Shown: positions 1-64,000 of the stretch, piece after piece | Numbering within the stretch: the first letter of the stretch is position 1 | Layout of the letters: each line of letters opens with the position of its first letter | DNA from: Acetobacteroides hydrogenigenes | GTDB taxonomy: Bacteria > Bacteroidota > Bacteroidia > Bacteroidales > ZOR0009 | DNA: 64,000 nucleotides | Direction: 5' to 3' | NCBI RefSeq assembly: GCF_004340205.1 | Contig: NZ_SLWB01000001.1 | Span: 248,001-312,000 of the forward strand | The notes under the pieces: model-generated | The model's database searches: none | What the model saw: the letters and a program-made list of their open reading frames with translations, nothing else | Told to the model about the DNA's origin: nothing | Translations under genes and position numbers: made by a program

Positions 1-918
1 TATTGGAGAAGGGAGCCCAGTAATGTTATAGGCCTTACCATCTTTGATTGCCGTAACGCCACTATGAGAAAAGGCAAACGGCAGTATAGCCTGATTTTTA
101 AAGATCAGCTTTATCTGAGGGTTCTTTATGTCGAAATCGCCAACCTTGTCTACCATATCGCTAAAGTCTAACGGAAGCGAATTGTTTTGAAGCGAGATAT
201 TAAGCTGCCCCAAGTTTCCTACCAGCTCCTTTACGCGGAGAGAGCTTAGCCCAAACGACAGGCTGACATTATCGTTGGTAGTGCCGCTACTTTGCTTGGT
301 AATAGAGTAGCTAATACTAAAGCGAATTTGCTTGCCCCCATAGGGCTTAATCCGATATCCGGCAAGATTCAGGCTCGTGCTTTGGTTAAACGTTTTTGTA
401 AGCGCAACACCATTTACACCTACAATATCCTGCGACACTATTGTGTAGGAAAATGATCCACTAAACGAGGCACTATTGCTAACCGTAAGCATTCCGCTCT
501 CGAGCAATGCCTCCTCCAACGTTTGATCGGCCCTATCTAAACTAATAGCAAAACTAAATGAAGTTTGTCCAGTAACGGTAGTAGTTGGAAACGAAACCCC
601 ATTTGGAGCAGCAATAGAGGTACTGCCCTGCACGTCCTTTACAATGTTGGCATACCTACCAAAGCTAAGCGAATCGAATGTTTGCTTATAAACCAAATGC
701 AGAAGCTTATCGCTATCCACATAGATGTAGTTGGTAGTGTCATTGGTCTTAGGCAACACCTGCTCGAGCATAATGGAGCCACTAGCAATAGGAAACGCTA
801 TAGCTGGATTAACATTTACGGACGAAGATATCCTGTCAATGTTATAATCCTCTTTAGCGCAGGATGCAAGGCCCAATGCAACGAGAATTGCCCAAAAAGG
901 ACGGTTCTTAAAAATCAT
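1..918 (-). CDS. Surface lipoprotein, C-terminus cut off by window edge
   Basis: The frame is open from an ATG at 918 to the left edge, giving 306 residues with no stop, so the gene continues outside. It begins with a short basic segment, a hydrophobic stretch and a lipobox ending L-A-S-C near residue 20, so it should be exported and lipid-anchored, probably in the outer membrane. The rest is rich in Ser, Thr, Asn and alternating hydrophobic residues, as in beta-sandwich surface proteins. I recognise no catalytic motif or named family. It diverges from the ATPase gene at 1210. Lipoprotein status is well supported; function is unknown. Confidence 0.75.
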   Translation of the reverse strand, partial: MIFKNRPFWAILVALGLASCAKEDYNIDRISSSVNVNPAIAFPIASGSIMLEQVLPKTNDTTNYIYVDSDKLLHLVYKQTFDSLSFGRYANIVKDVQGSTSIAAPNGVSFPTTTVTGQTSFSFAISLDRADQTLEEALLESGMLTVSNSASFSGSFSYTIVSQDIVGVNGVALTKTFNQSTSLNLAGYRIKPYGGKQIRFSISYSITKQSSGTTNDNVSLSFGLSSLRVKELVGNLGQLNISLQNNSLPLDFSDMVDKVGDFDIKNPQIKLIFKNQAILPFAFSHSGVTAIKDGKAYNITGLPSPI

Positions 919-1209
919 GCTGCTATGTATTTTACTTTACGCCCGCAAAAGTAAACAATATAGGATTGTCCCCTCTGTGTTGAATCTATTTAACACGCCC
1001 TCCATCGTAAGCTGCTATCACAACAAGATGTTTTGTGAAGTATTTTCAGAGCATCCTTCAACTTCCAAAAAACACCAACCGAAGCTTCTCCATGCCCAAT
1101 AGCGCACATAACCAACAGGGTAGCACCTACCTTAAAAAGCAAAATCGGGCTTGGTATAGTTCCAATATTCGGTTAATTTTAGGACATTGTAATTCAAAAA
1201 CAAACAGAA

Positions 1210-3906
1210 ATGGAAGAGAAACCACAAAAAGAGTGGCATAGCATAAGCAGCAGCGATACGCTTAACGCTCTAGGCGCGAAAGAAACAGGGCTTACAGCCG
1301 ACGAGGCAGCCAAAAGGCTCGAGAAGTTTGGCAAAAATGAGCTGGCAACAGAGGAAAAATCATCATTACTTTCGATACTAGCATCGCAGTTTGCCAATGT
1401 ACTAATTATAGTGCTGATCGTTTCGGCTACCATATCGCTAATCTTAGGCAAGCAGGTCGAATCCATATCAATATTTGTAATTGTAGTATTGGCAGCCATA
1501 CTGGGAACGCTGCAAGAGTACCAAGCAGGAAAGGCACTAGAGGCCCTCCGAAAGATGGCCTCGCCATCGGCAACCGTACTACGTAATGGCCAAACCATAG
1601 AGGTTCCATCGTCGGAGCTGGTGCCTGGTGATATTGCCATCATTACCTACGGGAACAAGGTTCCTGCGGATATCCGGCTAATCGAGAGCAACAACCTTCA
1701 GGTGGAAGAAGCCGCACTTACAGGAGAGTCGCTACCGGTTGAAAAATTCACCCAAGCCATAGAGGGTGATAGCATTCCACTTGGCGACAGAAAGAACCTT
1801 CTGTTTATGGGAACCTCAGTTTCCAACGGTAGAGGCAAAGGGGTAGTGGTAGGAACGGGTGCGAATACCGAGTTCGGAAAGATTGCTACCATGCTCCAGA
1901 ATACGAAGACCGAGCAAACACCGCTTCAGAAGAATCTTGACAAACTTGGAAGCAACATCGGCATCATTGCAATTGTAATTGCCCTTGTACTCTCGGCATT
2001 CTCCTACTTTATCAACGGAGGAACGATCCTTGATGCCTTCATATGGGCAGTTGCGCTAGCCGTTGCAATTATTCCAGAGGCCTTACCTGCTGTTGTTACC
2101 ATTGGGCTTGCCCTAGGCGTTCAGCGTATGGTTAAGCGCAGAGCGCTCATCCGCAAGCTTCCGGCTGTAGAAACGCTTGGTGCCGTAAACGTAGTTTGCA
2201 CCGACAAAACCGGTACGCTTACCAAAGATGAGATGACTATCCGTAAGGTATACGCCGATGCTACCACCTTCGATGTTGATGGAAGCGGATACTCCCCCGA
2301 AGGCAATATAATTCTTAACGGTCACAAGGTAAAGCATGGTGCCGCAAACCCATGCCTGATAAAAGTGCTTACGTACGGAGTTCTCTGCAGCGATGCCGAG
2401 CTTAAACTTACCGATGAAGGCTGGGATATTCTTGGAGATCCTACCGAGGGGGCTATTGTAACTACTGCCCAAAAAGCCAAGATTGATACTGAAGCCATCA
2501 AAAAAGAGAACCCACGCGTAGATGAGATTCCATTCACGTCGGATAAGAAGTATATGGCAACGGCTCATAGCACATCAGGCGGCAGAATGGTAGTTCTGAA
2601 AGGAGCTTTTGAGGTTGTTATGGGTAAGTGCTCGATGGTAGAAGCGCCGAACGGTGCACAACCGCTAACGACAGAGGTTGAAAGCAGTATTAACAGTACG
2701 GTTGCTGGCTTTGCCGCAAATGCCCTTCGCGTTATTGCCGTTGCCTATAAGATGATTGACGAACAAGAACAGCTAACCGACGATGCCCTAACCAATATGA
2801 TTTTAGCAGGATTTGTTGCAATGATAGATCCACCCCGCGAAGAGGTTAAGCCAGCCATTGCCACCTGCAAGAAAGCGGGCATTAGAACCATCATGATTAC
2901 GGGAGACCATAAGGCTACGGCATTTGCCATAGCAAAGGAGCTAAAGATTGCCCATGATGAGTCGCAGGTATTCTCAGGCTCTGATGTCGAAAAGATGAGC
3001 CAAAGCGAACTGGATATTGCTGTAAACAAGGCTTCGGTATTTGCGCGTATTGCTCCAGAGCATAAGCTCCGCATCGTAGAATCGCTAATGAAGCAAGGCA
3101 ACATTGCAGCAATGACCGGAGACGGCGTTAACGATGCCCCAGCGCTCAAAAAGGCCAACATAGGCGTTGCAATGGGCATCACCGGAACCGACGTAAGCAA
3201 GGAAGCTGCCGATATGATACTTACCGACGACAACTTTGTAACCATTGTTGCCGCAGTAGAGGAAGGACGAACCATCTTCGAAAACATCAAGAAGTTCCTC
3301 ATCTTCCTGCTTAGCGGAAATGCGGGTACCGTTTTTGCCATTATACTTGCCTTTGTTTTTGGCCTTGCCCTACCGCTAACGCCTGTTCAAATTTTGTTCA
3401 TCAATTTTATTATGGATGGACTAATAGCCATTGCCATTAGCCTAGAACCATCGGAAGGAGGCATAATGCACCGCAAGCCTCGCACTGTAAGCGAGGGAAT
3501 CATCACCCGAATGGGCTTGCTACGCATAATGTCGCTTGGTATGGCCATTGCACTGGTAACCTTTGCAGTATACTATGCAAGTGTAACCATATTTGAGCTT
3601 CAGCCGCTACAAGCACAAACCCTGTTCTTCCTAACGCTAATTTTTGCAAGACTATTCAACAGTCTCAACAACCGTTCGCTGAATACATCAGCATTCAAGT
3701 CTAGACTGTTAGGAAATATTCCTCTGGTTATATCGAGCATCGTAGGCATTGCCATCGTTTGGGCTACCACCAAGATTGGTGTGCTACAAACTGCCTTTGG
3801 CAACGTAGATATCAGCATCAACGGATGGCTAGTGGCCATTGGCGCTGGTTCGCTGGTGCTGCTGTTTGGGGAGGTATTTAAACTAATCTCGAAGGATAAG
3901 ATCTAG
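1210..3906 (+). CDS. Calcium-transporting P-type ATPase, PMCA-like
   Basis: An 898-residue P2-type ATPase predicted to pump Ca2+ across the inner membrane at the cost of ATP. Visible motifs: an N-terminal cation ATPase domain, actuator loop LTGES near 170-174, P-E-A-L-P in M4 near 289, phosphorylated Asp in DKTGTLT near 332, and the hinge TGDGVNDAP near 635. Asn704 in M5 and Asn732/Asp736 in M6 (NFIMDG) match calcium ligands. The M5 position that is Glu in two-site SERCA pumps is Thr here, as expected for a one-site PMCA-type pump. Length is typical. A possible promoter (TTG at 1151, TAATTTTA at 1174) precedes it. The ion is inferred from family residues, not proven. Confidence 0.9.
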   Translation: MEEKPQKEWHSISSSDTLNALGAKETGLTADEAAKRLEKFGKNELATEEKSSLLSILASQFANVLIIVLIVSATISLILGKQVESISIFVIVVLAAILGTLQEYQAGKALEALRKMASPSATVLRNGQTIEVPSSELVPGDIAIITYGNKVPADIRLIESNNLQVEEAALTGESLPVEKFTQAIEGDSIPLGDRKNLLFMGTSVSNGRGKGVVVGTGANTEFGKIATMLQNTKTEQTPLQKNLDKLGSNIGIIAIVIALVLSAFSYFINGGTILDAFIWAVALAVAIIPEALPAVVTIGLALGVQRMVKRRALIRKLPAVETLGAVNVVCTDKTGTLTKDEMTIRKVYADATTFDVDGSGYSPEGNIILNGHKVKHGAANPCLIKVLTYGVLCSDAELKLTDEGWDILGDPTEGAIVTTAQKAKIDTEAIKKENPRVDEIPFTSDKKYMATAHSTSGGRMVVLKGAFEVVMGKCSMVEAPNGAQPLTTEVESSINSTVAGFAANALRVIAVAYKMIDEQEQLTDDALTNMILAGFVAMIDPPREEVKPAIATCKKAGIRTIMITGDHKATAFAIAKELKIAHDESQVFSGSDVEKMSQSELDIAVNKASVFARIAPEHKLRIVESLMKQGNIAAMTGDGVNDAPALKKANIGVAMGITGTDVSKEAADMILTDDNFVTIVAAVEEGRTIFENIKKFLIFLLSGNAGTVFAIILAFVFGLALPLTPVQILFINFIMDGLIAIAISLEPSEGGIMHRKPRTVSEGIITRMGLLRIMSLGMAIALVTFAVYYASVTIFELQPLQAQTLFFLTLIFARLFNSLNNRSLNTSAFKSRLLGNIPLVISSIVGIAIVWATTKIGVLQTAFGNVDISINGWLVAIGAGSLVLLFGEVFKLISKDKI

Positions 3907-3922
3907 ACTTAACACATAAAAT

Positions 3923-3960
3923 AAAAAAGGAGGATGCTTTATTGCGCATCCTCCTTTTTT
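3923..3960. terminator. Bidirectional intrinsic terminator
   Basis: Inverted repeat AGGAGGATGC / GCATCCTCCT with an 8-base loop, flanked by A-tract and T-tract, so it can end both the ATPase transcript and the convergent FtsB-like transcript, whose stop codon overlaps its right arm. Confidence 0.9.
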
Positions 3961-4327
3961 ATTGTTTTACGATGAATATCTTCTCGTCGGGCTTTTTCAT
4001 CAGGTACTGCTCGCGGGCGTACTTTTCGAGATTTTCATTATTGGTGGTAAGTTCCATAATCCGCGTACTATCCTCCTTAATCCTAGCCTTGTAGTAATCC
4101 TTCTCGGCCTCCATTTCGCGTATGGTAGATACGTTATTGAGCATGTCTACCAAGTTGTAGCGATCAAAAAAGGTGAGCCACACCAAAAAAACCACAATGG
4201 TAAGTACGTACTTATTCCTTAGTACTAGGAGCGACTGCATCAGAAAAAACTTTGCAGAATGCCCCTTTTGAGAGGTATGTCCTAGTTTGTTATCGTCGTT
4301 CTCTTCGGTCTCTTTCATGGCTTGCAT
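3959..4327 (-). CDS. Septum formation initiator family protein (FtsB/DivIC-like)
   Basis: A 122-residue bitopic membrane protein. A charged cytoplasmic N-terminus of about 35 residues is followed by one membrane segment near 38-55 (VLTIVVFLVWLTFF) and then a coiled coil of about 45 residues rich in Glu, Lys, Arg and Leu. The C-terminal part (Y-A-R-E-Q-Y, then K-P-D-E-K-I-F) matches the FtsB/DivIC family, whose periplasmic coiled coil joins FtsL and FtsQ in the divisome. Division role is inferred from family. In many Bacteroidota this gene sits next to eno, which is not seen here. Confidence 0.85.
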   Translation of the reverse strand: MQAMKETEENDDNKLGHTSQKGHSAKFFLMQSLLVLRNKYVLTIVVFLVWLTFFDRYNLVDMLNNVSTIREMEAEKDYYKARIKEDSTRIMELTTNNENLEKYAREQYLMKKPDEKIFIVKQ

Positions 4328-4507
4328 CTAATAATGCGAATATAGTAAGAAACCGCATAAAAAGCGCCATCAAAACAGAGAAGTATCTATTGGATCGTAA
4401 AGTCGATCAATTTTGAATGTCACCCTAATAGATGAAAATAAACCCAACAGGAAGAGCATGACCACAAATCCAATGGCAAGGGGCAAGAACAACCGTGAAG
4501 GTTCGCG

Positions 4508-5422
4508 CTACAAAAAGAATAGGCCAACTCCACCTATGGCAATAAGGGCTCCTATAACCTCCTTTAGCGTCACCTTTTCCTTGAACAAAAGGATTGATAC
4601 AGGAATTATAAGAATTGGCATTATGGACATGATGGTAGAAGCCACCCCTGTTGTGGTATGCTGTATGGCAAATAGCGAGAGCGATACCCCAAGGAAGGGC
4701 CCAAATACGGAGCCAATGGCTACTACGCTTATCACCTTGGGACTGCGAAGCGACTGAAAAAACTTTGGCCACTGGCGAATAAAAAAGAACACCACAGCAA
4801 AGCCTACAAGGGCTGCTATGGCCCTGATTTGAGTCCCTTGAATGGCATTGTAGTTGCCGATACCGTACTTGCTTAGCACAAGCCCAAAACCTTGACCAAA
4901 CGCGCCCCCTAGGGCAAGCAGAATTCCTTTTAACGGATAGGAAAGACGCAGTTTGCCATTTTCTCTCCCATTTTCGGAACTATCGGTGGGACGCTCGAGG
5001 ATTACCAGCGCAATTCCCCCAAGGGTTAGCGCCATCCCCAACAGGCTCATGGCCGACATGGTTTCGCCCATTATCAGCCAACCAAAGATGGCCGCAATGG
5101 GAGAGCTGAGGGTCATTACCAGCATCCCCACGCGGGCGCCAACAACTACATAGGCCTGAAATAGGCACAAATCTCCAAAAACGAAGCCAACAAGCCCCGA
5201 TAGCGATAGCCAAAGAAGATTGTGCGGGGTTGCGTTTACGGGTAGGAAGCTACCATATGCTATGTAGCCATAGGTGGAAAGAAGCACGATGGCTATAACC
5301 ATTCGGATCATGTTCACGTTTACCGATCCGATCTTCTTCCCTGCAATTTGGTAAGTTATTCCGGTAATCGTCCAACAGAATGCGGTTGCAAGCGCTGCCA
5401 GCTGACCAATGTGGTGTTCCAT
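4508..5422 (-). CDS. EamA/DMT-family transporter
   Basis: About 304 residues if translation starts at the ATG at 5422, which opens directly into the first membrane helix; an upstream in-frame start at 5455 would add 11 residues. Ten hydrophobic segments in two homologous halves, each with the EamA pattern (e.g. GLVGFVFGDLCLFQAYVVVG in half one; GPFLGVSLSLFAIQHT in half two). The family exports or imports small metabolites such as amino acids, nucleosides or drugs; the substrate cannot be read from sequence. No operon partner; the gap to the FtsB-like gene shows no feature. Confidence 0.85.
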   Translation of the reverse strand: MEHHIGQLAALATAFCWTITGITYQIAGKKIGSVNVNMIRMVIAIVLLSTYGYIAYGSFLPVNATPHNLLWLSLSGLVGFVFGDLCLFQAYVVVGARVGMLVMTLSSPIAAIFGWLIMGETMSAMSLLGMALTLGGIALVILERPTDSSENGRENGKLRLSYPLKGILLALGGAFGQGFGLVLSKYGIGNYNAIQGTQIRAIAALVGFAVVFFFIRQWPKFFQSLRSPKVISVVAIGSVFGPFLGVSLSLFAIQHTTTGVASTIMSIMPILIIPVSILLFKEKVTLKEVIGALIAIGGVGLFFL

Positions 5423-5747
5423 TAAAAAAAGTTTGGCCAAAGGTAGCATTCTCACCCAACATTAGGTTTGTCAACAACCGATTTTTGGACAACACCGAAG
5501 CTGAGCCTGTTAAGTAAAGATAGATGCGTCTTAAAACAGGGGCACACTTAGCGGAATCCCTACATTTCATTATGATAGGCTGCAAATTTGCGAGGTATTC
5601 CCCCTCATTTATCTTGCTCTTTTTGAAGAATAAAAAGAACAGAACAACATACGATTCTGCCTACTCAGAGAAAACTTTTTAGACGTAAACTACAACTATG
5701 CACCCGAACTCAAAGAAAAAATAAAAAAAATTGTAAGAGTAGTTGAT
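5423..5747. other. Intergenic region between divergent genes
   Basis: No gene seen. It contains a 10-base palindrome GCAAATTTGC at 5582-5591 and AT-rich sequence. It should hold divergent promoters for the EamA transporter and the flavin reductase-like gene, but I could not place a convincing TAnnTTTG element. Confidence 0.4.
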
Positions 5748-6302
5748 ATGTTGCCAAAACGGATTAATATTGCTTTAGGTAAAACCTTTAACGTTGACGA
5801 TATGCTAAAAAAAGTAGATATTAATGAAGTGAAGAAGAGCGCCACAAAGCTCGTTGGAAAAGACTGGATGCTTATCACTGCTGGTAATCCGGAGGATTGC
5901 AACACGATGACAGCCTCGTGGGGTGGATTTGGAGAACTCTGGAACATGCCCGTTGTGATAGTTTTTATACGTCCAACCCGTCATACATACAGCTTTGTTG
6001 AGAGGGAAGAGTACTTCACCGTTTCGTTTTTCGAAGAGAAGTATCGTAGCACTCTACAGCTGTGCGGAACGGTATCGGGCCGCAAGGTAGAAAAGATCAA
6101 GGAAAGCGGGTTAACCCCCATCCTATCAGAACATGGGAGTACCTACTTCGGCGAGGCAAAACTAGTGTGCGAATGCAGAAAGGTATACTTTGCTGATGTA
6201 AACCCAAATAACCTCCTCGATGAAAAAATAAAGAAACACTATCCTCATGAGGACTACCATAGAATGTTTATTGGAGAAATTGTTAATACGTATGCAAAGT
6301 AG
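5748..6302 (+). CDS. Flavin reductase-like domain protein
   Basis: A 184-residue cytosolic protein of the flavin reductase-like (FMN-binding split barrel) superfamily. Diagnostic stretches are L-I-T-A-G-N..N-T-M-T-A-S-W-G-G near 45-62, V-V-I-V-F-I-R-P-T-R near 71-80 and the later F-T-V-S-F-F-E-E. Members bind FMN and reduce flavin with NAD(P)H, or act as small flavoproteins. In-frame starts exist at Met1 and Met18; the first is used, although the conserved region would fit either. It stands alone, in the same direction as the membrane protein at 6374, about 70 bases away. No partner oxygenase is nearby, so its role is unknown. Confidence 0.8.
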   Translation: MLPKRINIALGKTFNVDDMLKKVDINEVKKSATKLVGKDWMLITAGNPEDCNTMTASWGGFGELWNMPVVIVFIRPTRHTYSFVEREEYFTVSFFEEKYRSTLQLCGTVSGRKVEKIKESGLTPILSEHGSTYFGEAKLVCECRKVYFADVNPNNLLDEKIKKHYPHEDYHRMFIGEIVNTYAK

Positions 6303-6373
6303 GCATACGTTAAAGACCTAACCTATTCTTTTCTCTTTTTTTTAAATCACTTCGGCCTAACCAAAATTGTACG

Positions 6374-6895
6374 ATGCTGGCATTTTACATTCGTAAAGAA
6401 AAGCCTTATAGCCTAAAGGATGTAGAATTTTACCTATATCTTTTGGTCTTCGTCCTATCCTACCTTCTGATGAAGGAGGTATTTAGCCGCCTACCCGAGC
6501 CGTTCGAGTACTTCTACCCACAGCTTGTTGCGGTAATCGTTGGCACCATATTTTTTGGAACAACATTTGGGCTGGTAAACGCTATAATCCCCCCTCTCCT
6601 ATTCTACCATTTTATAGGAGAGAGTTCTTCGTTCCTAATTCTTGAGATAACAAGAGAAACTATGGCATTCGTGCTTACTTTGTTGCTGCTGAGAAAGGCT
6701 GCCCAAACGAATTTTTGGAACCTACTAGCGCTAATTTTTATAGCAGAAGTTGTCGGCATGCTTTCGCTTTTAGTAGCTGGCAGCAGTTTTACTTTGCTAC
6801 TTCTGCAAACAACGTTTCTCCTACCCGGGATGGTATTTGGCAGCCTTCTTTGCCTAATACTGCTAAAGGTGCTAGGATTGATAGAGAAGCCTTAA
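6374..6895 (+). CDS. Small integral membrane protein of unknown function
   Basis: 173 residues, almost entirely hydrophobic, with five or six predicted helices (near 22-40, 50-68, 72-85, 95-112, 118-140, 145-168). An N-terminal cytoplasmic basic segment (FYIRKEKPYS) is followed by a helix. Its size and topology resemble substrate-binding components of ECF transporters or other small channels, but I see no diagnostic motif and do not assign it. It ends just before a bidirectional terminator shared with galK. Confidence 0.65.
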   Translation: MLAFYIRKEKPYSLKDVEFYLYLLVFVLSYLLMKEVFSRLPEPFEYFYPQLVAVIVGTIFFGTTFGLVNAIIPPLLFYHFIGESSSFLILEITRETMAFVLTLLLLRKAAQTNFWNLLALIFIAEVVGMLSLLVAGSSFTLLLLQTTFLLPGMVFGSLLCLILLKVLGLIEKP

Positions 6896-6915
6896 AAAAA
6901 ACTTCCCCAAAAGGC

Positions 6916-6947
6916 AAAAGGAGGATACCTAACGGCATCCTCCTTTC
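6916..6947. terminator. Bidirectional intrinsic terminator
   Basis: Stem AAAGGAGGAT / ATCCTCCTTT with a loop of about 10 bases, between the convergent membrane protein gene and galK. Similar in stem sequence to the terminator at 3923-3960. Confidence 0.85.
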
Positions 6948-6978
6948 TTATATGCTTGCTAGCTTATATTCTAGCGAA

Positions 6979-8127
6979 CTATTCTACCCGACGCGCGCCA
7001 TCGCTGATTACAACATCGTAAACAAGAGGTTTCTTGCCAAAGCGCTCTTCGAACTGAGCTACAGCCTTGGCAACGAACTCGTCGTGGTTGGCTTCGGCAA
7101 CAACGGTAATGGTACAGCCGCCAAAGCCGCCTCCCATCATTCGAGAGCCAATAACACCTGGCACCGACTTAGCCACATCAACAAGGAAATCTAGTTCGTC
7201 GCAGCTAACCTCGTAGAACTTGCTTAGCCCTTCGTGCGAGCCGTACATCTCGCTACCAAACAAAAGGATATCGCCGCTCTTAAGAGCCTCACAAGCAGTA
7301 TTCAGGCGGATATTCTCCTTAACCACATACTCGCAACGGTTGTAAACAACAGGGCTAACCTCATCCTTTACCTCGGCAAGCATTTCGAGAGTAACATCGC
7401 GTAGGCTTTGCACCTGCGGATGCTTCTTTGCGATAACGCCAACCCCCTCTTCGCACTGGCTCCTGCGCACGTTATACTCCGAAGAAGCCAAAGTGTGCTT
7501 TACGTTGGTGTCTAAAAGAATTACCTTATATCCGTTTAGCTGAAAAGGAACCAGTTCGTACTCCAAGGAGCGGCAGTCTAGCTTCATTAGCATGTCCTTT
7601 TGCCCATGCAGCGAAGCAAACTGGTCCATAATTCCGCAACGAACACCTGCATAGTTATGCTCGGCAAGTTGTCCAACCTTAGCAAGCTGCATACGGGTAA
7701 GCCCAAATCCATTCATATCGTTAATGGCAAAAGCAAAGGCGCTTTCGAGAGCTGCTGACGAAGACATTCCTCCACCTAGAGGCACGTTGCCTCCAAATAC
7801 GCAGTCAAAACCAGGGGTGGTGTATCCCAAAGCCTTTAACTCCATAATAACGCCCAAAATGTAGTTTGCCCAAGAGTAAGGGGTCTTTTGCCCGTTTGCG
7901 ACAAACGAAGTCTCCTCTTTAAAATCGATAGAGGCTACATTAAACGCATCTGTTCCGTTGGGCTTTATCTCCAAAACAATAGCTTTGTCGATTGCTCCCG
8001 GAAGAACAAAGCCAAGATTGTAATCGGTGTGCTCGCCAATAAGGTTAACACGCCCGGGTGCAGCATAAACAGCCCCAGTTGCACTAAACCTATCGCGGAA
8101 AAATTTTCTAACTGTTTCCTTTAACAT
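6979..8127 (-). CDS. galK: Galactokinase
   Basis: 382 residues, usual GHMP-kinase galactokinase length. It phosphorylates alpha-D-galactose at C1 with ATP, the first committed step of the Leloir pathway, in the cytosol. Signature PGRVNLIGEHTDYN at 24-37 (galactose recognition), the ATP-binding glycine loop GGGMSSSAALE at 118-127, and catalytic Asp168 in CGIMDQF are all present, as is the C-terminal motif GGGFGGCTI. It is the last gene of a minus-strand operon and starts 15 bases after the symporter, suggesting tight co-expression. GalK identity is very secure. Confidence 0.97.
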   Translation of the reverse strand: MLKETVRKFFRDRFSATGAVYAAPGRVNLIGEHTDYNLGFVLPGAIDKAIVLEIKPNGTDAFNVASIDFKEETSFVANGQKTPYSWANYILGVIMELKALGYTTPGFDCVFGGNVPLGGGMSSSAALESAFAFAINDMNGFGLTRMQLAKVGQLAEHNYAGVRCGIMDQFASLHGQKDMLMKLDCRSLEYELVPFQLNGYKVILLDTNVKHTLASSEYNVRRSQCEEGVGVIAKKHPQVQSLRDVTLEMLAEVKDEVSPVVYNRCEYVVKENIRLNTACEALKSGDILLFGSEMYGSHEGLSKFYEVSCDELDFLVDVAKSVPGVIGSRMMGGGFGGCTITVVAEANHDEFVAKAVAQFEERFGKKPLVYDVVISDGARRVE

Positions 8128-8142
8128 TTTTGTTGTACGTGG

Positions 8143-9768
8143 TTACCACCAAATGGTGTAGATAAATATAAGAATTGCAATTATCACAAGCGAGGTAATC
8201 TTGAAGCCTATCCCGGTGTTAAACATACCCTTTTCGAGAACAATTGACTTGGCGCTTTCGGGCTTCTTCTCAATGTATGCAGAGATAACCATGACAAGCA
8301 CACAGATAAAGAATACGATCATCATCCTATCCATAAATGGGATCTCGGGAGTAGCAACCTTCAGAATAAACGAGAATACGAATGTTCCTAGAGCTGCAAG
8401 TAAGGCGCCATTTGCAGTGGCCCTCTTCCAGAAGAATCCAAGAAGGAAAATAGCAAGAGCACCTGGGCTAACAAATCCCGTAAACTCCTGAATAAACTGG
8501 AATGCTTGATCGAGATTTTGGAGCATAATGGCAACTGGGATTGCGATAAGAAGAGCAACACCTGCCGTAATTCTACCAACCTTTACAAGGTGAGTTTGAG
8601 AAGCATCCTTCTTGATGTAGCCATTATAGATATCCATTGTAAAGATGGTAGAAATGCTGTTCATCATCGAAGCTAACGAGCTAACAATAGCAGCAACAAG
8701 CGCAGCAAATGCCAACCCCTTAACTCCATTTGGAACAAAGTTATGTAGCAACCAAGGGTAAGCAGCATCAGGCTTAGAGATCTCGTTGTAGTGTGCATTG
8801 GTAGGATCGCTGGTGATTACAAAGGCAACAATACCAGGAATAACAACAATAAGAGGAAGAAGCAGCTTTAGGATTCCGGCAAAAGCCAAACCAGACTGAG
8901 CTTCCTTAACGCTCTTAGCGGCTAGCGCACGCTGAATAATGTACTGGTTACATCCCCAGTAGTAGAGGTTGGCAATCCACATTCCACCAATAAGAACGCT
9001 CAAACCTGGAAGGTTAGAGTACTGAGGGTTATCCTTGCTAAGAATCATATCGAACTTCTCTGGAGCCTTTTCGGTAAGCTTAATAAAGCCATCAAAAGCA
9101 CTACCATTGTCGCCAAGGAACTGAAGAGCCACATAAGTGGTAAACAAGCCACCTCCGATAAGGAAAATTACCTGAACTACGTCGGTAACAGCAACCGATT
9201 TAAGACCACCGTAAACCGAATAGGCGGCAGAGAAAAGACCTAACACAACAATCCCAAACCAAAGCGGATCTACGCTGCACCCCATGATTAGAAGGTCCTT
9301 ACCCTCGAACATCACATTCTTAATGGTAAGCGCACCTAGGTAAAGAATAGAGGCTAGGTTAACAAAAACAAAAACAGCTAGCCAGAAAATGGCCATGGTT
9401 GTTTTTACACGTTTATCGTAGCGCTGTTCTAGGAATTCGGGCATAGTATAAATTCCCATCTTAAGGAAGATTGGGAGGAAAAATACGGCAACGATAATCA
9501 GCGTAATTGCGGCCATAAACTCGTACGAGGCAATACCCATTCCGATAGCAAACCCCGAACCCGACATACCAATAAACTGTTCTGCCGAAATATTAGAAGC
9601 AATAAGCGACGCTCCAATTACCCACCAAGGTAATCCCTTACCAGCTAGGAAGTAGTCTGATGCATTCTTCTTTTCTCCTTTTTTTTCTCTCGATACCCAA
9701 AGGCCAATCCCCAAGATTAGGAACATATAGCCAATAAGGATGCCATAGTCTAAAACGTTAAATGTCAT
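8143..9768 (-). CDS. Sodium/galactose symporter (SSS family, vSGLT-like)
   Basis: 541 residues with about 14 membrane helices, importing sugar with Na+ across the inner membrane. It aligns by eye over nearly the whole length with the structurally known Vibrio vSGLT: shared stretches include DYFLAGK.LPWW, NISAEQFIGMSGSG, NLYYWG.NQYIIQR and SSLASM.NS. Residues matching vSGLT galactose ligands are present: Gln64 in SAEQF, Glu83 in SYEF, the Asn/Tyr of NLYYWG, and Gln in IQEFTG. The Ser-Ser of the Na2 site is also kept. Placement between galM and galK supports galactose as substrate, although glucose may also be carried. Confidence 0.93.
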   Translation of the reverse strand: MTFNVLDYGILIGYMFLILGIGLWVSREKKGEKKNASDYFLAGKGLPWWVIGASLIASNISAEQFIGMSGSGFAIGMGIASYEFMAAITLIIVAVFFLPIFLKMGIYTMPEFLEQRYDKRVKTTMAIFWLAVFVFVNLASILYLGALTIKNVMFEGKDLLIMGCSVDPLWFGIVVLGLFSAAYSVYGGLKSVAVTDVVQVIFLIGGGLFTTYVALQFLGDNGSAFDGFIKLTEKAPEKFDMILSKDNPQYSNLPGLSVLIGGMWIANLYYWGCNQYIIQRALAAKSVKEAQSGLAFAGILKLLLPLIVVIPGIVAFVITSDPTNAHYNEISKPDAAYPWLLHNFVPNGVKGLAFAALVAAIVSSLASMMNSISTIFTMDIYNGYIKKDASQTHLVKVGRITAGVALLIAIPVAIMLQNLDQAFQFIQEFTGFVSPGALAIFLLGFFWKRATANGALLAALGTFVFSFILKVATPEIPFMDRMMIVFFICVLVMVISAYIEKKPESAKSIVLEKGMFNTGIGFKITSLVIIAILIFIYTIWW

Positions 9769-9773
9769 GTGTG

Positions 9774-10823
9774 CTAAAGTTTTTGATTGAACTGGTAAAC
9801 TATACTGTGAAAGTACTCGTTGCCTGGTTGCAGAAGAGTACTTGGGAAAGACTCAATGTTAGGGCTGTTCGGATAGAATTGAGGCTCTAAGCAAAACGCG
9901 CTTCTAGATGGATAAACCTTACCATGCTTTCCAGGCAGTACTCCGTTATCGAAATTATCGGTATAGAACTGAACGCCAGGAAGCGTAGTGTACACATCCA
10001 TTGTACGACTCGACCTAGGGGCCACCACACGCGCACAATGAGCAAGCCCCTCCTCTTTTCTGTCTATCACGTAACAATGATCAATTCCTCTACATTTTAT
10101 TATAGGCTCGTAATCGGCGGCAACAACGCTGCCAATAACCTTGCTCTCTCGCAAATCTAAAGGTGTGTTGGCAACAGGCAATATATTCCCTGTAGGAACC
10201 ATATTTACATCCGTCTCAAGATAGTAACTCGCATTTACGCTCGCAATATGATCGAGAATAGTTTCGCTGCTATCTCCATTCAGGTTAAAGTAGGAATGAT
10301 GGGTGAGGTTAATGTGGGTAGGCTTTGTTGTAGTTGCTCTGTAGTCGATAGAAAGCCTCATATCGTTGCTCCATCGGTAACAAATCGCGATATTCAAATC
10401 ACCAGGAAATCCGTATTTCCCATCCGGTATGCTACAGGAAAAGCAAACCGAATCGTTTTCGACCTCGTAGTTCCAAATCTCTGCCTCAATAGCGCTGCTG
10501 CCACTGTGAAGAAGGTTCGCGCCCTCGTTGGGCGTAAGGTTGTAGGTGTGCCCGTCAATCGTAAATGAGGCATTTTTGATGCGGTTAGCAAAAGGACCCG
10601 GATTTGATCCAAAAAAGCGTTCGCCGTTAAGGTAACTATCCAAATCGTTGTAGCCCAGCACAACATCGGCCAAATCGCCAGTTTTATCGGGCACAACAAG
10701 CGACACCAGCTTTGCGCCGTAGCTAGTAACCTTTACGTATGCTCCACTCTCGTTCTCAAGAGTTATCAAATCGACTTGCTCTCCTTTAGGTGTAACCCCA
10801 AACTTGTCAATTGCTATTTTCAT
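9774..10823 (-). CDS. galM: Aldose 1-epimerase (galactose mutarotase)
   Basis: About 349 residues from the ATG at 10823; a longer frame to 10865 would add a leader not typical of the family. It interconverts alpha and beta anomers of galactose, feeding the alpha form to GalK. Family motifs: N-R-I near 65-80, catalytic His in NLTHHSYFNL, and the catalytic Glu in CLEPQFYPNS near the C-terminus. No signal peptide is seen with this start, so it is cytosolic. It is 5 bases from the symporter start. A strong hairpin lies just upstream (10855-10890). Confidence 0.93.
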   Translation of the reverse strand: MKIAIDKFGVTPKGEQVDLITLENESGAYVKVTSYGAKLVSLVVPDKTGDLADVVLGYNDLDSYLNGERFFGSNPGPFANRIKNASFTIDGHTYNLTPNEGANLLHSGSSAIEAEIWNYEVENDSVCFSCSIPDGKYGFPGDLNIAICYRWSNDMRLSIDYRATTTKPTHINLTHHSYFNLNGDSSETILDHIASVNASYYLETDVNMVPTGNILPVANTPLDLRESKVIGSVVAADYEPIIKCRGIDHCYVIDRKEEGLAHCARVVAPRSSRTMDVYTTLPGVQFYTDNFDNGVLPGKHGKVYPSRSAFCLEPQFYPNSPNIESFPSTLLQPGNEYFHSIVYQFNQKL

Positions 10824-10854
10824 GTGACGAAGTCTCTGTTCGTTTGGTTTAAGG

Positions 10855-10890
10855 GAGCAGCACAACGCGCTGCCGCATAACGTGCTGCTC
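10855..10890. promoter_or_regulatory. Intra-operon hairpin between nucleotidyltransferase and galM
   Basis: Perfect 9-base inverted repeat GAGCAGCAC / GTGCTGCTC around an 18-base loop that can itself form GCG/CGC. No T-tract follows on the transcribed strand. It could be an RNA processing or stability element, or a partial terminator setting the galM-symporter-galK level. Confidence 0.55.
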
Positions 10891-10903
10891 TTGTATTACC
10901 GAT

Positions 10904-11812
10904 CTATTCCCAAAGCTTATTTGGATACTCTCCGCAGGCAATCAGGCTGTTCAATTTCTCAACAACAGCAGGACGATCGCCCTGATAGGTAACACCGAAC
11001 CATTGCGCATTGGTATCCAAAACCTTTAAGGTCGATGTACCATCGTTGATGAGCTTGTTAACCACTAGTGGAATAAAGAACTCCGACTTGATGTTCTCCA
11101 TATTATTAGCAAGGAAATCGGCAAACATAGCATCCGAATGCTCGAAGTAATCGGGTGTGAAGCCCCACATATTCATCGAAACGATAGTGCTTGCATCAAC
11201 AGCCACCAGCTGATCATTTTCGTCCTTATACTTAATCACCCCGTCGATTTTTTCGATGCTGGTACGCTCAACCACTCCGGTTAGGTTTTTGTTGGCATCA
11301 GTGCTGCAAACCCCACGCGATACAGAGCCCATCTCCGAAAGCGTGTTGCCTAGGTGGTAGCCCACCATGCAGTACTCGTTTTTCTTCCCGCTGATTTCGC
11401 TAAGAAACTTTCCAAGAACGGCAAATGCATCCTTTCCGTAGAAATCGTCGGCGTTGATAACTGCAAATGGCTCCTTAATGGCATCCTTTGCCATCATAAC
11501 GGCGTGATTGGTTCCCCAAGGCTTGGTGCGCTCTGGGTTAAGGGCAAACTGGCTTGGAATCTTATCCAGCTCCTGAAGCACATAGTCTACTTCTATTTGG
11601 TTTGCGTAGCGCTCTTTAGAGAATACCTCCCTAAACTCCTTTTCGAAGCTGCCGCGAATTACGAAAACTACCTTGCCGAATCCGGCGCGGATAGCGTCGT
11701 AAATCGAGTAGTCCATTATGGTTTCGCCATTTGGTCCAAGACCATCCATTTGTTTAAGACTGCCATAGCGGCTTCCCATACCGGCAGCAAGTATCAACAA
11801 CGTTGGTTTCAT
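10904..11812 (-). CDS. Sugar-phosphate nucleotidyltransferase family protein
   Basis: 302 residues from the ATG at 11812, which begins directly with the Rossmann nucleotide loop LILAAGMGSRYGSLKQ (residues 5-20). A longer frame to 11857 is unlikely. The G-x-G-x-R loop, the later W-G-T-N-H-A motif and the I-N-A-D-D metal-binding acid pair fit NTP-sugar transferases that join a nucleotide to a sugar-1-phosphate. The second half is a domain of roughly 150 residues without a recognised left-handed helix. Position between the GntR regulator and galM suggests a substrate such as galactose-1-phosphate, which is inference. No galT is present in this operon. Confidence 0.8.
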   Translation of the reverse strand: MKPTLLILAAGMGSRYGSLKQMDGLGPNGETIMDYSIYDAIRAGFGKVVFVIRGSFEKEFREVFSKERYANQIEVDYVLQELDKIPSQFALNPERTKPWGTNHAVMMAKDAIKEPFAVINADDFYGKDAFAVLGKFLSEISGKKNEYCMVGYHLGNTLSEMGSVSRGVCSTDANKNLTGVVERTSIEKIDGVIKYKDENDQLVAVDASTIVSMNMWGFTPDYFEHSDAMFADFLANNMENIKSEFFIPLVVNKLINDGTSTLKVLDTNAQWFGVTYQGDRPAVVEKLNSLIACGEYPNKLWE

Positions 11813-11844
11813 CCGAATAAAATTGTTTTTAAAGGTTGGATGCG

Positions 11845-11898
11845 ACCCGCATAACAAGGTTTTGCATATATCTGTTTGCCACTGCTAGCCATGCGGGT
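11845..11898. promoter_or_regulatory. Inverted repeat between regulator and nucleotidyltransferase genes
   Basis: Half-sites ACCCGCAT (11845-11852) and ATGCGGGT (11891-11898) face each other across 38 bases in the 115-base gap between the GntR gene and the rest of the galactose operon. This is a possible operator pair or RNA stem. It is unproven. Confidence 0.35.
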
Positions 11899-11927
11899 TT
11901 CATCTTACTATTATTTATGATGGTTGT

Positions 11928-12935
11928 TTAAAGTGAATCGCGAACAATTAGCGAGAACGGATTTTCAATCTGGGCTGCTGTCTTATTTAGTATAAAGCTG
12001 GCTAGAGTTTCGCCCATCTTTGCAAAATCGGTTGAAATGGTTGTAATACCATTGGCCACCACCTCCTTCAGCGGAGTATCATTCAACGAAATAATACCTA
12101 TATCAGAACCTATCGCCAAACCTTGATTACGGGAGAGCTTAACCAGCTCTACAAGGTGCGCATCGTTTACCACGAGGTAAACCTCACCCTCTTTCACAGA
12201 TCTATTTCTCAGGTCGTTTATAACATCAAACGGCATATTTACCTCTTTACAGAAACGGATAAAGCCTCGAAGCTGAGACTCGGGCTCTTTTCCACCAGGA
12301 TAAACCGATATGATCTTTCGATACTTGGCAATCCGATCCTTTGCCTCCATTAAGCCGCTATAAACCTGCTTTTCGAAGTTTTGGTATATTGTCGGATAGT
12401 TTCCCCTTAGCTCAACAGGTAGCTGATCTAGAATGTAAACCTTACCTTTTAAGTCTCCCAAAATAGAGGATATGCCCGTAAACTGAGCTGGCATCACAAC
12501 ATAAGCGGTATACTTGTAGTTGTTCTCTTTAAGAAGGTGGTTAAATATCTTTCTATTGAAATTATGGAAATAAAGGTCGACGTTGGCCTTATCCCCAATC
12601 GTTCGAATAAAAGAGTTGTAAAGCTCCTCCTTAAAAGCATTCAGCTCATCATAAAGCAGCATTATATTCTGCTCCATGTTCACGTTGGTAGAGCACACGT
12701 AGTAAGCCTTTCCCGGATGCGCTGCAATAATACCCTTTGATTTCAGCTCATTATAGGCTGTAAGAACCGTATCTCGCGAAAGGTCGAACTTTTCGCAGAT
12801 TTCGTTAATCGATGGCATTTTATCGCCCAAAACCAACCGCTCTTCACCAATAGCGTCAAGAACAGAGTTGATAATCTGCTTATACTTAGAAACAGACAGG
12901 CTTTTGTCGATGCTAATAAAATCGAGTTGGCACAT
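11928..12935 (-). CDS. GntR-family transcriptional regulator with sugar-binding-type domain
   Basis: 335 residues from the ATG at 12935; an in-frame start at 12980 is also possible. The N-terminal winged helix-turn-helix (about 12-75) has typical GntR features: YKQIINSVLDAI, then P-S-I-N-E-I, the recognition helix near L-S-R-D-T-V-L-T-A-Y-N-E-L and the G-K wing. Residues 90-335 look like a periplasmic-binding-protein/LacI-type effector domain (e.g. G-S-D-I-G-I-I-S-L-N-D, then I-T-T-I-S-T-D). This pairing is found in Bacteroidota sugar regulators. As first gene of the galactose cluster it probably controls it, with galactose or a derivative as effector (inference). Confidence 0.85.
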   Translation of the reverse strand: MCQLDFISIDKSLSVSKYKQIINSVLDAIGEERLVLGDKMPSINEICEKFDLSRDTVLTAYNELKSKGIIAAHPGKAYYVCSTNVNMEQNIMLLYDELNAFKEELYNSFIRTIGDKANVDLYFHNFNRKIFNHLLKENNYKYTAYVVMPAQFTGISSILGDLKGKVYILDQLPVELRGNYPTIYQNFEKQVYSGLMEAKDRIAKYRKIISVYPGGKEPESQLRGFIRFCKEVNMPFDVINDLRNRSVKEGEVYLVVNDAHLVELVKLSRNQGLAIGSDIGIISLNDTPLKEVVANGITTISTDFAKMGETLASFILNKTAAQIENPFSLIVRDSL

Positions 12936-13360
12936 AGATTTCCCTCTTTTAACTGGTGGGTAAAGGTAGGCAAAAAACAATACAGCTTAGCTTAAGCTTG
13001 CCTATATACTGGCGATTTAACGTTTTCTAGCGGCTTTTATTGCTTGTGAAATATCACCTATGCAACTTAATGCATGACCGTTCGGTATTTTGCTGTTTTT
13101 TTACTGGTACGAACCGTACTGGTAGGATAGGGCGGAATCTGGCATGTCGATCAGCATGGGAAACTCCATCCTTAGCGGCTACCTGTTGGGGGAATGGGAT
13201 GCCAAGAGGTTACCGCTGCTGCCGTGGTAATTAGCAGAAAGACGAACTCTTTAAAACTCTCTGCTTAACGATAATTTTTTAGGACTTTTGGCTATATTCG
13301 TTTCTGAATGAGGTGAAGGTAGCTCCTTCACCGATAGCCTAACCCCTAAATTTGCAGCGT
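12936..13360. other. Intergenic region between divergent gal operon and orphan gene
   Basis: No gene is supported. Near the regulator start are inverted half-sites TAGGCAA (12967-12973) and TTGCCTA (12998-13004), a possible operator. The right end holds a hairpin and a TAAATTTG element belonging to the gene at 13361. A 64-codon frame at 13040 lacks any protein-like composition. Confidence 0.4.
13312..13354 (+). promoter_or_regulatory. Hairpin plus TAAATTTG element ahead of orphan gene
   Basis: A perfect 8-base stem GGTGAAGG (13312-13319) / CCTTCACC (13325-13332) with a 5-base loop is followed by TAAATTTG (13347-13354), which matches the Bacteroidota -7 element TAnnTTTG. The ATG starts only 6 bases after it, so a transcript from here would be almost leaderless. 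No TTTG -33 box is clear. Confidence 0.45.
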
Positions 13361-13834
13361 ATGCCATTGAACGATCTTATCTGCATAACCTTCTCCGACG
13401 ACGAGAAGAAGGCCATAGACAACGCCCTAGCCACGCTGGAGCAGGTGCTGGAGGGCAAGGTGGTAAACCTTACGCCCCTGCAGCGCAAGAAGTACAGCCG
13501 CGTAAAGTACAACATGGAGGGATGGGTGAACCGTTCCTCAAGCTTCCTCTACAACAACCCGCACCTGATCCCCTCGTATGTTGATGCCTCGAAGCTAAAG
13601 CTCGACCTAGAGGCGCACGGCTACCTAAATCCGTTAATCGATAAAATGTCGCTTATCCTTCAGGGGCTGACGGACACCAACCTGCTGCTGGGCACCGACA
13701 TCTACAACGCCTGCATGGGCTTCTACCGATCGGTAAAGGTTGCCTATAGGGGCAATGCGGCAGGCTCCTCAGCCATCTACGAAGAGCTTAAAAAGCAGTT
13801 CCCCGGTGGCAGAAAGAAGAAAGTCGAAGAGTAG
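13361..13834 (+). CDS. Orphan small helical protein next to a 22-bp repeat array
   Basis: 157 residues from the ATG at 13361 (a TTG at 13352 in frame is not needed). It is all soluble, predicted helical, with no signal peptide or membrane segment and a basic-acidic tail ending G-G-R-K-K-K-V-E-E. Recurrent family features I recognise from other Bacteroidota proteins are the L-T-P-L-Q-R segment, N-P-H-L-I-P-S-Y-V-D near 68-77, a central L..L..L-T-D-T-N-L-L-L-G-T-D-I-Y and a final A-I-Y-E-E-L-K-K-Q-F-P. I know no name or function for this family. Codons are more GC-rich than flanking DNA. The 22-bp palindromic array starts 127 bases downstream. Confidence 0.75.
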   Translation: MPLNDLICITFSDDEKKAIDNALATLEQVLEGKVVNLTPLQRKKYSRVKYNMEGWVNRSSSFLYNNPHLIPSYVDASKLKLDLEAHGYLNPLIDKMSLILQGLTDTNLLLGTDIYNACMGFYRSVKVAYRGNAAGSSAIYEELKKQFPGGRKKKVEE

Positions 13835-13960
13835 CGATGGTCCATTAAATGCAATATGTCCTGTTCCTTCGTAAAACGAGACTTGTTTTTACGGCCTGGC
13901 AGCGTACAGAGGCAGGGCTACAAGTATCTCCACCATAGCTTAAGCCCATCTCGAAAAACC

Positions 13961-14180
13961 CCTAAATGTATTTCCGATATACATTTAATGTACTTCTGAT
14001 ATACATTAAATGTATTCCCGCAATACATTACAGCTATATTTGATATACCTCAAATGTATATCGAATATACGTTGAATACATTTCTGATATACCCATAATG
14101 TATTTCTGATATACTTTAAATGTATTTCCAATATACCTCGAATGTATATCCGATATACTTTAAATGTATTTCGGATATAC
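13961..14180. repeat. Ten-unit 22-bp palindromic tandem array
   Basis: Ten consecutive units of exactly 22 bases, each ending (G/C)ATATAC or close to it; consensus nnnAATGTATTTCYGATATAC. Each unit contains an imperfect palindrome, best in unit 9 (14137-14158) as GTATATC-C-GATATAC, and a second dyad spans each unit junction. Bases vary between units (unit 4 is most divergent) but the length never does. The array lies between the convergent orphan gene (13361) and pruA; a partial unit continues to about 14195. Confidence 0.95.
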
Positions 14181-14225
14181 ATTTAATGCATGACGATGAT
14201 CGGCTATTGCAGTGGTGGTGTAAAC

Positions 14226-14250
14226 AAAAAGGGCCCCCGAAGGAGCCCTT
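14226..14250 (-). terminator. Intrinsic terminator of pruA
   Basis: Stem AAGGGC / GCCCTT extended by CC/GG around a GAA-type loop; the T-rich flank lies on the minus-strand side, immediately after the pruA stop codon. Confidence 0.8.
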
Positions 14251-14262
14251 AACCATAAGTTC

Positions 14263-15894
14263 TTATTCCGCTAGGAATGGGTATCGGTAGTCGGTAGGTG
14301 GATTTAGCGTCTCCTTAATCGAGCGTGGGTTGGTCCAGCGGATCAGGTTAAGGTAGCTACCTGCCTTGTCGTTGGTTCCCGATGCGCGTGCACCGCCAAA
14401 AGGCTGCTGTCCAACAACGGCTCCGGTCGGCTTATCGTTGATGTAGAAGTTGCCTGCGGCATACTTCAGCTTTTCGAAGGCCACCTCGGTGGCGTAGCGG
14501 TCGTTCGAGAAGATCGATCCTGTTAGCGCGTAAGGAGAGGTAGAATCTACAAGCTCCAGCGTTTCCTCAAACTTAGCATCCTCGTAAACGTGAATGGTTA
14601 GTACAGGACCAAATATTTCCTCTTCCATCGTAACGAAATGAGGATCGTTGGCTAGGATAACGGTAGGCTGTATGAAGTACCCCTTGCTCTTGTCGTAGGT
14701 TCCGCCGAATACGATCTCGGCATCCTTGGTGTTGCGGGCCTTCTCGATGTAGCCGGTAATCGAATCGAAGGCAGCCTCGTCGATAACGGCATTTACAAAG
14801 TTGGAGAAATTACGAACGTCTCCGACCTTTATATCTGTAAGCATTTTACCCATGCTATCTTTTACAGCATACCACATCGATTTTGGGATATATGCACGAG
14901 AAGCTGCCGAACATTTTTGTCCTTGAAACTCGAATGCACCACGAACCAGCGCAACGGCAACCTGCTGCACATCGGCCGATGGGTGTACCATTACGAAATC
15001 CTTACCGCCGGTTTCGCCAACAATCTTAGGATACGAGCGATAGTTAGGAAGATTTCGAGCAATTTCGGACCAGAATGAGTTGAAAGTCCAGGTAGATCCG
15101 GTGAAGTGAACGCCGGCAAACTCGCGATGAGCAAAGATCTCCTTGCCTATAACAGACCCTTTACCAGGAATAAAGTTAATTATGCCATCAGGTAGGCCTG
15201 CCTCCTTGTAGATTTGCATTAGGTAGTAGTTCGAAAGAATTGCCGTTGTAGCAGGCTTCCAAACCACCGCATTTCCCATAATCACAGGCGACATGCAGAG
15301 ATTCGATGCAATAGCGGTAAAATTAAATGGGGTAACGGCGAATACAAACCCTTCGAGCGGACGATACTCCATGCGATTAACCACATCGGTAGTTGGCGAC
15401 ATTGGCTGATCGGCATAAATTTGAGACATGTAATATGCATTAAAGCGAAGGAAATCGATGGTTTCGCAAGCAGAATCGATCTCGGCTTGGAAGGCATTCT
15501 TACTTTGACCTAGCATGGTAGCTGCATTCATAACAGCTCTATACTTCTTTGCAATAAGCTCTGCAACCCGAATAGCAATGGATGCCCTCTCAACCCAAGG
15601 AATATTTTCCCATTTTTTACGAGCTTCTACAGCAGCCTCAATTGCCATTCGCACCTCTTTTTCTCCGGCCATGTGGTAGGTTGCTAAAACGTGTCCATGG
15701 TCGTGAGGCATGACAACTTTACCTAAGTTGCCAGTTCTAATCTCTTTTCCACCTATAATCAGTGGTATATCAATTTGTTGAGATGACATTCTCTCAAGTT
15801 CTGCAACCAACTCAAGCCGCTCGGGCGAATTTGGCGCATAGCTCAGAACTGGCTCGTTCTTTGGCTTTTCGAATCTAAAGACTGAATTATTCAT
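14263..15894 (-). CDS. pruA: L-glutamate gamma-semialdehyde (P5C) dehydrogenase
   Basis: 543 residues, standard for the stand-alone Bacteroidota/eukaryote-type P5C dehydrogenase. It oxidises glutamate semialdehyde to glutamate with NAD+, the second step of proline breakdown. Catalytic Glu294 in V-G-E-T-G-G-K and Cys328 in G-Q-K-C-S-A are both present, as are the NAD-binding F-T-G-S-T segment and the P-F-G-G-A-R-A-S-G-T-N-D-K motif near the C-terminus. Proline dehydrogenase is not fused and is not in the window. It appears monocistronic with its own terminator. Confidence 0.95.
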   Translation of the reverse strand: MNNSVFRFEKPKNEPVLSYAPNSPERLELVAELERMSSQQIDIPLIIGGKEIRTGNLGKVVMPHDHGHVLATYHMAGEKEVRMAIEAAVEARKKWENIPWVERASIAIRVAELIAKKYRAVMNAATMLGQSKNAFQAEIDSACETIDFLRFNAYYMSQIYADQPMSPTTDVVNRMEYRPLEGFVFAVTPFNFTAIASNLCMSPVIMGNAVVWKPATTAILSNYYLMQIYKEAGLPDGIINFIPGKGSVIGKEIFAHREFAGVHFTGSTWTFNSFWSEIARNLPNYRSYPKIVGETGGKDFVMVHPSADVQQVAVALVRGAFEFQGQKCSAASRAYIPKSMWYAVKDSMGKMLTDIKVGDVRNFSNFVNAVIDEAAFDSITGYIEKARNTKDAEIVFGGTYDKSKGYFIQPTVILANDPHFVTMEEEIFGPVLTIHVYEDAKFEETLELVDSTSPYALTGSIFSNDRYATEVAFEKLKYAAGNFYINDKPTGAVVGQQPFGGARASGTNDKAGSYLNLIRWTNPRSIKETLNPPTDYRYPFLAE

Positions 15895-16013
15895 ACTGGT
15901 AGATTAAGTTTGTAACATATCGCGATCAAAGTTAAAAAATTTGAAATACCAAAGATGATTTTTGTAGAAAATTTTACCTAATTACAACCAGATGCAAGCC
16001 TCGTATATAAAGC

Positions 16014-16050
16014 AAAAGAGGGTTGCCTTATAGGCAACCCTCTTCTATTT
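16014..16050 (-). terminator. Intrinsic terminator of the OmpH-like gene
   Basis: Perfect 10-base stem GAGGGTTGCC / GGCAACCCTC with a 5-base loop, A-tract on the left reading as a T-tract on the minus strand. Confidence 0.9.
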
Positions 16051-16064
16051 CCTATTGAAAAATC

Positions 16065-16661
16065 TTACTTGCTAGACTTATAAGTGTCGTTCAACCCCTT
16101 AATAACATCATCAGTAATGTCTAATGCCGCATTACCTACAAGCACTGGACCACCATACAACGTAGTGCTCACAATTACAGAGTACCCCTTAGTCTTATTA
16201 TACTCCTTTAGGAAGTCTACGATCTTTGAATGAATGTTCCTTAAGGCAACTTGCTGCTCTTCGGCAAGCTGCATACGATACTGATTTTCTTGCTGAGATA
16301 GAGACTGCTGCTTCTGTTGAAGACGACCTTGCATTTCTTCTGCCTGAGAACGAGTAATCAACCCCTTTTGAGCTTTATCTTGAAAATCAACAGCTTCTCG
16401 TTGGAAATTCTGAACCTTAGACCCGAACTCGTTTTCAATTTTTTTAGTTTTATCCTGCAACGATTTATTTAGGTCTGCAGCCATATCGTACTTCGCCAAA
16501 ACGGTATCGATATTAACGTACGCTATTACGCTTTTAGCCCCTCCAGCAGATACTGCGGTCGTTGCTTTTTCTTCTCCCCCTTTTGAAACAAAGAACAAAA
16601 TGTAGAGACCAAGCACTGCAGCTGAAATAGCGATGTAAAAAATTAATGCTCCTTTTTTCAT
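16065..16661 (-). CDS. OmpH/Skp-family periplasmic chaperone
   Basis: 198 residues. A membrane/signal segment at about 6-26 is followed by a Gly/Ala/Ser linker, the family start I-A-Y-V-N-I-D-T-V-L-A-K-Y-D near 46-60, a long charged coiled coil (60-145, with Q-rich heptads) and the closing G-Y-S-V-I-V-S-T-T region. Skp-type proteins are trimers with coiled-coil tentacles that hold unfolded outer-membrane proteins in the periplasm. The N-terminal helix has no obvious signal peptidase site, so it may stay membrane-anchored. It is separated by terminators from pruA and stands between pruA and the T9SS pair. Confidence 0.88.
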   Translation of the reverse strand: MKKGALIFYIAISAAVLGLYILFFVSKGGEEKATTAVSAGGAKSVIAYVNIDTVLAKYDMAADLNKSLQDKTKKIENEFGSKVQNFQREAVDFQDKAQKGLITRSQAEEMQGRLQQKQQSLSQQENQYRMQLAEEQQVALRNIHSKIVDFLKEYNKTKGYSVIVSTTLYGGPVLVGNAALDITDDVIKGLNDTYKSSK

Positions 16662-16691
16662 AAAAGTTTTTTTGATTTTCGTTGTTTAATG

Positions 16692-16699
16692 CAAATATA
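16692..16699 (-). promoter_or_regulatory. TAnnTTTG promoter element for the OmpH-like gene
   Basis: Reads TATATTTG on the minus strand, 31 bases upstream of the ATG at 16661, an exact match to the Bacteroidota -7 consensus. No clean -33 TTTG was found. Confidence 0.5.
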
Positions 16700-16785
16700 T
16701 ACGAATTTATTTACGCTCTACCCTAAACATGCAAAAATACTTTCGTAAAACAAACCTCTAATTTTAAACAACATACAAATCAGCA

Positions 16786-17772
16786 CTAGAATTCGGGACA
16801 AGGAACAGCCTTCCACTTCTTCCGTCCTTGCGTGCTAAACTCATAGGTTAGCGATATTTCGTGAGCCCCTCCCGAATCTACCCCAAAATTAGAGAGCGTA
16901 AGATCGTAGCTGTAAGCAATATTAAATTTAGGAACCTTCAGTCCAATTAAGAAGGCGAGCGCGTCAGTTCCAGAATTCTTTGCAATTGGAATACCCCTGT
17001 ACCAAACCCCAACCATAATAGGACGCTTATACCAGTACAATCCAAGATCAAACTGGTGAAATATTCCTTGTTGCTTATAGTTAAACGCAGCCGTCACACT
17101 TTCATCTACAGGCCTAAGATAGTATCCCTGAATAACGAAACGGTAGCCACCATGAACTGAAAATTTAACAGGAAGCCTATTCTCCAATCCAAGAAGCGAT
17201 CTATCAGGACGAAGTAGGTGGTCGAGCGCAAAGCCAACCCAAACATTAGGGCCGACTAAAAGTGAAGACGCTGAAAAGTCGAAAGATCGTTTAGATGCAT
17301 TTCCCTTCAGATTTGAGATCGAACTGCTCTGACCTCCCGATGATAGTTGATCACCTAGTACAATATTAGAGTAATCAATAGATCGTTGATCGTAGTAGAA
17401 GCCGACTCCAGGACGCACATACCATTCGAAATTCAGAGGGATATTGTACGAGTAAAGCACCCCAACAAGGGTATTAGACAGGTTTAACGATCCGGCAACG
17501 TCTCTAAAAGCAATTAGCCCAAAACCACTTTTCAAATTATAGAAATAGTGGTCAACAGCCACATTAAAGGTGTTAAACGAATTGCTTAACCCCGTCCATT
17601 GATTACGATAGCTTGCAGTTAAACGTGAGTCTTTTACAGCACCGGCAAATGAAGGTGATAGATAGAGCGAATTGGCATAAAATTGAGTAAACTGAGGATC
17701 CTGAGCCTTAGCCAAGCCCCCCCATAGCCCAAGTACCAAAACAAGCAAACATTTTCTTAAAATCATATTCAT
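16786..17772 (-). CDS. PorP/SprF-family type IX secretion membrane protein
   Basis: 328 residues. A signal peptide at 1-23 ends A-K-A-Q, and the mature start D-P-Q-F-T-Q-F-Y..L-Y-L-S-P-S-F-A-G is the hallmark of the PorP/SprF family. The rest alternates polar and hydrophobic residues as an outer-membrane beta-barrel of about 14 strands. Family members help secrete or tether T9SS substrates with the CHU_C/gliding-type C-terminal domain, and such genes often follow their substrate. Here it starts 12 bases after the 2738-residue substrate, the usual arrangement. Partnership with that protein is strongly suggested by position. Confidence 0.93.
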   Translation of the reverse strand: MNMILRKCLLVLVLGLWGGLAKAQDPQFTQFYANSLYLSPSFAGAVKDSRLTASYRNQWTGLSNSFNTFNVAVDHYFYNLKSGFGLIAFRDVAGSLNLSNTLVGVLYSYNIPLNFEWYVRPGVGFYYDQRSIDYSNIVLGDQLSSGGQSSSISNLKGNASKRSFDFSASSLLVGPNVWVGFALDHLLRPDRSLLGLENRLPVKFSVHGGYRFVIQGYYLRPVDESVTAAFNYKQQGIFHQFDLGLYWYKRPIMVGVWYRGIPIAKNSGTDALAFLIGLKVPKFNIAYSYDLTLSNFGVDSGGAHEISLTYEFSTQGRKKWKAVPCPEF

Positions 17773-17784
17773 ATCCCTCCTAAA

Positions 17785-20700
17785 CTATCGAAGCAACGTA
17801 ACATCTCCTCGAACATCGAATGTTTTCCCATTAGTAAATCGCCCCATTGCCCTGTACACGTAAACACCTTGCTCGCATAGCTTTCCCTTATAGTAGCCGT
17901 CCCAACCTATATTGACATCATTGCTTTCGAATAATTTTTCACCCCATCTATTGTAGATCAACAACTTGTAGGTAACAACGCCCTCGCTAATTGGGTGAAA
18001 AACCTCATTCTTATAGTCTGGCATTTCGTAAACTCCACCATTAGCACCATACGAGTTTGGAATAAATGCATTGGGGAATTTTAAAACGCCTTCGCCAACA
18101 ACTTTTACTCCCGCCTTAACCAAAGTGTCATCAGTACAGCCATTTTCGGAGGTCACGCGCAGCCTAACATCATAATTACCCAACTTTTTGTAGGTATACG
18201 TTGGATTTTTTTCGGTAGACGATCCAACCATATCTCCAAAATCCCAAGCGTAATCTTTTCCTTCGGTTGACGTATTATAGAACTGTACACGAGCCTCGGG
18301 AAGCATAGCCTCATTAGGAGCGAGCTTAAAACTTGCAACCGGATTAGGATAAACCTGCAGCGTCGTATAGGAGTACGAGTTACCGCCGTCGCCCTTTACG
18401 GTTAGCTGAACGTGATACTTTCCAGGCGTTTTATAAACGTGATATGGGCTATCCTCCGTTGATGTTGTTCCATCGCCAAAATTCCATTCGATAGACTTGT
18501 AGTACTTAGCCTGATGAACAAACTGTGTTTCCAACGGAGAACAGCTACTACCAACGCTCGATGAGAAAATAGAAACTGGGATAGCAGGCTTTAGATAAAG
18601 GAACTGCGTCATCTCGTCCTTACAGTTTCCATTAGACACCTTTAGCGTTACATTGTACTTATAGTCATTAGCAGGATCTCCCCATGTCTTATATGTATAA
18701 ACAGGAGGATCTACGCCTATGTACTTACCTCCATCTCCAAACGTCCATTCGTAATTCCAATTTGTTGCCTTTGGAGTAGTTTGGTTGTTAAACAGGAATG
18801 AAGCGTCAGGATAGGTCCTCAAAGGTGGATCTATGGTAAAGTAGGCTATAGGTGCCGAGAATACCGTAAAATCTTTCGATGATACATGCTCACAACCATA
18901 TTCCGATTTTACCTTAAGCTTGACATTATACACCTTATCCTGCTCCTGAAAATTCTGGAAAACATGGCTTGGTGAGCTAACGTGAGCCGTTACCCCATCA
19001 TCAAAATCCCAAGTGTAGTAAATAGCATTTTTTGAGGAATTAGCAAAGTTTACCGTCAAAGGATTACATCCTGCATCCGAAGGCGTAAACGTAAAAGCAG
19101 AAGTAACATGAGGATAGGTATAAACCTTCTGAGAAGTACTGTCTTTGCAACCAAAATCGCTAACCGCTTTTAGCCAGACCTCCGTCATTTTTGGAGTATC
19201 GGCAAGGTTATCAATATTGAACTGAACGTTAGAGTTTCCATTTCTCACAACAGATGCCGTTCTGTCATTATCCAGCCAGAAGGTGTACGTTGGCATGGAA
19301 CCTATAGAAAGATTCTGCACATCAACGTTAAAAGGAGCACAACCAGAGGCTGTGTTTATTGCCATTTGAGCCTTGGGAATGGGGCGAACAACAACCGTCT
19401 TAGTCGTTGAATCGCTACATCCATGGATAGAAGTGGACTTAAGCTTGACTGCGTATGTAACTCGCTCTGTTCTGGATAAATTAGTAAACGTATACTTAGG
19501 ATTTACATCCCCAGAGCTACCTAGACTTCCAAAACTCCACTTATAAGAAGCCGAGTTGTTGTACGACTTTGTCTCGTTTGTAAAGTTTACAACCAATGGG
19601 TTACAAGCTTCAGTAACATCCATTGCAAAGTCGCTTCGTGTTCCAGGATAAACATCTACCGAACGCTCAACCTCTTTGAAGCAGGTAGCATCTCCCTTAT
19701 AGAATACCTTTAGCTTTAGCTTTTCGGTCTGAATGGTATAATCCGTAGTCGAATTTATAAAGTTCAGATCAGGAATTTGCTGAGAAGTGCTGGTTCCGTT
19801 CGAACCTAAAGACCACTCGTAACGGTAAGCCGAAGATGGATATGCATTAACAACCTTCACGGCTAAAGGCGTACATCCGTTTACCTTATCTAAACTAAAA
19901 TCAGCCAATACCTTCGGATAAACGTCTACACGCTTGGTTGAGACATTAGTACATCCATCTTGGTTCTTAGATGTTAGCGTAATATTATAGGTTTTAATGC
20001 TAACAGTATCGCTATTAGTAAATACCATTGATGCAGGGGTAACGCTTGCCGAAGAAGTATTATTCCCAAAGTTCCAAGTGTACGCAGAAGAGCCAGTAGA
20101 CGAATTGGTAAACGAAACCGTAAGCGGATTACACCCCTTATCTGTACTTAAGCTAAAGATAGACTTGACCTCTGGCTGAGCATCTACAGTTTTGGTGACA
20201 ATATCGCTACATCCCGTTACGGCATCACGAGCCGTAAGGGTTAGCGTGTATGTTTGAGCACTTGAGGTATTGCTATTATAAATGTATGTTCTAAATCCAG
20301 CCTTTGATGTTGTTAGAGTATCTCTCTTATTCCCGTTTACTACATGCCCAAAGTCCCATGAATATTCGGTTCCATTAAGCGAACTATTGGTAATATCAAT
20401 CGGGAATGGAGTACACTTCGAAGGCTGAATAAAGGTAAAGGCCGCTTCTACTTTAGGATATACACCTATAGACTTAGATGTAGTAGCCTTACATCCCTTT
20501 ACGTTGGTAGCCGTTAATACCACATTATAATTCTTTGTGGTAGAGTTCCTATTGATAAATGTATGGGCTACCGTCTCAGAAATGTCCGAAGTCTTTACAG
20601 ATTGTCCGTCGTTAAAATCCCAGTTAAAAGAAAGATTTCCACCTGTTGATGTGTTGGTTAACACAACTGGAAGATCTGAGCATCCACCCACTTTATCTGA

Positions 20701-23700
20701 GGTGAACGAGGGCACTAATCTTGGATGAACGGTGAGATTAATTGTTGAATCGTCGGCACAGAGCGTATTTTTATCAAGTACCGTTAGCTTAATTGGGTAG
20801 TTCAACACTGTATTAGCCGATTCGCTATCTATAACCTTTTCAAATGCAAGTTTATCAGACTTAACATCAACTTGGGGTACACCTCCAATAGTATGACCAT
20901 AATCCCAGGTAAACTGCTGTCCATTGAGCGACGTATTCGTAAGCTTAACCTTCATTGGGCTACAAACCTCCAACTCTTCCAGCGTAAAACTCGACTCTAC
21001 TCTAGGTACTATCGAAATATCTTTTACAGCCTCAGCTGAACAACCAATAGCATTGCTAGCAATAAGCTTAGCATTAAACGTTGCATTGGTCGCATTCCTA
21101 TTCAAATAGGTATGGGATACAGGATCCAGCTTATCTGTAGTATACGCCGAACTTGGATCGCCAAAGAACCATGTATAGGTTGTTGCTCCAGTTGTGGTAT
21201 TTTGGAAAGATACCTTACCAGTACACTTATCAACAACCGAGCTGCTAAACGATGGCAGCACTTTAGGGTATACGATTAAATCCTTGGTGGAAACAGCAAA
21301 GCATCCGGATGTCTTATCCAAGGTTGTTAACTTTACTTGATAGGTTAAAACCTGATTAAGGCTTTCACTATCGATTATCTTCTCGAAAACATCCTTTGTA
21401 GCACGAACTTCCTGTTGCGCAATACCTCCAATAGTATGCCCATAATCCCATTTAAACTCGCTACCATTCAACGAGGTGTTGGTTAGCTTAACCTTAACAG
21501 GGGTACACTTCTCCAGCTCCTCCATTGTAAAACTTGACTCTACAAGAGGTACTATTGAAATATCTTGAGCATACTCTGCAGAACATCCGATAGAGTTACT
21601 AGCAGTCAACTTAGCGTTAAACGTTGCATTAATGCCACTCCTATTTAAGTAGGTATGCGCAACAGCATCTAGCTTATCGGTTGTGTACGAAGATGTCATG
21701 TCGCCAAAATTCCATGTGTAAGTAGTTGCACCTGTTGTTGCATTTTGGAAGGATAGCTTTCCTGTACACTTATCAATAATAGTACTAGTAAAAGAGGGTT
21801 TTACCCTTGGATGTACGGTAATGTCCTTTGTAGAAACAGCAGAACAGCCCGATGATTTGTCCAGTGTCGTTAACTTAAGGGTATAGGTTTTTACCTGAGA
21901 TGGATCTTCACTATCAATGATCCTATCAAAAGCATCCTTTACCGTTTTAACCTCCTGTTGAGCAACACCGCCAATTGTATGTCCGTAGTCCCACTGAAAC
22001 TCTGTTCCATTCAAAGAAGTGTTGATAATATGTATCTTCATAGGAGTACACTTCTCAACAACATCGTAGGTAAAAGCCGACTCGATACGAGGAACTATAT
22101 CCACGCTGAACGTTTTGGTGGCTTTACACCCCTTAGCATTTTCGGCAGTTAGTGTTGCCGTATATGTTTTTTGTAATGCTGTCCTGTTTTCGTAAGTGTG
22201 CTTCTGTGCAATAGCCGTAGCAACACCAGCTGATTGGCCATCGCCAAAATCCCAAGTATACGAAGTGGCGCCTGATGATGTGTTATTAAATGTAACCGCG
22301 CCGGTACATTTATCATCAACAGCAAAGGTACCACTTGCAACCACCCTAGGATCTACCACAACGGGAACAGCAGTAGCCGTTGCCTGACAAGCACCACCCG
22401 AGTTGGTTGCAACAAGGCTAATGTTGTATGTATTTGAGGTTGCCCCTGTATTATCGTAGCTGATGGTAAACGAATCCCCCGTTGTCTTGGTGGCGGTTCG
22501 TCCATCTCCAAAATTCCACAGGTAAGAGGTTGCCCCTAGCGATTTTGGCGTTATTTGCACATCGAATGGAGCGCAAGCCGACAGCTGCTGAACCGTAAAT
22601 GCAGCCTTAAGCAATGGATGTACGGTAACTGGCTTTGTTATAGTTGCAGAGCATCCATAAATAGAGCTAACCGTAAGTACCGGGTTAAAGGTCTTATCGG
22701 CAGTATAGTCAAAATTGTTGTACGTGTTAGACACACTTGAACCTGTTGCCGTAGCTCCATCATCAAACGACCATGAATAGTCGTAGTTTGGATCGTTGGT
22801 TGATGCCGTAAAAGTTACGGGTAAAGGATTACATCCTAAATTTTTATCAACCGTAAATCCAGCAACCGGCTGAGGGTAAACCCTTGCAAAACGCGATACC
22901 GTGTTAAAGCAACCTCCCTCGTTCGTAACCTTCAACGTAACAGAATAGTCTTTAGGTGTAGACGTAGTATTGGTAAACAAGTGCTGTCGTTCTGAGACGA
23001 AAGAGTTCTCAACCAAATCAACATTCGAATCGGTTTCAAAATCCCACTCATACTTATTGCCCGGATTGCCCTGCGACGTGTTTACAATGGTTGCGTTAAA
23101 GGGCGCACAGCCGCCCAAATCTTTAACCACAAAATTAGGATTGATACGCGAGTATACAGAAACCTTTGTTGGCAACACGTAAGTACTCTGACATCCAGAG
23201 ATCGACTTAGCCGTTAGCTTAACGTCGTACTGAATGGTATTGTAGCTAGAATTATTGTACAGGTGTGTTACGCTAGCAGTAGTGGTAGTAGCAGAGGTTG
23301 CTCCATCACCGAACTCCCAGAAAAAATCCGTAGACCCCTTGGATGAAGAGTTCGTTATGTTAAGAATCTCTCCGTCGCATAGCATATTATCCCCGACTGT
23401 AAAAAGGGCATTTACATAAGGATGTATCGTCACCTTTTGCTCGTGGAAGTCCGTACAGCCTCCTGCCCCTATTACATCAAGCCTTATTGTTCTAACATCT
23501 TCAGCCGCAGCATCAGGAGTTCGGTTGGTTGTAGCTACATCAAAAGCATTAGGAGCAGTTGCGCTTGCAGCAGATGTAAACCCATCCCAAGTCCAATTCT
23601 TCGACGCGATCATTCCGGTAGAACCGTCGGTAAGAACCGCATTAAAGTTAGGGTTAGGACATCCGCTATTCTTATCGAGCGTAAAATAGGCATCAACTAA

Positions 23701-26001
23701 GCCATAAACATCAATAGTATCTGTTGCTACCGACTTACAACCAAACTTATTCATCATTGTAAGCGACACGTTATACCGCTGCTTAGTCTTATCGAGAACC
23801 GAGAATGCATGATTGACAGTTGCAGCAGCAGTATTAATACTACCTCCATCGCCAAAATCCCAGATGTAGGTAATATCGCTAGCGGGCAATGCCGTTGGTG
23901 GCGATACATTCTCGAAGGATAGGCTACGAGGGGAACAGAAGGTTGGAGTTGGGTCTATTCTATTCAGCTTGGCTTCGACCGAAGGATAAACCGTAATCTT
24001 CTTTTCTATTACATCGCCACAACCCGACTCGCTCTTTACGATGAGCTGAACGGTGTAGGTTACGGCCGTATCGGTATTGTTTACGTATAGATGGCTAAAC
24101 TTTTCCACCAAACCAGGGGACTTAAACTTGTTCGAAACCGTATCGATTTTATCGCCAAAGCTCCAGCGTAGCTCTGCTGCGTTTAGCGAGGTATTGGTAA
24201 AGCTAACCGCAAGCGGCGAACATCCGGCAATTTTGTCGACCGAGAAACCCGCTTTTACCGGAGGCAGAATTTGAAGGTTAATGGTTTTAATCTCCTTCAT
24301 GTTACATGCTCCCGAAACCTCTACCTGGTACTGCTTTACCCCCTGAACCGGAATATTGGCAACCGGATTAAATACGGTAGGATCGCTAAGATAGTCTTCG
24401 GGAGTCCACTTGTAGGAGGTTCCGCCCTTGGCGTAAAGCTGAATTGGGGCGCCAAAGCAAACCTTGGTTTCGCCAGCCTCTACGCCTGCAACATTGGCAT
24501 CAATTTTCAGCTCGTTAAAGTCCGAGAAGAAACCGTAGTTACAGCCTCCGCTGCTGGCGCCGTAGAACACCCCGAAGTGGAAGAGGTCGCCCTTGTTGGT
24601 AAGAATATTCCCCTGTCCTTCCTTAAGGGAGGGAAACTTGCCGGTATTCCAGTTGAGCACCTGCAAAAACCACCAGTCGGTTCCGGGGAGCTGGGTCCAA
24701 TTACTTCCAGCCGCCGCCGCTAGGTTAATCTTTTCGCCGTTTAGGTAAAACGCATCTTTACCATTGCTACGAACCATAACGTTCGTATTAAACGACTTTC
24801 CTCCTTGGCTGAGCTTGTAAAATGCCACTTGGGTACTTCCGGTACACTTATCGATTGCGGGCAGAATGGCACCACCAAGCTCTCCGCCGTAACCTCCCAC
24901 ATGTAGCAGCGACACCTTCTTGTCAGCCTCTACGATGCAGTAATCGCCCAAGGTAGCAATGTCGGCCTGCTGCCCGGCATCTATGGTAACCGTTATAAAG
25001 TCGGCCGGATTGCCATTGTTGTTGTAGAACTTTACGGTTGTTCCATTCTCGGTTGCCGTCACATAGATGTGATCATCGCCGTTGGTTGCCTGTGTTTTTA
25101 GCACCACATACTTGAGCCCAATCGACGTCATATTTACCAGCTGATCGCCAATAATGTCGTAGTTGCCTCCCCCAAGATTGTGAACGGAGTCGTCGTTGAT
25201 GGTAATCGCAATGTTCTTATCCGAGGTGATGAGCGTTCCTGAAAGGTGATCGGCACCGTTACGCGCTGGTTGTCCACCTACCAGCTTTGGGACAATGCTT
25301 ATACACTCACCCTTATTCAGGGTAATATCCTTACCCGATCCTTTCGTAACGAGCGTTCCATGAATGTAGGCATCCTGGGTAGGCTCTACATGAACCGTTG
25401 TTGCATCTTCGGTTGCCACTATGTTTATGGAGGAATAGGCCGGGTGCGTATTCGAGAACTGGTGGTTGGAGCGCAGGTTTTGGAAGGGCACGTAGAACTT
25501 GGTTCCCAGCGCATTCTTCCCCTTAAGGGCATACAAGTCCGTATTGTTAACGTTGGCAATTTGGTAGTAGACCGAAATTGGGGTTGTCGCCGTAATTAGG
25601 ATACCGCACTTGTTAACCCCTGTAGGGTTTGTGGGGTTTGGTAAAGTCTTATATTGGTTTTCCGCATCAGGGTTTCCTGACTTACTCGCGATAACAGCCG
25701 TGTTAATAAACGGACTCATCGACTGTATGTACGCAGAGTTGGCCGGAATATCAATAATAATTGGGGTAAAGGATGGGTTAGCGGGCATGCTAATCGTTAC
25801 CCGGCTCGGCATATCCAATGTCGAAATCGTGAAATTCGCAGGTTCTCCTCCTGGAGACTGGTGCTCGTACGTAACATCGGGAATAACAAACCAGAATTCC
25901 GTATCGGTTTGCGCGAAAGATTTCAGTCCACAAACTGTAAATAGGAGCAATAGCAATATGCCCCTAAAAGGATTAAATTCAGCCTTTACCTTCATAACCA
26001 A
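17785..26001 (-). CDS. Giant PKD-repeat adhesin with IgGFc-binding-type N-terminus and gliding-type C-terminal domain
   Basis: 2738 residues. Signal peptide at about 1-31 (hydrophobic LLLLLF core, ending F-A-Q). Residues about 33-500 resemble the IgGFc-binding domain found at the front of many PKD proteins (T-D-T-E-F-W-F-V start). About 23 PKD-like units follow, recognisable by W-x-F-G-D or variants (WDFGDG, WDYGHT, WNFGD). The last 95 residues are a gliding motility-associated (CHU_C, type B) sorting domain, with F-P-N-A-F-I-P-N-S and the closing Y-N-R-W-G-E-K-L-F..W-D-G-Y-Y-K-G. It should be exported through the T9SS and displayed on the surface. A two-PKD block of about 180 residues is nearly repeated (DNA about 22,080 to 20,700). 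Ligand unknown. Confidence 0.92.
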   Translation of the reverse strand: MVMKVKAEFNPFRGILLLLLFTVCGLKSFAQTDTEFWFVIPDVTYEHQSPGGEPANFTISTLDMPSRVTISMPANPSFTPIIIDIPANSAYIQSMSPFINTAVIASKSGNPDAENQYKTLPNPTNPTGVNKCGILITATTPISVYYQIANVNNTDLYALKGKNALGTKFYVPFQNLRSNHQFSNTHPAYSSINIVATEDATTVHVEPTQDAYIHGTLVTKGSGKDITLNKGECISIVPKLVGGQPARNGADHLSGTLITSDKNIAITINDDSVHNLGGGNYDIIGDQLVNMTSIGLKYVVLKTQATNGDDHIYVTATENGTTVKFYNNNGNPADFITVTIDAGQQADIATLGDYCIVEADKKVSLLHVGGYGGELGGAILPAIDKCTGSTQVAFYKLSQGGKSFNTNVMVRSNGKDAFYLNGEKINLAAAAGSNWTQLPGTDWWFLQVLNWNTGKFPSLKEGQGNILTNKGDLFHFGVFYGASSGGCNYGFFSDFNELKIDANVAGVEAGETKVCFGAPIQLYAKGGTSYKWTPEDYLSDPTVFNPVANIPVQGVKQYQVEVSGACNMKEIKTINLQILPPVKAGFSVDKIAGCSPLAVSFTNTSLNAAELRWSFGDKIDTVSNKFKSPGLVEKFSHLYVNNTDTAVTYTVQLIVKSESGCGDVIEKKITVYPSVEAKLNRIDPTPTFCSPRSLSFENVSPPTALPASDITYIWDFGDGGSINTAAATVNHAFSVLDKTKQRYNVSLTMMNKFGCKSVATDTIDVYGLVDAYFTLDKNSGCPNPNFNAVLTDGSTGMIASKNWTWDGFTSAASATAPNAFDVATTNRTPDAAAEDVRTIRLDVIGAGGCTDFHEQKVTIHPYVNALFTVGDNMLCDGEILNITNSSSKGSTDFFWEFGDGATSATTTTASVTHLYNNSSYNTIQYDVKLTAKSISGCQSTYVLPTKVSVYSRINPNFVVKDLGGCAPFNATIVNTSQGNPGNKYEWDFETDSNVDLVENSFVSERQHLFTNTTSTPKDYSVTLKVTNEGGCFNTVSRFARVYPQPVAGFTVDKNLGCNPLPVTFTASTNDPNYDYSWSFDDGATATGSSVSNTYNNFDYTADKTFNPVLTVSSIYGCSATITKPVTVHPLLKAAFTVQQLSACAPFDVQITPKSLGATSYLWNFGDGRTATKTTGDSFTISYDNTGATSNTYNISLVATNSGGACQATATAVPVVVDPRVVASGTFAVDDKCTGAVTFNNTSSGATSYTWDFGDGQSAGVATAIAQKHTYENRTALQKTYTATLTAENAKGCKATKTFSVDIVPRIESAFTYDVVEKCTPMKIHIINTSLNGTEFQWDYGHTIGGVAQQEVKTVKDAFDRIIDSEDPSQVKTYTLKLTTLDKSSGCSAVSTKDITVHPRVKPSFTSTIIDKCTGKLSFQNATTGATTYTWNFGDMTSSYTTDKLDAVAHTYLNRSGINATFNAKLTASNSIGCSAEYAQDISIVPLVESSFTMEELEKCTPVKVKLTNTSLNGSEFKWDYGHTIGGIAQQEVRATKDVFEKIIDSESLNQVLTYQVKLTTLDKTSGCFAVSTKDLIVYPKVLPSFSSSVVDKCTGKVSFQNTTTGATTYTWFFGDPSSAYTTDKLDPVSHTYLNRNATNATFNAKLIASNAIGCSAEAVKDISIVPRVESSFTLEELEVCSPMKVKLTNTSLNGQQFTWDYGHTIGGVPQVDVKSDKLAFEKVIDSESANTVLNYPIKLTVLDKNTLCADDSTINLTVHPRLVPSFTSDKVGGCSDLPVVLTNTSTGGNLSFNWDFNDGQSVKTSDISETVAHTFINRNSTTKNYNVVLTATNVKGCKATTSKSIGVYPKVEAAFTFIQPSKCTPFPIDITNSSLNGTEYSWDFGHVVNGNKRDTLTTSKAGFRTYIYNSNTSSAQTYTLTLTARDAVTGCSDIVTKTVDAQPEVKSIFSLSTDKGCNPLTVSFTNSSTGSSAYTWNFGNNTSSASVTPASMVFTNSDTVSIKTYNITLTSKNQDGCTNVSTKRVDVYPKVLADFSLDKVNGCTPLAVKVVNAYPSSAYRYEWSLGSNGTSTSQQIPDLNFINSTTDYTIQTEKLKLKVFYKGDATCFKEVERSVDVYPGTRSDFAMDVTEACNPLVVNFTNETKSYNNSASYKWSFGSLGSSGDVNPKYTFTNLSRTERVTYAVKLKSTSIHGCSDSTTKTVVVRPIPKAQMAINTASGCAPFNVDVQNLSIGSMPTYTFWLDNDRTASVVRNGNSNVQFNIDNLADTPKMTEVWLKAVSDFGCKDSTSQKVYTYPHVTSAFTFTPSDAGCNPLTVNFANSSKNAIYYTWDFDDGVTAHVSSPSHVFQNFQEQDKVYNVKLKVKSEYGCEHVSSKDFTVFSAPIAYFTIDPPLRTYPDASFLFNNQTTPKATNWNYEWTFGDGGKYIGVDPPVYTYKTWGDPANDYKYNVTLKVSNGNCKDEMTQFLYLKPAIPVSIFSSSVGSSCSPLETQFVHQAKYYKSIEWNFGDGTTSTEDSPYHVYKTPGKYHVQLTVKGDGGNSYSYTTLQVYPNPVASFKLAPNEAMLPEARVQFYNTSTEGKDYAWDFGDMVGSSTEKNPTYTYKKLGNYDVRLRVTSENGCTDDTLVKAGVKVVGEGVLKFPNAFIPNSYGANGGVYEMPDYKNEVFHPISEGVVTYKLLIYNRWGEKLFESNDVNIGWDGYYKGKLCEQGVYVYRAMGRFTNGKTFDVRGDVTLLR
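20700..22080 (-). repeat. Internal near-duplications inside the PKD adhesin gene
   Basis: Blocks starting near 22,075, 21,535 and 20,995 (spaced about 540 bases) encode closely similar two-PKD modules: a W-D-Y-G-H-T-I-G-G unit followed by a Y-T-W-x-F-G-D unit, the third block partial. This suggests recent expansion by unequal recombination. Confidence 0.8.
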
Positions 26002-26549
26002 CAGCCAATTTTATAACTAAAGCTTAAGGGCATTACAACACGCCCATTATTCCCCCCTTTTCACACCTTAAAGAAAGAAAACATTTTTTTCAAAAAAAAC
26101 ATGGATTTCAAAAAAAAACACTTCGTGCACGAAATATAGCATTTCGCTAATGCTAGGCGCTATGCTTTCAAGCAATTATTCGTTAAGAAAAATTTGTGCC
26201 CCCCCGAGCGCCTCCCCCTGCACCAGCAAGAAACAGAAGTGGCACAGCTATAAGCATGCAACGGCACAACCCTATTTACCCGAAACCTACCGATCGTAGC
26301 CTCCCGAAGGTTGTAGCGAAGCGCAAATCCCGAGAAGCGGGGCCTTTTTAGAATCTATTAAATTCCGATTTTAGATGCCGGAACAAGCCCGGCATGAGAG
26401 CGGCAATTGAGCTATATGCGTAACTGAACGTCATTGCATCTCCAATCTCTCGTCGCACATCTCATATCTCACATCTCACATCTCATATCACAAGTACAAA
26501 AAAGCCCACCCCATTGCAAGGTAGGCTTCCGATAGTTACCCCAAAGCGG
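26002..26549. other. Intergenic region upstream of the PKD adhesin
   Basis: No gene seen. The right part carries short direct repeats of about 10 bases built on CATCTCATATCTCA (about 26457-26490), next to the end of the DUF6261-like gene, and a CCCGAGAAGCGGGG hairpin followed by T5 near 26320-26348. The adhesin promoter should lie at 26010-26150 but no clear TAnnTTTG was found. Confidence 0.4.
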
Positions 26550-27290
26550 CTACTTCTGCTCGCCTCCTTCGGTCTTGGTTGGGTCATCCTTTTTCTTCCG
26601 CTCGTTGTACTTCTGGCGGATGCTTAGGTAGCGGCTGTAGATGGCGCGCTGCAGCTGGGCAAACTGCTCCTTGTTGGCGTTGTACTTGGCGTTGTAGGCC
26701 AGGTAGCCGTAGAATGCGTTGATGGCATCCTCCAGCTTCCTACGGCTCTTGGTGGCCGATAGGCTGTTCCTAAACTCTTCCTTATCGCTCTCCATCTCGC
26801 CCCAATCCGAACGAAAATCGTTCTCGCACTTGTCCAGATTGTCAACGAACACCTTTACTCCGATCTCGGTGGCCATCTGGTAGTTCTCGGGCTCCTTCAG
26901 GCGGTTGATGATGATCTTCAGGTACTCGCTCTCCTTCGAGTCGGGCAGCCTTTCGACACTTGCACCGTACATGTCCATAATGCTGTACAGCTTGGTTGCC
27001 TTTTGGCTAACCTCATCGACAGGCGAGTAGGTTAGCGAATCGATAGCCTTACGAGTTCCCACATAGGCATCGTCGCGACGCTTATCGGCCTCGTTTTTCG
27101 ACAACGTATTGTCGCTTTTACGTACACGAGCCATGGCGTCGTCGTAGCTCAGCTGCTCGTTTACCACCTCCTGGTAGGGTGCCGACTCCTTCGCCTCCTT
27201 GAGGGTCGAAGCCACAACCTCCTCCTTGATAACCGTTGCAACCGAACCTACATCGGCGACACCGAGCTTGGCCATTGCTAATTCGTCCAT
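26550..27290 (-). CDS. DUF6261-like protein of unknown function
   Basis: 246 residues with ATG at 27290. Soluble and predicted all-helical, highly charged, with no signal peptide; the tail is hydrophilic (K-K-K-D-D-P, ending E-G-G-E-Q-K). The layout fits DUF6261 proteins of Bacteroidota as I know them: a first helix pair, then a conserved K-S-D..A-D-K-R-R-D-D-A-Y-V-G-T-R-K-A-I-D segment near 78-103, then a helix with Y-S-I-M-D-M-Y-G and L-K-I-I-I-N-R-L-K, and a C-terminal helix. Function is unknown. Its 5' flank holds a 42-bp palindromic array beginning about 115 bases upstream. DUF assignment is from memory and would need a profile search. Confidence 0.65.
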   Translation of the reverse strand: MDELAMAKLGVADVGSVATVIKEEVVASTLKEAKESAPYQEVVNEQLSYDDAMARVRKSDNTLSKNEADKRRDDAYVGTRKAIDSLTYSPVDEVSQKATKLYSIMDMYGASVERLPDSKESEYLKIIINRLKEPENYQMATEIGVKVFVDNLDKCENDFRSDWGEMESDKEEFRNSLSATKSRRKLEDAINAFYGYLAYNAKYNANKEQFAQLQRAIYSRYLSIRQKYNERKKKDDPTKTEGGEQK

Positions 27291-28287
27291 AAGAATTAGT
27301 TTTTTGATTAGCGGCTGACTGCTTTTGCACCATTTACTTAAGGCAAGGTCGAATATCCCTAACGCAAGCTACTACAAGGGCTATACTGCCGGTTGCACAG
27401 GCTATAGCTCAGCTGCCGGGTGGCGATAGAGCTTTATACCCTGTAAAAGCTCAGCTGCCGAATGGCAATAGAGCTTTACGCTTTGTAAAAGCTCAGCTGC
27501 CGAGTGGCGATAGAGCTTTACACTCTGTAAAAGCTCAGCTGCCGAATGGCGATAGAGCTTTACTCTCTGTAAAAGCTCAGCTGCCGAGTGGCGATAGAGC
27601 TTTACTCTCTGTAAAAGCTCAGCTGCCGAGTGGCGATAGAGCTTTACATTCTGTAAAAGCTCAGCTACCATGTGGCGACGGAACTTCTCCCTTGGTGAAA
27701 GCTCGACCCGAGGTTTCACGCAGCTGCTACAGCTTGTACTACGATTAAAAATTTGGAAATTTTTGTAGGCTATTGGGCCCGATTTGGCTGAATAGCCCGT
27801 AATGTTATGCGTTAGCTGATATTTTTGCTGGCCTAAAGAATGCTACTAAAAACAATCTTTACCGATGCCTAAGATAAAAAATTTAGTTTGGTTAACAAAA
27901 CAAGTATAAATCTTCATGGTGACTTTTTGAAAGTACGCGCTTGACCCATTAAAAAGAGCACCATTGGTCGGCTTATGCTGCTTTTATTGCCGTTGGCTGA
28001 AGCTAATGGCAATGAGATCGGCATGATAGAATCAGGACTCTTTTATCACGCCCTAACCAGACGGCTACGAGGGGGCTGCCACGGATCGGCCCAAAACTCC
28101 CAAGAAAACCTTTAGCGAAATTTTAGCAATATTAAGCTTATGGCAATGGCGCTTTTTATGCCTAATAATTAAGGAGAACGGGGTCGATTATAAATGCCAC
28201 AAGAAATCATGAAAAGCTTTCGCCCTAAATTTATTGATTAATTAAGCTATATTTCAAACCGAAAAGCTATAAGATAACTGTTGGATT
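27291..28287. other. Intergenic region with palindromic array
   Basis: No gene seen in 997 bases. It contains the 42-bp array (27406-27699), then AT-rich DNA with a 13-base-pair hairpin at 27986-28013 that uses two G-T wobble pairs (ATTGCCGTTGGCT / AGCTAATGGCAAT). The 318-base frame across the array is a repeat artefact. Confidence 0.6.
27406..27699. repeat. 42-bp palindromic tandem array upstream of DUF6261-like gene
   Basis: Six complete units of exactly 42 bases (starts 27406, 27448, 27490, 27532, 27574, 27616) and a seventh degenerate unit from 27658. Each holds the inverted arms GTAAA(A)GCTC and GAGCTTTAC, with an inner GCC/GGC pair, so each could fold as a hairpin. Units differ mainly in a short window before CTGTAAA. 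The array sits 115 bases upstream of the gene at 27290, in its 5' region. Confidence 0.95.
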
Positions 28288-31200
28288 ATGAGAATAGGGA
28301 TGAGAAGGATGATGCTGTACATCATCCTATTGGTGTGTTCTACCATTGAGCTAAAGGCTCAAACGGTTTACCTAAAAGAAGGCTTTGAGCTGGGAAGAAA
28401 ACCCGACGGATGGACAGAAGAAGCGGTTGTAGGGGGCGTCCCTTGGCGCTACCGAAATGGGGGATACAACCCCGACGATCCAAACCTTTTGAAGCCGGCT
28501 GCAACGTACGACATGTTCAGAAACCCCGATAGGGCAAAGGCAGGAACCTATAACTCATGGTTCTTCACCCAAGGCTTCGGAAGGGAGCAAACCAAGCTGA
28601 TTACGCCTCCCCTAGACCTAAAGTTCGCGGTAATCCCAACCATAAAGTTTTGGCTAACCATTTACGAATGGCGCGTACCCACAGGGGTAAACAACGACAT
28701 CCTGCGAATCTACTATAAAGTAGGGTTCAACGGGGGTTGGAGGCTCCTGCAAACCTACAACTTTGGCCAAAACGAGTGGCGCGACTTCCAGCTAAACCTC
28801 CCCGCCGAAGCGCTTCAAAAGGACGTTTACATCGCCTTCGAAGGGCTAAGCCGCTGGGGGATGGGGATCTGCCTGGACGAGGTTAAGATCGAGGAGACCG
28901 GATCACAGGCCAAGACCCTAGTAGAGGTGGTCGCCGATGAGGTAACCACCGACGTCATCCCCAACGGGACCAGCAACAACCCCATCCTTCGCTCTAGGCT
29001 AAAGGTAACCGGCAACACCGGCAGCGCCATCCTAAGCAGCGTAAAGGTAAACGCCACCGCCACCAAGCTAACCGACATAACCCGCGTAACGCTGTACGCC
29101 ACACAGGAGCCCGAGTTCAATACCTCCACTCCAATAGCGAGCGGCACCCTAGGCGGCAGTTCCACCATTCTCACCCCCAACTACAGCCTCCCAACGGGCT
29201 ACACCTACCTATGGGTTACCTACGATATTGCAGCAGACGCTAAAAGTGGCAATACCGTCGATGCTGAGATTCCCGCAAGCGGGATTACGGTCAACGGAGC
29301 CGCGTACGCCAACGCCACCCTCAACTCTGGCGGTATAAGGGTGATCAAACAGAAGCTATTCTTTGATGACTTCGAAACCAACACGGGATGGATCCTGTCT
29401 AACGATTTCGAAATTGCCGCACCGATGGGCAAATCGGGGGCGTTCGGCAACCCCGACCCTGCCAATGCCGTAAGCGGCACGAAGGTTCTCGGAAACGACC
29501 TGACCAAAGACGGGGTGTACGATGCCAACATTCCCTCTTCGGCCCCATACACCGCAACATCGCCCAGCTTCGACGCTCTTTTCTACAAAGGGTTGATCCT
29601 AAATTTCAAGAGATGGCTGAACGTTGACATGTACGACACCGTGAAGATTCAGGCGACCAAAGACAACGGTGCCACATGGACTACGCTTTGGGAAAATACC
29701 GACTACGCCCTCGACGACGGCTGGCAATCCGCCTCGGTGGCCTTCCCCGCCGAGTTCGACAGAGCCCACGACATAAAGCTGCGATTCACGCTCTCCTACA
29801 CCAACGGAGACCGGGAGTTCACCGGATGGAACATCGACGATGTTTCGGTTATCGGCAACTTCATGGAGAAGGATTTGACCATGACCGGAATCCTTAGCCC
29901 AACCAGTACCTGCGGAAACTCAGCCACCAGCCAACCGATTACCATCAAGGTGAAAAATGCCGGATCGAAGGAGGCCGTGGCCCCCATCCCCGTAAAGATT
30001 ACCATTAACGGCGGCACCACCATCAACGACAAAATTGACCAGAACATTGCCCCAGGTGCCGAAGCAACGGTAACCCTAGGCACTACATTCCCAGCCAACC
30101 TCTATGGCGATCTGAAGATTATTGCCCAGGTGCTGCTTCCCGATGATGAGGATAACGTAAACGACACTACCAGCGTAAACGTACATATTTCCAAAACGTA
30201 CAAGGTGCCGTACACCACCAATTTCGACACCCCCGAAGATTGGGTAAAGGAAGGCTACAACTGGATGCATGGAGTATCAACAGCCCCCAATATCTCTGGA
30301 GAAAGCGATGCCGATAAGATGTGGATTACCAACCTTAACGGCAACTACAACAACAGCACCAAGGCAACTCTAACGAGCCCCTGCTTCGACATTATTGACG
30401 TAGAGAGGCCCATGCTCGAGTTTAAAGCCAACTACATCACCGAGCTGGAAAAGGATGGGGTAACCCTATCCTACTCCACCGACAACGGCACCACCTGGCA
30501 GCTGTTAGGCAACAATGGAGACAAGTGGGATGCGTTATGGGAATGGAATAGGCAAAGTACCATCGCCTCGTCGGGCAAGGTGGGCTTTAGCGGCAACAGC
30601 GACGGATGGAAAACCTTTAGCCACCTGCTCCCTACTGCCCTTAACGGAGCTACCGGCGCCAAGTTCCGTTTCGAGTTTACCAGCGATGCCCAAAACAGCT
30701 TCTACAGCGGATTTGGGCTCAACGGATTTACCATAAAGGAAGCCCCCGATGACTTTGGGGTTTCGGAGATATCAAAACCCGTGGAGCTAACGGGTACCGA
30801 TGTTTGCAATGGCTTTACCGAAACCGAAAAGATAACCTTTAAGGTAAAGAATCTCGGAATAAAGAAGGCTAAAGCAGGAACTGCTGTAAAGGTTACCTTC
30901 GAGTCGAAATACGCAAAAAAATTAGGAGACCCCGTTTCTAAAACCGAAACGTTCGAGGAAACGTTTACGCTTCCTGCAGACTTAGATGTAAACGCCGAGC
31001 AGGAGTTCATAACAACGAAAACCATAGACATGAACCGTGGCGGCCTCTACCAAATTACCGCCAAAACCATAGACGACCCAGAGAATTTCTACCTTACCAA
31101 CAACGATTCGTTCACAAAGCTTATAAAGGTGAACAAGCCCATTGTAGACCTTGGTCCAACAGTAATGCTAGGAGGCCCCAATCCAAGCTTGCATAAATTC

Positions 31201-34200
31201 GACATTTCTGGCGACGCCTCAGGGTTCGACTATACCATAGATTGGCTAGTAAAGATTGGCGATGGAGCTTGGGCTGTAAGTCCCAACGGCACCAGCGGAG
31301 CATACGTTCGAAATGTTACAACCGGAGATTTCGTTGATCCCAACAACAAGATAACCTACAAGGTTACGCTAACCGAAAATACATCGAAATGTAACGTCAG
31401 CAGCACAACCGTTGTTTACAAGCTAAACCCCGACGTTGCCGTAGATAAAATAGTATCGCCAGTTGATGCCTGTAGCCTTAGCGATAAGCAAGCCGTCACC
31501 ATCAGCTTAACCAATAACGGGAAGGATATAGATATCATTAAAGCAGGAACGGAGCTAACCCTCCAGCTCAACTTTAATGGAACTACAACCCCACCCCATA
31601 CATTTGCGGTTCCTAACGATGTAGCCTCGGGCCAGTCGTTTGAGTACACCTTCCCCGAAACGTTTAACATGTCGGCTACGGGCACAACCTATTCGCTAAA
31701 GCCATCGGTTACCATGCAGTACGACATCAAAGTTGCAAATGATATGCTCGATGCTAGCGTAAAATCGTTTGGATTCCCAGCTTTTACGCTAACCCCTCAA
31801 ACGCAAACCGTAAACGCGCTCGACTACACCTACGATGCAGACCCTGCAATGGCGTACAAGTCGTACGAGTGGTACGATAAAACCACGCTAAAAACAAACA
31901 AGGTTGTTTATCCTGGGCCTGCCGATGGCAAAGTGTGGTGTACGGTAACCGACAACAACGGATGTAGCACCAAATCGGAAGCAACTATAACCTTTGCGGT
32001 AAAGGATATTGCTGTGAAATCGGCAAATAACATTCAAACGTCCTGCACCCACGATCCTGCAATGAAGCCTTCGCTTACCATCGAGAATAAGGGCAACGTT
32101 ACAATACCTAGCGGCACGGTAATCCCATTTGAGATACTAAAGAATGGAGCCTCAACCAACGATAGCTATACGCTTGCGGCCGATTTTGCGCCTGGTGCCA
32201 CTACCGAAATCATACTAAACAACCCCATCGATCTATCGGCCAAGGGGAACTACACGGTAAGCTTTACCGCTAAGCTTACCGACGATTTGGTGGCCGACAA
32301 CAACACGCTAGCCACCACCGTAGAAACCTACGGGCTTCCCCAGTCGACCCTTCCCCCTACGGTAACAACCAAAGACGTGGAGGTAACCCTCGATGCCGGT
32401 GCCGGATTTACGGACTACAAATGGAGCACTACCGAAGCAAGCCAAACCATCCTAGTATCAAAAGATGGGAAGTACGATGTTAAGATCACCGATGCCAACG
32501 GATGCTCCAACATTTTTAGCTCGCAGGTAACCTTTATCCGAAACGATCTAAGCGTTGAGCTTACATCGACCTACGGAACCGCCAGCACCGTTTGTACAGG
32601 TGCAGACGAATACCCCGTTAGCATCAAGATAACAAACAAGGGTAACGATACGCCCGTAGCAGGAACAAAGATTCCGGTAACATTCAAGGTTGGGGCTACG
32701 GAATTCAGCGAAGAGATCACCCTTGTAGCCGACCTTGCCCCCAACGCAAGCATCGACTATACATTTACAAAGAAGGCTACGTTTACAACGGCTCAGCCAA
32801 CGGGCGTTTCGGCAATGATTACGCTCGACGACCTGAACCTAACCAACAACTTTACCAACGTCATAAACGTAACGGTAAACCAAACGCCGACGGTTAGCCT
32901 AGGTGCCGATGTTACATCAACATCAACTAGCCACACCATTGTGCCTACCATTACCCCCGATCTGGCATCGAACACCTACAAGTGGAATACCGCCGCTACC
33001 TCGAAGACGCTGACGGTAACCAACTCGGGAAGCTACGCGCTAACGGTAACCAACCAAGGCTGCTCGGCATCGGACGAAGTTGTGGTAAGCTTTAACCGAA
33101 AAGACATTGCAATAGCATCCATAGACAGCCCTAAGGACTTCTGTGCATCTACCGAAGGCCATGCTGTTGCTGTAAGCTTCAAAAACTCGGGGCTGGAGAA
33201 TATTGCGGCGGGAACAAAGGTTACCCTTTCGTACACGTTTAACGGCAATACCGTAACCGAAGAAACCACCCTTGCCGAAGAAATGACCATCGGCAAGACC
33301 ATAGCCTACACCTTTACCCAAAAGCTACCCGCGCTAACGGCAGGCAGCTACTCCATTTCGGCAACGGCAACCTTTGCCAGCGATGGTGTTGCCGCCAACA
33401 ACACGCTTACGGGTAACTTTAAGGTTAATCCGGCTCCTACGTTTACGCTCACCAATCCGATTACCAGCAGCGATGCACAGGTAAGCATTACAGGCCCTGC
33501 CGGCATGAGCAAATACCTATGGAGCAATACGGCAACGACCCAAAACATTACAGTAGAAACAGGAGGCACCTACTCGCTAACCGTAACCGATGCCAACGGA
33601 TGTACTAGCACCCAAAGCACCGAGGTGGTTTTCAGCACGGACATCGAGCTTACTGCTATTGTAAACACCAGCATTTGCCAAAACAACACACCAGAACCAA
33701 TAACCGTAACGGTAACCAACAAGTCGGGAAGAACAATCACAAAAGGATCAGAGCTAGATTTTGATGGTACCATAAATGGAGTTGCATTTACAGAGGAACT
33801 GATGCTAGCGGCCGACTTGGCGCCCAATGCATCGACAACCATCACGCTAACGGCCTCGCTTCCTAGAGCTACGGCTGGTCAATATCCTATTACGGTAGAA
33901 GTGGACATCGATAACGATCTTAATACGGACAACAACAAGAAGGATGCTACCATAACCGTCAACCCAACCCCAACGTTTACCCTTCCGGCCGATATCGTTT
34001 CGTCGAACACGCAGGAAACCATCAACGGGCCATCGGGAATGGCAGCTTACCTGTGGAGTACCGGTGCAACAACCCAGTCGATAACCGTTACCAAATCGGG
34101 AACCTACACCCTTAAGGTAACCAACGATAAGGGCTGCTCGTCCGAGCAATCAATCTTGGTACAGTTTAGGGGTGGCGACCTCGTTCTTAAGTCGATCGTC

Positions 34201-35586
34201 AACAACGAAAAAATGTGCCAGTCGGGCCGCGCGGTTCCCCTTTCGCTGGTAATTGGCAACGATGGCGATATGCCGATACTGAAAGGGGAAACCATTACCA
34301 TCTCCGTTAAGTCGAATGGCTCCGTAAAGACGGAAAACTTCGTGCTCACCGAAGATCTTCTGGCCAAAACAACAGCCACCATCACCCTTACAACTGCCAC
34401 CGGGATTAACGCCGCTACGGCAGGAACCACCGTAACGGCCGAGGTGAGCGTTAGCTACCAGTACGACGTAAATACGAATAACCCATCGGTAACCCGAACC
34501 TTTACGGTGGTGGCCAACCCAACCTTTACCATCGACATAAAAACGGCAACCGACAGGAGCGAAGCTACGCTTACGGCCAACAAGCCCGAGCTAAGCTACC
34601 TTTGGTCGACCGGCGCTACCACCAAGGAGATTACCGTTTACGAGAATAGCCTATACAAGGTAACCGGCACGAATGCCGACGGGTGTACGCTTACCAAGGA
34701 GGTTGCCATAGACTACCTGATCCCTTCGGTAAAGAACATCGTCATGGTTTATCCTGCCGTAAGCCAAACCAAGTGCTACGATGGGAAAAAGGCGCCATTC
34801 GAGGCCATGCTCGTTAACGAAAGCACCAACACCCCGGTTGCCACAGGAACTAGCATCAAGATATCCTGCACCTACCGTATCGACAAGCCCGATGGTACGG
34901 CCTTAGAGTATAAGTTTAGCGGCACAACAACGCTTGCCCAGGAGCTAAAGCCTGGCCAAAGCATCGTGTACCGCTTCGATAACATGACCGCCCAGGGCAA
35001 GCAAGCAGCCAACATGGTGGAGGAAGCTGCGGGCAAGCACACCATTGCCGGATTCTCTGAAATTGGCGGCAAGCAAAGCGCCGTTAAGACTACGCAGTTC
35101 GAAATCTACCCTATACCCAAGATCAACCTAGGCAATGATGTTATCTACCGTCCGCTACCAAGCACCCTGAACGTTAACCTCACCAGCGACTACACGTTCC
35201 TATGGAGCACCGGACAAAACACCAGCAGCATCATCATCGACACCGAAGGGGAGTACTGGGTAAAGGTTACCAGCAAGAACGGCTGTACGGCATCCGATAC
35301 GGTAGAGGTTAAGCAGGGAGCCGAAGAGGCCACCCTTAAGATGAACCTGTACCCCAATCCGGCCGTATCGTTTGTCAACATAGAGGCTTTTGCCAGCAGC
35401 AAAAGCGACATCTTCATAGAGGTATACTCGTCGGTAGGCGCGCTTATCGAGTCGAAGAAGTTTGAGGCCACCACCCAGGCCATCATCCTCAACTACGACA
35501 TCAGCCGCTTAGAGTCGGGCAGCTACGTGGTAGTAGCCCGAACCAAGGATAAGAAAATGGCCAAAATGCTGCAGGTAGCCAGGTAG
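28288..35586 (+). CDS. Giant secreted protein with choice-of-anchor J-like, CARDB-like repeats and T9SS type A sorting domain
   Basis: 2432 residues. Signal peptide at about 1-25 (hydrophobic, ending L-K-A-Q). The first 200 residues (F-E-L-G..W-T-E) and a second block near 365-530 (W-N-I-D-D-V-S-V) have choice-of-anchor J / MAM-like jelly-roll features; between them (about 210-350) lies a sialidase-N-terminus-like domain. The long middle is built of CARDB-like and Ig-like modules of about 175 residues, each marked by Y-x-W-S-T and G-Y/K-x-V-x-V-T-x-x-x-G-C. The C-terminus (L-Y-P-N-P..L-Q-V-A-R) is a type A T9SS sorting domain. Cells should export and anchor it by the T9SS. Function is unknown. 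Confidence 0.9.
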   Translation: MRIGMRRMMLYIILLVCSTIELKAQTVYLKEGFELGRKPDGWTEEAVVGGVPWRYRNGGYNPDDPNLLKPAATYDMFRNPDRAKAGTYNSWFFTQGFGREQTKLITPPLDLKFAVIPTIKFWLTIYEWRVPTGVNNDILRIYYKVGFNGGWRLLQTYNFGQNEWRDFQLNLPAEALQKDVYIAFEGLSRWGMGICLDEVKIEETGSQAKTLVEVVADEVTTDVIPNGTSNNPILRSRLKVTGNTGSAILSSVKVNATATKLTDITRVTLYATQEPEFNTSTPIASGTLGGSSTILTPNYSLPTGYTYLWVTYDIAADAKSGNTVDAEIPASGITVNGAAYANATLNSGGIRVIKQKLFFDDFETNTGWILSNDFEIAAPMGKSGAFGNPDPANAVSGTKVLGNDLTKDGVYDANIPSSAPYTATSPSFDALFYKGLILNFKRWLNVDMYDTVKIQATKDNGATWTTLWENTDYALDDGWQSASVAFPAEFDRAHDIKLRFTLSYTNGDREFTGWNIDDVSVIGNFMEKDLTMTGILSPTSTCGNSATSQPITIKVKNAGSKEAVAPIPVKITINGGTTINDKIDQNIAPGAEATVTLGTTFPANLYGDLKIIAQVLLPDDEDNVNDTTSVNVHISKTYKVPYTTNFDTPEDWVKEGYNWMHGVSTAPNISGESDADKMWITNLNGNYNNSTKATLTSPCFDIIDVERPMLEFKANYITELEKDGVTLSYSTDNGTTWQLLGNNGDKWDALWEWNRQSTIASSGKVGFSGNSDGWKTFSHLLPTALNGATGAKFRFEFTSDAQNSFYSGFGLNGFTIKEAPDDFGVSEISKPVELTGTDVCNGFTETEKITFKVKNLGIKKAKAGTAVKVTFESKYAKKLGDPVSKTETFEETFTLPADLDVNAEQEFITTKTIDMNRGGLYQITAKTIDDPENFYLTNNDSFTKLIKVNKPIVDLGPTVMLGGPNPSLHKFDISGDASGFDYTIDWLVKIGDGAWAVSPNGTSGAYVRNVTTGDFVDPNNKITYKVTLTENTSKCNVSSTTVVYKLNPDVAVDKIVSPVDACSLSDKQAVTISLTNNGKDIDIIKAGTELTLQLNFNGTTTPPHTFAVPNDVASGQSFEYTFPETFNMSATGTTYSLKPSVTMQYDIKVANDMLDASVKSFGFPAFTLTPQTQTVNALDYTYDADPAMAYKSYEWYDKTTLKTNKVVYPGPADGKVWCTVTDNNGCSTKSEATITFAVKDIAVKSANNIQTSCTHDPAMKPSLTIENKGNVTIPSGTVIPFEILKNGASTNDSYTLAADFAPGATTEIILNNPIDLSAKGNYTVSFTAKLTDDLVADNNTLATTVETYGLPQSTLPPTVTTKDVEVTLDAGAGFTDYKWSTTEASQTILVSKDGKYDVKITDANGCSNIFSSQVTFIRNDLSVELTSTYGTASTVCTGADEYPVSIKITNKGNDTPVAGTKIPVTFKVGATEFSEEITLVADLAPNASIDYTFTKKATFTTAQPTGVSAMITLDDLNLTNNFTNVINVTVNQTPTVSLGADVTSTSTSHTIVPTITPDLASNTYKWNTAATSKTLTVTNSGSYALTVTNQGCSASDEVVVSFNRKDIAIASIDSPKDFCASTEGHAVAVSFKNSGLENIAAGTKVTLSYTFNGNTVTEETTLAEEMTIGKTIAYTFTQKLPALTAGSYSISATATFASDGVAANNTLTGNFKVNPAPTFTLTNPITSSDAQVSITGPAGMSKYLWSNTATTQNITVETGGTYSLTVTDANGCTSTQSTEVVFSTDIELTAIVNTSICQNNTPEPITVTVTNKSGRTITKGSELDFDGTINGVAFTEELMLAADLAPNASTTITLTASLPRATAGQYPITVEVDIDNDLNTDNNKKDATITVNPTPTFTLPADIVSSNTQETINGPSGMAAYLWSTGATTQSITVTKSGTYTLKVTNDKGCSSEQSILVQFRGGDLVLKSIVNNEKMCQSGRAVPLSLVIGNDGDMPILKGETITISVKSNGSVKTENFVLTEDLLAKTTATITLTTATGINAATAGTTVTAEVSVSYQYDVNTNNPSVTRTFTVVANPTFTIDIKTATDRSEATLTANKPELSYLWSTGATTKEITVYENSLYKVTGTNADGCTLTKEVAIDYLIPSVKNIVMVYPAVSQTKCYDGKKAPFEAMLVNESTNTPVATGTSIKISCTYRIDKPDGTALEYKFSGTTTLAQELKPGQSIVYRFDNMTAQGKQAANMVEEAAGKHTIAGFSEIGGKQSAVKTTQFEIYPIPKINLGNDVIYRPLPSTLNVNLTSDYTFLWSTGQNTSSIIIDTEGEYWVKVTSKNGCTASDTVEVKQGAEEATLKMNLYPNPAVSFVNIEAFASSKSDIFIEVYSSVGALIESKKFEATTQAIILNYDISRLESGSYVVVARTKDKKMAKMLQVAR

Positions 35587-35611
35587 CACAGCAGCAGCCA
35601 CCGCCAAAATT

Positions 35612-35650
35612 GAAGGGCGAAGGCCTCCGGTAAGGAAGACTTCGCCCTTC
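35612..35650 (+). terminator. Hairpin terminator candidate after the type A protein
   Basis: Perfect 10-base arms GAAGGGCGAA / TTCGCCCTTC around a 19-base loop that can pair CCT/AGG, 26 bases after the stop. No T-tract follows, so it may act as a 3'-end stabiliser rather than a terminator. Confidence 0.55.
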
Positions 35651-35680
35651 GTGCGTTAAATGCCCTTGCTGCGTAGGAGA

Positions 35681-36146
35681 ACAAACGACCTGTTCGATTC
35701 AACATCCCATTTGTTGAGTCCGACAAATGGCTTGTACAATTCAACATTTCATTTGTTGAGTCCGACAAATGGCTTGTACAACTCAACATTTCATTTGTTG
35801 AGTCCGACAAATGAAATGTACAACTCAACATTTCATTTGTTGAGTCCGACAAGAGGTTTGTACGATTCAACATCTCATTTGTTGAGTCCGACAAGAGGTT
35901 TGTACGATCCGACATTCCATTTGTTGAGTCCGACAAATGGCTTGTGCGATCCGACATTTCATTTGTTGAGTCCAACAAATGGCTTGTGCGACTCAACATT
36001 TCATTTGTTGAATCCAACAAGAGGCTTGTGCTATTCAACATTTCATTTGTTGAGTCCAACAGGTGGCTTGTACGACTCAACATCTCATTTGTTGAGTCCG
36101 ACAAATGGCTTGTGCGATCCGACATCCCATTTGTTGGATCGAGCAG
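35681..36146. repeat. 42-bp palindromic tandem array between adhesin and biotin carrier genes
   Basis: Ten complete units of exactly 42 bases (35698, 35740, 35782, 35824, 35866, 35908, 35950, 35992, 36034, 36076) with a partial unit at each end. Core CATTTGT-TGAGTCCG-ACAAATG is a 7-base-pair palindrome, and TCAACA / TGTTGA forms a second overlapping stem. Different arms are exchanged between units (ACAAATGG or ACAAGAGG; TTCAACA, CTCAACA or TCCGACA), yet length is fixed. Because 42 is divisible by three, both strands stay open as long frames. Confidence 0.96.
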
Positions 36147-36171
36147 CACCTTCTACGCTGCAAACGGGAAC

Positions 36172-36202
36172 AAAAAAAGGGGAAAGCTTTCGCCTTCCCC
36201 TC
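36172..36202 (-). terminator. Intrinsic terminator after biotin carrier gene
   Basis: Stem AGGGGAA / TTCCCCT with a short inner GC pair, preceded on the plus strand by A7, which reads as a T-tract on the minus strand. Confidence 0.85.
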
Positions 36203-36206
36203 TATC

Positions 36207-36536
36207 CTATTTCAGCTCAATCAGCAGCTCTCCTTTAGGAACCTTGTCTCCGGTCGATATTTTAATCGCCTTTACGGTTGCATCAAATGGAGCGGTGATT
36301 GCGGTGTGCATCTTCATTGCCTCAAAAAGAAGCAGCTTATCGCCAGCCTTAACAACATCGCCCTCCTTTACGTACAGCTCCAGAATGGTGCCTGGAAGAA
36401 ACGAGGTGATCATGTTAGGATTTGGCCTCTCCCACGCCTTACGGTTGCTAACCTTTGTAGGGACTATTGTCTCGTACTTGGTATCGTCAATGATAAAGGT
36501 CGTGTAGTCGGGATTCAATTCCTCTTTCTTGCTCAT
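36207..36536 (-). CDS. Biotin/lipoyl carrier subunit of an acyl-CoA carboxylase/decarboxylase
   Basis: 109 residues. The biotinyl domain occupies about 40-108 and holds the biotin-accepting lysine in E-A-M-K-M-H near residues 68-73, with the flanking P-G-T-I and G-D-x-V-x-x-G motifs. A 40-residue N-terminal extension precedes it. It carries carboxylated biotin between active sites. The carboxyltransferase gene ends 11 bases upstream, so the two are co-transcribed. No biotin carboxylase or membrane decarboxylase subunit is in the window, leaving carboxylase or decarboxylase open. Confidence 0.9.
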   Translation of the reverse strand: MSKKEELNPDYTTFIIDDTKYETIVPTKVSNRKAWERPNPNMITSFLPGTILELYVKEGDVVKAGDKLLLFEAMKMHTAITAPFDATVKAIKISTGDKVPKGELLIELK

Positions 36537-36547
36537 CTTCCCAACGA

Positions 36548-38092
36548 TTAAAATGGAGGAATTCCGTGCTTACGACTAGGACGCTCTACAACCTTCTCCA
36601 GCGAAATTTCTAGCGCATGGATAAGGAACTTGCGGGTTTCCTCTGGTTCGACAACGGTATCAACGTACCCTCTCGAAGCAGCAACGTATGGGTTGGCAAA
36701 CTTCTCCTTGTACTCCTCAACCTTAGCCTTACGCATTTCGTCGGGGTTTTCGGCTTCCATGATTTCCTTACGGAAGATGATGTTAGCGGCCCCTTCGGGT
36801 CCCATAACGGCGATTTCGGCAAGAGGCCAAGCAAATACGAAGTCGGCCTGCAGGTGGCGCGAGTTCATGGCGATATACCCACCACCGTATGCCTTACGAA
36901 GGATAACGGTAATTCTAGGAACGGTAGCTTCGCTGTAGGCGTAAAGCATCTTTGCTCCGTGGCGGATTACCCCTTGGTGCTCCTGGTCTACGCCTGGAAG
37001 ATACCCAGGAAGGTCTTCGAAGGTTACGATTGGGATGTTGAATGCGTCGCAGAAGCGGATGAAGCGAGCTGCCTTATCCGACGAGTCGCAGTCGAGCACC
37101 CCTGCAAGCACCTTAGGCTGGTTGGCTACGAAACCAATGGTATCACCATTCAAGCGGCCAAATCCGATAACGATATTTTGAGCCCACATTTCCTGAATTT
37201 CGAAGAAATCGGAATCGTCAACAACGGCACGAATAACATCGCGAACGTCGTATGGCTTGTTAGGATTATCGGGTACAATATCTCCAATTTTATACTGAGC
37301 CTTTGGATGCTTAGGCTCGAAGCGTAGCGCCTTCTTGCTGTTATTCCAAGGAATAAAGGTGATAAGCTTCTTAATCTGCTCAAAGCACTCGGCTTCGCTG
37401 TTGGCAAAGAAGTGAGCGTTACCGGTAGTCTCGCAGTGTACACGAGCACCACCAAGTTCTTCTTGGGTAATTTCTTCGCCAAGAACCGATTTAATAACTT
37501 CTGGTCCAGTAATGAACATCTTCGAGATGTTGTCTACCACAAAAACGAAGTCGGTTAGCGCAGGAGAGTAAACGGCTCCACCTGCACAAGGGCCAAGAAT
37601 TACAGAAATTTGAGGAATCACGCCGCTAGCAATGGTGTTGCGGTAGAAAATCTCACCATATCCGGCAAGCGAGTTAACGCCTTCCTGAATACGAGCACCA
37701 CCCGAGTCGTTAATTCCGATAAGAGGCATACGCATCTTAATAGCGTAGTCCATGATTTTGGTGATTTTGCGAGCGTGCATAAGACCAAGCGAACCACCCA
37801 TAACGGTAAAGTCCTGAGCAAAGATTGCCACAGGAGAGCCAAATATCGTACCAGTACCTATTACCACACCATCCCCGGCGAGCACTTTACCATCCATTCC
37901 AAATTCGCGAGCCGAGTGCTCAACGAAAAGATCGTACTCGTGGAATGAACTTTCATCTAGTAGGGCGAGAATACGCTCGCGTGCGGTCATTTTTCCCATC
38001 GCTTGCTGCTTAGCAATCGCTTTTGGGCCACCTCCTTGTAGTACTTCCTCCTTGCGCTTCTTAAGCTCAAGAATTTTCTTTTTCAAAGGCAT
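36548..38092 (-). CDS. Acyl-CoA carboxyltransferase subunit (propionyl/methylmalonyl-CoA type)
   Basis: 514 residues, typical for the fused beta-type carboxyltransferase. It transfers CO2 between biotin and an acyl-CoA such as propionyl-CoA, or the reverse for methylmalonyl-CoA. The two crotonase-like halves show the oxyanion glycines (S-G-G-A-R-I-Q-E-G near 120-130 and G-P-C-A-G-G-A-V-Y-S near 155-165) and the C-terminal A-Y-G-G-G-Y-I-A-M region. In Bacteroidota this enzyme often takes part in the succinate-propionate pathway. The neighbouring carrier gene supports a multi-subunit complex. Its direction (carboxylase or decarboxylase) cannot be told from this gene alone. Confidence 0.92.
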   Translation of the reverse strand: MPLKKKILELKKRKEEVLQGGGPKAIAKQQAMGKMTARERILALLDESSFHEYDLFVEHSAREFGMDGKVLAGDGVVIGTGTIFGSPVAIFAQDFTVMGGSLGLMHARKITKIMDYAIKMRMPLIGINDSGGARIQEGVNSLAGYGEIFYRNTIASGVIPQISVILGPCAGGAVYSPALTDFVFVVDNISKMFITGPEVIKSVLGEEITQEELGGARVHCETTGNAHFFANSEAECFEQIKKLITFIPWNNSKKALRFEPKHPKAQYKIGDIVPDNPNKPYDVRDVIRAVVDDSDFFEIQEMWAQNIVIGFGRLNGDTIGFVANQPKVLAGVLDCDSSDKAARFIRFCDAFNIPIVTFEDLPGYLPGVDQEHQGVIRHGAKMLYAYSEATVPRITVILRKAYGGGYIAMNSRHLQADFVFAWPLAEIAVMGPEGAANIIFRKEIMEAENPDEMRKAKVEEYKEKFANPYVAASRGYVDTVVEPEETRKFLIHALEISLEKVVERPSRKHGIPPF

Positions 38093-38276
38093 GTGTTTTT
38101 TTGTGTTAGTTGATAACTCGTAAGATGCCGATTATAATTTCCAACATCCACATTATAAATCAAGCTACAATTCTAGCTATTCTAATCCAAAAATGCGAAA
38201 TAGTGTGATAACTTTAACACCAGTTTTTCACACGTTATACTTTTTTTTTAAAGAAAGGGAACCGCGATAGTCAAAG

Positions 38277-38301
38277 AAAAAACACCCTATTTAGGTGTTT
38301 T
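38277..38301 (-). terminator. Terminator overlapping the lptG stop codon
   Basis: Arms AAAACACC / GGTGTTTT with a 7-base loop that contains the stop codon of the gene at 38287, followed on the minus strand by T-rich sequence. Confidence 0.75.
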
Positions 38302-39378
38302 CCAGTATAGATATAGTGCAATAAAAGCATAAAGAATGTTAGGAACCCAAATTGCGACATTTGCAGAAATAATGCCTCCAATTGCAAACATTTCGCTAAA
38401 TCGCATGAAAAGCAGGTAGGAAAAGCCTATAACAAAACCCATTCCGATATGAAGCCCTACCCCTCCCCTTGTTTTACGAGAAGCAAAGGACACACCTATT
38501 AAGGTTAGAATAAACGTGCTGAAAGGATACGCATAACGCTTATTCCGTTCTGCCTGCAAAAATTCAACATCGTCGGCTCCGCGCTGCTTCTGCTTTTCGA
38601 TTTGTCGAGACAACTCTATTAAGTTCATTGTTTCGACCACGTTGGCACGCTGCGAGAGTTCCTTCCCGCTAAGATCTATGAGCGTATCTATCTTCTCGCC
38701 ACGCTTAATCACCTCCTTACCATTCAGAATCTCACGTATGTAGTAGTTGTAGGCAGTCCACTTTCCACTAGTCGAATCCCACACGGCATAATCAGAAATC
38801 AGCTTCGACTTAAGCTTGTTACCCTCAAATTTCTCCAAAGAGAATTTCGAACCAATCTTCCCTATTACCATAAAATTCTCCATATAAACAAACGTGTTCG
38901 GAGATAGCTGCCTATGGATGTTTGTTTCTGTATTTTGGTACTGCCTCTTTACGTACTTATTCTCAAAGTCGATTTTAACCTCGTTTGCCCTAGGAATTAT
39001 GAAGCCAACGAGTAAGAAGTTTAGGACTGCAATTATAAACGCAGCAACAAAGTAGGGATAAAGCAGGCGCTTAAAGCTAACCCCACTTGCCAAAATCGCA
39101 ACAATCTCGGTATTGCTAGCCAGCTTAGAGGTGAAGAATATTACCGCTACGAAAGTAAACAGAGAGCTGAAAAGGCTTGCGAAGTAGGGAATAAAGTTCA
39201 TATAGTAATCGAAGAAGATAGCCCTTAACGGAGCATTCTTCTCCATAAAATCATCAATTTTTTCAGCGGCATCGAATACAACTGCAATACCTATAATAAT
39301 AAGAAGCGCAAAGAAATATGTTCCTATAAACTTCTTGATGATGTATATATCGAGACGCTTAAAAAGTTTAACCTTCAT
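38287..39378 (-). CDS. lptG: LptF/LptG-family permease
   Basis: 363 residues. Six membrane helices in 3+3 arrangement flank a periplasmic beta-jellyroll-like domain (about 130-260), the LptF/LptG layout. With LptB and LptC it moves lipopolysaccharide from the inner membrane toward the outer membrane. The conserved opening helix L-D-I-Y-I-I-K-K-F-I-G-T-Y-F is present. It follows tgt on the same strand by 77 bases, a pairing common in Bacteroidota. The family contains both LptF and LptG; assignment to LptG here is by neighbourhood. Confidence 0.85.
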   Translation of the reverse strand: MKVKLFKRLDIYIIKKFIGTYFFALLIIIGIAVVFDAAEKIDDFMEKNAPLRAIFFDYYMNFIPYFASLFSSLFTFVAVIFFTSKLASNTEIVAILASGVSFKRLLYPYFVAAFIIAVLNFLLVGFIIPRANEVKIDFENKYVKRQYQNTETNIHRQLSPNTFVYMENFMVIGKIGSKFSLEKFEGNKLKSKLISDYAVWDSTSGKWTAYNYYIREILNGKEVIKRGEKIDTLIDLSGKELSQRANVVETMNLIELSRQIEKQKQRGADDVEFLQAERNKRYAYPFSTFILTLIGVSFASRKTRGGVGLHIGMGFVIGFSYLLFMRFSEMFAIGGIISANVAIWVPNILYAFIALYLYWKTPK

Positions 39379-39455
39379 CCTTAGAATTTTTATGCTTTCA
39401 AAATTACAAAAGCAACAGAGCTACTAAGCTAATTAGTGTAATTTATTCAACAAAA

Positions 39456-40586
39456 TTATAGTCGAACAGACAGCTTTGGCACCATCATCTCCTTCCATTG
39501 AGCAAAATCACCGGCAAGAATATGCGCACGAGACTCGCGTACCAACCAAAGGTAAAAGGCAAGGTTATGCATAGATGCTATCTGAGCACCTAGCATTTCA
39601 TCGGATATAAACAGATGTCGAAGATACGCCTTGGTGTAGGTTGTATCAACAAATGCGGATCCATTAGGGTCTATCGGCGAAAAATCGTCCCTCCACTTCA
39701 GGTTCCGAATGTTGATTATACCTTCGCTTGTAAAGAGCATTCCGTTTCGCCCGTTACGAGTAGGCATAACGCAATCGAACATATCAACTCCACGCGAGAT
39801 CCCCTCGAGAATATTTACAGGAGTTCCTACGCCCATCAGGTAACGAGGTTTTGTTGAAGGTAGTATCTCGTTCACCACCTCTATCATCTCGTACATCTTT
39901 TCGGCAGGTTCTCCCACGGCCAATCCTCCAATGGCATACCCTTCTCTATCGAGAGCAGCAGCATGCTCGGCAGCCTTTCTGCGTAAATCAGGATATACAC
40001 ATCCCTGAACGATTGGAAATAAGGTTTGAGAGTAACCGTAAAGCCCTTCGGTTTCATCAAAACGCTTAATGCATCGTCCCAGCCATCCCTGTGTAAGGTC
40101 TAACGATTTTTTGGCATACTCGTAAGTTGCCGTTCCTGGAGGACACTCGTCAAACGCCATGATAATGTCAGCACCAATAACGCGCTGAATATCCATAACA
40201 TTCTCGGGGGTGAACATATGCTTAGAGCCATCGATATGCGAGCGAAAGGTACACCCTTCATTCGTTAGCTTACGATTTTCGGCCAAAGAGAAAACCTGGT
40301 AGCCTCCGCTATCAGTAAGGATTGGCCGATCCCAAGCGCTAAACTTATGCAAGCCGCCAGCAGCCTTAAGCACATCTAGGCCTGGTCTAAGATATAGGTG
40401 GTAGGTATTCCCCAGAATAATCTCGGCCTTTATCTCATCCTTTAAATCACGATGAAAAACACCCTTAACGGTAGCAACCGTTCCTACAGGCATGAATATT
40501 GGCGTATGTATCTGCCCATGGTCGGTGGTTATTACACCAGCACGCGCTTTCGAATGCAGATCAGTGGCTGTTAAGTCGAACTTCAT
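39456..40586 (-). CDS. tgt: Queuine tRNA-ribosyltransferase, zinc cysteines missing
   Basis: 376 residues. It exchanges guanine for preQ1 at the wobble position of GUN-anticodon tRNAs. Asp92 in T-D-S-G-G-Y-Q-V-F-S and Asp271 in F-D-C-V-M-P-T-R match the catalytic aspartates, and G-G-L-A-V-G-E (about 220-226) is the base-recognition loop. The family C-x-C-x-x-C zinc motif is not present in the 303-320 stretch (D-P-N-G-S-A-F-V-D instead), though the later His340 is kept. This may be a lineage trait. It heads the tgt-lptG unit; a TATTTTTG element lies 26 bases upstream. Confidence 0.93.
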   Translation of the reverse strand: MKFDLTATDLHSKARAGVITTDHGQIHTPIFMPVGTVATVKGVFHRDLKDEIKAEIILGNTYHLYLRPGLDVLKAAGGLHKFSAWDRPILTDSGGYQVFSLAENRKLTNEGCTFRSHIDGSKHMFTPENVMDIQRVIGADIIMAFDECPPGTATYEYAKKSLDLTQGWLGRCIKRFDETEGLYGYSQTLFPIVQGCVYPDLRRKAAEHAAALDREGYAIGGLAVGEPAEKMYEMIEVVNEILPSTKPRYLMGVGTPVNILEGISRGVDMFDCVMPTRNGRNGMLFTSEGIINIRNLKWRDDFSPIDPNGSAFVDTTYTKAYLRHLFISDEMLGAQIASMHNLAFYLWLVRESRAHILAGDFAQWKEMMVPKLSVRL

Positions 40587-40611
40587 TATTCTCTTTTATT
40601 GAAAATGAGCG

Positions 40612-40619
40612 CAAAAATA
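40612..40619 (-). promoter_or_regulatory. TAnnTTTG promoter element for tgt-lptG
   Basis: TATTTTTG on the minus strand, about 26 bases before the tgt ATG. A TTTG lies only 15 bases upstream of it, shorter than the usual spacing. Confidence 0.45.
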
Positions 40620-40768
40620 ACTAATTATACATCGCAAACTACCGTAGAGTAGGCAATAAATCCGCTCCAAAAATGTTAAGTAGTTTACAACAAACAAATA
40701 AAATGTGAATAACAGCTGAGAATGCCGAAAAACTTTGATAAAATTGCCGATTATTTTTTAGCATAACA

Positions 40769-41917
40769 ATGGGGTACACTTCCTTCAGCGAATTAGCGTT
40801 TTATCAGCAAGCGTTACTGGTTCTTCTTACGCTTACGTTTTTAATCCAACTTGTATACTACATCTTCGTTTATGGCAAAGTTGGCAGGTTTAAACAGGTG
40901 AAAATCGACAGCGCGAAAGCACAATGGCCTCCTGTTTCTGTTGTGATTTGCGCCAGAAACGAGGAGGGAAACCTCAAAAAAAACATTCCGATTATTGCTG
41001 AGCAAGATTATACCAACTATGAAATTGTTGTAGTAGATGATTGCTCTGAGGATGACACCCACTATGTACTAAAGTCGTTGAAGGCTATATACCCACACCT
41101 ACGACAGACTTTCATCAAAAAGGATGAGAAATTTTGGCATGGAAAAAAGCTTGCGGTAACCGTTGGCATTAAATCAGCCATGAATGAAATCATCATACTT
41201 ACCGATGCAGACTGCGCTCCAAAAACCAACCAATGGCTTAAGCAGATGGTAAATGCCTACAACTCGAATACAGAGGTAGTGCTAGGATACTGCGGGTACG
41301 AGCGTAAAAAAGGAATTTTAAATAAGATTATCCGATGCGATGCCTTTTTCGTTGGACTAAACTACCTTGGATTGGCTTTATGCAAGGCACCCTATATGGG
41401 TGTTGGACGTAACCTCTCGTACAAAAAAGGCATCTTTTTTAAGAACCGTGGATTCGCCAACCATCATAAGCTAATTTCGGGTGATGACGATTTATTCATC
41501 AACGAAGTCGCAACCGGGAAGAACACTAAGGTTTGCATATCCAAAGAAGCACTACTTGTTACAGAGCCCAAAACAAGTTGGGATTCGTGGATTCAGCAAA
41601 AAACAAGGCACGGCACAACATACAAGCACTATAGATTTGCCTCAAAAGCAAATCTTGCAATCGAAATGATTAGCCGATTAGCATTTCTAGCAACTGCAGT
41701 TGCTCTTGCAGTTTTAATGCCAATCCCATACATTGCTCTCGGCTTTATATTCGTTCGAATAATCATAGTCGCCACTTGCTTTAAAACAAGCATAAACAAG
41801 CTTCAAGAGTACGGACTTTGGTTTCCTATGATTCTGTTTGATATTATTTCGCCCGTTTTGTATCTTGCGATTTACCTTAAGCGTAAATTTACACCTAAGA
41901 GGCAACAATGGAGCTAG
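40769..41917 (+). CDS. Membrane-associated family 2 glycosyltransferase
   Basis: 382 residues. One N-terminal membrane helix (about 12-36), a GT-A domain (about 55-285) and two or three C-terminal helices (about 295-375). Motifs: S-V-V-I-C-A-R-N-E near 57-65, nucleotide-binding V-V-D-D at 88-91, metal-binding T-D-A-D at 145-148, catalytic S-G-D-D-D near 237-241, and Q-Q-K-T-R at 276-280 in place of the QxxRW motif. It probably transfers a sugar to a lipid or polysaccharide at the cytoplasmic face. Its 3' end overlaps the sigma factor gene by 10 bases, so expression is probably coupled. Confidence 0.88.
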   Translation: MGYTSFSELAFYQQALLVLLTLTFLIQLVYYIFVYGKVGRFKQVKIDSAKAQWPPVSVVICARNEEGNLKKNIPIIAEQDYTNYEIVVVDDCSEDDTHYVLKSLKAIYPHLRQTFIKKDEKFWHGKKLAVTVGIKSAMNEIIILTDADCAPKTNQWLKQMVNAYNSNTEVVLGYCGYERKKGILNKIIRCDAFFVGLNYLGLALCKAPYMGVGRNLSYKKGIFFKNRGFANHHKLISGDDDLFINEVATGKNTKVCISKEALLVTEPKTSWDSWIQQKTRHGTTYKHYRFASKANLAIEMISRLAFLATAVALAVLMPIPYIALGFIFVRIIIVATCFKTSINKLQEYGLWFPMILFDIISPVLYLAIYLKRKFTPKRQQWS

Positions 41918-42516
41918 AAGACAATCTATCGGAAAAGGCAAAGTACGACTACAAGCTTGTGCAACTAGCTCTTTTGGGCGATCAAAAGGCGTATGCAGAG
42001 CTAATGGATCGGTATAAGGATGCGCTTTTCTTTCTGCTGCTAAAAATGGTAAACAACAAGATTGATGCAGAAGACCTTACCATAGAAGCATTTGGAAAAG
42101 CATTCCGCAACATCCACCTTTACACCCCTAACTTTGCCTTTAGCACTTGGCTATTTAAGATTGCCACCAATAACTGTATTGATTTTATCCGAAAGAACAA
42201 GGCAAACTTAGTATCGATTGACCAACAGAATGACACTGAGGAATTCTTCTCTCCTCATGTAGATATTCCAGCAAGCGCTCCCGATCCCGAAGAATCGATG
42301 ATAAAGGAGCAAAATGCCAAGTTAATTCAGGATTTAGTATCTAAGCTAAAACCCAGATACCGACGCCTGCTAGAACTTCGGTACTTTAAAGAGTACTCCT
42401 ACGAAGAAATAGCAGAAGAACTTGAGCTACCGATAGGTACGGTAAAGGCTCAACTTTTTAGGGCGAAAGAGTTGCTTTCGACCTATATGAAAAACAACAA
42501 AGACAACCCACTTTAA
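41908..42516 (+). CDS. RNA polymerase sigma factor, ECF type
   Basis: 202 residues. Region 2 (about 25-95) carries Y-K-D-A-L-F..D-A-E-D-L-T-I-E-A-F and F-S-T-W-L-F-K-I-A-T-N, and region 4 (about 145-195) carries R-Y-R-R-L-L-E-L-R-Y-F..Y-S-Y-E-E-I-A..G-T-V-K. There is no region 3, as in ECF sigma factors. It overlaps the glycosyltransferase and its stop overlaps the rsmG start (TAATG). No anti-sigma gene is adjacent, so it may be regulated otherwise; its regulon is unknown. Confidence 0.92.
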   Translation: MELEDNLSEKAKYDYKLVQLALLGDQKAYAELMDRYKDALFFLLLKMVNNKIDAEDLTIEAFGKAFRNIHLYTPNFAFSTWLFKIATNNCIDFIRKNKANLVSIDQQNDTEEFFSPHVDIPASAPDPEESMIKEQNAKLIQDLVSKLKPRYRRLLELRYFKEYSYEEIAEELELPIGTVKAQLFRAKELLSTYMKNNKDNPL

Positions 42517-43136
42517 TGGAAATTATCGAAAAATACTTCCCAAACCTAACCGAGGAACAAAAACGGCAATTTGGGATGCTGCGTGAGCTATACACCGAAT
42601 GGAACGAAAAGATAAACGTTATCTCCAGAAAAGATATCGACAACATCTACACTAAACACATTCTCCACTCGCTTGCCATAGCAAAAGTCATCTCCTTTAA
42701 GAAAGGGACAAAGGTACTAGACGTAGGAACAGGTGGCGGCTTCCCTGGAATTCCTTTAGCAATTATGTTTCCCGAGGTAAGTTTTACTCTTGTAGACTCC
42801 ATTGGGAAAAAGATTACCGTCGTTCAAAACATTGCAAACAGTATTGGGCTTAAAAACGTAAAGGCAATGCAAATTAGAGCAGAGCAGCTTCCCGAGAACT
42901 ACGACTTTGTGGTAAGCCGTGCCGTTACCGACATCAAAACGTTTTGTTCGTGGGTATGGAAAAAGATTAAGCCCAAAGGCGAAAATGCACTACCAAACGG
43001 CATTCTCTACCTTAAAGGAGGAGACCTAACCGACGAACTCAGCACAATACCCTACCCACGAGTTGTGTACGACATACCAGAGTTTTTTACCGACGAATTC
43101 TTTGACACTAAAAAGGTTGTATACCTACAACGCTAG
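42516..43136 (+). CDS. rsmG: 16S rRNA (guanine527-N7)-methyltransferase
   Basis: 206 residues, usual length. It adds N7-methyl to G527 of 16S rRNA using S-adenosylmethionine. The SAM loop D-V-G-T-G-G-G-F-P-G-I-P-L-A near 68-81 and the S-R-A-V-T motif near 131-135 are diagnostic. The ATG overlaps the TAA of the sigma gene, showing translational coupling. It is the last gene of the glycosyltransferase-sigma-rsmG operon. Confidence 0.95.
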   Translation: MEIIEKYFPNLTEEQKRQFGMLRELYTEWNEKINVISRKDIDNIYTKHILHSLAIAKVISFKKGTKVLDVGTGGGFPGIPLAIMFPEVSFTLVDSIGKKITVVQNIANSIGLKNVKAMQIRAEQLPENYDFVVSRAVTDIKTFCSWVWKKIKPKGENALPNGILYLKGGDLTDELSTIPYPRVVYDIPEFFTDEFFDTKKVVYLQR

Positions 43137-43184
43137 CCAAATCTAAAATTCGTTACGCGCAAACAATATTTTGGTTAAACATTA

Positions 43185-43214
43185 TTTGCGAGAAGAAAAA
43201 AAAGGCTATTTTTG
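43185..43214 (+). promoter_or_regulatory. Promoter of rpmH
   Basis: TTTG at 43185-43188 and TATTTTTG at 43207-43214, with an 18-base spacer, a good match to the Bacteroidota -33/-7 promoter. It lies 53 bases before the L34 start. Confidence 0.7.
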
Positions 43215-43267
43215 CAGTTCAAAAAAAAGGAGTAACAAGTTAATAATATAGTTTAAAGCGTCTCCCA

Positions 43268-43426
43268 ATGAAAAGGACATACCAACCATCGAAGAGGAAG
43301 AGAAGAAACAAACACGGCTTTAGAGAAAGAATGTCTACTGCCAATGGACGTAGAGTTCTAGCCGCCAGAAGAGCAAAAGGTCGTAAGAAACTTACTGTAT
43401 CTGACGAATCAAGAGGCAAGTACTAG
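43268..43426 (+). CDS. rpmH: 50S ribosomal protein L34
   Basis: 52 codons, ATG at 43268 and TAG at 43424-43426. The sequence begins [12 protein letters not shown] and contains [26 protein letters not shown], the conserved L34 body; Bacteroidota-type acidic tail D-E-S-R-G-K-Y. It has its own promoter and a strong terminator. In many bacteria rpmH lies near dnaA or rnpA, which are not seen here. Confidence 0.98.
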
Positions 43427-43445
43427 TAGTTGCTTTCAAGATATT

Positions 43446-43478
43446 AAAAAGGCTGTTTCGATTGAGACAGCCTTTTTA
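43446..43478. terminator. Bidirectional terminator after rpmH
   Basis: AAAAAGGCTGTTTC / GAGACAGCCTTTTT with one G-T pair and a 4-base loop, between the convergent rpmH and Gfo/Idh-like genes. Confidence 0.92.
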
Positions 43479-43483
43479 ATTTT

Positions 43484-44314
43484 CTACAGCGCTAGTTTCT
43501 GAAGTGCCATCGTATAAAGTTCCGTAACCTTCAAAAAGTTGGATATTGGGATGTTCAATGGTCGTTCATTTTTACCCATAAGCTGTTCGATGAAGGAACG
43601 AACAAAAGGCTCCTGAGTATTTCCACAATCCTTATAGCTGTCCACAACCTCAATATTCTTATTCTTCATTTTAAACGTCCACGTGTTGCAATCGAGCTCT
43701 ACTACATTTTTTTGCGAGAATACTTTTACCATTTGAACTTTGCAAAACCCGAGATTTGTAAACCACGTATCAACGGGTATACTCTTTGCCGACTCCGTTT
43801 TTCCGTAAAAGACAATGCCGCTTTCGCTTACCGAAGGCAACGCATTTACCTTTATCCTACGGATGTCGCCATCAGAGAAAAAAGCATTCCAATAAAACGA
43901 CTTGTATAAGATATCAAAGTGAACAACCTCAATGCCATCCTCTTCGTGTATAACCCTAACGTAAAAGGGATCGCTTGCGTACTTACCTATAAAACTAAAA
44001 ACATTAGGGTTGACAGGGGGGCCTGCTATCATCAGGTCGACATTTGCTTCCTCGCAAATAATCAAAAGTTCCTGATTGACAACCTCTGCTGCCTTTACAG
44101 GATCAAGCAAAAGAACATTCTTAAACTGCTTTAGGATGCCGGCAATAGACGCTGACGACTTAAACTCATCGGCAACAACAAGTCCATCAAGCTTTTCATT
44201 CGTCACCTCATCGACATTTTTTAAAAGCTTGACATCAAACCCTAACTCCATTGATAGACTATTCATCAACTCGTAAAGGGCAGGTTTAGAGTTTTCAAAA
44301 AGTCCAATAAGCAT
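43484..44314 (-). CDS. Degenerate Gfo/Idh/MocA-like protein
   Basis: 276 residues from the ATG at 44314, which starts a beta strand (M-L-I-G-L-F) as in Rossmann proteins; a longer frame to 44422 would add an implausible leader. The order is an alpha/beta N-terminal half (about 1-100), the strand and helix pattern V-L-L-L-D-P-V-K-A-A..I-I-C-E-E-A-N-V-D-L-M-I-A-G, then a beta-sheet half and the closing P-I-S-N-F-L-K-V-T-E-L-Y typical of Gfo/Idh oxidoreductases. The dinucleotide G-x-G-x-x-G and E-K-P motifs are absent. It may be a non-catalytic or divergent relative. Gene assignment is tentative. Confidence 0.6.
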   Translation of the reverse strand: MLIGLFENSKPALYELMNSLSMELGFDVKLLKNVDEVTNEKLDGLVVADEFKSSASIAGILKQFKNVLLLDPVKAAEVVNQELLIICEEANVDLMIAGPPVNPNVFSFIGKYASDPFYVRVIHEEDGIEVVHFDILYKSFYWNAFFSDGDIRRIKVNALPSVSESGIVFYGKTESAKSIPVDTWFTNLGFCKVQMVKVFSQKNVVELDCNTWTFKMKNKNIEVVDSYKDCGNTQEPFVRSFIEQLMGKNERPLNIPISNFLKVTELYTMALQKLAL

Positions 44315-44415
44315 AGCTTTACTCGTTTTATTACAAACATAGCAGAAAAGTAGATGCGTGCTCATCTGTTGCACAATAAAGTTATTAACAGCCTGCCCAA
44401 ATCTGGCATAAGAGG

Positions 44416-44445
44416 TTGGCAAACCAACACCATTCGGTATATTTG
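44416..44445 (+). promoter_or_regulatory. Promoter of pcm
   Basis: TTG at 44416-44418 and TATATTTG at 44438-44445, separated by 19 bases, an exact fit to the Bacteroidota consensus, 16 bases before the pcm ATG. Confidence 0.7.
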
Positions 44446-44460
44446 CACAAAGAGTATACG

Positions 44461-45123
44461 ATGGGAATTACGATTTTTGAAGACAGCTACAGGCATAAAG
44501 GGCTAAGACGCAAACTAATTGAAGAACTTCGTCGGAAAGGCATTCGCGACGAACGCGTTTTGAACGCTTTCGACAAAGTGCCAAGACATCTCTTTATGGA
44601 CAGCAGCTTTGTTGAATTTGCCTATCAGGATAAGGCCTTTCCCATTGCCGCCGGGCAAACAATTTCCCAACCGTATACAGTAGCATTTATGACAGAGTTG
44701 CTCAACATTAAACCCCTCGACAAAGTGTTTGAGGTTGGAACAGGCTCAGGCTATCAGACGGCCATTCTTTCGGAATTGGGGGCCAAAGTTTACACCATAG
44801 AACGGCAGAAAGACCTATTTCAGAGTTGTCAGCATCTATTAAAAATGCTTGGATACAACCCCCTCTACTTTTTTGGGGATGGATACTTAGGTAAACCATC
44901 ATATGCACCATATGATAAAATCATTGTAACGGCAGGCGCCCCCGAAATCCCAAAGGATTTGATTGCACAGCTCGCCATTGGGGGCAGAATGGTAATCCCA
45001 ATTGGAACCTCAGACCTTCAGGTTATGACTACCCTCGATAGAATATCGCCAACACAGGTAGACATACATGAGCACGGGAACTTTGTATTTGTACCCATGC
45101 TCAAAGGAACTAATAATAGATAA
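44461..45123 (+). CDS. pcm: Protein-L-isoaspartate O-methyltransferase
   Basis: 220 residues from the ATG at 44461; a longer frame to 44416 overlaps the promoter. It methylates isoaspartyl sites in damaged proteins. Diagnostic segments: V-P-R-H-L-F near 40-45, G-Q-T-I-S-Q-P-Y near 67-74 and the SAM loop E-V-G-T-G-S-G-Y-Q-T-A near 97-107, with T-A-G-A-P near 160. It is followed 16 bases later by a metallo-hydrolase, so the two may be one unit. Confidence 0.93.
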   Translation: MGITIFEDSYRHKGLRRKLIEELRRKGIRDERVLNAFDKVPRHLFMDSSFVEFAYQDKAFPIAAGQTISQPYTVAFMTELLNIKPLDKVFEVGTGSGYQTAILSELGAKVYTIERQKDLFQSCQHLLKMLGYNPLYFFGDGYLGKPSYAPYDKIIVTAGAPEIPKDLIAQLAIGGRMVIPIGTSDLQVMTTLDRISPTQVDIHEHGNFVFVPMLKGTNNR

Positions 45124-45139
45124 CTCACAATGCTAAGAT

Positions 45140-45796
45140 ATGATAACTGTAAAAACTTTCATCTGCAACCCCTTTCAAGAGAACACCTATATTCTGTACG
45201 ACGAAACTGGCGAATGCGTGATTGTTGATGCTGGCTGTTACACTCCTGATGAACAAGAAAGCATCGACAGCTTTATTGCAGGAAACAACCTAAGACCCGT
45301 TAAATTACTAAACACACACGGACATATTGACCATATTGCAGGCATTGAATACCTAAGCAAGAAGTATAAGATAGAACTTTACATGCACGCCGACGATGTC
45401 GATAACATCAATCGTTCTGTGGCAATGGGTGCCGCTTGGGGATTCAACATTCAGGTACCAAGTTGCGAGGTAAACTTTGTTGAAGAAAATGACAACGTAA
45501 CATTTGGGAACTCAACGCTAAAAGTTATTGCACTACCAGGCCACACCAAGGGAGGCGTTGGCTACTACAACGCCGAACAAAAGATTATTATGGTGGGCGA
45601 CACCCTATTTAGAGGGAGCATAGGAAGGACAGACCTTCCTGGTGGAGATTACGAGACCATAATTAGAAGCATAATAAAAAATCTGCTTCCACTTGGCGAC
45701 GAAGTTCGCTACTACTCGGGACACGGCGAAAGCAGTACCCTAGGACACGAGCGCCGATATAACCCGTTTGTGAATGAACATCCTTTTGAACTTTAA
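45140..45796 (+). CDS. Metallo-beta-lactamase fold hydrolase (glyoxalase II-like)
   Basis: 218 residues of the MBL fold. The two-metal motif is T-H-G-H-I-D-H near 58-64, with further ligands in P-G-H-T near 133-136, G-D-T-L-F near 154-158 and G-H-G near 197-199. The family contains hydroxyacylglutathione hydrolases and other thioester hydrolases. Bacteroidota often carry this copy beside pcm. A specific substrate cannot be inferred. Confidence 0.9.
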   Translation: MITVKTFICNPFQENTYILYDETGECVIVDAGCYTPDEQESIDSFIAGNNLRPVKLLNTHGHIDHIAGIEYLSKKYKIELYMHADDVDNINRSVAMGAAWGFNIQVPSCEVNFVEENDNVTFGNSTLKVIALPGHTKGGVGYYNAEQKIIMVGDTLFRGSIGRTDLPGGDYETIIRSIIKNLLPLGDEVRYYSGHGESSTLGHERRYNPFVNEHPFEL

Positions 45797-45829
45797 CGTT
45801 AAAAGATTACACAGTCTAATTTTTTAATC

Positions 45830-45867
45830 AAAAATAGATTAGATATTAAAAGTGTATATCTATTTTT
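45830..45867. promoter_or_regulatory. AT-rich 10-base inverted repeat upstream of gcvP
   Basis: Perfect arms AAAAATAGAT (45830-45839) and ATCTATTTTT (45858-45867), 18-base loop, in the 111-base gap before gcvP. It may be a weak terminator of the hydrolase gene or an operator. No glycine riboswitch features are visible. Confidence 0.4.
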
Positions 45868-45907
45868 AAGCTCCAATTTAGAACTTAACCTAGTAACAAC
45901 ATAAATA

Positions 45908-48766
45908 ATGGCAAACGATAATTTTGTCGAAAGACACAACGGACCTCGTCAGCACGAAATAGCCGAAATGCTTAATGTTATAGGCGTTTCTTCCATAGAC
46001 GAGTTAATCAACCAAGTAGTTCCAGAAGACATCAGATTGAAGGAGCCGCTTAATCTTGAAAAGGAAATCAGCGAGTACGAGTTTGCTCTTAAGGTTAAAC
46101 AGATAGCCTCTAAGAACAAGCTATACCGCAGTTTTATTGGTATGGGCTACTACCCAACCTACACTCCTGCAGTAATTCAGCGAAACATCTTCGAGAACCC
46201 TAGCTGGTATACCTCTTACACTCCCTATCAAGCTGAAATTTCTCAGGGTCGCCTAGAGGCGCTACTCAACTTCCAAACAGCAATTCTTAGCCTTACCGGG
46301 ATGGAAATCAGCAACTGCTCGTTGCTCGATGAAGCTACTGCCGCTGCTGAAGCAATGACCATGATGCTTGGTGCACGTTCGCGTGCCGCTGTCAAGGTTG
46401 GCAAGAACGTTCTTTTTGTTGATGAAGATATCTTTCCTCAAACCCTAGACGTTATTAATCTCCGTGCCACTCCAAGAGATATAGAAGTGGTTGTGGGTAA
46501 GTTTGAAGAGTTCGAATTAACCGATAAGATGTTTGGTGCAATCGTTCAATATCCAACTGCATCAGGAAAGATAAAAGACTATAGCGCATTTACGGCAAAA
46601 TGTCACGAGCAGGAAATTCTGGTAACTGCCGTTTGCGACATCTTAAGCCTTGCCCTTATGAAGGCTCCTGCAGAATGGGGTGCTGATATTGCCGTTGGCT
46701 CTACTCAACGCTTCGGAGTTCCAATGGGCTTTGGCGGACCTCATGCAGCCTACCTTGCAACTAAGGATGAGTACAAGCGCAGTATGCCTGGTCGTATCAT
46801 TGGAGTTTCTGTAGACCGCCTTGGCAAGCAATCGCTACGCATGGCGCTACAAACCCGCGAGCAGCACATCAAACGCGAAAAGGCAACATCGAATATTTGT
46901 ACAGCACAGGCACTTCTTGCTTCGATGGCGGGTATGTTTGCCGTTTACTATGGCCCAGAAGGCGTTCGTAGAATTGCTCTTCACGCTCACAATGCCGCTT
47001 GTGCCGTAAACAAGGGGCTTGTAGCCCTAGGATACAAGCAGCACAACGCAAACTTCTTCGACACATTAGAAGTTGAGGTTGCTGATACTAAAAAGATTCA
47101 GGAACTTGCTCTTGCCAAAGAGATAAACTTCTTCTACCCATGCGACAAGACCGTTCGTATGAGCTTCGACGAGGTTACCACCGAGACCGAAATCCAAACC
47201 ATTCTTGACATCTTCGCTGCTGCCGCTGGCAAAAAGAGCGAAGCCTCTGCAGAAATAGGCAACAGCATTTGCTTCGACAAGCAATTTGAAAGGACCTCTG
47301 CAATTCTCACCGAAAAAGTATTCAACAAGTACCAATCGGAAACAGAGATGATGCGCTACATAAAGAAGCTTGAACGTAAGGACATTTCGCTTACCCACAG
47401 CATGATTTCATTGGGATCTTGCACCATGAAGCTAAATGCTGCTGCCGAAATGCTTCCGCTTAGTTTCCCAGAATTTGCAGCATTACACCCATTCGTACCA
47501 GCAGATCAGGCTGAAGGATACTACGAACTGCTTAAAGATCTAGAAAACGATTTAGCCGTTATCACCGGATTTGCAGCAACATCTCTACAACCAAACTCTG
47601 GTGCAGCGGGTGAATATTCAGGATTAATGGTTATCCGCCAACACCATATAAACAACGGAGAAGGACATCGTAACGTTGCTATCATTCCAGCATCAGCACA
47701 CGGAACCAACCCTGCCTCAGCTGCCATGGCTGGCATGGAGGTTGTTGTGGTTGCTTGCGACGAAAAAGGAAACATCAACGTAGACGATCTTCGCGAAAAA
47801 GCGAATCAGCATCGCGACAACCTTTCGTGCTTAATGGTTACCTACCCATCTACCCACGGCGTCTTCGAAAGACGCATTAGGGAGATCGTTAACATTATTC
47901 ACGAGGCAGGTGGACAAGTTTACATGGACGGCGCTAACATGAACGCTCAGGTAGCCATTACCAACCCAGGCTTTATCGGAGCAGACGTTTGCCACCTAAA
48001 CTTACACAAGACCTTTGCAATACCTCACGGTGGAGGTGGTCCTGGCGTTGGTCCTATCTGCGTAGCAAAGCACCTAGCCCAATTCTTGCCATCTCACAGT
48101 ATGGTAAAAACGGGAGGCAACAAGCCAATCAACTCGGTTGCTGCTGCTCCATTTGGTAGCGCTAGCGTAGTCCCAATCACCTACGGTTACATCAAGATGC
48201 TTGGCTCTGAAGGATTGAAGAAGGTTACCGAGATGGCCATCCTTAATGCCAACTATCTATCGAAAAAATTAGAATGCTGCTACAGCACTCTATATACAGG
48301 AGAAACCGGACGTGTTGGTCACGAGTGTATAATCGACGTACAGAACTTTAAGCGCGAATATGGCATTGATGCTACCGATATTGCAAAGCGTTTGATGGAC
48401 TTTGGGTTCCACGCTCCTACCCTTTCGTTCCCTGTTCACGAAACCCTAATGGTTGAGCCTACAGAAAGCGAATCAGTTCAGGAAATTGATCGTTTTGTAG
48501 AGGCAATGATTACCATTAAGAACGAGTGCGAAGAGATAAAGAACGGTACTGCCGATGCAGAGGATAACGTTCTAAAGATGGCACCTCATACTGCCGAAGA
48601 GGTTTGTGGCAACGAATGGAACCACAAGTACGACAGGATGAAGGCTGCTTATCCTCTTGAATGGATTAAGGAGAACAAGTTCTGGCCTGCATCTACCCGT
48701 GTTGATAACGGATTTGGAGACCGTAATCTTGTTTGCACCTGCGCACCTATTGAGTCGTACCTTTAG
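45908..48766 (+). CDS. gcvP: Glycine dehydrogenase (decarboxylating), fused P-protein
   Basis: 952 residues, length typical for the one-chain P-protein with two homologous halves. It decarboxylates glycine and passes the aminomethyl group to lipoyl-GcvH. The PLP-binding lysine is in N-L-H-K-T-F near 697-702, followed by the glycine-rich P-H-G-G-G-G-P-G-V-G-P. GcvT and GcvH are not adjacent; in many Bacteroidota they are separate. It is monocistronic with a strong terminator. Confidence 0.97.
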   Translation: MANDNFVERHNGPRQHEIAEMLNVIGVSSIDELINQVVPEDIRLKEPLNLEKEISEYEFALKVKQIASKNKLYRSFIGMGYYPTYTPAVIQRNIFENPSWYTSYTPYQAEISQGRLEALLNFQTAILSLTGMEISNCSLLDEATAAAEAMTMMLGARSRAAVKVGKNVLFVDEDIFPQTLDVINLRATPRDIEVVVGKFEEFELTDKMFGAIVQYPTASGKIKDYSAFTAKCHEQEILVTAVCDILSLALMKAPAEWGADIAVGSTQRFGVPMGFGGPHAAYLATKDEYKRSMPGRIIGVSVDRLGKQSLRMALQTREQHIKREKATSNICTAQALLASMAGMFAVYYGPEGVRRIALHAHNAACAVNKGLVALGYKQHNANFFDTLEVEVADTKKIQELALAKEINFFYPCDKTVRMSFDEVTTETEIQTILDIFAAAAGKKSEASAEIGNSICFDKQFERTSAILTEKVFNKYQSETEMMRYIKKLERKDISLTHSMISLGSCTMKLNAAAEMLPLSFPEFAALHPFVPADQAEGYYELLKDLENDLAVITGFAATSLQPNSGAAGEYSGLMVIRQHHINNGEGHRNVAIIPASAHGTNPASAAMAGMEVVVVACDEKGNINVDDLREKANQHRDNLSCLMVTYPSTHGVFERRIREIVNIIHEAGGQVYMDGANMNAQVAITNPGFIGADVCHLNLHKTFAIPHGGGGPGVGPICVAKHLAQFLPSHSMVKTGGNKPINSVAAAPFGSASVVPITYGYIKMLGSEGLKKVTEMAILNANYLSKKLECCYSTLYTGETGRVGHECIIDVQNFKREYGIDATDIAKRLMDFGFHAPTLSFPVHETLMVEPTESESVQEIDRFVEAMITIKNECEEIKNGTADAEDNVLKMAPHTAEEVCGNEWNHKYDRMKAAYPLEWIKENKFWPASTRVDNGFGDRNLVCTCAPIESYL

Positions 48767-48787
48767 AAATCATCTGCAATAGAAAAA

Positions 48788-48830
48788 TGGAAAGAGAGCG
48801 TAACTAAACGTTTACGCTCTCTTTCCATTT
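48788..48830. terminator. Bidirectional terminator between gcvP and small membrane peptide gene
   Basis: Arms GGAAAGAGAGCGTAA / TTACGCTCTCTTTCC, 15 bases and perfect, with an 8-base loop, flanked by A-rich and T-rich sequence. Confidence 0.93.
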
Positions 48831-48858
48831 TCAATGTCGTTTACAAACCCTATTCAAA

Positions 48859-48954
48859 CTACTTTATTGCTCTCCATAGTCGCATAAAGTAAACAAGAAT
48901 ATACGTTAGCAAACCAATCCAAACTAATGCACTTACAATTAAAAACAGGCTCAT
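48859..48954 (-). CDS. Small single-helix membrane peptide, 31 residues
   Basis: ATG at 48954, TAG at 48859-48861. Residues 2-24 are one hydrophobic helix (S-L-F-L-I-V-S-A-L-V-W-I-G-L-L-T-Y-I-L-V), then a basic end M-R-L-W-R-A-I-K, giving an N-out or C-in small bitopic protein. It resembles tiny inner-membrane subunits such as CcmD or KdpF in size and layout, but no specific relation is proven. A promoter with TTG and TATTTTTG lies upstream, and the gcvP terminator ends it. The match of promoter, frame and terminator supports a real gene. Confidence 0.6.
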   Translation of the reverse strand: MSLFLIVSALVWIGLLTYILVYFMRLWRAIK

Positions 48955-48994
48955 AATTTCACTTTTTGAATCAAGAAATCCATTAGTTGCCTTT

Positions 48995-49023
48995 CAAAAA
49001 TAGTAGAATATGCGAAACAACAA
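48995..49023 (-). promoter_or_regulatory. Promoter of the 31-residue membrane peptide gene
   Basis: On the minus strand, TTG (49023-49021), an 18-base spacer, then TATTTTTG (49002-48995), about 40 bases before the ATG. It matches the Bacteroidota TTG/TAnnTTTG pattern. Confidence 0.6.
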
Positions 49024-49086
49024 TCCCTGATGTAGGGTCAAAACGTCAATTATTTACCAATTGGCAAATAAACTTTGGGAAACGAG

Positions 49087-50307
49087 CTACAAAAACTCTC
49101 GTTTATCAGATACCTCCGAGTTCTCACTGTGGAATTGATGATTAGAACTATCAGGCTCTGTTCTTACTTGCCTATACTTTCCCGGACTAACTCCATAAGC
49201 TTTGGTAAATGCTCTGTAGAATGAGTTCATCGAACTAAAGCCTGACTTTTCTGCTATATAATTAAGGCTGTAAATGTCGTACGAAAAGTCGGAGAGCAGA
49301 ATCAAGGCGTTTTCAACTCTAAGTTTGTTTACAAAAGAGCAAAAATTTAGTCCAACCGCCTTATTTATGTAGCAGGAAATATAGGTACGATTAGAATTCA
49401 TAGCCTCGCAAACATCCCAAATCTTGAGATCCTGCTGCAGGTATATCTTCTTCTCATAAAAAAGCATATTAAACTGCTCTACGAATTTGGCATCAAAGCT
49501 ATCGACAACACTACAATCACATTCATCTGTATACTTATCATCTTTCATGGCAACACAAACCTGCTTTTGCTTACTACCCACAAAACCCACAACGTAAAGC
49601 ATCGAACTTAGCATTACAGAAGGAATCGCCAATAAATAATCGTTGTGTAAGAACACCTGAAAGCCAATTAGATTAAAAACCATGCTAGTTCCCGATGTAA
49701 TAGCCATAGCTACAAGCACGAAAGAGAGGTTGTCTACCCTTCGAGATTCGGGGTTAGAGAAGAAGTCTGGAATCGAAATATTGTACCGTCTTATGTTCTT
49801 TACATTATAGTAAAGCGTTACAACAACTAAAACGCCAAACACCAACCGTGAGGATAGGAAGAGCATCGTTACCACCGAAAGCATATCACCATCAAATCGA
49901 GCCATTGATAGCTGATTGCTCTCCATTAAATGTTGCAATGCATGAACATCCTTTTGCGGCAACATTAGGATTCCTGCTGATAAAGCAACAAAATAGAACA
50001 AGGCTGGAATATAGTGTAAAAGATACTTTTTCTGGAAACTTGGATGCAACGTTATCATGCAAACGTAGTGAAAGTACATTGGGTAAACCAGCAGACTTGC
50101 CAACGTGTACACAGGCAAAAGGTATATAAACAAACTGAGCTGTCCATTAAAGTAGGGGATGTAACATAAGTAAAGCACAAAAGCAACCATCATAAATAAC
50201 GATAGAAACCTTCGTGCTTGACTATTATCTCCCTTATCGAAGAAAAGAGTTAGGCCCCAAAATAGCGTTGTAAGAGAAGGCAGACAAATAACAAGATTGT
50301 GCAGCAT
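49087..50307 (-). CDS. AraC-type regulator with multi-pass membrane domain
   Basis: About 406 residues from the ATG at 50307 (a start at 50334 would add nine). The N-terminal 235 residues hold about seven membrane helices, like 7TM-type sensing domains. After a linker, residues about 290-390 form an AraC/XylS double helix-turn-helix: I-W-D-V-C-E-A-M-N-S-N-R-T-Y-I-S and the recognition F-S-S-M-N-S-F-Y-R-A-F-T-K-A-Y-G-V-S-P. It should sense a signal at the membrane and bind DNA near it. It follows elbB by 42 bases on the same strand. Its target is unknown. Confidence 0.9.
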   Translation of the reverse strand: MLHNLVICLPSLTTLFWGLTLFFDKGDNSQARRFLSLFMMVAFVLYLCYIPYFNGQLSLFIYLLPVYTLASLLVYPMYFHYVCMITLHPSFQKKYLLHYIPALFYFVALSAGILMLPQKDVHALQHLMESNQLSMARFDGDMLSVVTMLFLSSRLVFGVLVVVTLYYNVKNIRRYNISIPDFFSNPESRRVDNLSFVLVAMAITSGTSMVFNLIGFQVFLHNDYLLAIPSVMLSSMLYVVGFVGSKQKQVCVAMKDDKYTDECDCSVVDSFDAKFVEQFNMLFYEKKIYLQQDLKIWDVCEAMNSNRTYISCYINKAVGLNFCSFVNKLRVENALILLSDFSYDIYSLNYIAEKSGFSSMNSFYRAFTKAYGVSPGKYRQVRTEPDSSNHQFHSENSEVSDKREFL

Positions 50308-50349
50308 ACTTACATTTTGGGAGAAATATAGCAATAAATAGTATCACTG

Positions 50350-51000
50350 CTACTCCATAGCTCGCACCATTTCGTTCACCAGATTAGTAGCACCTACGAA
50401 GATGTCTTTAATGGATGAACTAAGCATATAGCATGGAGTAGTGAATATCTTATTCTCTAAATCAATGGCAACCTCGCCTTTACCCGAACTTTGATGCTTA
50501 GCCCCAAAGTTTTCGATATCGGCAGCAGTTCCTCTATCGGAACCGATTGTTAGCATTCCCTTGCCCAGTATTTTTGCAACAACTACCGGAGCAATACACA
50601 TTGCACCAATTACCTTTTTTTGGCTGTAAGCGTCCTTAACGGCTCTTTCCACTTCAGAATTAACCTTCATGCTTGCACCATCGCGACCATAGGTGCTAAG
50701 ATTGAGCGCAGCGCCGAATCCACCGGGGAAAAGCAGCGCATCGTAATCGGCAGCACGATACTCGCTTAGCGGTTTTATGTTGCCACGAGCAATACGAGCC
50801 GATTCTACAAGTACGTTTCTCTTTTCATCAACCTCCCTCCCTGTTAAATGGTTTACAACCCTAAGCTGCAGCATATCGGGAGCAAAAAGCTGATAGAAGC
50901 ATCCGGCCATATCAACAGCAAGCATTGCCATTACCGATTCGTGAATCTCGGCGCCATCTTGAACGCCGCATCCAGAAATTACTATTGCGAACTTTTTCAT
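50350..51000 (-). CDS. elbB: ElbB-type glyoxalase (DJ-1/PfpI superfamily)
   Basis: 216 residues. ElbB belongs to the DJ-1/PfpI superfamily and is annotated as an isoprenoid-biosynthesis-associated glyoxalase. It begins F-A-I-V-I-S-G-C-G-V-Q-D-G and has the nucleophile-elbow Cys in A-M-C-I-A-P-V-V near 134-141, Glu18 in E-I-H-E-S nearby. A TAATTTTG element lies upstream at 51036-51043. It is followed by the AraC-type regulator. Confidence 0.92.
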   Translation of the reverse strand: MKKFAIVISGCGVQDGAEIHESVMAMLAVDMAGCFYQLFAPDMLQLRVVNHLTGREVDEKRNVLVESARIARGNIKPLSEYRAADYDALLFPGGFGAALNLSTYGRDGASMKVNSEVERAVKDAYSQKKVIGAMCIAPVVVAKILGKGMLTIGSDRGTAADIENFGAKHQSSGKGEVAIDLENKIFTTPCYMLSSSIKDIFVGATNLVNEMVRAME

Positions 51001-51051
51001 GATTTAGTTTTTTTCGAAAAGGTATCAATTTAAAACAAAATTATCAACACT

Positions 51052-51852
51052 TTAGGATTTAGGCTGCTTTCGAACTTTCTTTTGCTTCCAGCTCCAGAGA
51101 TTAAGATCAACTTGCGATTCGAGGTGCTTTTCGAGATCATCGGGAAGGGTGTAAAAGAAATCTATCCCGGTAAAACGCTCTACGCTATCTACAGGTACCG
51201 CAAAATCTTTCACAGAGCGCGTACTCTTTTGGTTAGGCATTATAAAGCCAATGGCTTTAAGCTCGGGTTGCGTATAGTCGAGGATTACCTTATAGTAGTA
51301 GCGGGGAACGGATACGCCACTTGGCCCAATTCTTTCGAGATTACCGGAAAGAACAGGGCCTGTTGCTATATAAATTCGCTCGTTATCAATAGCCCAAGCG
51401 CGTACCTGCTCTTCAAGGTCCTTCCATATGCCCCTATTAAAGCTAGGCTCCTGCGGACTCATATTGCTAAAGAAAAATGACTCCTTCATGGTCGTCTCCG
51501 ACCATCCCATATCGGCAGCTGGGGCCAAATGCCCTCTATCGTACCCCGAACGGGCGTAGTCGGCATTGGTTGCAGAGCCTGTTCTAACCGCAGGATCGTC
51601 TATGAACTTATTAGTTCGCTTAGCGCTTCGCTGCTCTACATGCTCTTTGGTTAGAACATAGGCCACCCAAAAGGCTTGCTCGTCATCTTCGCTATAGGAA
51701 AGCGTGTAACCCGTATGCTTTACGATCTGAGTCCTTGAACTCGATTTCGGCAATTCGTATCGGGCCTCGTTATCGGCCTTACTATTGTGCTGCACGGCAT
51801 AAACCGACAAACCGAGGAGCAGCATCAGCAAAAGGGGAAAGCGTAATTTCAT
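51052..51852 (-). CDS. DNA/RNA non-specific endonuclease, exported
   Basis: About 266 residues from the ATG at 51852, which starts a signal peptide (M-K-L-R-F-P-L-L-L-M-L-L-L-G-L-S). The His-Me finger motif D-R-G-H-L-A-P-A-A-D-M is present near mature residue 105, together with the metal-binding N of F-F-S-N-M-S-P-Q and the F-N-R-G-I-W segment. The family cleaves DNA and RNA with Mg2+. Export suggests nutrient scavenging or attack on extracellular nucleic acid. Its end is 51 bases from elbB. Confidence 0.92.
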   Translation of the reverse strand: MKLRFPLLLMLLLGLSVYAVQHNSKADNEARYELPKSSSRTQIVKHTGYTLSYSEDDEQAFWVAYVLTKEHVEQRSAKRTNKFIDDPAVRTGSATNADYARSGYDRGHLAPAADMGWSETTMKESFFFSNMSPQEPSFNRGIWKDLEEQVRAWAIDNERIYIATGPVLSGNLERIGPSGVSVPRYYYKVILDYTQPELKAIGFIMPNQKSTRSVKDFAVPVDSVERFTGIDFFYTLPDDLEKHLESQVDLNLWSWKQKKVRKQPKS

Positions 51853-52208
51853 TCCAACAAATTTTAAGGCAAAGATAGCGAAACAGCAGAAAGTTAATCG
51901 GGAGGTATAAACCATGTGAAAAGCTTAGCAGCGGCAGCTATTAAAGGAAGCTTTGCTGAAGCCTTCGCATAAAGGCAATCGTACTGTCAATATTGTCTGT
52001 TGCTTACTCTTTCAAAATAACTTTTAGATCACTAGTCTGCCCTTACTCCTTAATCAGAAAGAACAACGAACAGCTGGCACATAATAGCTGAGGCTGTATG
52101 GCTGCGAAGCGATACGGAATAACAGCAGGATGCTTACGCTTAACTTTACGCCACAACGAGCAAGAATAGAAAGGTTCTTTCTATATTTACTTCAAAAATT
52201 GAAGCCAG
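51853..52208. other. Intergenic region between divergent nuclease and FecR genes
   Basis: No gene seen. A palindrome TAGAAAG-GTT-CTTTCTA at 52167-52183 lies beside TATATTTA, 26 bases before the FecR start, and may be a control site. No ECF sigma gene, the usual partner of FecR, is present. Confidence 0.45.
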
Positions 52209-53156
52209 ATGAAAGCACCAGATAAGCTTATTGCCAAGCAATTCCTTGGGAAGCTAACCGAAATTGAGAAAAAGGAGCTGCAGCAGTGGCTTTCAGAATC
52301 GGAGGAGAATGCGTCAATTGTCGAACAGGCCCAAAAGGTTTGGGACGAGCTGGGATTTGCCGACAGCGAGTTTACGGAAGATAAGCAGGTTGCCTGGGAG
52401 ATGATGGTAAGCAGCATCAAGCCAATAACAACATCAGAAAAACGATCGCTTTCGAAGCTTATAGGGCAGACGCTGCTTATTATTGTGCTGCTGTTTATCG
52501 TTATGGGCATTGGCATTGCCCTGCTTACCGGAACGATTAACACTACCATAACGGCGAAACAACGGAGCGAGCGCGTTAGCCTCCCCGATGGCACCATTGC
52601 CTACCTGGATAGCGGGACAACCATAAAGTACTCTAAGCTTTACGGAAGCAGGAACCGCACCGTCAACCTAAAGGGCGAGGCAATTTTTGAGGCGATAAGC
52701 GCACAGCGGCTTCCGCTTACCATTCGGACAAAGAATTCAAAGATTACCATAGACAATGGCATTGCAGATGTTTTGACGAAGGACGAAAGCATTAGAGAGG
52801 CCATTGCCCTCCGCGGCAACCTTAACCTTAAAACGATAAGCAAAACGATAAGCGTAAGAGAGGGGAGCATGATATCGGTAGACTCGCTGGATACGCCAAT
52901 GATTATACCAGCAAATATGAATCTTATTGCATGGCGAACCGGGCAGCTAGTAGCAGATGGCACCCCGCTAGGTAAGCTCATCAGGCCAATTGAGAAGCTA
53001 ACGCGAAAGAAGGTGCATTTTAGCAGCACTGTAGACTATAGCATTCCGCTAACCTTTACCGTTAAGCCCGCTACCGAAAGAAGCATTACCGATACGCTGG
53101 CAAAACATCTAAAACTTCAGGTGAAGCTGGAGGAACAAACGATAGTTTTTTACTAG
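52209..53156 (+). CDS. FecR-family anti-sigma factor, without adjacent sigma gene
   Basis: 315 residues. An N-terminal cytoplasmic part (about 1-80) begins K-L-I-A-K-Q-F-L-G-K-L-T as in Bacteroidota FecR proteins; a membrane helix follows near 87-109; then the FecR domain with L-P-D-G-T-I-A-Y-L-D-S-G-T near 125-137 and V-N-L-K-G-E-A-I-F-E-A near 152-162. The C-terminal STN-like domain (about 255-315) contacts outer-membrane receptors. Normally the protein controls a neighbouring ECF sigma factor and a SusC/TonB receptor. Neither is next to this copy, so its partner must be elsewhere. Confidence 0.9.
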   Translation: MKAPDKLIAKQFLGKLTEIEKKELQQWLSESEENASIVEQAQKVWDELGFADSEFTEDKQVAWEMMVSSIKPITTSEKRSLSKLIGQTLLIIVLLFIVMGIGIALLTGTINTTITAKQRSERVSLPDGTIAYLDSGTTIKYSKLYGSRNRTVNLKGEAIFEAISAQRLPLTIRTKNSKITIDNGIADVLTKDESIREAIALRGNLNLKTISKTISVREGSMISVDSLDTPMIIPANMNLIAWRTGQLVADGTPLGKLIRPIEKLTRKKVHFSSTVDYSIPLTFTVKPATERSITDTLAKHLKLQVKLEEQTIVFY

Positions 53157-53175
53157 AAGGCGAGAATAGCCCATA

Positions 53176-53222
53176 AAAATGGCAAGCGAGGTGCAGCTCT
53201 TCTGCACCTCGCTTGCTATTTA
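53176..53222. terminator. Bidirectional terminator between FecR and GH3 genes
   Basis: Arms GCAAGCGAGGTGCAG / CTGCACCTCGCTTGC, 15 perfect base pairs with a 5-base loop. It has A-rich and T-rich flanks and should end both convergent transcripts. Confidence 0.93.
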
Positions 53223-53242
53223 GGCTTGCCGCTAGCGGCACT

Positions 53243-55906
53243 CTACTGAGTAACGGTTAGAATTCCGCGTAGGCGGATGTCCTTGCAGGAGGCGCCAACC
53301 ATGATGCGGAAGTCGCCAGGTTCTACCACCTTATTCAAGTTGACATCGAGCATGGAGAGCATTTCGGGGGTTACCGAGAAGGTTACCGTGGTAGCCTCGC
53401 CCGGTTTTAGCGTGATGCGCTTAAACGCCTTGAGCTCGGTGATGGGGCGAACGACCGAAGCCAGCTCGTCGCGGAGGTAGAGCTGTACGACCTCATCGCC
53501 TGCAACCTTTCCGGTATTGCGAACGGTGAGGGAGATCTGCGTAGAGTCGGTTGCAGAGATGCTCTTCTTGATTATATCGAGGTTGCTGTACTCGAAGGTG
53601 GTGTAGCTAAGCCCGTAACCGAATGGGAATAGGGGTTGACCGGTGAGGTTGTTGTAGTCGTCGCCACGCCCGGTAGGCTTATGGTTGTAAACCAGCGGTA
53701 GCTGCCCCTCGAATACGGGGAAGGTGATGGGAAGACGACCTGCGGGGTTGTAGTCGCCAAAGAGAACGTCGGCAACGGCGTTGCCTCCCTCCTCGCCGGG
53801 ATACCAAACGTCGAGAATAGAGGATACGTTGCCCATCCAATTATTCATGGTAATGGCGCTTCCACCAACGAGCACTACGGCAACAGGTTTTCCGGTTGCG
53901 GCGATGCGGTTAATGAGCTCTTCCTGACGTCCGGGAAGGGAAAGGTAGGCCCTATCGCGGAACTCGCCCTCTTCGATACCCACAACCACTACGGCAACAT
54001 CGCTTTGCGCGGCAATCTTTACGGCATTATCAATATCCAAAGCCTCGGTATTCTTTACACCTGCATTCCACACTAAGGAGAAGAAGGCGTTTCCGGCTGG
54101 CTCGTAGTATTCAACTCGAATATCGTACTCGCGGCCCTTTTCGAAGGTGAAATCCTTAAGCACGGCCTGCTTAGTGAGCTTCTTCCAGTTGTCGACAACG
54201 AGCTTACCATCGATGTAGATACGGTATCCATCGTTACCATCGACCCCAATCTTGAACTTGCCCGTTGCTGGAGCCTTTAGCTTGCCCGTCCATCGAACGG
54301 AGTAGAAGTCGTAGGGCAGCACGTTGGGATCGGGAGAGAAGAGCGTCCATTGGAACTGCAGCTGCTGGTCGATGCGGGTGAGCGCGGGAACTCCCGAAAG
54401 GGTAACGTTGCTGAAGTATTCGCCCTTAAGCCCCTTCTGAACCTTACCATCGACTATGCAGGATAGCGCATCGGAAGGAATGGTGACGTACTGAACGTCC
54501 TCGCGGCTACAACCCTTGGCGTAGCGAACGGCAGCGGATGTTCCGAGCTTACGCTTTATACCATCGAGGATGCTAACCTTGTTGATGCCGGGGCCGCTGT
54601 ACCCGCCAAGGCGAGCCTCGGCAGCATCGGGACCGATAACGGCAATCGACTTGATCGTACGGCTTAGCGGAAGGATGTTTTTATCATTTTTAAGAAGAAC
54701 AACTGACTTTTGAGCAGCCTCGCGGGCAATCTGACGGTGCGAGGGGTGTCCGTTCCAAACCTTAGCCTCCTTCGGATCGACATAAGGGTTCTCGAATAGG
54801 CCCAGCTCGAACTTCAGGCGAAGAACGCGGGCGACGGCCTCGTCGATAACCTTTTGGCTAATGCGGCCATCGAGGAAAGGGGGCATGAAGAGCGACTTGT
54901 GATCGTAGCTGGTTTGGAATATGACGTCGAGGCCGTTGGTAATGGAGCTTACGGTGGAGCCGGGATAATCCTTGGCGGTGAAGTGGAGCACGTTGGCGCC
55001 ACCAGTTGCTCCGGCATCGGAGATGGTGAAGCCCTTAAAGCCCCACTCCTTCTTGAGCAGCTGGTTGAGTAGCCAGTCGTTGCCAGTGCAGGGGGAGCCA
55101 TCGAGCGAGTTGTAGGAGGTCATTACCGAGCGCGAGCCGCCCTGCTTAAAGCAGGCCTCAAACGGAGGCAGGTAGATCTCGCGCAGCAGCCTTTCGTTGA
55201 AGTGAATGGGGTAGCTATCGCGACCGCCATCGCCCACGTTGGCCAAGAAGTGCTTGGGGGTGGTGATGATGCCCATCTTCTCGAGCTCCGAGACGTAGGC
55301 AACGCCCATTGCCGAGGCGAGAAGCGGGTCTTCGCCGTAGGTTTCCTCGGTGCGGCCCCAGCGAACATCGCTGGCGATGTTTACCACCGGAGAAAGAATC
55401 TGCCTTAGACCACGAGTGTAGCATTCCTTGGCTATAGCCTGCGATACACGGCGCATGGTTGCAGGATCGAAGGTTGCAGCGAGCCCGATTGCCTGAGGAA
55501 AGGCGGTTGCACCCTGACGAACCAGCCCGTGAAGCGCCTCGTCGAAAGGAATAATAGGAATACCCAACCGACTTTGAGAAAGGAAGTAGCGCTGCATATC
55601 GTTCACCATTTCGGCGGTTTCGGTAGCCGAGGCTCCGGCAGCGTAGCTGAGCATCTGCTGGGCAGCATCGGCATTCTGGCCTACGGTGCTGATCTGAAAA
55701 CCAAATATTCCTGTTTTGTAGCGATCGCGATCGCCGCTAATATCGCCAGGGATCATAAAGAGCTGCCAGAACTTCTCCTCGGGAGTCATGCGCGAGAGCA
55801 GATCGCGGACACGATCCTCTATCGGAACCTTAGGATCCTTGTAGGGCTGAGCGCTAACGTGTATGGCTAGCGACAGAACCATCAGGGGAATAAGTAGTAA
55901 CCTCAT
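53243..55906 (-). CDS. Family 3 glycoside hydrolase with PA14 domain
   Basis: 887 residues. Signal peptide at about 1-19 (ends H-V-S-A-Q). GH3 N-terminal barrel (about 30-345) with the catalytic nucleophile Asp297 in I-S-D-A-G, and K-H-F-x-x-N and P-F-D-E-A-L-H-G substrate motifs. The second GH3 domain (about 375-720) is interrupted by a PA14 domain near 470-610 (K-G-E-Y-F-S..D-G-N-D-G-Y-R), and a fibronectin-like C-terminal domain (about 770-880) closes it. It should be a beta-glucosidase or beta-xylosidase acting on plant glycans outside the cytoplasm. No polysaccharide utilisation locus is beside it. Confidence 0.93.
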   Translation of the reverse strand: MRLLLIPLMVLSLAIHVSAQPYKDPKVPIEDRVRDLLSRMTPEEKFWQLFMIPGDISGDRDRYKTGIFGFQISTVGQNADAAQQMLSYAAGASATETAEMVNDMQRYFLSQSRLGIPIIPFDEALHGLVRQGATAFPQAIGLAATFDPATMRRVSQAIAKECYTRGLRQILSPVVNIASDVRWGRTEETYGEDPLLASAMGVAYVSELEKMGIITTPKHFLANVGDGGRDSYPIHFNERLLREIYLPPFEACFKQGGSRSVMTSYNSLDGSPCTGNDWLLNQLLKKEWGFKGFTISDAGATGGANVLHFTAKDYPGSTVSSITNGLDVIFQTSYDHKSLFMPPFLDGRISQKVIDEAVARVLRLKFELGLFENPYVDPKEAKVWNGHPSHRQIAREAAQKSVVLLKNDKNILPLSRTIKSIAVIGPDAAEARLGGYSGPGINKVSILDGIKRKLGTSAAVRYAKGCSREDVQYVTIPSDALSCIVDGKVQKGLKGEYFSNVTLSGVPALTRIDQQLQFQWTLFSPDPNVLPYDFYSVRWTGKLKAPATGKFKIGVDGNDGYRIYIDGKLVVDNWKKLTKQAVLKDFTFEKGREYDIRVEYYEPAGNAFFSLVWNAGVKNTEALDIDNAVKIAAQSDVAVVVVGIEEGEFRDRAYLSLPGRQEELINRIAATGKPVAVVLVGGSAITMNNWMGNVSSILDVWYPGEEGGNAVADVLFGDYNPAGRLPITFPVFEGQLPLVYNHKPTGRGDDYNNLTGQPLFPFGYGLSYTTFEYSNLDIIKKSISATDSTQISLTVRNTGKVAGDEVVQLYLRDELASVVRPITELKAFKRITLKPGEATTVTFSVTPEMLSMLDVNLNKVVEPGDFRIMVGASCKDIRLRGILTVTQ

Positions 55907-56270
55907 TTTGCTATGGGATTAGATTTAAAAAGCTGTACTTAGGAACTCAAAGGTACGCAAAGAAAATATCGCATGCTTGTTTGTGGTGATTTTTACGCTA
56001 AGCTAGCACTCATCTATCTAGAATTCCATCCATTTAGCAGTAAATAAAAGATGCATACAGGGTGCACATTGATCAACAATGGGAACAACCAAAATATGAT
56101 TGGATATTTTTTTTAAAAATACTTGCCGATGCCGTGTGGAATTTCGATGGCAGCTGCATCTATATAGTATCGACCGAAAAGATACGCGATTATTTGTTGT
56201 TCGTTAGGCCCAAGGGGCCAACGATACCAAGATAGAACATTGAACGTTTCGATTACTAGGGAGAGGAGTT
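55907..56270. other. Intergenic region with a possible structured RNA
   Basis: No gene is supported. A hairpin CGTT-A-GGCCC-AA-GGGGCC-AACG lies at 56202-56223, and a GGAGAGGAG / CTCCTCTCC stem followed by T7 starts at 56259, together resembling a short plus-strand RNA with a terminator. Confidence 0.45.
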
Positions 56271-56297
56271 GTGGTTAGCTCCTCTCCTCTTTTTTTC
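56202..56297 (+). ncRNA. Candidate structured RNA with terminator
   Basis: Two stem-loops separated by about 35 bases: arms CGTTxGGCCC / GGGCCxAACG at 56202-56223 and GGAGAGGAG / CTCCTCTCC at 56259-56288, the second followed by T7. No upstream protein gene on this strand would need that terminator. It could equally be a terminator for an RNA starting further left, or relic of the transposase region. No promoter was identified. Confidence 0.3.
56257..56297 (+). terminator. Intrinsic terminator inside the remnant region
   Basis: GGAGAGGAG / CTCCTCTCC stem with a 10-base loop and seven T residues after it, pointing rightward. It is listed also as the 3' half of the candidate RNA. Confidence 0.7.
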
Positions 56298-56624
56298 TAT
56301 AACCAAGACTTCCGACTACAACAGCCTCACCAAATAGGCGACGTGCAGCATGGAACAATTCGGCTGTACTATCGAATTCCCAACCATATCCACACCATTT
56401 TTCGGTTAATTTGTAGAAACCATCACAAACGGCTGGAGCAGCTGTTCGTGGGTATAAATCGGAGGTTGCAAAAAAAATTAAACGGAAAGGGGATTGGTTG
56501 TTCGGTGTGGCAACTCAAGTACTATGAACATATCATCCGCAACGAACAATCGTACATCAATATTGCCGAATACATTATCAAGAATCCGGCAAAATGGCAG
56601 GGGATAGATTATACAGAGGATTAA
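56271..56624 (+). pseudogene. Decayed REP-associated (Y1) transposase remnant
   Basis: A 117-codon frame whose parts match a RAYT-type Y1 transposase but with pieces missing: I-G-D-V-Q-H-G-T-I-R-L near 22-32, then the H-x-H metal motif in P-N-H-I-H-T-I-F near 37-44, then C-S-V-W-Q..Y-Y-E-H-I-I-R-N-E near 79-93 and Y-I-I-K-N-P-A-K-W near 103-111. The expected residues between these blocks (an approximately 170-200 residue enzyme) are absent, suggesting internal deletions. The start region carries the terminator arm, so the annotated ATG is not credible. Inactive remnant is the best reading. Confidence 0.75.
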
Positions 56625-56817
56625 ATCCGACGATAAATAATTTGGAGAAAGAATAACACAGAGCATTTGAATAATTTTATAGGATAGCCAACTGAAAAAC
56701 AAAACTGTAAGCAAATATTTACAATGCCATTGCTAGAAAAAAGTCTAAAAGAACATAAGCCCCAGTATGCTTGTTATCCACACAGTCAAACGTTGTGTTT
56801 AACTAAACGGAAACATA

Positions 56818-58248
56818 ATGAAAGTTTTACTAACGGGAGCAACCGGGTATATTGGTAAGCGATTACTACCTGTGCTAGTCGATAAAGGCTACTACGTTAT
56901 TTGCTGTGTTAGGGATAGGAATAAGTTTCATCCAGAAGAATCTATTAAAGATAGAATCAACATAGTTGAAGTTGACTTAAATAACAAGAACACTCTGACC
57001 AACATCCCGAAGGATATTGATTTTGCATACTATCTGGTACATTCCATGTCAACTTCAAAAGATTTTGATGAATTGGAAAGAAGATCTGCAATTAATTTTA
57101 GAGAAAGGCTGAATGAGACCAATGCAAAACAAGTAATATACCTAAGTGGAATAGTAAACTCGCAAACACTATCGAAGCATTTGAATTCGAGAAAAAATGT
57201 AGAAATAGAATTAGGGAAAGGAAAATATGCACTTACAACAGTTCGAGCAGGAATTATAATTGGATCAGGAAGTGCATCATTCGAGATAATTCGTGATTTA
57301 GTAGAAAAACTACCAATCATGGTTACGCCTAAATGGCTAAACACCAAATGCCAGCCCATAGGAATTTCGGATGTCATAAAGATCTTAACAGAGATCTTAA
57401 ATAATGAAAAAATGTTCAATCGCAACTTTGATATTGCTGGAGACGAAATTCTTTCGTATAAAGAGATGCTACTAGAATTTGCATCGGTACGCGGATTAAA
57501 AAGGCATATTTGGACTATCCCAGTAATGACACCTAAGCTATCGTCATATTGGCTATATTTTATCACTTCTACATCATACAAACTCGCAACCTCTTTGGTA
57601 GATAGCATGAAAGTTGAGGTAGTAGCAAAGAATAATGAACTTATAAGGCTACTCAACATTAAACCTCTATCCTATAGGGACTCCATAAAACAAGCCTTTA
57701 AAAAAATTGAACAAAACGAGATTGTTTCGAGTTGGAAAGATTCAACAGTAAGCGGCAGGCTCGATTTCAAAATTTCAGATTACATAAAAGTTCCCAAATA
57801 TGGATGCTATAAGGATATTCGCCAAAGACGAGTTATTGATGTTTCATCTTGTATCGAAAACATCTGGAGAATCGGCGGAGAAACAGGTTGGTATTACGCG
57901 AACTGGCTATGGAAGGTAAGGGGATTTATTGATAAGGTTTTTGGAGGAGTAGGCTTACGACGAGGAAGAACAAACACATGCAATATTCAGGCAGGTGACA
58001 CTCTAGATTTTTGGAGGGTGCTATACGCCAACAAAGCAGAGAAACGATTGCTCTTATTTGCCGAGATGAAGCTACCTGGAGAAGCTTGGTTGGAGTTTCA
58101 AATAGAGGGCGACAGGCTTATTCAAATAGCGACATTTCGCCCAAAAGGATTATTTGGAAGGATATACTGGCATGCAGTACTGCCCTTACATAGTATAATT
58201 TTCAAAGGATTAATAAAAAAACTAACCACACAAAATCCGCAGCCATAA
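56818..58248 (+). CDS. SDR-family NAD(P)-binding protein with DUF2867-like C-terminal domain
   Basis: 476 residues. The first 290 form an atypical SDR/NmrA Rossmann domain with T-G-A-T-G-Y-I-G-K at 7-15 and Y-Y-L-V-H-S-M near 70-76. The remaining 180 residues resemble the DUF2867 region, with W-R-I-G-G-E-T-G-W-Y-Y-A near 348-359 and L-P-G-E-A-W-L-E-F near 420-428. This two-domain layout is known from many bacteria; substrate is unknown. Codons are clearly more AT-rich (many AAA, ATA, TTA) than in neighbours, which suggests later acquisition. It stands alone. Confidence 0.85.
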   Translation: MKVLLTGATGYIGKRLLPVLVDKGYYVICCVRDRNKFHPEESIKDRINIVEVDLNNKNTLTNIPKDIDFAYYLVHSMSTSKDFDELERRSAINFRERLNETNAKQVIYLSGIVNSQTLSKHLNSRKNVEIELGKGKYALTTVRAGIIIGSGSASFEIIRDLVEKLPIMVTPKWLNTKCQPIGISDVIKILTEILNNEKMFNRNFDIAGDEILSYKEMLLEFASVRGLKRHIWTIPVMTPKLSSYWLYFITSTSYKLATSLVDSMKVEVVAKNNELIRLLNIKPLSYRDSIKQAFKKIEQNEIVSSWKDSTVSGRLDFKISDYIKVPKYGCYKDIRQRRVIDVSSCIENIWRIGGETGWYYANWLWKVRGFIDKVFGGVGLRRGRTNTCNIQAGDTLDFWRVLYANKAEKRLLLFAEMKLPGEAWLEFQIEGDRLIQIATFRPKGLFGRIYWHAVLPLHSIIFKGLIKKLTTQNPQP

Positions 58249-58475
58249 AAACCTACAGCGTTCAGCTAATCCAAACATCGAATAGCATAGAGAGATTACG
58301 AGCCCTAATACTATCTGGCAACTAACTAAATTATCCTTACCTTAACGCCGACGTGCTATGCCAAACCACAAGTAGCGCTAGGCCTGCATGTGCACGAAGC
58401 ATAGCCCGACAATAAAAACAACTGCGAAGAGCATGATCGCGGTTCACATAAAACAACTAAAGCAGACAGCAAGAG

Positions 58476-59381
58476 ATGAGCACAAACGAGCTAAACCAAA
58501 GGTATGCCATCGAAGGGCATATCGAATTTAACGAAGAAAACGGATTTGTAGCTGCCAAGGTAGCCAATAGCCTAGCAAGGGCAACCATATCGCTATACGG
58601 CGCACAGGTACAAAGCTACCAACCAAAAGGACAAAAGGAGGTTCTTTGGATGAGCCCACAATGCGTATTCGAAAAAGGAACGCCCATCCGCGGAGGGATA
58701 CCGATCTGCTTCCCTTGGTTCGGGCCAAATCCCGAAGATGGCAGCAAACCAGCGCATGGTTTTGCCCGCCTTAGCACTTGGGATGTTGTAAAAACAGCGG
58801 CATTACCATCGGGAGAAACAGAAGTAGTATTCGAGCTAAAGAATAGCAGCTATACCGAAGGGCTTTGGCCGTTTAGCTTTACAGCATCGCTAAGCGTTGT
58901 TGTTGGCAAAAAACTCGAGGTAACGCTCTGCTACACCAACACCGATAATGATCAATCGTTTACGGTTAGCGATGCGCTGCATAGCTACTTTAACGTTAGC
59001 GATATCGACAATATCAGCATCGATGGTTTAAGCGGATGTCGCTACTATAACGGATTCGAGAAGGAGCCCACCCACGTTCAAAACGAGGCAACGCTCACCA
59101 TTACAAGTACAAGTGAGGAGAACAGAAGGTACATAGGCCACTCGGCAACTTGTACCATTACCGATGCAGCGTGGAACCGTAAGATTGGCGTGGAAAAGCG
59201 CGGAAGCGAAGTTACGGTGGTTTGGAACCCTGGCGAGGTTACCACAAAAACTATGGGAGATATTCCAAACGACGGCTACCACTCGTTTGTATGCGTAGAA
59301 GCGGTTAATGCCTACAGCGACTCGGTTGTTCTACAACCCGGACAAAGCCATAGCATTACGACCATAATAGGAATTCTTTAG
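58476..59381 (+). CDS. D-hexose-6-phosphate mutarotase
   Basis: 301 residues of the galactose-mutarotase superfamily, closest to YeaD. It interconverts anomers of hexose 6-phosphates such as glucose 6-phosphate. Conserved stretches: W-M-S-P near 55-58, I-R-G-G-I-P-I-C-F-P-W-F-G near 70-82, catalytic-site H-G-F-A-R near 92-96, D-A-L-H-S-Y-F near 166-172, and the final catalytic V-C-V-E-A near 271-275. It is monocistronic with a hairpin 20 bases after the stop. Confidence 0.93.
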   Translation: MSTNELNQRYAIEGHIEFNEENGFVAAKVANSLARATISLYGAQVQSYQPKGQKEVLWMSPQCVFEKGTPIRGGIPICFPWFGPNPEDGSKPAHGFARLSTWDVVKTAALPSGETEVVFELKNSSYTEGLWPFSFTASLSVVVGKKLEVTLCYTNTDNDQSFTVSDALHSYFNVSDIDNISIDGLSGCRYYNGFEKEPTHVQNEATLTITSTSEENRRYIGHSATCTITDAAWNRKIGVEKRGSEVTVVWNPGEVTTKTMGDIPNDGYHSFVCVEAVNAYSDSVVLQPGQSHSITTIIGIL

Positions 59382-59749
59382 TAGAAGAAGAAAAAGAGCT
59401 TTTTACCCCAACGGAAACCATCACAAACCGTTGGGGTAACCACTCCTATTACATACAAAACTTTTAAAAAGCCACGGCGGGTAACGATGCATGTCGGCGC
59501 GGCCACTTAAGGACGTATTATCGGAAATTCGAAGGAACTAGGATAACTTGTTGAACATCTTATCCGCAACCGCTTAATTAAGAATATTGAAGAACTAATA
59601 CAACAGATAAAGAATAACGAGATGAATGTAAGAGTTCCGTAAAATGGGATATTGCTAACAAGCAGAAAAGCGATCCCGATTGATGATACAATTAGCAGAT
59701 AATGCCCATCTTTATAGTCTCAAACATACGATAACAACTCACTTAGGAA
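59382..59749. other. Intergenic region with possible decayed coding fragment
   Basis: After the hairpin at 59403-59439, one plus-strand frame around 59550-59700 reads as a short helical segment (E-H-L-I-R-N-R-L-I-K-N-I-E-E-L-I-Q) followed by a stop and another short piece. It may be a relic of a lost gene, but no family is recognisable. Otherwise nothing is seen. Confidence 0.35.
59403..59439. terminator. 12-base hairpin after hexose-6-phosphate mutarotase gene
   Basis: Perfect arms TTACCCCAACGG / CCGTTGGGGTAA around a 13-base loop. No T-tract follows, so it may be a 3'-end stem rather than a strict intrinsic terminator. Confidence 0.55.
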
Positions 59750-60529
59750 ATGATTTTACAAGGGAATCTTTTTTCACAAAAGCTAGAAATGGAGACCAGC
59801 ATTACGATTGTTGCTCCAGATAAACATACGGGTAGTCCATATAAGGTTGTTTACCTATTGCATGGCCTATGCGGAAGAAGTGGCGATTGGGTAGACTACA
59901 CCATGCTTCCAAACTATGCGAAAGATTACGATGCCGTATTTATTATGCCAGAGGTGGCCCGAAGCTTCTATACGGATATGAGGTACGGTTTAAGCTACCA
60001 AAGCTATGTTTCAGAGGAACTCCCTCTGATGGTTAGCAACCTATTCAACATATCGAAAAGAAGAGAAGATGCGGCAGTTATAGGTGCTTCGATGGGCGGA
60101 TATGGAGCCTTAAAGTGTGTATTGTCGAAACCTGAGCAATACGGTTTTTGCGGAGCCTTTTCGTCGCCATGCCTAATGCTGAAGGAACATCTTGAATATT
60201 CGGAAGGAGCTAAACGATTCGAAGAGCTTTTTGGAGAGCGGTTATTCAAGGATTTTCAAGCAGCCTTTGGCGAAAAGATAGAATGGAATCCGAAAGAGGA
60301 TGTAGTAGAACTAGCAAAAGAAGCAAAGAATAAACCCAATAAACCTCAGCTATACCTTGCTTGTGGCACCGAAGACTTCCTACACAACGATAACAAAAGA
60401 TATCAAGGGTTGCTACAGGAATTAGGGTACGACTCGACCTTTGAGGATTGGCAAGGTAACCATAACTGGACATTCTTTGACGAAGCCTTAAAACGAGCGC
60501 TGAAGCATTGGCTTGAGGAAAATAGGTAA
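59750..60529 (+). CDS. Esterase-D-like alpha/beta hydrolase
   Basis: 259 residues of the putative-esterase (PF00756) type. The oxyanion segment Y-L-L-H-G-L-C-G near 35-42, nucleophile Ser in G-A-S-M-G-G-Y-G-A near 108-116, the acid in the C-G-T-E-D stretch near 205-209 and His in G-N-H-N-W near 236-240 complete the triad. No signal peptide is evident, so it is probably cytosolic. Members hydrolyse small esters such as acetyl-xylan fragments, S-formylglutathione or siderophore esters; the substrate is unknown here. Confidence 0.88.
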   Translation: MILQGNLFSQKLEMETSITIVAPDKHTGSPYKVVYLLHGLCGRSGDWVDYTMLPNYAKDYDAVFIMPEVARSFYTDMRYGLSYQSYVSEELPLMVSNLFNISKRREDAAVIGASMGGYGALKCVLSKPEQYGFCGAFSSPCLMLKEHLEYSEGAKRFEELFGERLFKDFQAAFGEKIEWNPKEDVVELAKEAKNKPNKPQLYLACGTEDFLHNDNKRYQGLLQELGYDSTFEDWQGNHNWTFFDEALKRALKHWLEENR

Positions 60530-60607
60530 AAGCAGAACTCGTTAAGAAAAAACGGAATAAATTCAACTCCTACTACTCCTATCATCACATAAACTAAAGA
60601 AAAGAAG

Positions 60608-61132
60608 ATGCTGGAAGCCATTACCACCACCAACATCCAACGTTTTGAAGAAGTAATGCCCATATACATAACCGCGTTCCCGGCCGACGAGCGACGTGAA
60701 TCGGATCAGCTTAAGAAGATGCTTACCATAAATCGGATGAAGCTGATGGCCTACATGGATAATGGGAACGTAGTAGGAATGCTGTGCTACTGGACATTTA
60801 GAACGTTCACCTTTGGCGAGCATATTGCCATAGACCGTCAGAAGAAAGGGAAAGGATACGGTAGCACCATAATGAAGGAGCTGCTAGCTAGCATCGAAAC
60901 GCCTCTACTGCTAGAGGTAGAGCATCCGAACAGCGAAGAGGCAGTTAGAAGAATACGGTTTTACGAGCGATTAGGGTTAACCCTGCTCAATTACGACTAT
61001 ATGCAGCCCTCGTACGATGGCGTAAAGCCACCAGTGAGCATGGCGCTGATGTCGAACAAACCATGGGATAGTGCAAGTCTAGAACTAGCGGTAAAAGAGG
61101 TTACTAAAACCGTGTACGTAGATCATTACTAA
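60608..61132 (+). CDS. GNAT-family N-acetyltransferase
   Basis: 174 residues. The acetyl-CoA loop appears as I-A-I-D-R-Q-K-K-G-K-G-Y-G-S near 76-89, followed by an L-L-E-V-E-H-P strand near 100-106 and R-F-Y-E-R-L-G-L near 117-124, a standard GNAT layout. It transfers an acetyl group from acetyl-CoA to an amine on a small molecule or protein; the acceptor is unknown. The spacing (78 bases) to the esterase suggests a separate transcript or a loose pair. Confidence 0.88.
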   Translation: MLEAITTTNIQRFEEVMPIYITAFPADERRESDQLKKMLTINRMKLMAYMDNGNVVGMLCYWTFRTFTFGEHIAIDRQKKGKGYGSTIMKELLASIETPLLLEVEHPNSEEAVRRIRFYERLGLTLLNYDYMQPSYDGVKPPVSMALMSNKPWDSASLELAVKEVTKTVYVDHY

Positions 61133-61202
61133 AACAAAAACTTTATTCCTATTAGTAGACTGCTAACAATACCTTGTACAAAAAGTATAATCTAAAATAT
61201 CG

Positions 61203-61955
61203 ATGAAAAGCGTTCAAATAGTATCGTATTTCCTACAGGGAAACTCTTTCCCCGTGGTTTTAAAGAGGGACGAAGAGACCTTTCTTGTAAAGCTGCGCGA
61301 AAGAATGAGCGGAGAATTTTCACTAATAAGCGAATGGTTTGGAAATACACTCGGAAACCGAATAGGGCTTAATACCCGAACTCCTTTTTGGATTACAATA
61401 CCCGAAAGTGTAGAATTCAACGACATTTACATAGAGGTGCGCGAGCTGGTGGCAAAAAGCGTTGGCGTTAACATCGGCTACAAGTACATCAACCAGATAC
61501 AGGAGGTAGGCATGAAAGAGCTGAATAGCATTGACGAGGATGCTCTAACGGACATCTTTCTGTTTGATATACTAATGATGAATATCGATAGGACAACAAC
61601 CAACCTAAACCTGCTAAATATATCGGGAAAGCCAACGATTTCCGATTTCGATTCGAGCCTGCTATTTAACGAAATCGCATACGGTAGAGATTTGCTTGCC
61701 GATAACAGAATCCTTCAATGCTTTAGAGCAAACCCTCTTTACCGAAATGTTGAAAACGATAGAACTGACCAGTTTCTCGAAAAGGTAAATCATGCGTCAA
61801 TTGATTCTATCATAGATGAAATTCCAAGTGAAATAATCGACGATGCGCGCCGAGAAGTACTAAAGAAGGGCATACAGGAAAGATCGAAGAACGGATGGAG
61901 GATAAAGGAAGCACTAGAAAAACTTGAATGCGTAATCCTCGAAACCGAAGAGTAA
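61203..61955 (+). CDS. HipA-like kinase without HipB antitoxin
   Basis: 250 residues matching the short HipA-like kinase family. ATP-binding Lys30 sits in F-L-V-K-L-R. The catalytic loop is D-I-L-M-M-N-I-D-R-T-T-T-N-L-N with Asp129 and Asn134, and the metal-binding region is I-S-D-F-D-S-S with Asp148 and Asp150. The second half lacks the HipA N-terminal domain and no HipB-type antitoxin gene is adjacent, so this is an orphan member rather than a proven toxin. The substrate is unknown; HipA itself phosphorylates glutamyl-tRNA synthetase. Confidence 0.85.
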   Translation: MKSVQIVSYFLQGNSFPVVLKRDEETFLVKLRERMSGEFSLISEWFGNTLGNRIGLNTRTPFWITIPESVEFNDIYIEVRELVAKSVGVNIGYKYINQIQEVGMKELNSIDEDALTDIFLFDILMMNIDRTTTNLNLLNISGKPTISDFDSSLLFNEIAYGRDLLADNRILQCFRANPLYRNVENDRTDQFLEKVNHASIDSIIDEIPSEIIDDARREVLKKGIQERSKNGWRIKEALEKLECVILETEE

Positions 61956-62331
61956 AGGAATAACCGAATTAGAAAAAACCGAGAAAAGCTCGAAAAACTT
62001 GTAAAGGGAAACCTATAAAGGCGAATAGAACTAGTTTTCTTTGAGTAAAGAAACGCATTATAAGACAACCAAAAATATTAACAGCTTCATTTCTTCCTTT
62101 TCTACAAAAAAGAACCTGACACCGTATTTTGTACTGTATAAGAAATATATTCTACATTTTCCTTCAACCAAAACACACCATCATAATCATCTGATAATAA
62201 ATTGACTTTAGGCTGACTTTGTCGTAATCTTGACTTTAGTTTTTTGTCTATAACCATACCCAGTCCATTTAACCACCATCATAAGCTCGTTAATAGACGA
62301 ATAGGGTTCATAAATAAAAAATATCAAGATT
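61956..62331. other. Intergenic region upstream of the lipoprotein gene
   Basis: No gene is supported in 376 AT-rich bases. A direct repeat TTGACTTTAG occurs at 62202-62211 and 62230-62239, 28 bases apart, roughly 90-130 bases before the ATG at 62332, and may be a regulator site. Confidence 0.4.
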
Positions 62332-62850
62332 ATGAAAAAGTCAGTACAGCATTCGTTCCTACTAAGTTTGATTTTCTTCCTTTTGCTATTTAGCAGCTGC
62401 AATCAAACAAAAGACACCTTTGATTCGAAACAGTTCACGGAAAAATTCCGACAGGCACTTAACTCTCATGATGCAGCAACATTAGCGAAGTTGTATTCAG
62501 AAAAGGCAACAATGATTGCATCGGGTGAATTAAAACCTACAGTTGGGAGAAAGGCTATTGAGGAATACTACGCGAATTTGTTCCGTATGGTTCCAGATCT
62601 GAAACTTGAATACATTACCGTAATTTCGGAGGGTAATCAGCTATGTTTTGAGTTTTACCAAGAGGGAACCGCTGTCAAGTCGCTTGCGGCCTCATCAGAC
62701 CATACCCCTATTAATATATCCCCCAAAGGCCATAAGATTGGGATAAAAGGAGTATGCTTAATGAAAGTAAACACAGAAGGACTAGCAATAGAGGATAAAA
62801 CTTACTACGATACAGCCGAGTTCCAAAAGCAGATAGAAGGTACAAACTAA
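62332..62850 (+). CDS. SnoaL/NTF2-like lipoprotein
   Basis: 172 residues. Signal peptide with lipobox L-F-S-S-C (Cys24), so it is lipid-anchored in the envelope. The mature part is a SnoaL/NTF2-like fold: A-L-N-S-H-D-A-A-T-L-A-K-L-Y near 43-56 and the later G-R-K-A-I-E-E-Y-Y near 74-82. Such proteins may bind small ligands or act as steroid-isomerase-like enzymes; no catalytic residue is assigned. It ends before a bidirectional terminator shared with ddl. Confidence 0.85.
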   Translation: MKKSVQHSFLLSLIFFLLLFSSCNQTKDTFDSKQFTEKFRQALNSHDAATLAKLYSEKATMIASGELKPTVGRKAIEEYYANLFRMVPDLKLEYITVISEGNQLCFEFYQEGTAVKSLAASSDHTPINISPKGHKIGIKGVCLMKVNTEGLAIEDKTYYDTAEFQKQIEGTN

Positions 62851-62900
62851 GTTCGCAACTATTCGGAGCATTTACCGACAAACAAAGTATCCATGTAAAC

Positions 62901-62931
62901 AAAAAGGTCGACACCTCAGCATCGACCTTTT
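62901..62931. terminator. Bidirectional terminator between lipoprotein and ddl genes
   Basis: Arms AAAAAGGTCGA / TCGACCTTTT with a 10-base loop, A-tract and T-tract on the two sides. Confidence 0.92.
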
Positions 62932-62952
62932 CTATTATTTCAATTCACAAAT

Positions 62953-63939
62953 CTAGAATCTCTCAATCGCATCCTCAATTTCGAGGGTAAGCACATCGCG
63001 AAGTTCAAGCCCCATGGTGCGAACCTGCTGAGGCACGATGCTAGCCTGGCTCATTCCAGGTATGGTGTTGATCTCGATGAAGTAAAGCTTATCGTTGCTG
63101 TAGATGTAGTCTACACGAACGATACCGCGACAGCCTAGTACATCGTAGATATGCGACGATAGCTCCTGTACCCTTTCGGTAACCTCTTCGGGAATACGAG
63201 CAGGGGTAATCTCCTCCGACATACCGGAGGTATACTTAGCCTCGAAATCGAAGAACTCGGTTTTAGGAACGATTTCGGTTACGGGAAACACAAGAGCCTT
63301 GCTAGGAGTCTTGATCAATCCGTTGCCCAGCTCTATGCCGTTGATGCTCTCCTCGATAAGGATGGCATCACCCTCGGTAAAGGCGGCATCGATGGCACCT
63401 TGTAGCTGCTCAACGCTCTTTACCTTGGTAACGCCGAAGCTGCTACCGCTTGCGTTTGGCTTAACGAACATAGGAAGACCTAGCTCCTCAACCAGCGCAT
63501 CGGCATCAACCTGTTGCCCCTTGCGGAACATAAAACCTCGTGCCATATCAACGCCTTCGCCCTCGAGGTACTTCTTGGTTGCATACTTATCGAAGGTAAG
63601 CGCCGAGGTAAAGGTGCGACAGCCGGTATATGGTAAACGGATAAGATCGAAGTAAGCTTGAAGGATGCCATTCTCCCCAGGAGTTCCGTGGATCATCATC
63701 AGTACGCAGTCGAAGGTAGTCTTTGCGCCATCTTCAACAAAGGTAAAATCGTTCTTATCGATGGCGATATCGGCCTTGCCCTCCTGCTTTACGGTCCAAT
63801 CCGTTCCTTTTATAAAGATGGTGTAGGCGTTGTAGCGATCGCGGTCGATAACCTCGGCGATTTGCTGCGCGCTCTTAAACGAGATTACGGCTTCCGAAGA
63901 GTCGCCACCTGCAACGATGGCAATATTTTTCTTGTTCAT
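62953..63939 (-). CDS. ddl: D-alanine--D-alanine ligase
   Basis: 328 residues from the ATG at 63939; an in-frame start at 63969 would add ten residues that are not typical. It joins two D-alanines with ATP for peptidoglycan precursor synthesis in the cytosol. ATP-grasp features: I-A-I-V-A-G-G-D-S-S-E near 6-16, H-G-T-P-G-E-N-G near 84-91, K-P-N-A-S-G-S-S-F-G-V near 156-166, R-V-D-Y near 289-292, and the E-I-N-T-I-P-G-M-S near 303-311. The serine and tyrosine that select a D-alanine second substrate rather than lactate were not checked in detail. Confidence 0.95.
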   Translation of the reverse strand: MNKKNIAIVAGGDSSEAVISFKSAQQIAEVIDRDRYNAYTIFIKGTDWTVKQEGKADIAIDKNDFTFVEDGAKTTFDCVLMMIHGTPGENGILQAYFDLIRLPYTGCRTFTSALTFDKYATKKYLEGEGVDMARGFMFRKGQQVDADALVEELGLPMFVKPNASGSSFGVTKVKSVEQLQGAIDAAFTEGDAILIEESINGIELGNGLIKTPSKALVFPVTEIVPKTEFFDFEAKYTSGMSEEITPARIPEEVTERVQELSSHIYDVLGCRGIVRVDYIYSNDKLYFIEINTIPGMSQASIVPQQVRTMGLELRDVLTLEIEDAIERF

Positions 63940-64000
63940 AACGGTAGTTATTCTTGTAGGTGCAAGCACCTAGTCGTTAATGCTTGTATAATCTCCGAGA

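Follow-up and report, generated by a model that had tools for sequence, protein, structure and literature searches.

DUF6261 (PF19775) genes were found to be accompanied on their 5' side by tandem arrays of short dyads kept in step with the DNA helix, a linkage that is established to a high degree. This pairing, present in nearly all DUF6261 relatives examined, points to an undescribed DNA-and-protein partnership; no account of such arrays was among the papers listed by our literature searches, and DUF6261 was mentioned there in one unrelated paper only. The locus described here lies in a window of 64,000 nucleotides of the Acetobacteroides hydrogenigenes genome (G000, 3.86 Mb; C1:248001–312000), to which the coordinates below refer. 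We read the window array as a recognition array private to the DUF6261 gene just 3' of it, with a probability of roughly 45%. The linkage, the constant period, the co-inheritance of array and gene, the existence of orphan copies and the conservation of the dyad type are each directly supported by the observations presented below. DUF6261, a family without a function so far, thereby gains a constant genomic partner as a first handle on its role, and each cell would offer dozens of natural candidate protein-DNA pairs with diverged sequences and fixed geometry, suited to the study of co-evolving recognition codes and repeat arrays.

The array, its gene and the surrounding expression unit

TRF placed a tandem array at 27406–27678 (period 42, 6.5 copies, 91% matches, score 448), and a unit profile resolved it into seven 42-bp units at 27411–27704 on the reverse strand, each carrying a GAGCnTTTAC-N5-GTAAAGCTC dyad and a weaker second dyad. 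On the gene strand, the unit reads GAGCTTTTAC-N5-GTAAAGCTC, followed by the weaker dyad TATCGCC-N4-GGCAGCT, whose GCC-N4-GGC core stands ~21 bp from the first. A preliminary description of this DNA, made from the letters alone, had reported a 42-bp palindromic array beside a DUF6261-like gene; the array proved real, with seven units in the GAGC phase in place of the six claimed, and the arms and the variable centre of 4–5 bases were as described, while the second dyad of each unit had been missed. The distance of about 115 bp between the array end and the gene start at 27290 was likewise correct, as was the view that the open frame along the array is a by-product of 42 = 3 × 14. A coding array was rejected because a period of 41 is common among the sister arrays.

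The dyads recur every 20.5–21 bp, i.e., every two helical turns, so that the sites share a single face of the helix. In an ungapped symmetry test, the consensus unit of the window array, whose stem carries a bulge, did not reach significance (p 0.27 for reflection, p 0.09 for the stem); symmetry at p < 0.05 was found in 26 of the 60 arrays tested. CRISPR arrays are also tandem, partly palindromic repeats behind a leader-like stretch, as is the window array. However, the latter contains no unique spacers and repeats its whole 42-bp period at 91% matches (TRF), and membership of that class was rejected on these grounds.

The adjacent gene (26550–27290, reverse strand) encodes a protein of 246 aa predicted to be all-helical (pLDDT 89, pTM 0.57), and its DUF6261-like label was confirmed by a Pfam match to DUF6261 (E 3.9e-19; 69.5 bits vs a curated cut-off of 27). 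A PDB fold search with the predicted model gave no telling relative, the many helical bundles matched at Z about 8 including an S23-family four-helix protein, and the best matches of a PDB sequence search were designed proteins (E 0.04). DUF6261 matched no nuclease or transposase family, and defence and phage libraries gave weak matches only (PDC-M03B, E 0.0008; phrog_6940, E 0.0097). Isoelectric points in the family range from 4.6 to 9.7 (median 6.8; 5.4 for the window protein), so the family is not generally basic, and the protein presents no feature showing DNA binding. Its diversity is broad, with a mean column identity of 21% and zero invariant columns; alignment A1 leaves out 6 of the 103 sequences (L031, L036, L071, L090, L111, and L113) for their length or breaks. 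Giant genes lie on both sides of the window locus, one (17785–26001) for a protein with PKD repeats and a CHU_C secretion domain and the other (28288–35586) for a protein of 2432 aa.

Alignment of four related copies, namely the window locus (L025), L022, L094, and L122, showed that their similarity begins near a TTG-N19-TATCTTAG motif (27869–27898, reverse strand), kept in all four some 165–195 bp before the array, and extends over a conserved leader (27705–27868, reverse strand), the array, a conserved spacer up to the start codon (27291–27410, reverse strand) and the gene. We take this motif to be a putative promoter. Between the two G000 copies, there was little similarity past the promoter-like point and none past the T run of a terminator-like hairpin (26500–26530, reverse strand), which marks the right end of their similarity; such sharp limits indicate that the duplication nearly coincides with a single expression unit. 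L094, the orthologue of the window gene in the genome G002, is apparently frame-shifted near its start, possibly through a sequencing error, and other genomes have intact copies.

Relative to shuffles, promoter-like sites were enriched upstream of the arrays (22 vs 7.6 ± 2.2) and in the stretch separating array from gene (21 vs 9.2 ± 3.1), and were not enriched downstream of the gene (7 vs 8.0). Because a promoter-like motif is conserved upstream of it, the window array is probably transcribed within the leader; a second transcription start after the array is possible at some loci. The preliminary description had proposed an operator array or a 5' leader of the gene: its tie to the gene finds strong support, and the array probably belongs to the transcribed leader. 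The separate array types of the paralogues and the orphan copies lay beyond the scope of that description. The position of the array, apparently downstream of the promoter, is less usual for an operator and speaks against the recognition-array reading.

Linkage, co-inheritance and orphan copies

In the 450 bp preceding the gene, TRF detected arrays with a period of about 40–43 bp, or a multiple of it, for 27 of the 33 DUF6261 genes of G000, and for 72 of the 104 DUF6261 loci over 11 genomes. A lag test, which compares the identity at lags 38–45 over the 700 bp ahead of the gene with 30 shuffles and is more sensitive than TRF, was positive for 33/33 genes in G000 and for 89 of the 103 testable loci in the 11 genomes (L081 was untestable, and two of the 18 family matches of the genome G001, both at contig starts, were left out), against 16 of 252 other genes of G000 taken as controls. 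The preliminary description had suggested a search for arrays upstream of homologues, whose absence would speak against its proposal, and the arrays were present in these proportions. The positive loci showed lags of 42 (51 loci), 41 (30), 40 (5), and 43 (3) only. Several of the 14 negatives were near the limit; among the 14 was L079, which is 94% identical to its array-bearing orthologue L012 and yet has a wholly different upstream sequence without an array. Arrays 3' of the gene were found at only 2 of 104 loci.

DUF6261 is rare, being present in 6 of 41 genomes of relatives and in 6 of 296 genomes drawn across the phylum (own genome counted in both), with as many as 38 copies in one sister species. 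The link extends to further families of the order: TRF found upstream arrays at 6/7 loci of G031 and 1/1 of G004, and the locus of G039 was positive at lag 42. Among 13 loci from named Flavobacteriia records, namely of Chryseobacterium, Kaistella and a Flavobacteriaceae MAG, 11 were positive at lag 41 or 42; two of the 13, L174 and L184, appear to repeat the genomes of L130 and L131, counted before.

Array units were unrelated between paralogues, while close orthologues had units in common. Expressed as counts converted from fractions, units were common to 15 of 23 DUF6261 pairs with a protein identity of 60% or more, to 3 of 10 at 55–60%, and to 1 of 2245 below 55%. Array and gene are thus inherited together, with the sequence drifting and the period staying. 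Between G000 and G002, three housekeeping proteins were 96–97% identical, and the DUF6261 orthologues (29 reciprocal best pairs) had a median identity of 75%. Judged by such comparisons, the family evolves fast and its arrays faster still, with the period kept; inheritance from one ancestral array could partly explain this constancy.

Arrays were also found away from these genes. In a sample of 464 kb (the window plus twenty 20-kb stretches, its own array and two TGHAKNV-adjacent arrays left out), 18 arrays lay beside neither DUF6261 nor TGHAKNV, a second gene family described below. Seven of these orphans matched a DUF6261-linked array of G000 or a sister genome, with reversed arrays as the null, and the other 11 had no such match. 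The window unit recurs at a second DUF6261 copy on C3, whose protein is 98% identical, and at orphan sites in the argD-argB gap, upstream of an oxidase-like gene, at C4:30709 and at C18:1894 (gene names here were read off protein sequences, not annotation). Twelve arrays from three species, with 69 units, mixed variants of the two dyads. The argD-argB array of G002 combines, as a mosaic, the ancestral unit with the type found at G002's own DUF6261 copy. In G001 the gap is occupied by an unrelated 43-bp array, which is matched at only one further place in the three genomes, upstream of another DUF6261 gene (L123). All three species bear arrays in this gap (L138, L139, and L140), G001 carrying one that belongs to another DUF6261 type, as though array types replaced each other at a fixed site. 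The orientation of array-bearing gaps showed no significant bias (3 of 19 divergent vs 24 of 91 without arrays).

Two more palindromic arrays of the window had no DUF6261-linked match: one of 42 bp with 10.6 copies at 35691–36136, between two convergent genes, and one of 22/44 bp at 13963–14188, which comes after a nameless 157-aa helical-looking gene (13352–13834). In addition, a second helical family, without a Pfam or NCBIfam name and with proteins beginning ...TGHAKNV..., includes five genes of G000 (L125–L129) as well as L055:14644–15366 and L059:7232–7954. Arrays of 21/42 bp were found about 110–220 bp downstream of the gene in four of the five copies, and the contig of the fifth ends early. 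A fold search with TGHAKNV gave no telling match, and a profile comparison of the two families returned a probability of 3%.

Double-stranded DNA or RNA as the putative recognised form

Among the possible mechanisms, we rank recognition of its own double-stranded array by DUF6261 first, a role of the leader RNA next, and REP-like mobility after it. In the first, the unit runs from a promoter-like motif through a leader, the phased dyad array and a spacer to the DUF6261 gene and its terminator. DUF6261 multimers would bind cooperatively to the dyads of their own array type, and the bound protein would tune its own transcription from inside the leader and act likewise at the orphan copies in other intergenic gaps, with about 33 such protein-array pairs working in parallel in one genome, each paralogue with its own repeat sequence. 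That DUF6261 is the binder, that dsDNA is its target and that the effect is regulatory is what we infer; the protein is the candidate because of the genomic linkage and because each array type would call for a binder of its own. Against this reading stand the significant symmetry of only 26 of the 60 arrays, the 11 orphans without a DUF6261 match, the array-less L079, a period that may partly stem from one ancestral array, and a protein that is not basic. Helix-phased tandem dyads beside the gene of a binding protein are known from ParB/ParR-type centromeres and iteron plasmids, and the arrays described here are alike in their helical phasing and in adjoining the gene of a candidate binder. 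In contrast to them, about 33 independent versions, unrelated in sequence, share one chromosome, and no partition or replication gene was noted at the window locus. Somewhat more tentatively, DUF6261 genes and their phased dyad arrays may form a new kind of genetic element, made of a large set of independent protein-array pairs per genome, with quick turnover of the array sequence and preserved period and dyad geometry, whose arrays would spread to further intergenic sites, placing these under control of the paralogue or within its nucleoprotein filaments; TGHAKNV would be a parallel branch with 3' arrays.

Rather doubtful in our opinion is the reading in which the array works as RNA, as a run of hairpins transcribed in the leader that is bound by DUF6261 or acts on attenuation or mRNA stability, with the orphans acting likewise in operon gaps. 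The promoter-like motif kept upstream of the array in four copies and the presence of orphans between co-directional genes, as in argD-argB, would fit it. So would the fold energy of the window array, below that of dinucleotide shuffles on both strands and most clearly for the gene-sense RNA (z −4.0; −2.5 for the other strand, −3.5 for gene-sense ssDNA), which leaves room for an RNA form. As the working form of the array, however, the hairpins foreseen in the preliminary description find no support in wobble or compensation counts.

Pairing in RNA should produce an excess of G-U and compensatory changes, whereas a dimeric protein on dsDNA should conserve half-sites. In 22 strongly symmetric arrays, variability was 0.24 at the dyad centre, 0.04–0.11 at 3–7 bp and 0.22 at 9–10 bp. 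Single departures from pairing in these arrays comprised 83 G-T, 80 A-C, and 107 others, and double changes numbered 35 (12 of them Watson-Crick) against 28.5 expected, which we do not count as an excess of compensation. Dyad A of the window family gave 42 G-T and 39 A-C, with 3 double changes vs 4.1 in shuffles. Thus, neither dyad A nor the 22 symmetric arrays showed the compensatory changes and G-U tolerance of an RNA hairpin array. Dyad B presented paired C-G to G-C swaps, in 44 double-change cells that belong to a few linked types. Over 73 arrays, the gene-strand ratio of G-T to A-C at three stem thresholds was 112:118, 44:76, and 24:28, the middle one leaning to A-C with a p of 0.004 for cells that are not independent. 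Rfam covariance models matched nothing in the window at gathering score, and the single weak match (E 0.22) fell outside the array; besides, hairpins need no fixed period of 41–42. With half-sites conserved, G-T equal to A-C and compensation not in excess, dsDNA is favoured over RNA hairpins.

Mobile repeats and other binders as possible alternatives

For REP/BIME sequences and RAYT (TnpA-REP) transposases, PMC2817692 describes a rapidly evolving protein gene that adjoins palindromic repeats of its own, the co-evolution of these repeats with the protein, and their dispersal in intergenic gaps, often as alternating clusters. By analogy, the DUF6261-array system resembles REP/RAYT in its logic, since its repeats also co-evolve with the protein and occur dispersed, while two defining features of REP/RAYT are missing. 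The protein is an all-helical DUF6261 and not a Y1/HUH transposase; the repeats are tandem with a fixed period of 41–42 bp, on the 5' side only and without a gene-flanking pair; and the orphans are few per type. No Y1/HUH tyrosine transposase was found beside the repeats, as the neighbour matched DUF6261 alone (Pfam). The three Y1_Tnp genes found elsewhere in G000 have no 42-bp array within 1.5 kb (TRF), and one of the three has a DUF6261 gene at a distance of about 1 kb. Membership of RAYT was rejected for the absence of a Y1/HUH gene beside the repeats and for arrays that are upstream only (downstream 2/104). The system may instead be an unrelated counterpart of REP/RAYT.

We consider it unlikely that the arrays are selfish, REP-like mobile repeats whose copying or protection is aided by DUF6261, with regulation being incidental. 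Such mobility could account for the orphan arrays at unrelated loci and the mosaic units across arrays, for the duplication of the whole unit, with sharp ends, on another contig, and for the fast divergence of DUF6261 relative to housekeeping proteins between sister species. However, DUF6261 belongs to no nuclease or transposase family, no target duplication was seen, and orphans per type are few. Nor was a clean empty site obtained for the second gene copy, because the flank used as a query (L022:700–1345) consists of dispersed repeats that match dozens of places in G000 and G002.

Quite improbable is the binding of the arrays by another DNA-binding protein, such as an XRE regulator, with DUF6261 as merely the target gene. 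An XRE-like gene directly precedes the array at 10 of the 13 Flavobacteriia loci, all five of these XRE-like proteins that were scanned contained HTH_3, and DUF6261 itself is not basic. In the genus of the window, however, a profile built from these XRE-like proteins found only one weak match at DUF6261 loci, and about 33 unrelated array types would require equally many other binders. Finally, neutral minisatellites lying near these genes by chance deserve next to no credence: arrays are common in G000 (the 18 orphans in 464 kb), but the reading is already contradicted by the array-gene linkage (33/33 vs 16/252), by its restriction to one side of the gene (downstream arrays at 2/104), by its persistence across distant families and by the conserved half-sites.

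The Flavobacteriia XRE-like proteins encoded before the array have a coiled-coil-like tail. In Chryseobacterium (L174–L184), the N-terminal parts of these genes differ and the tail (EKLIEQYEERIKELK...) is in common, as if domains had been exchanged.
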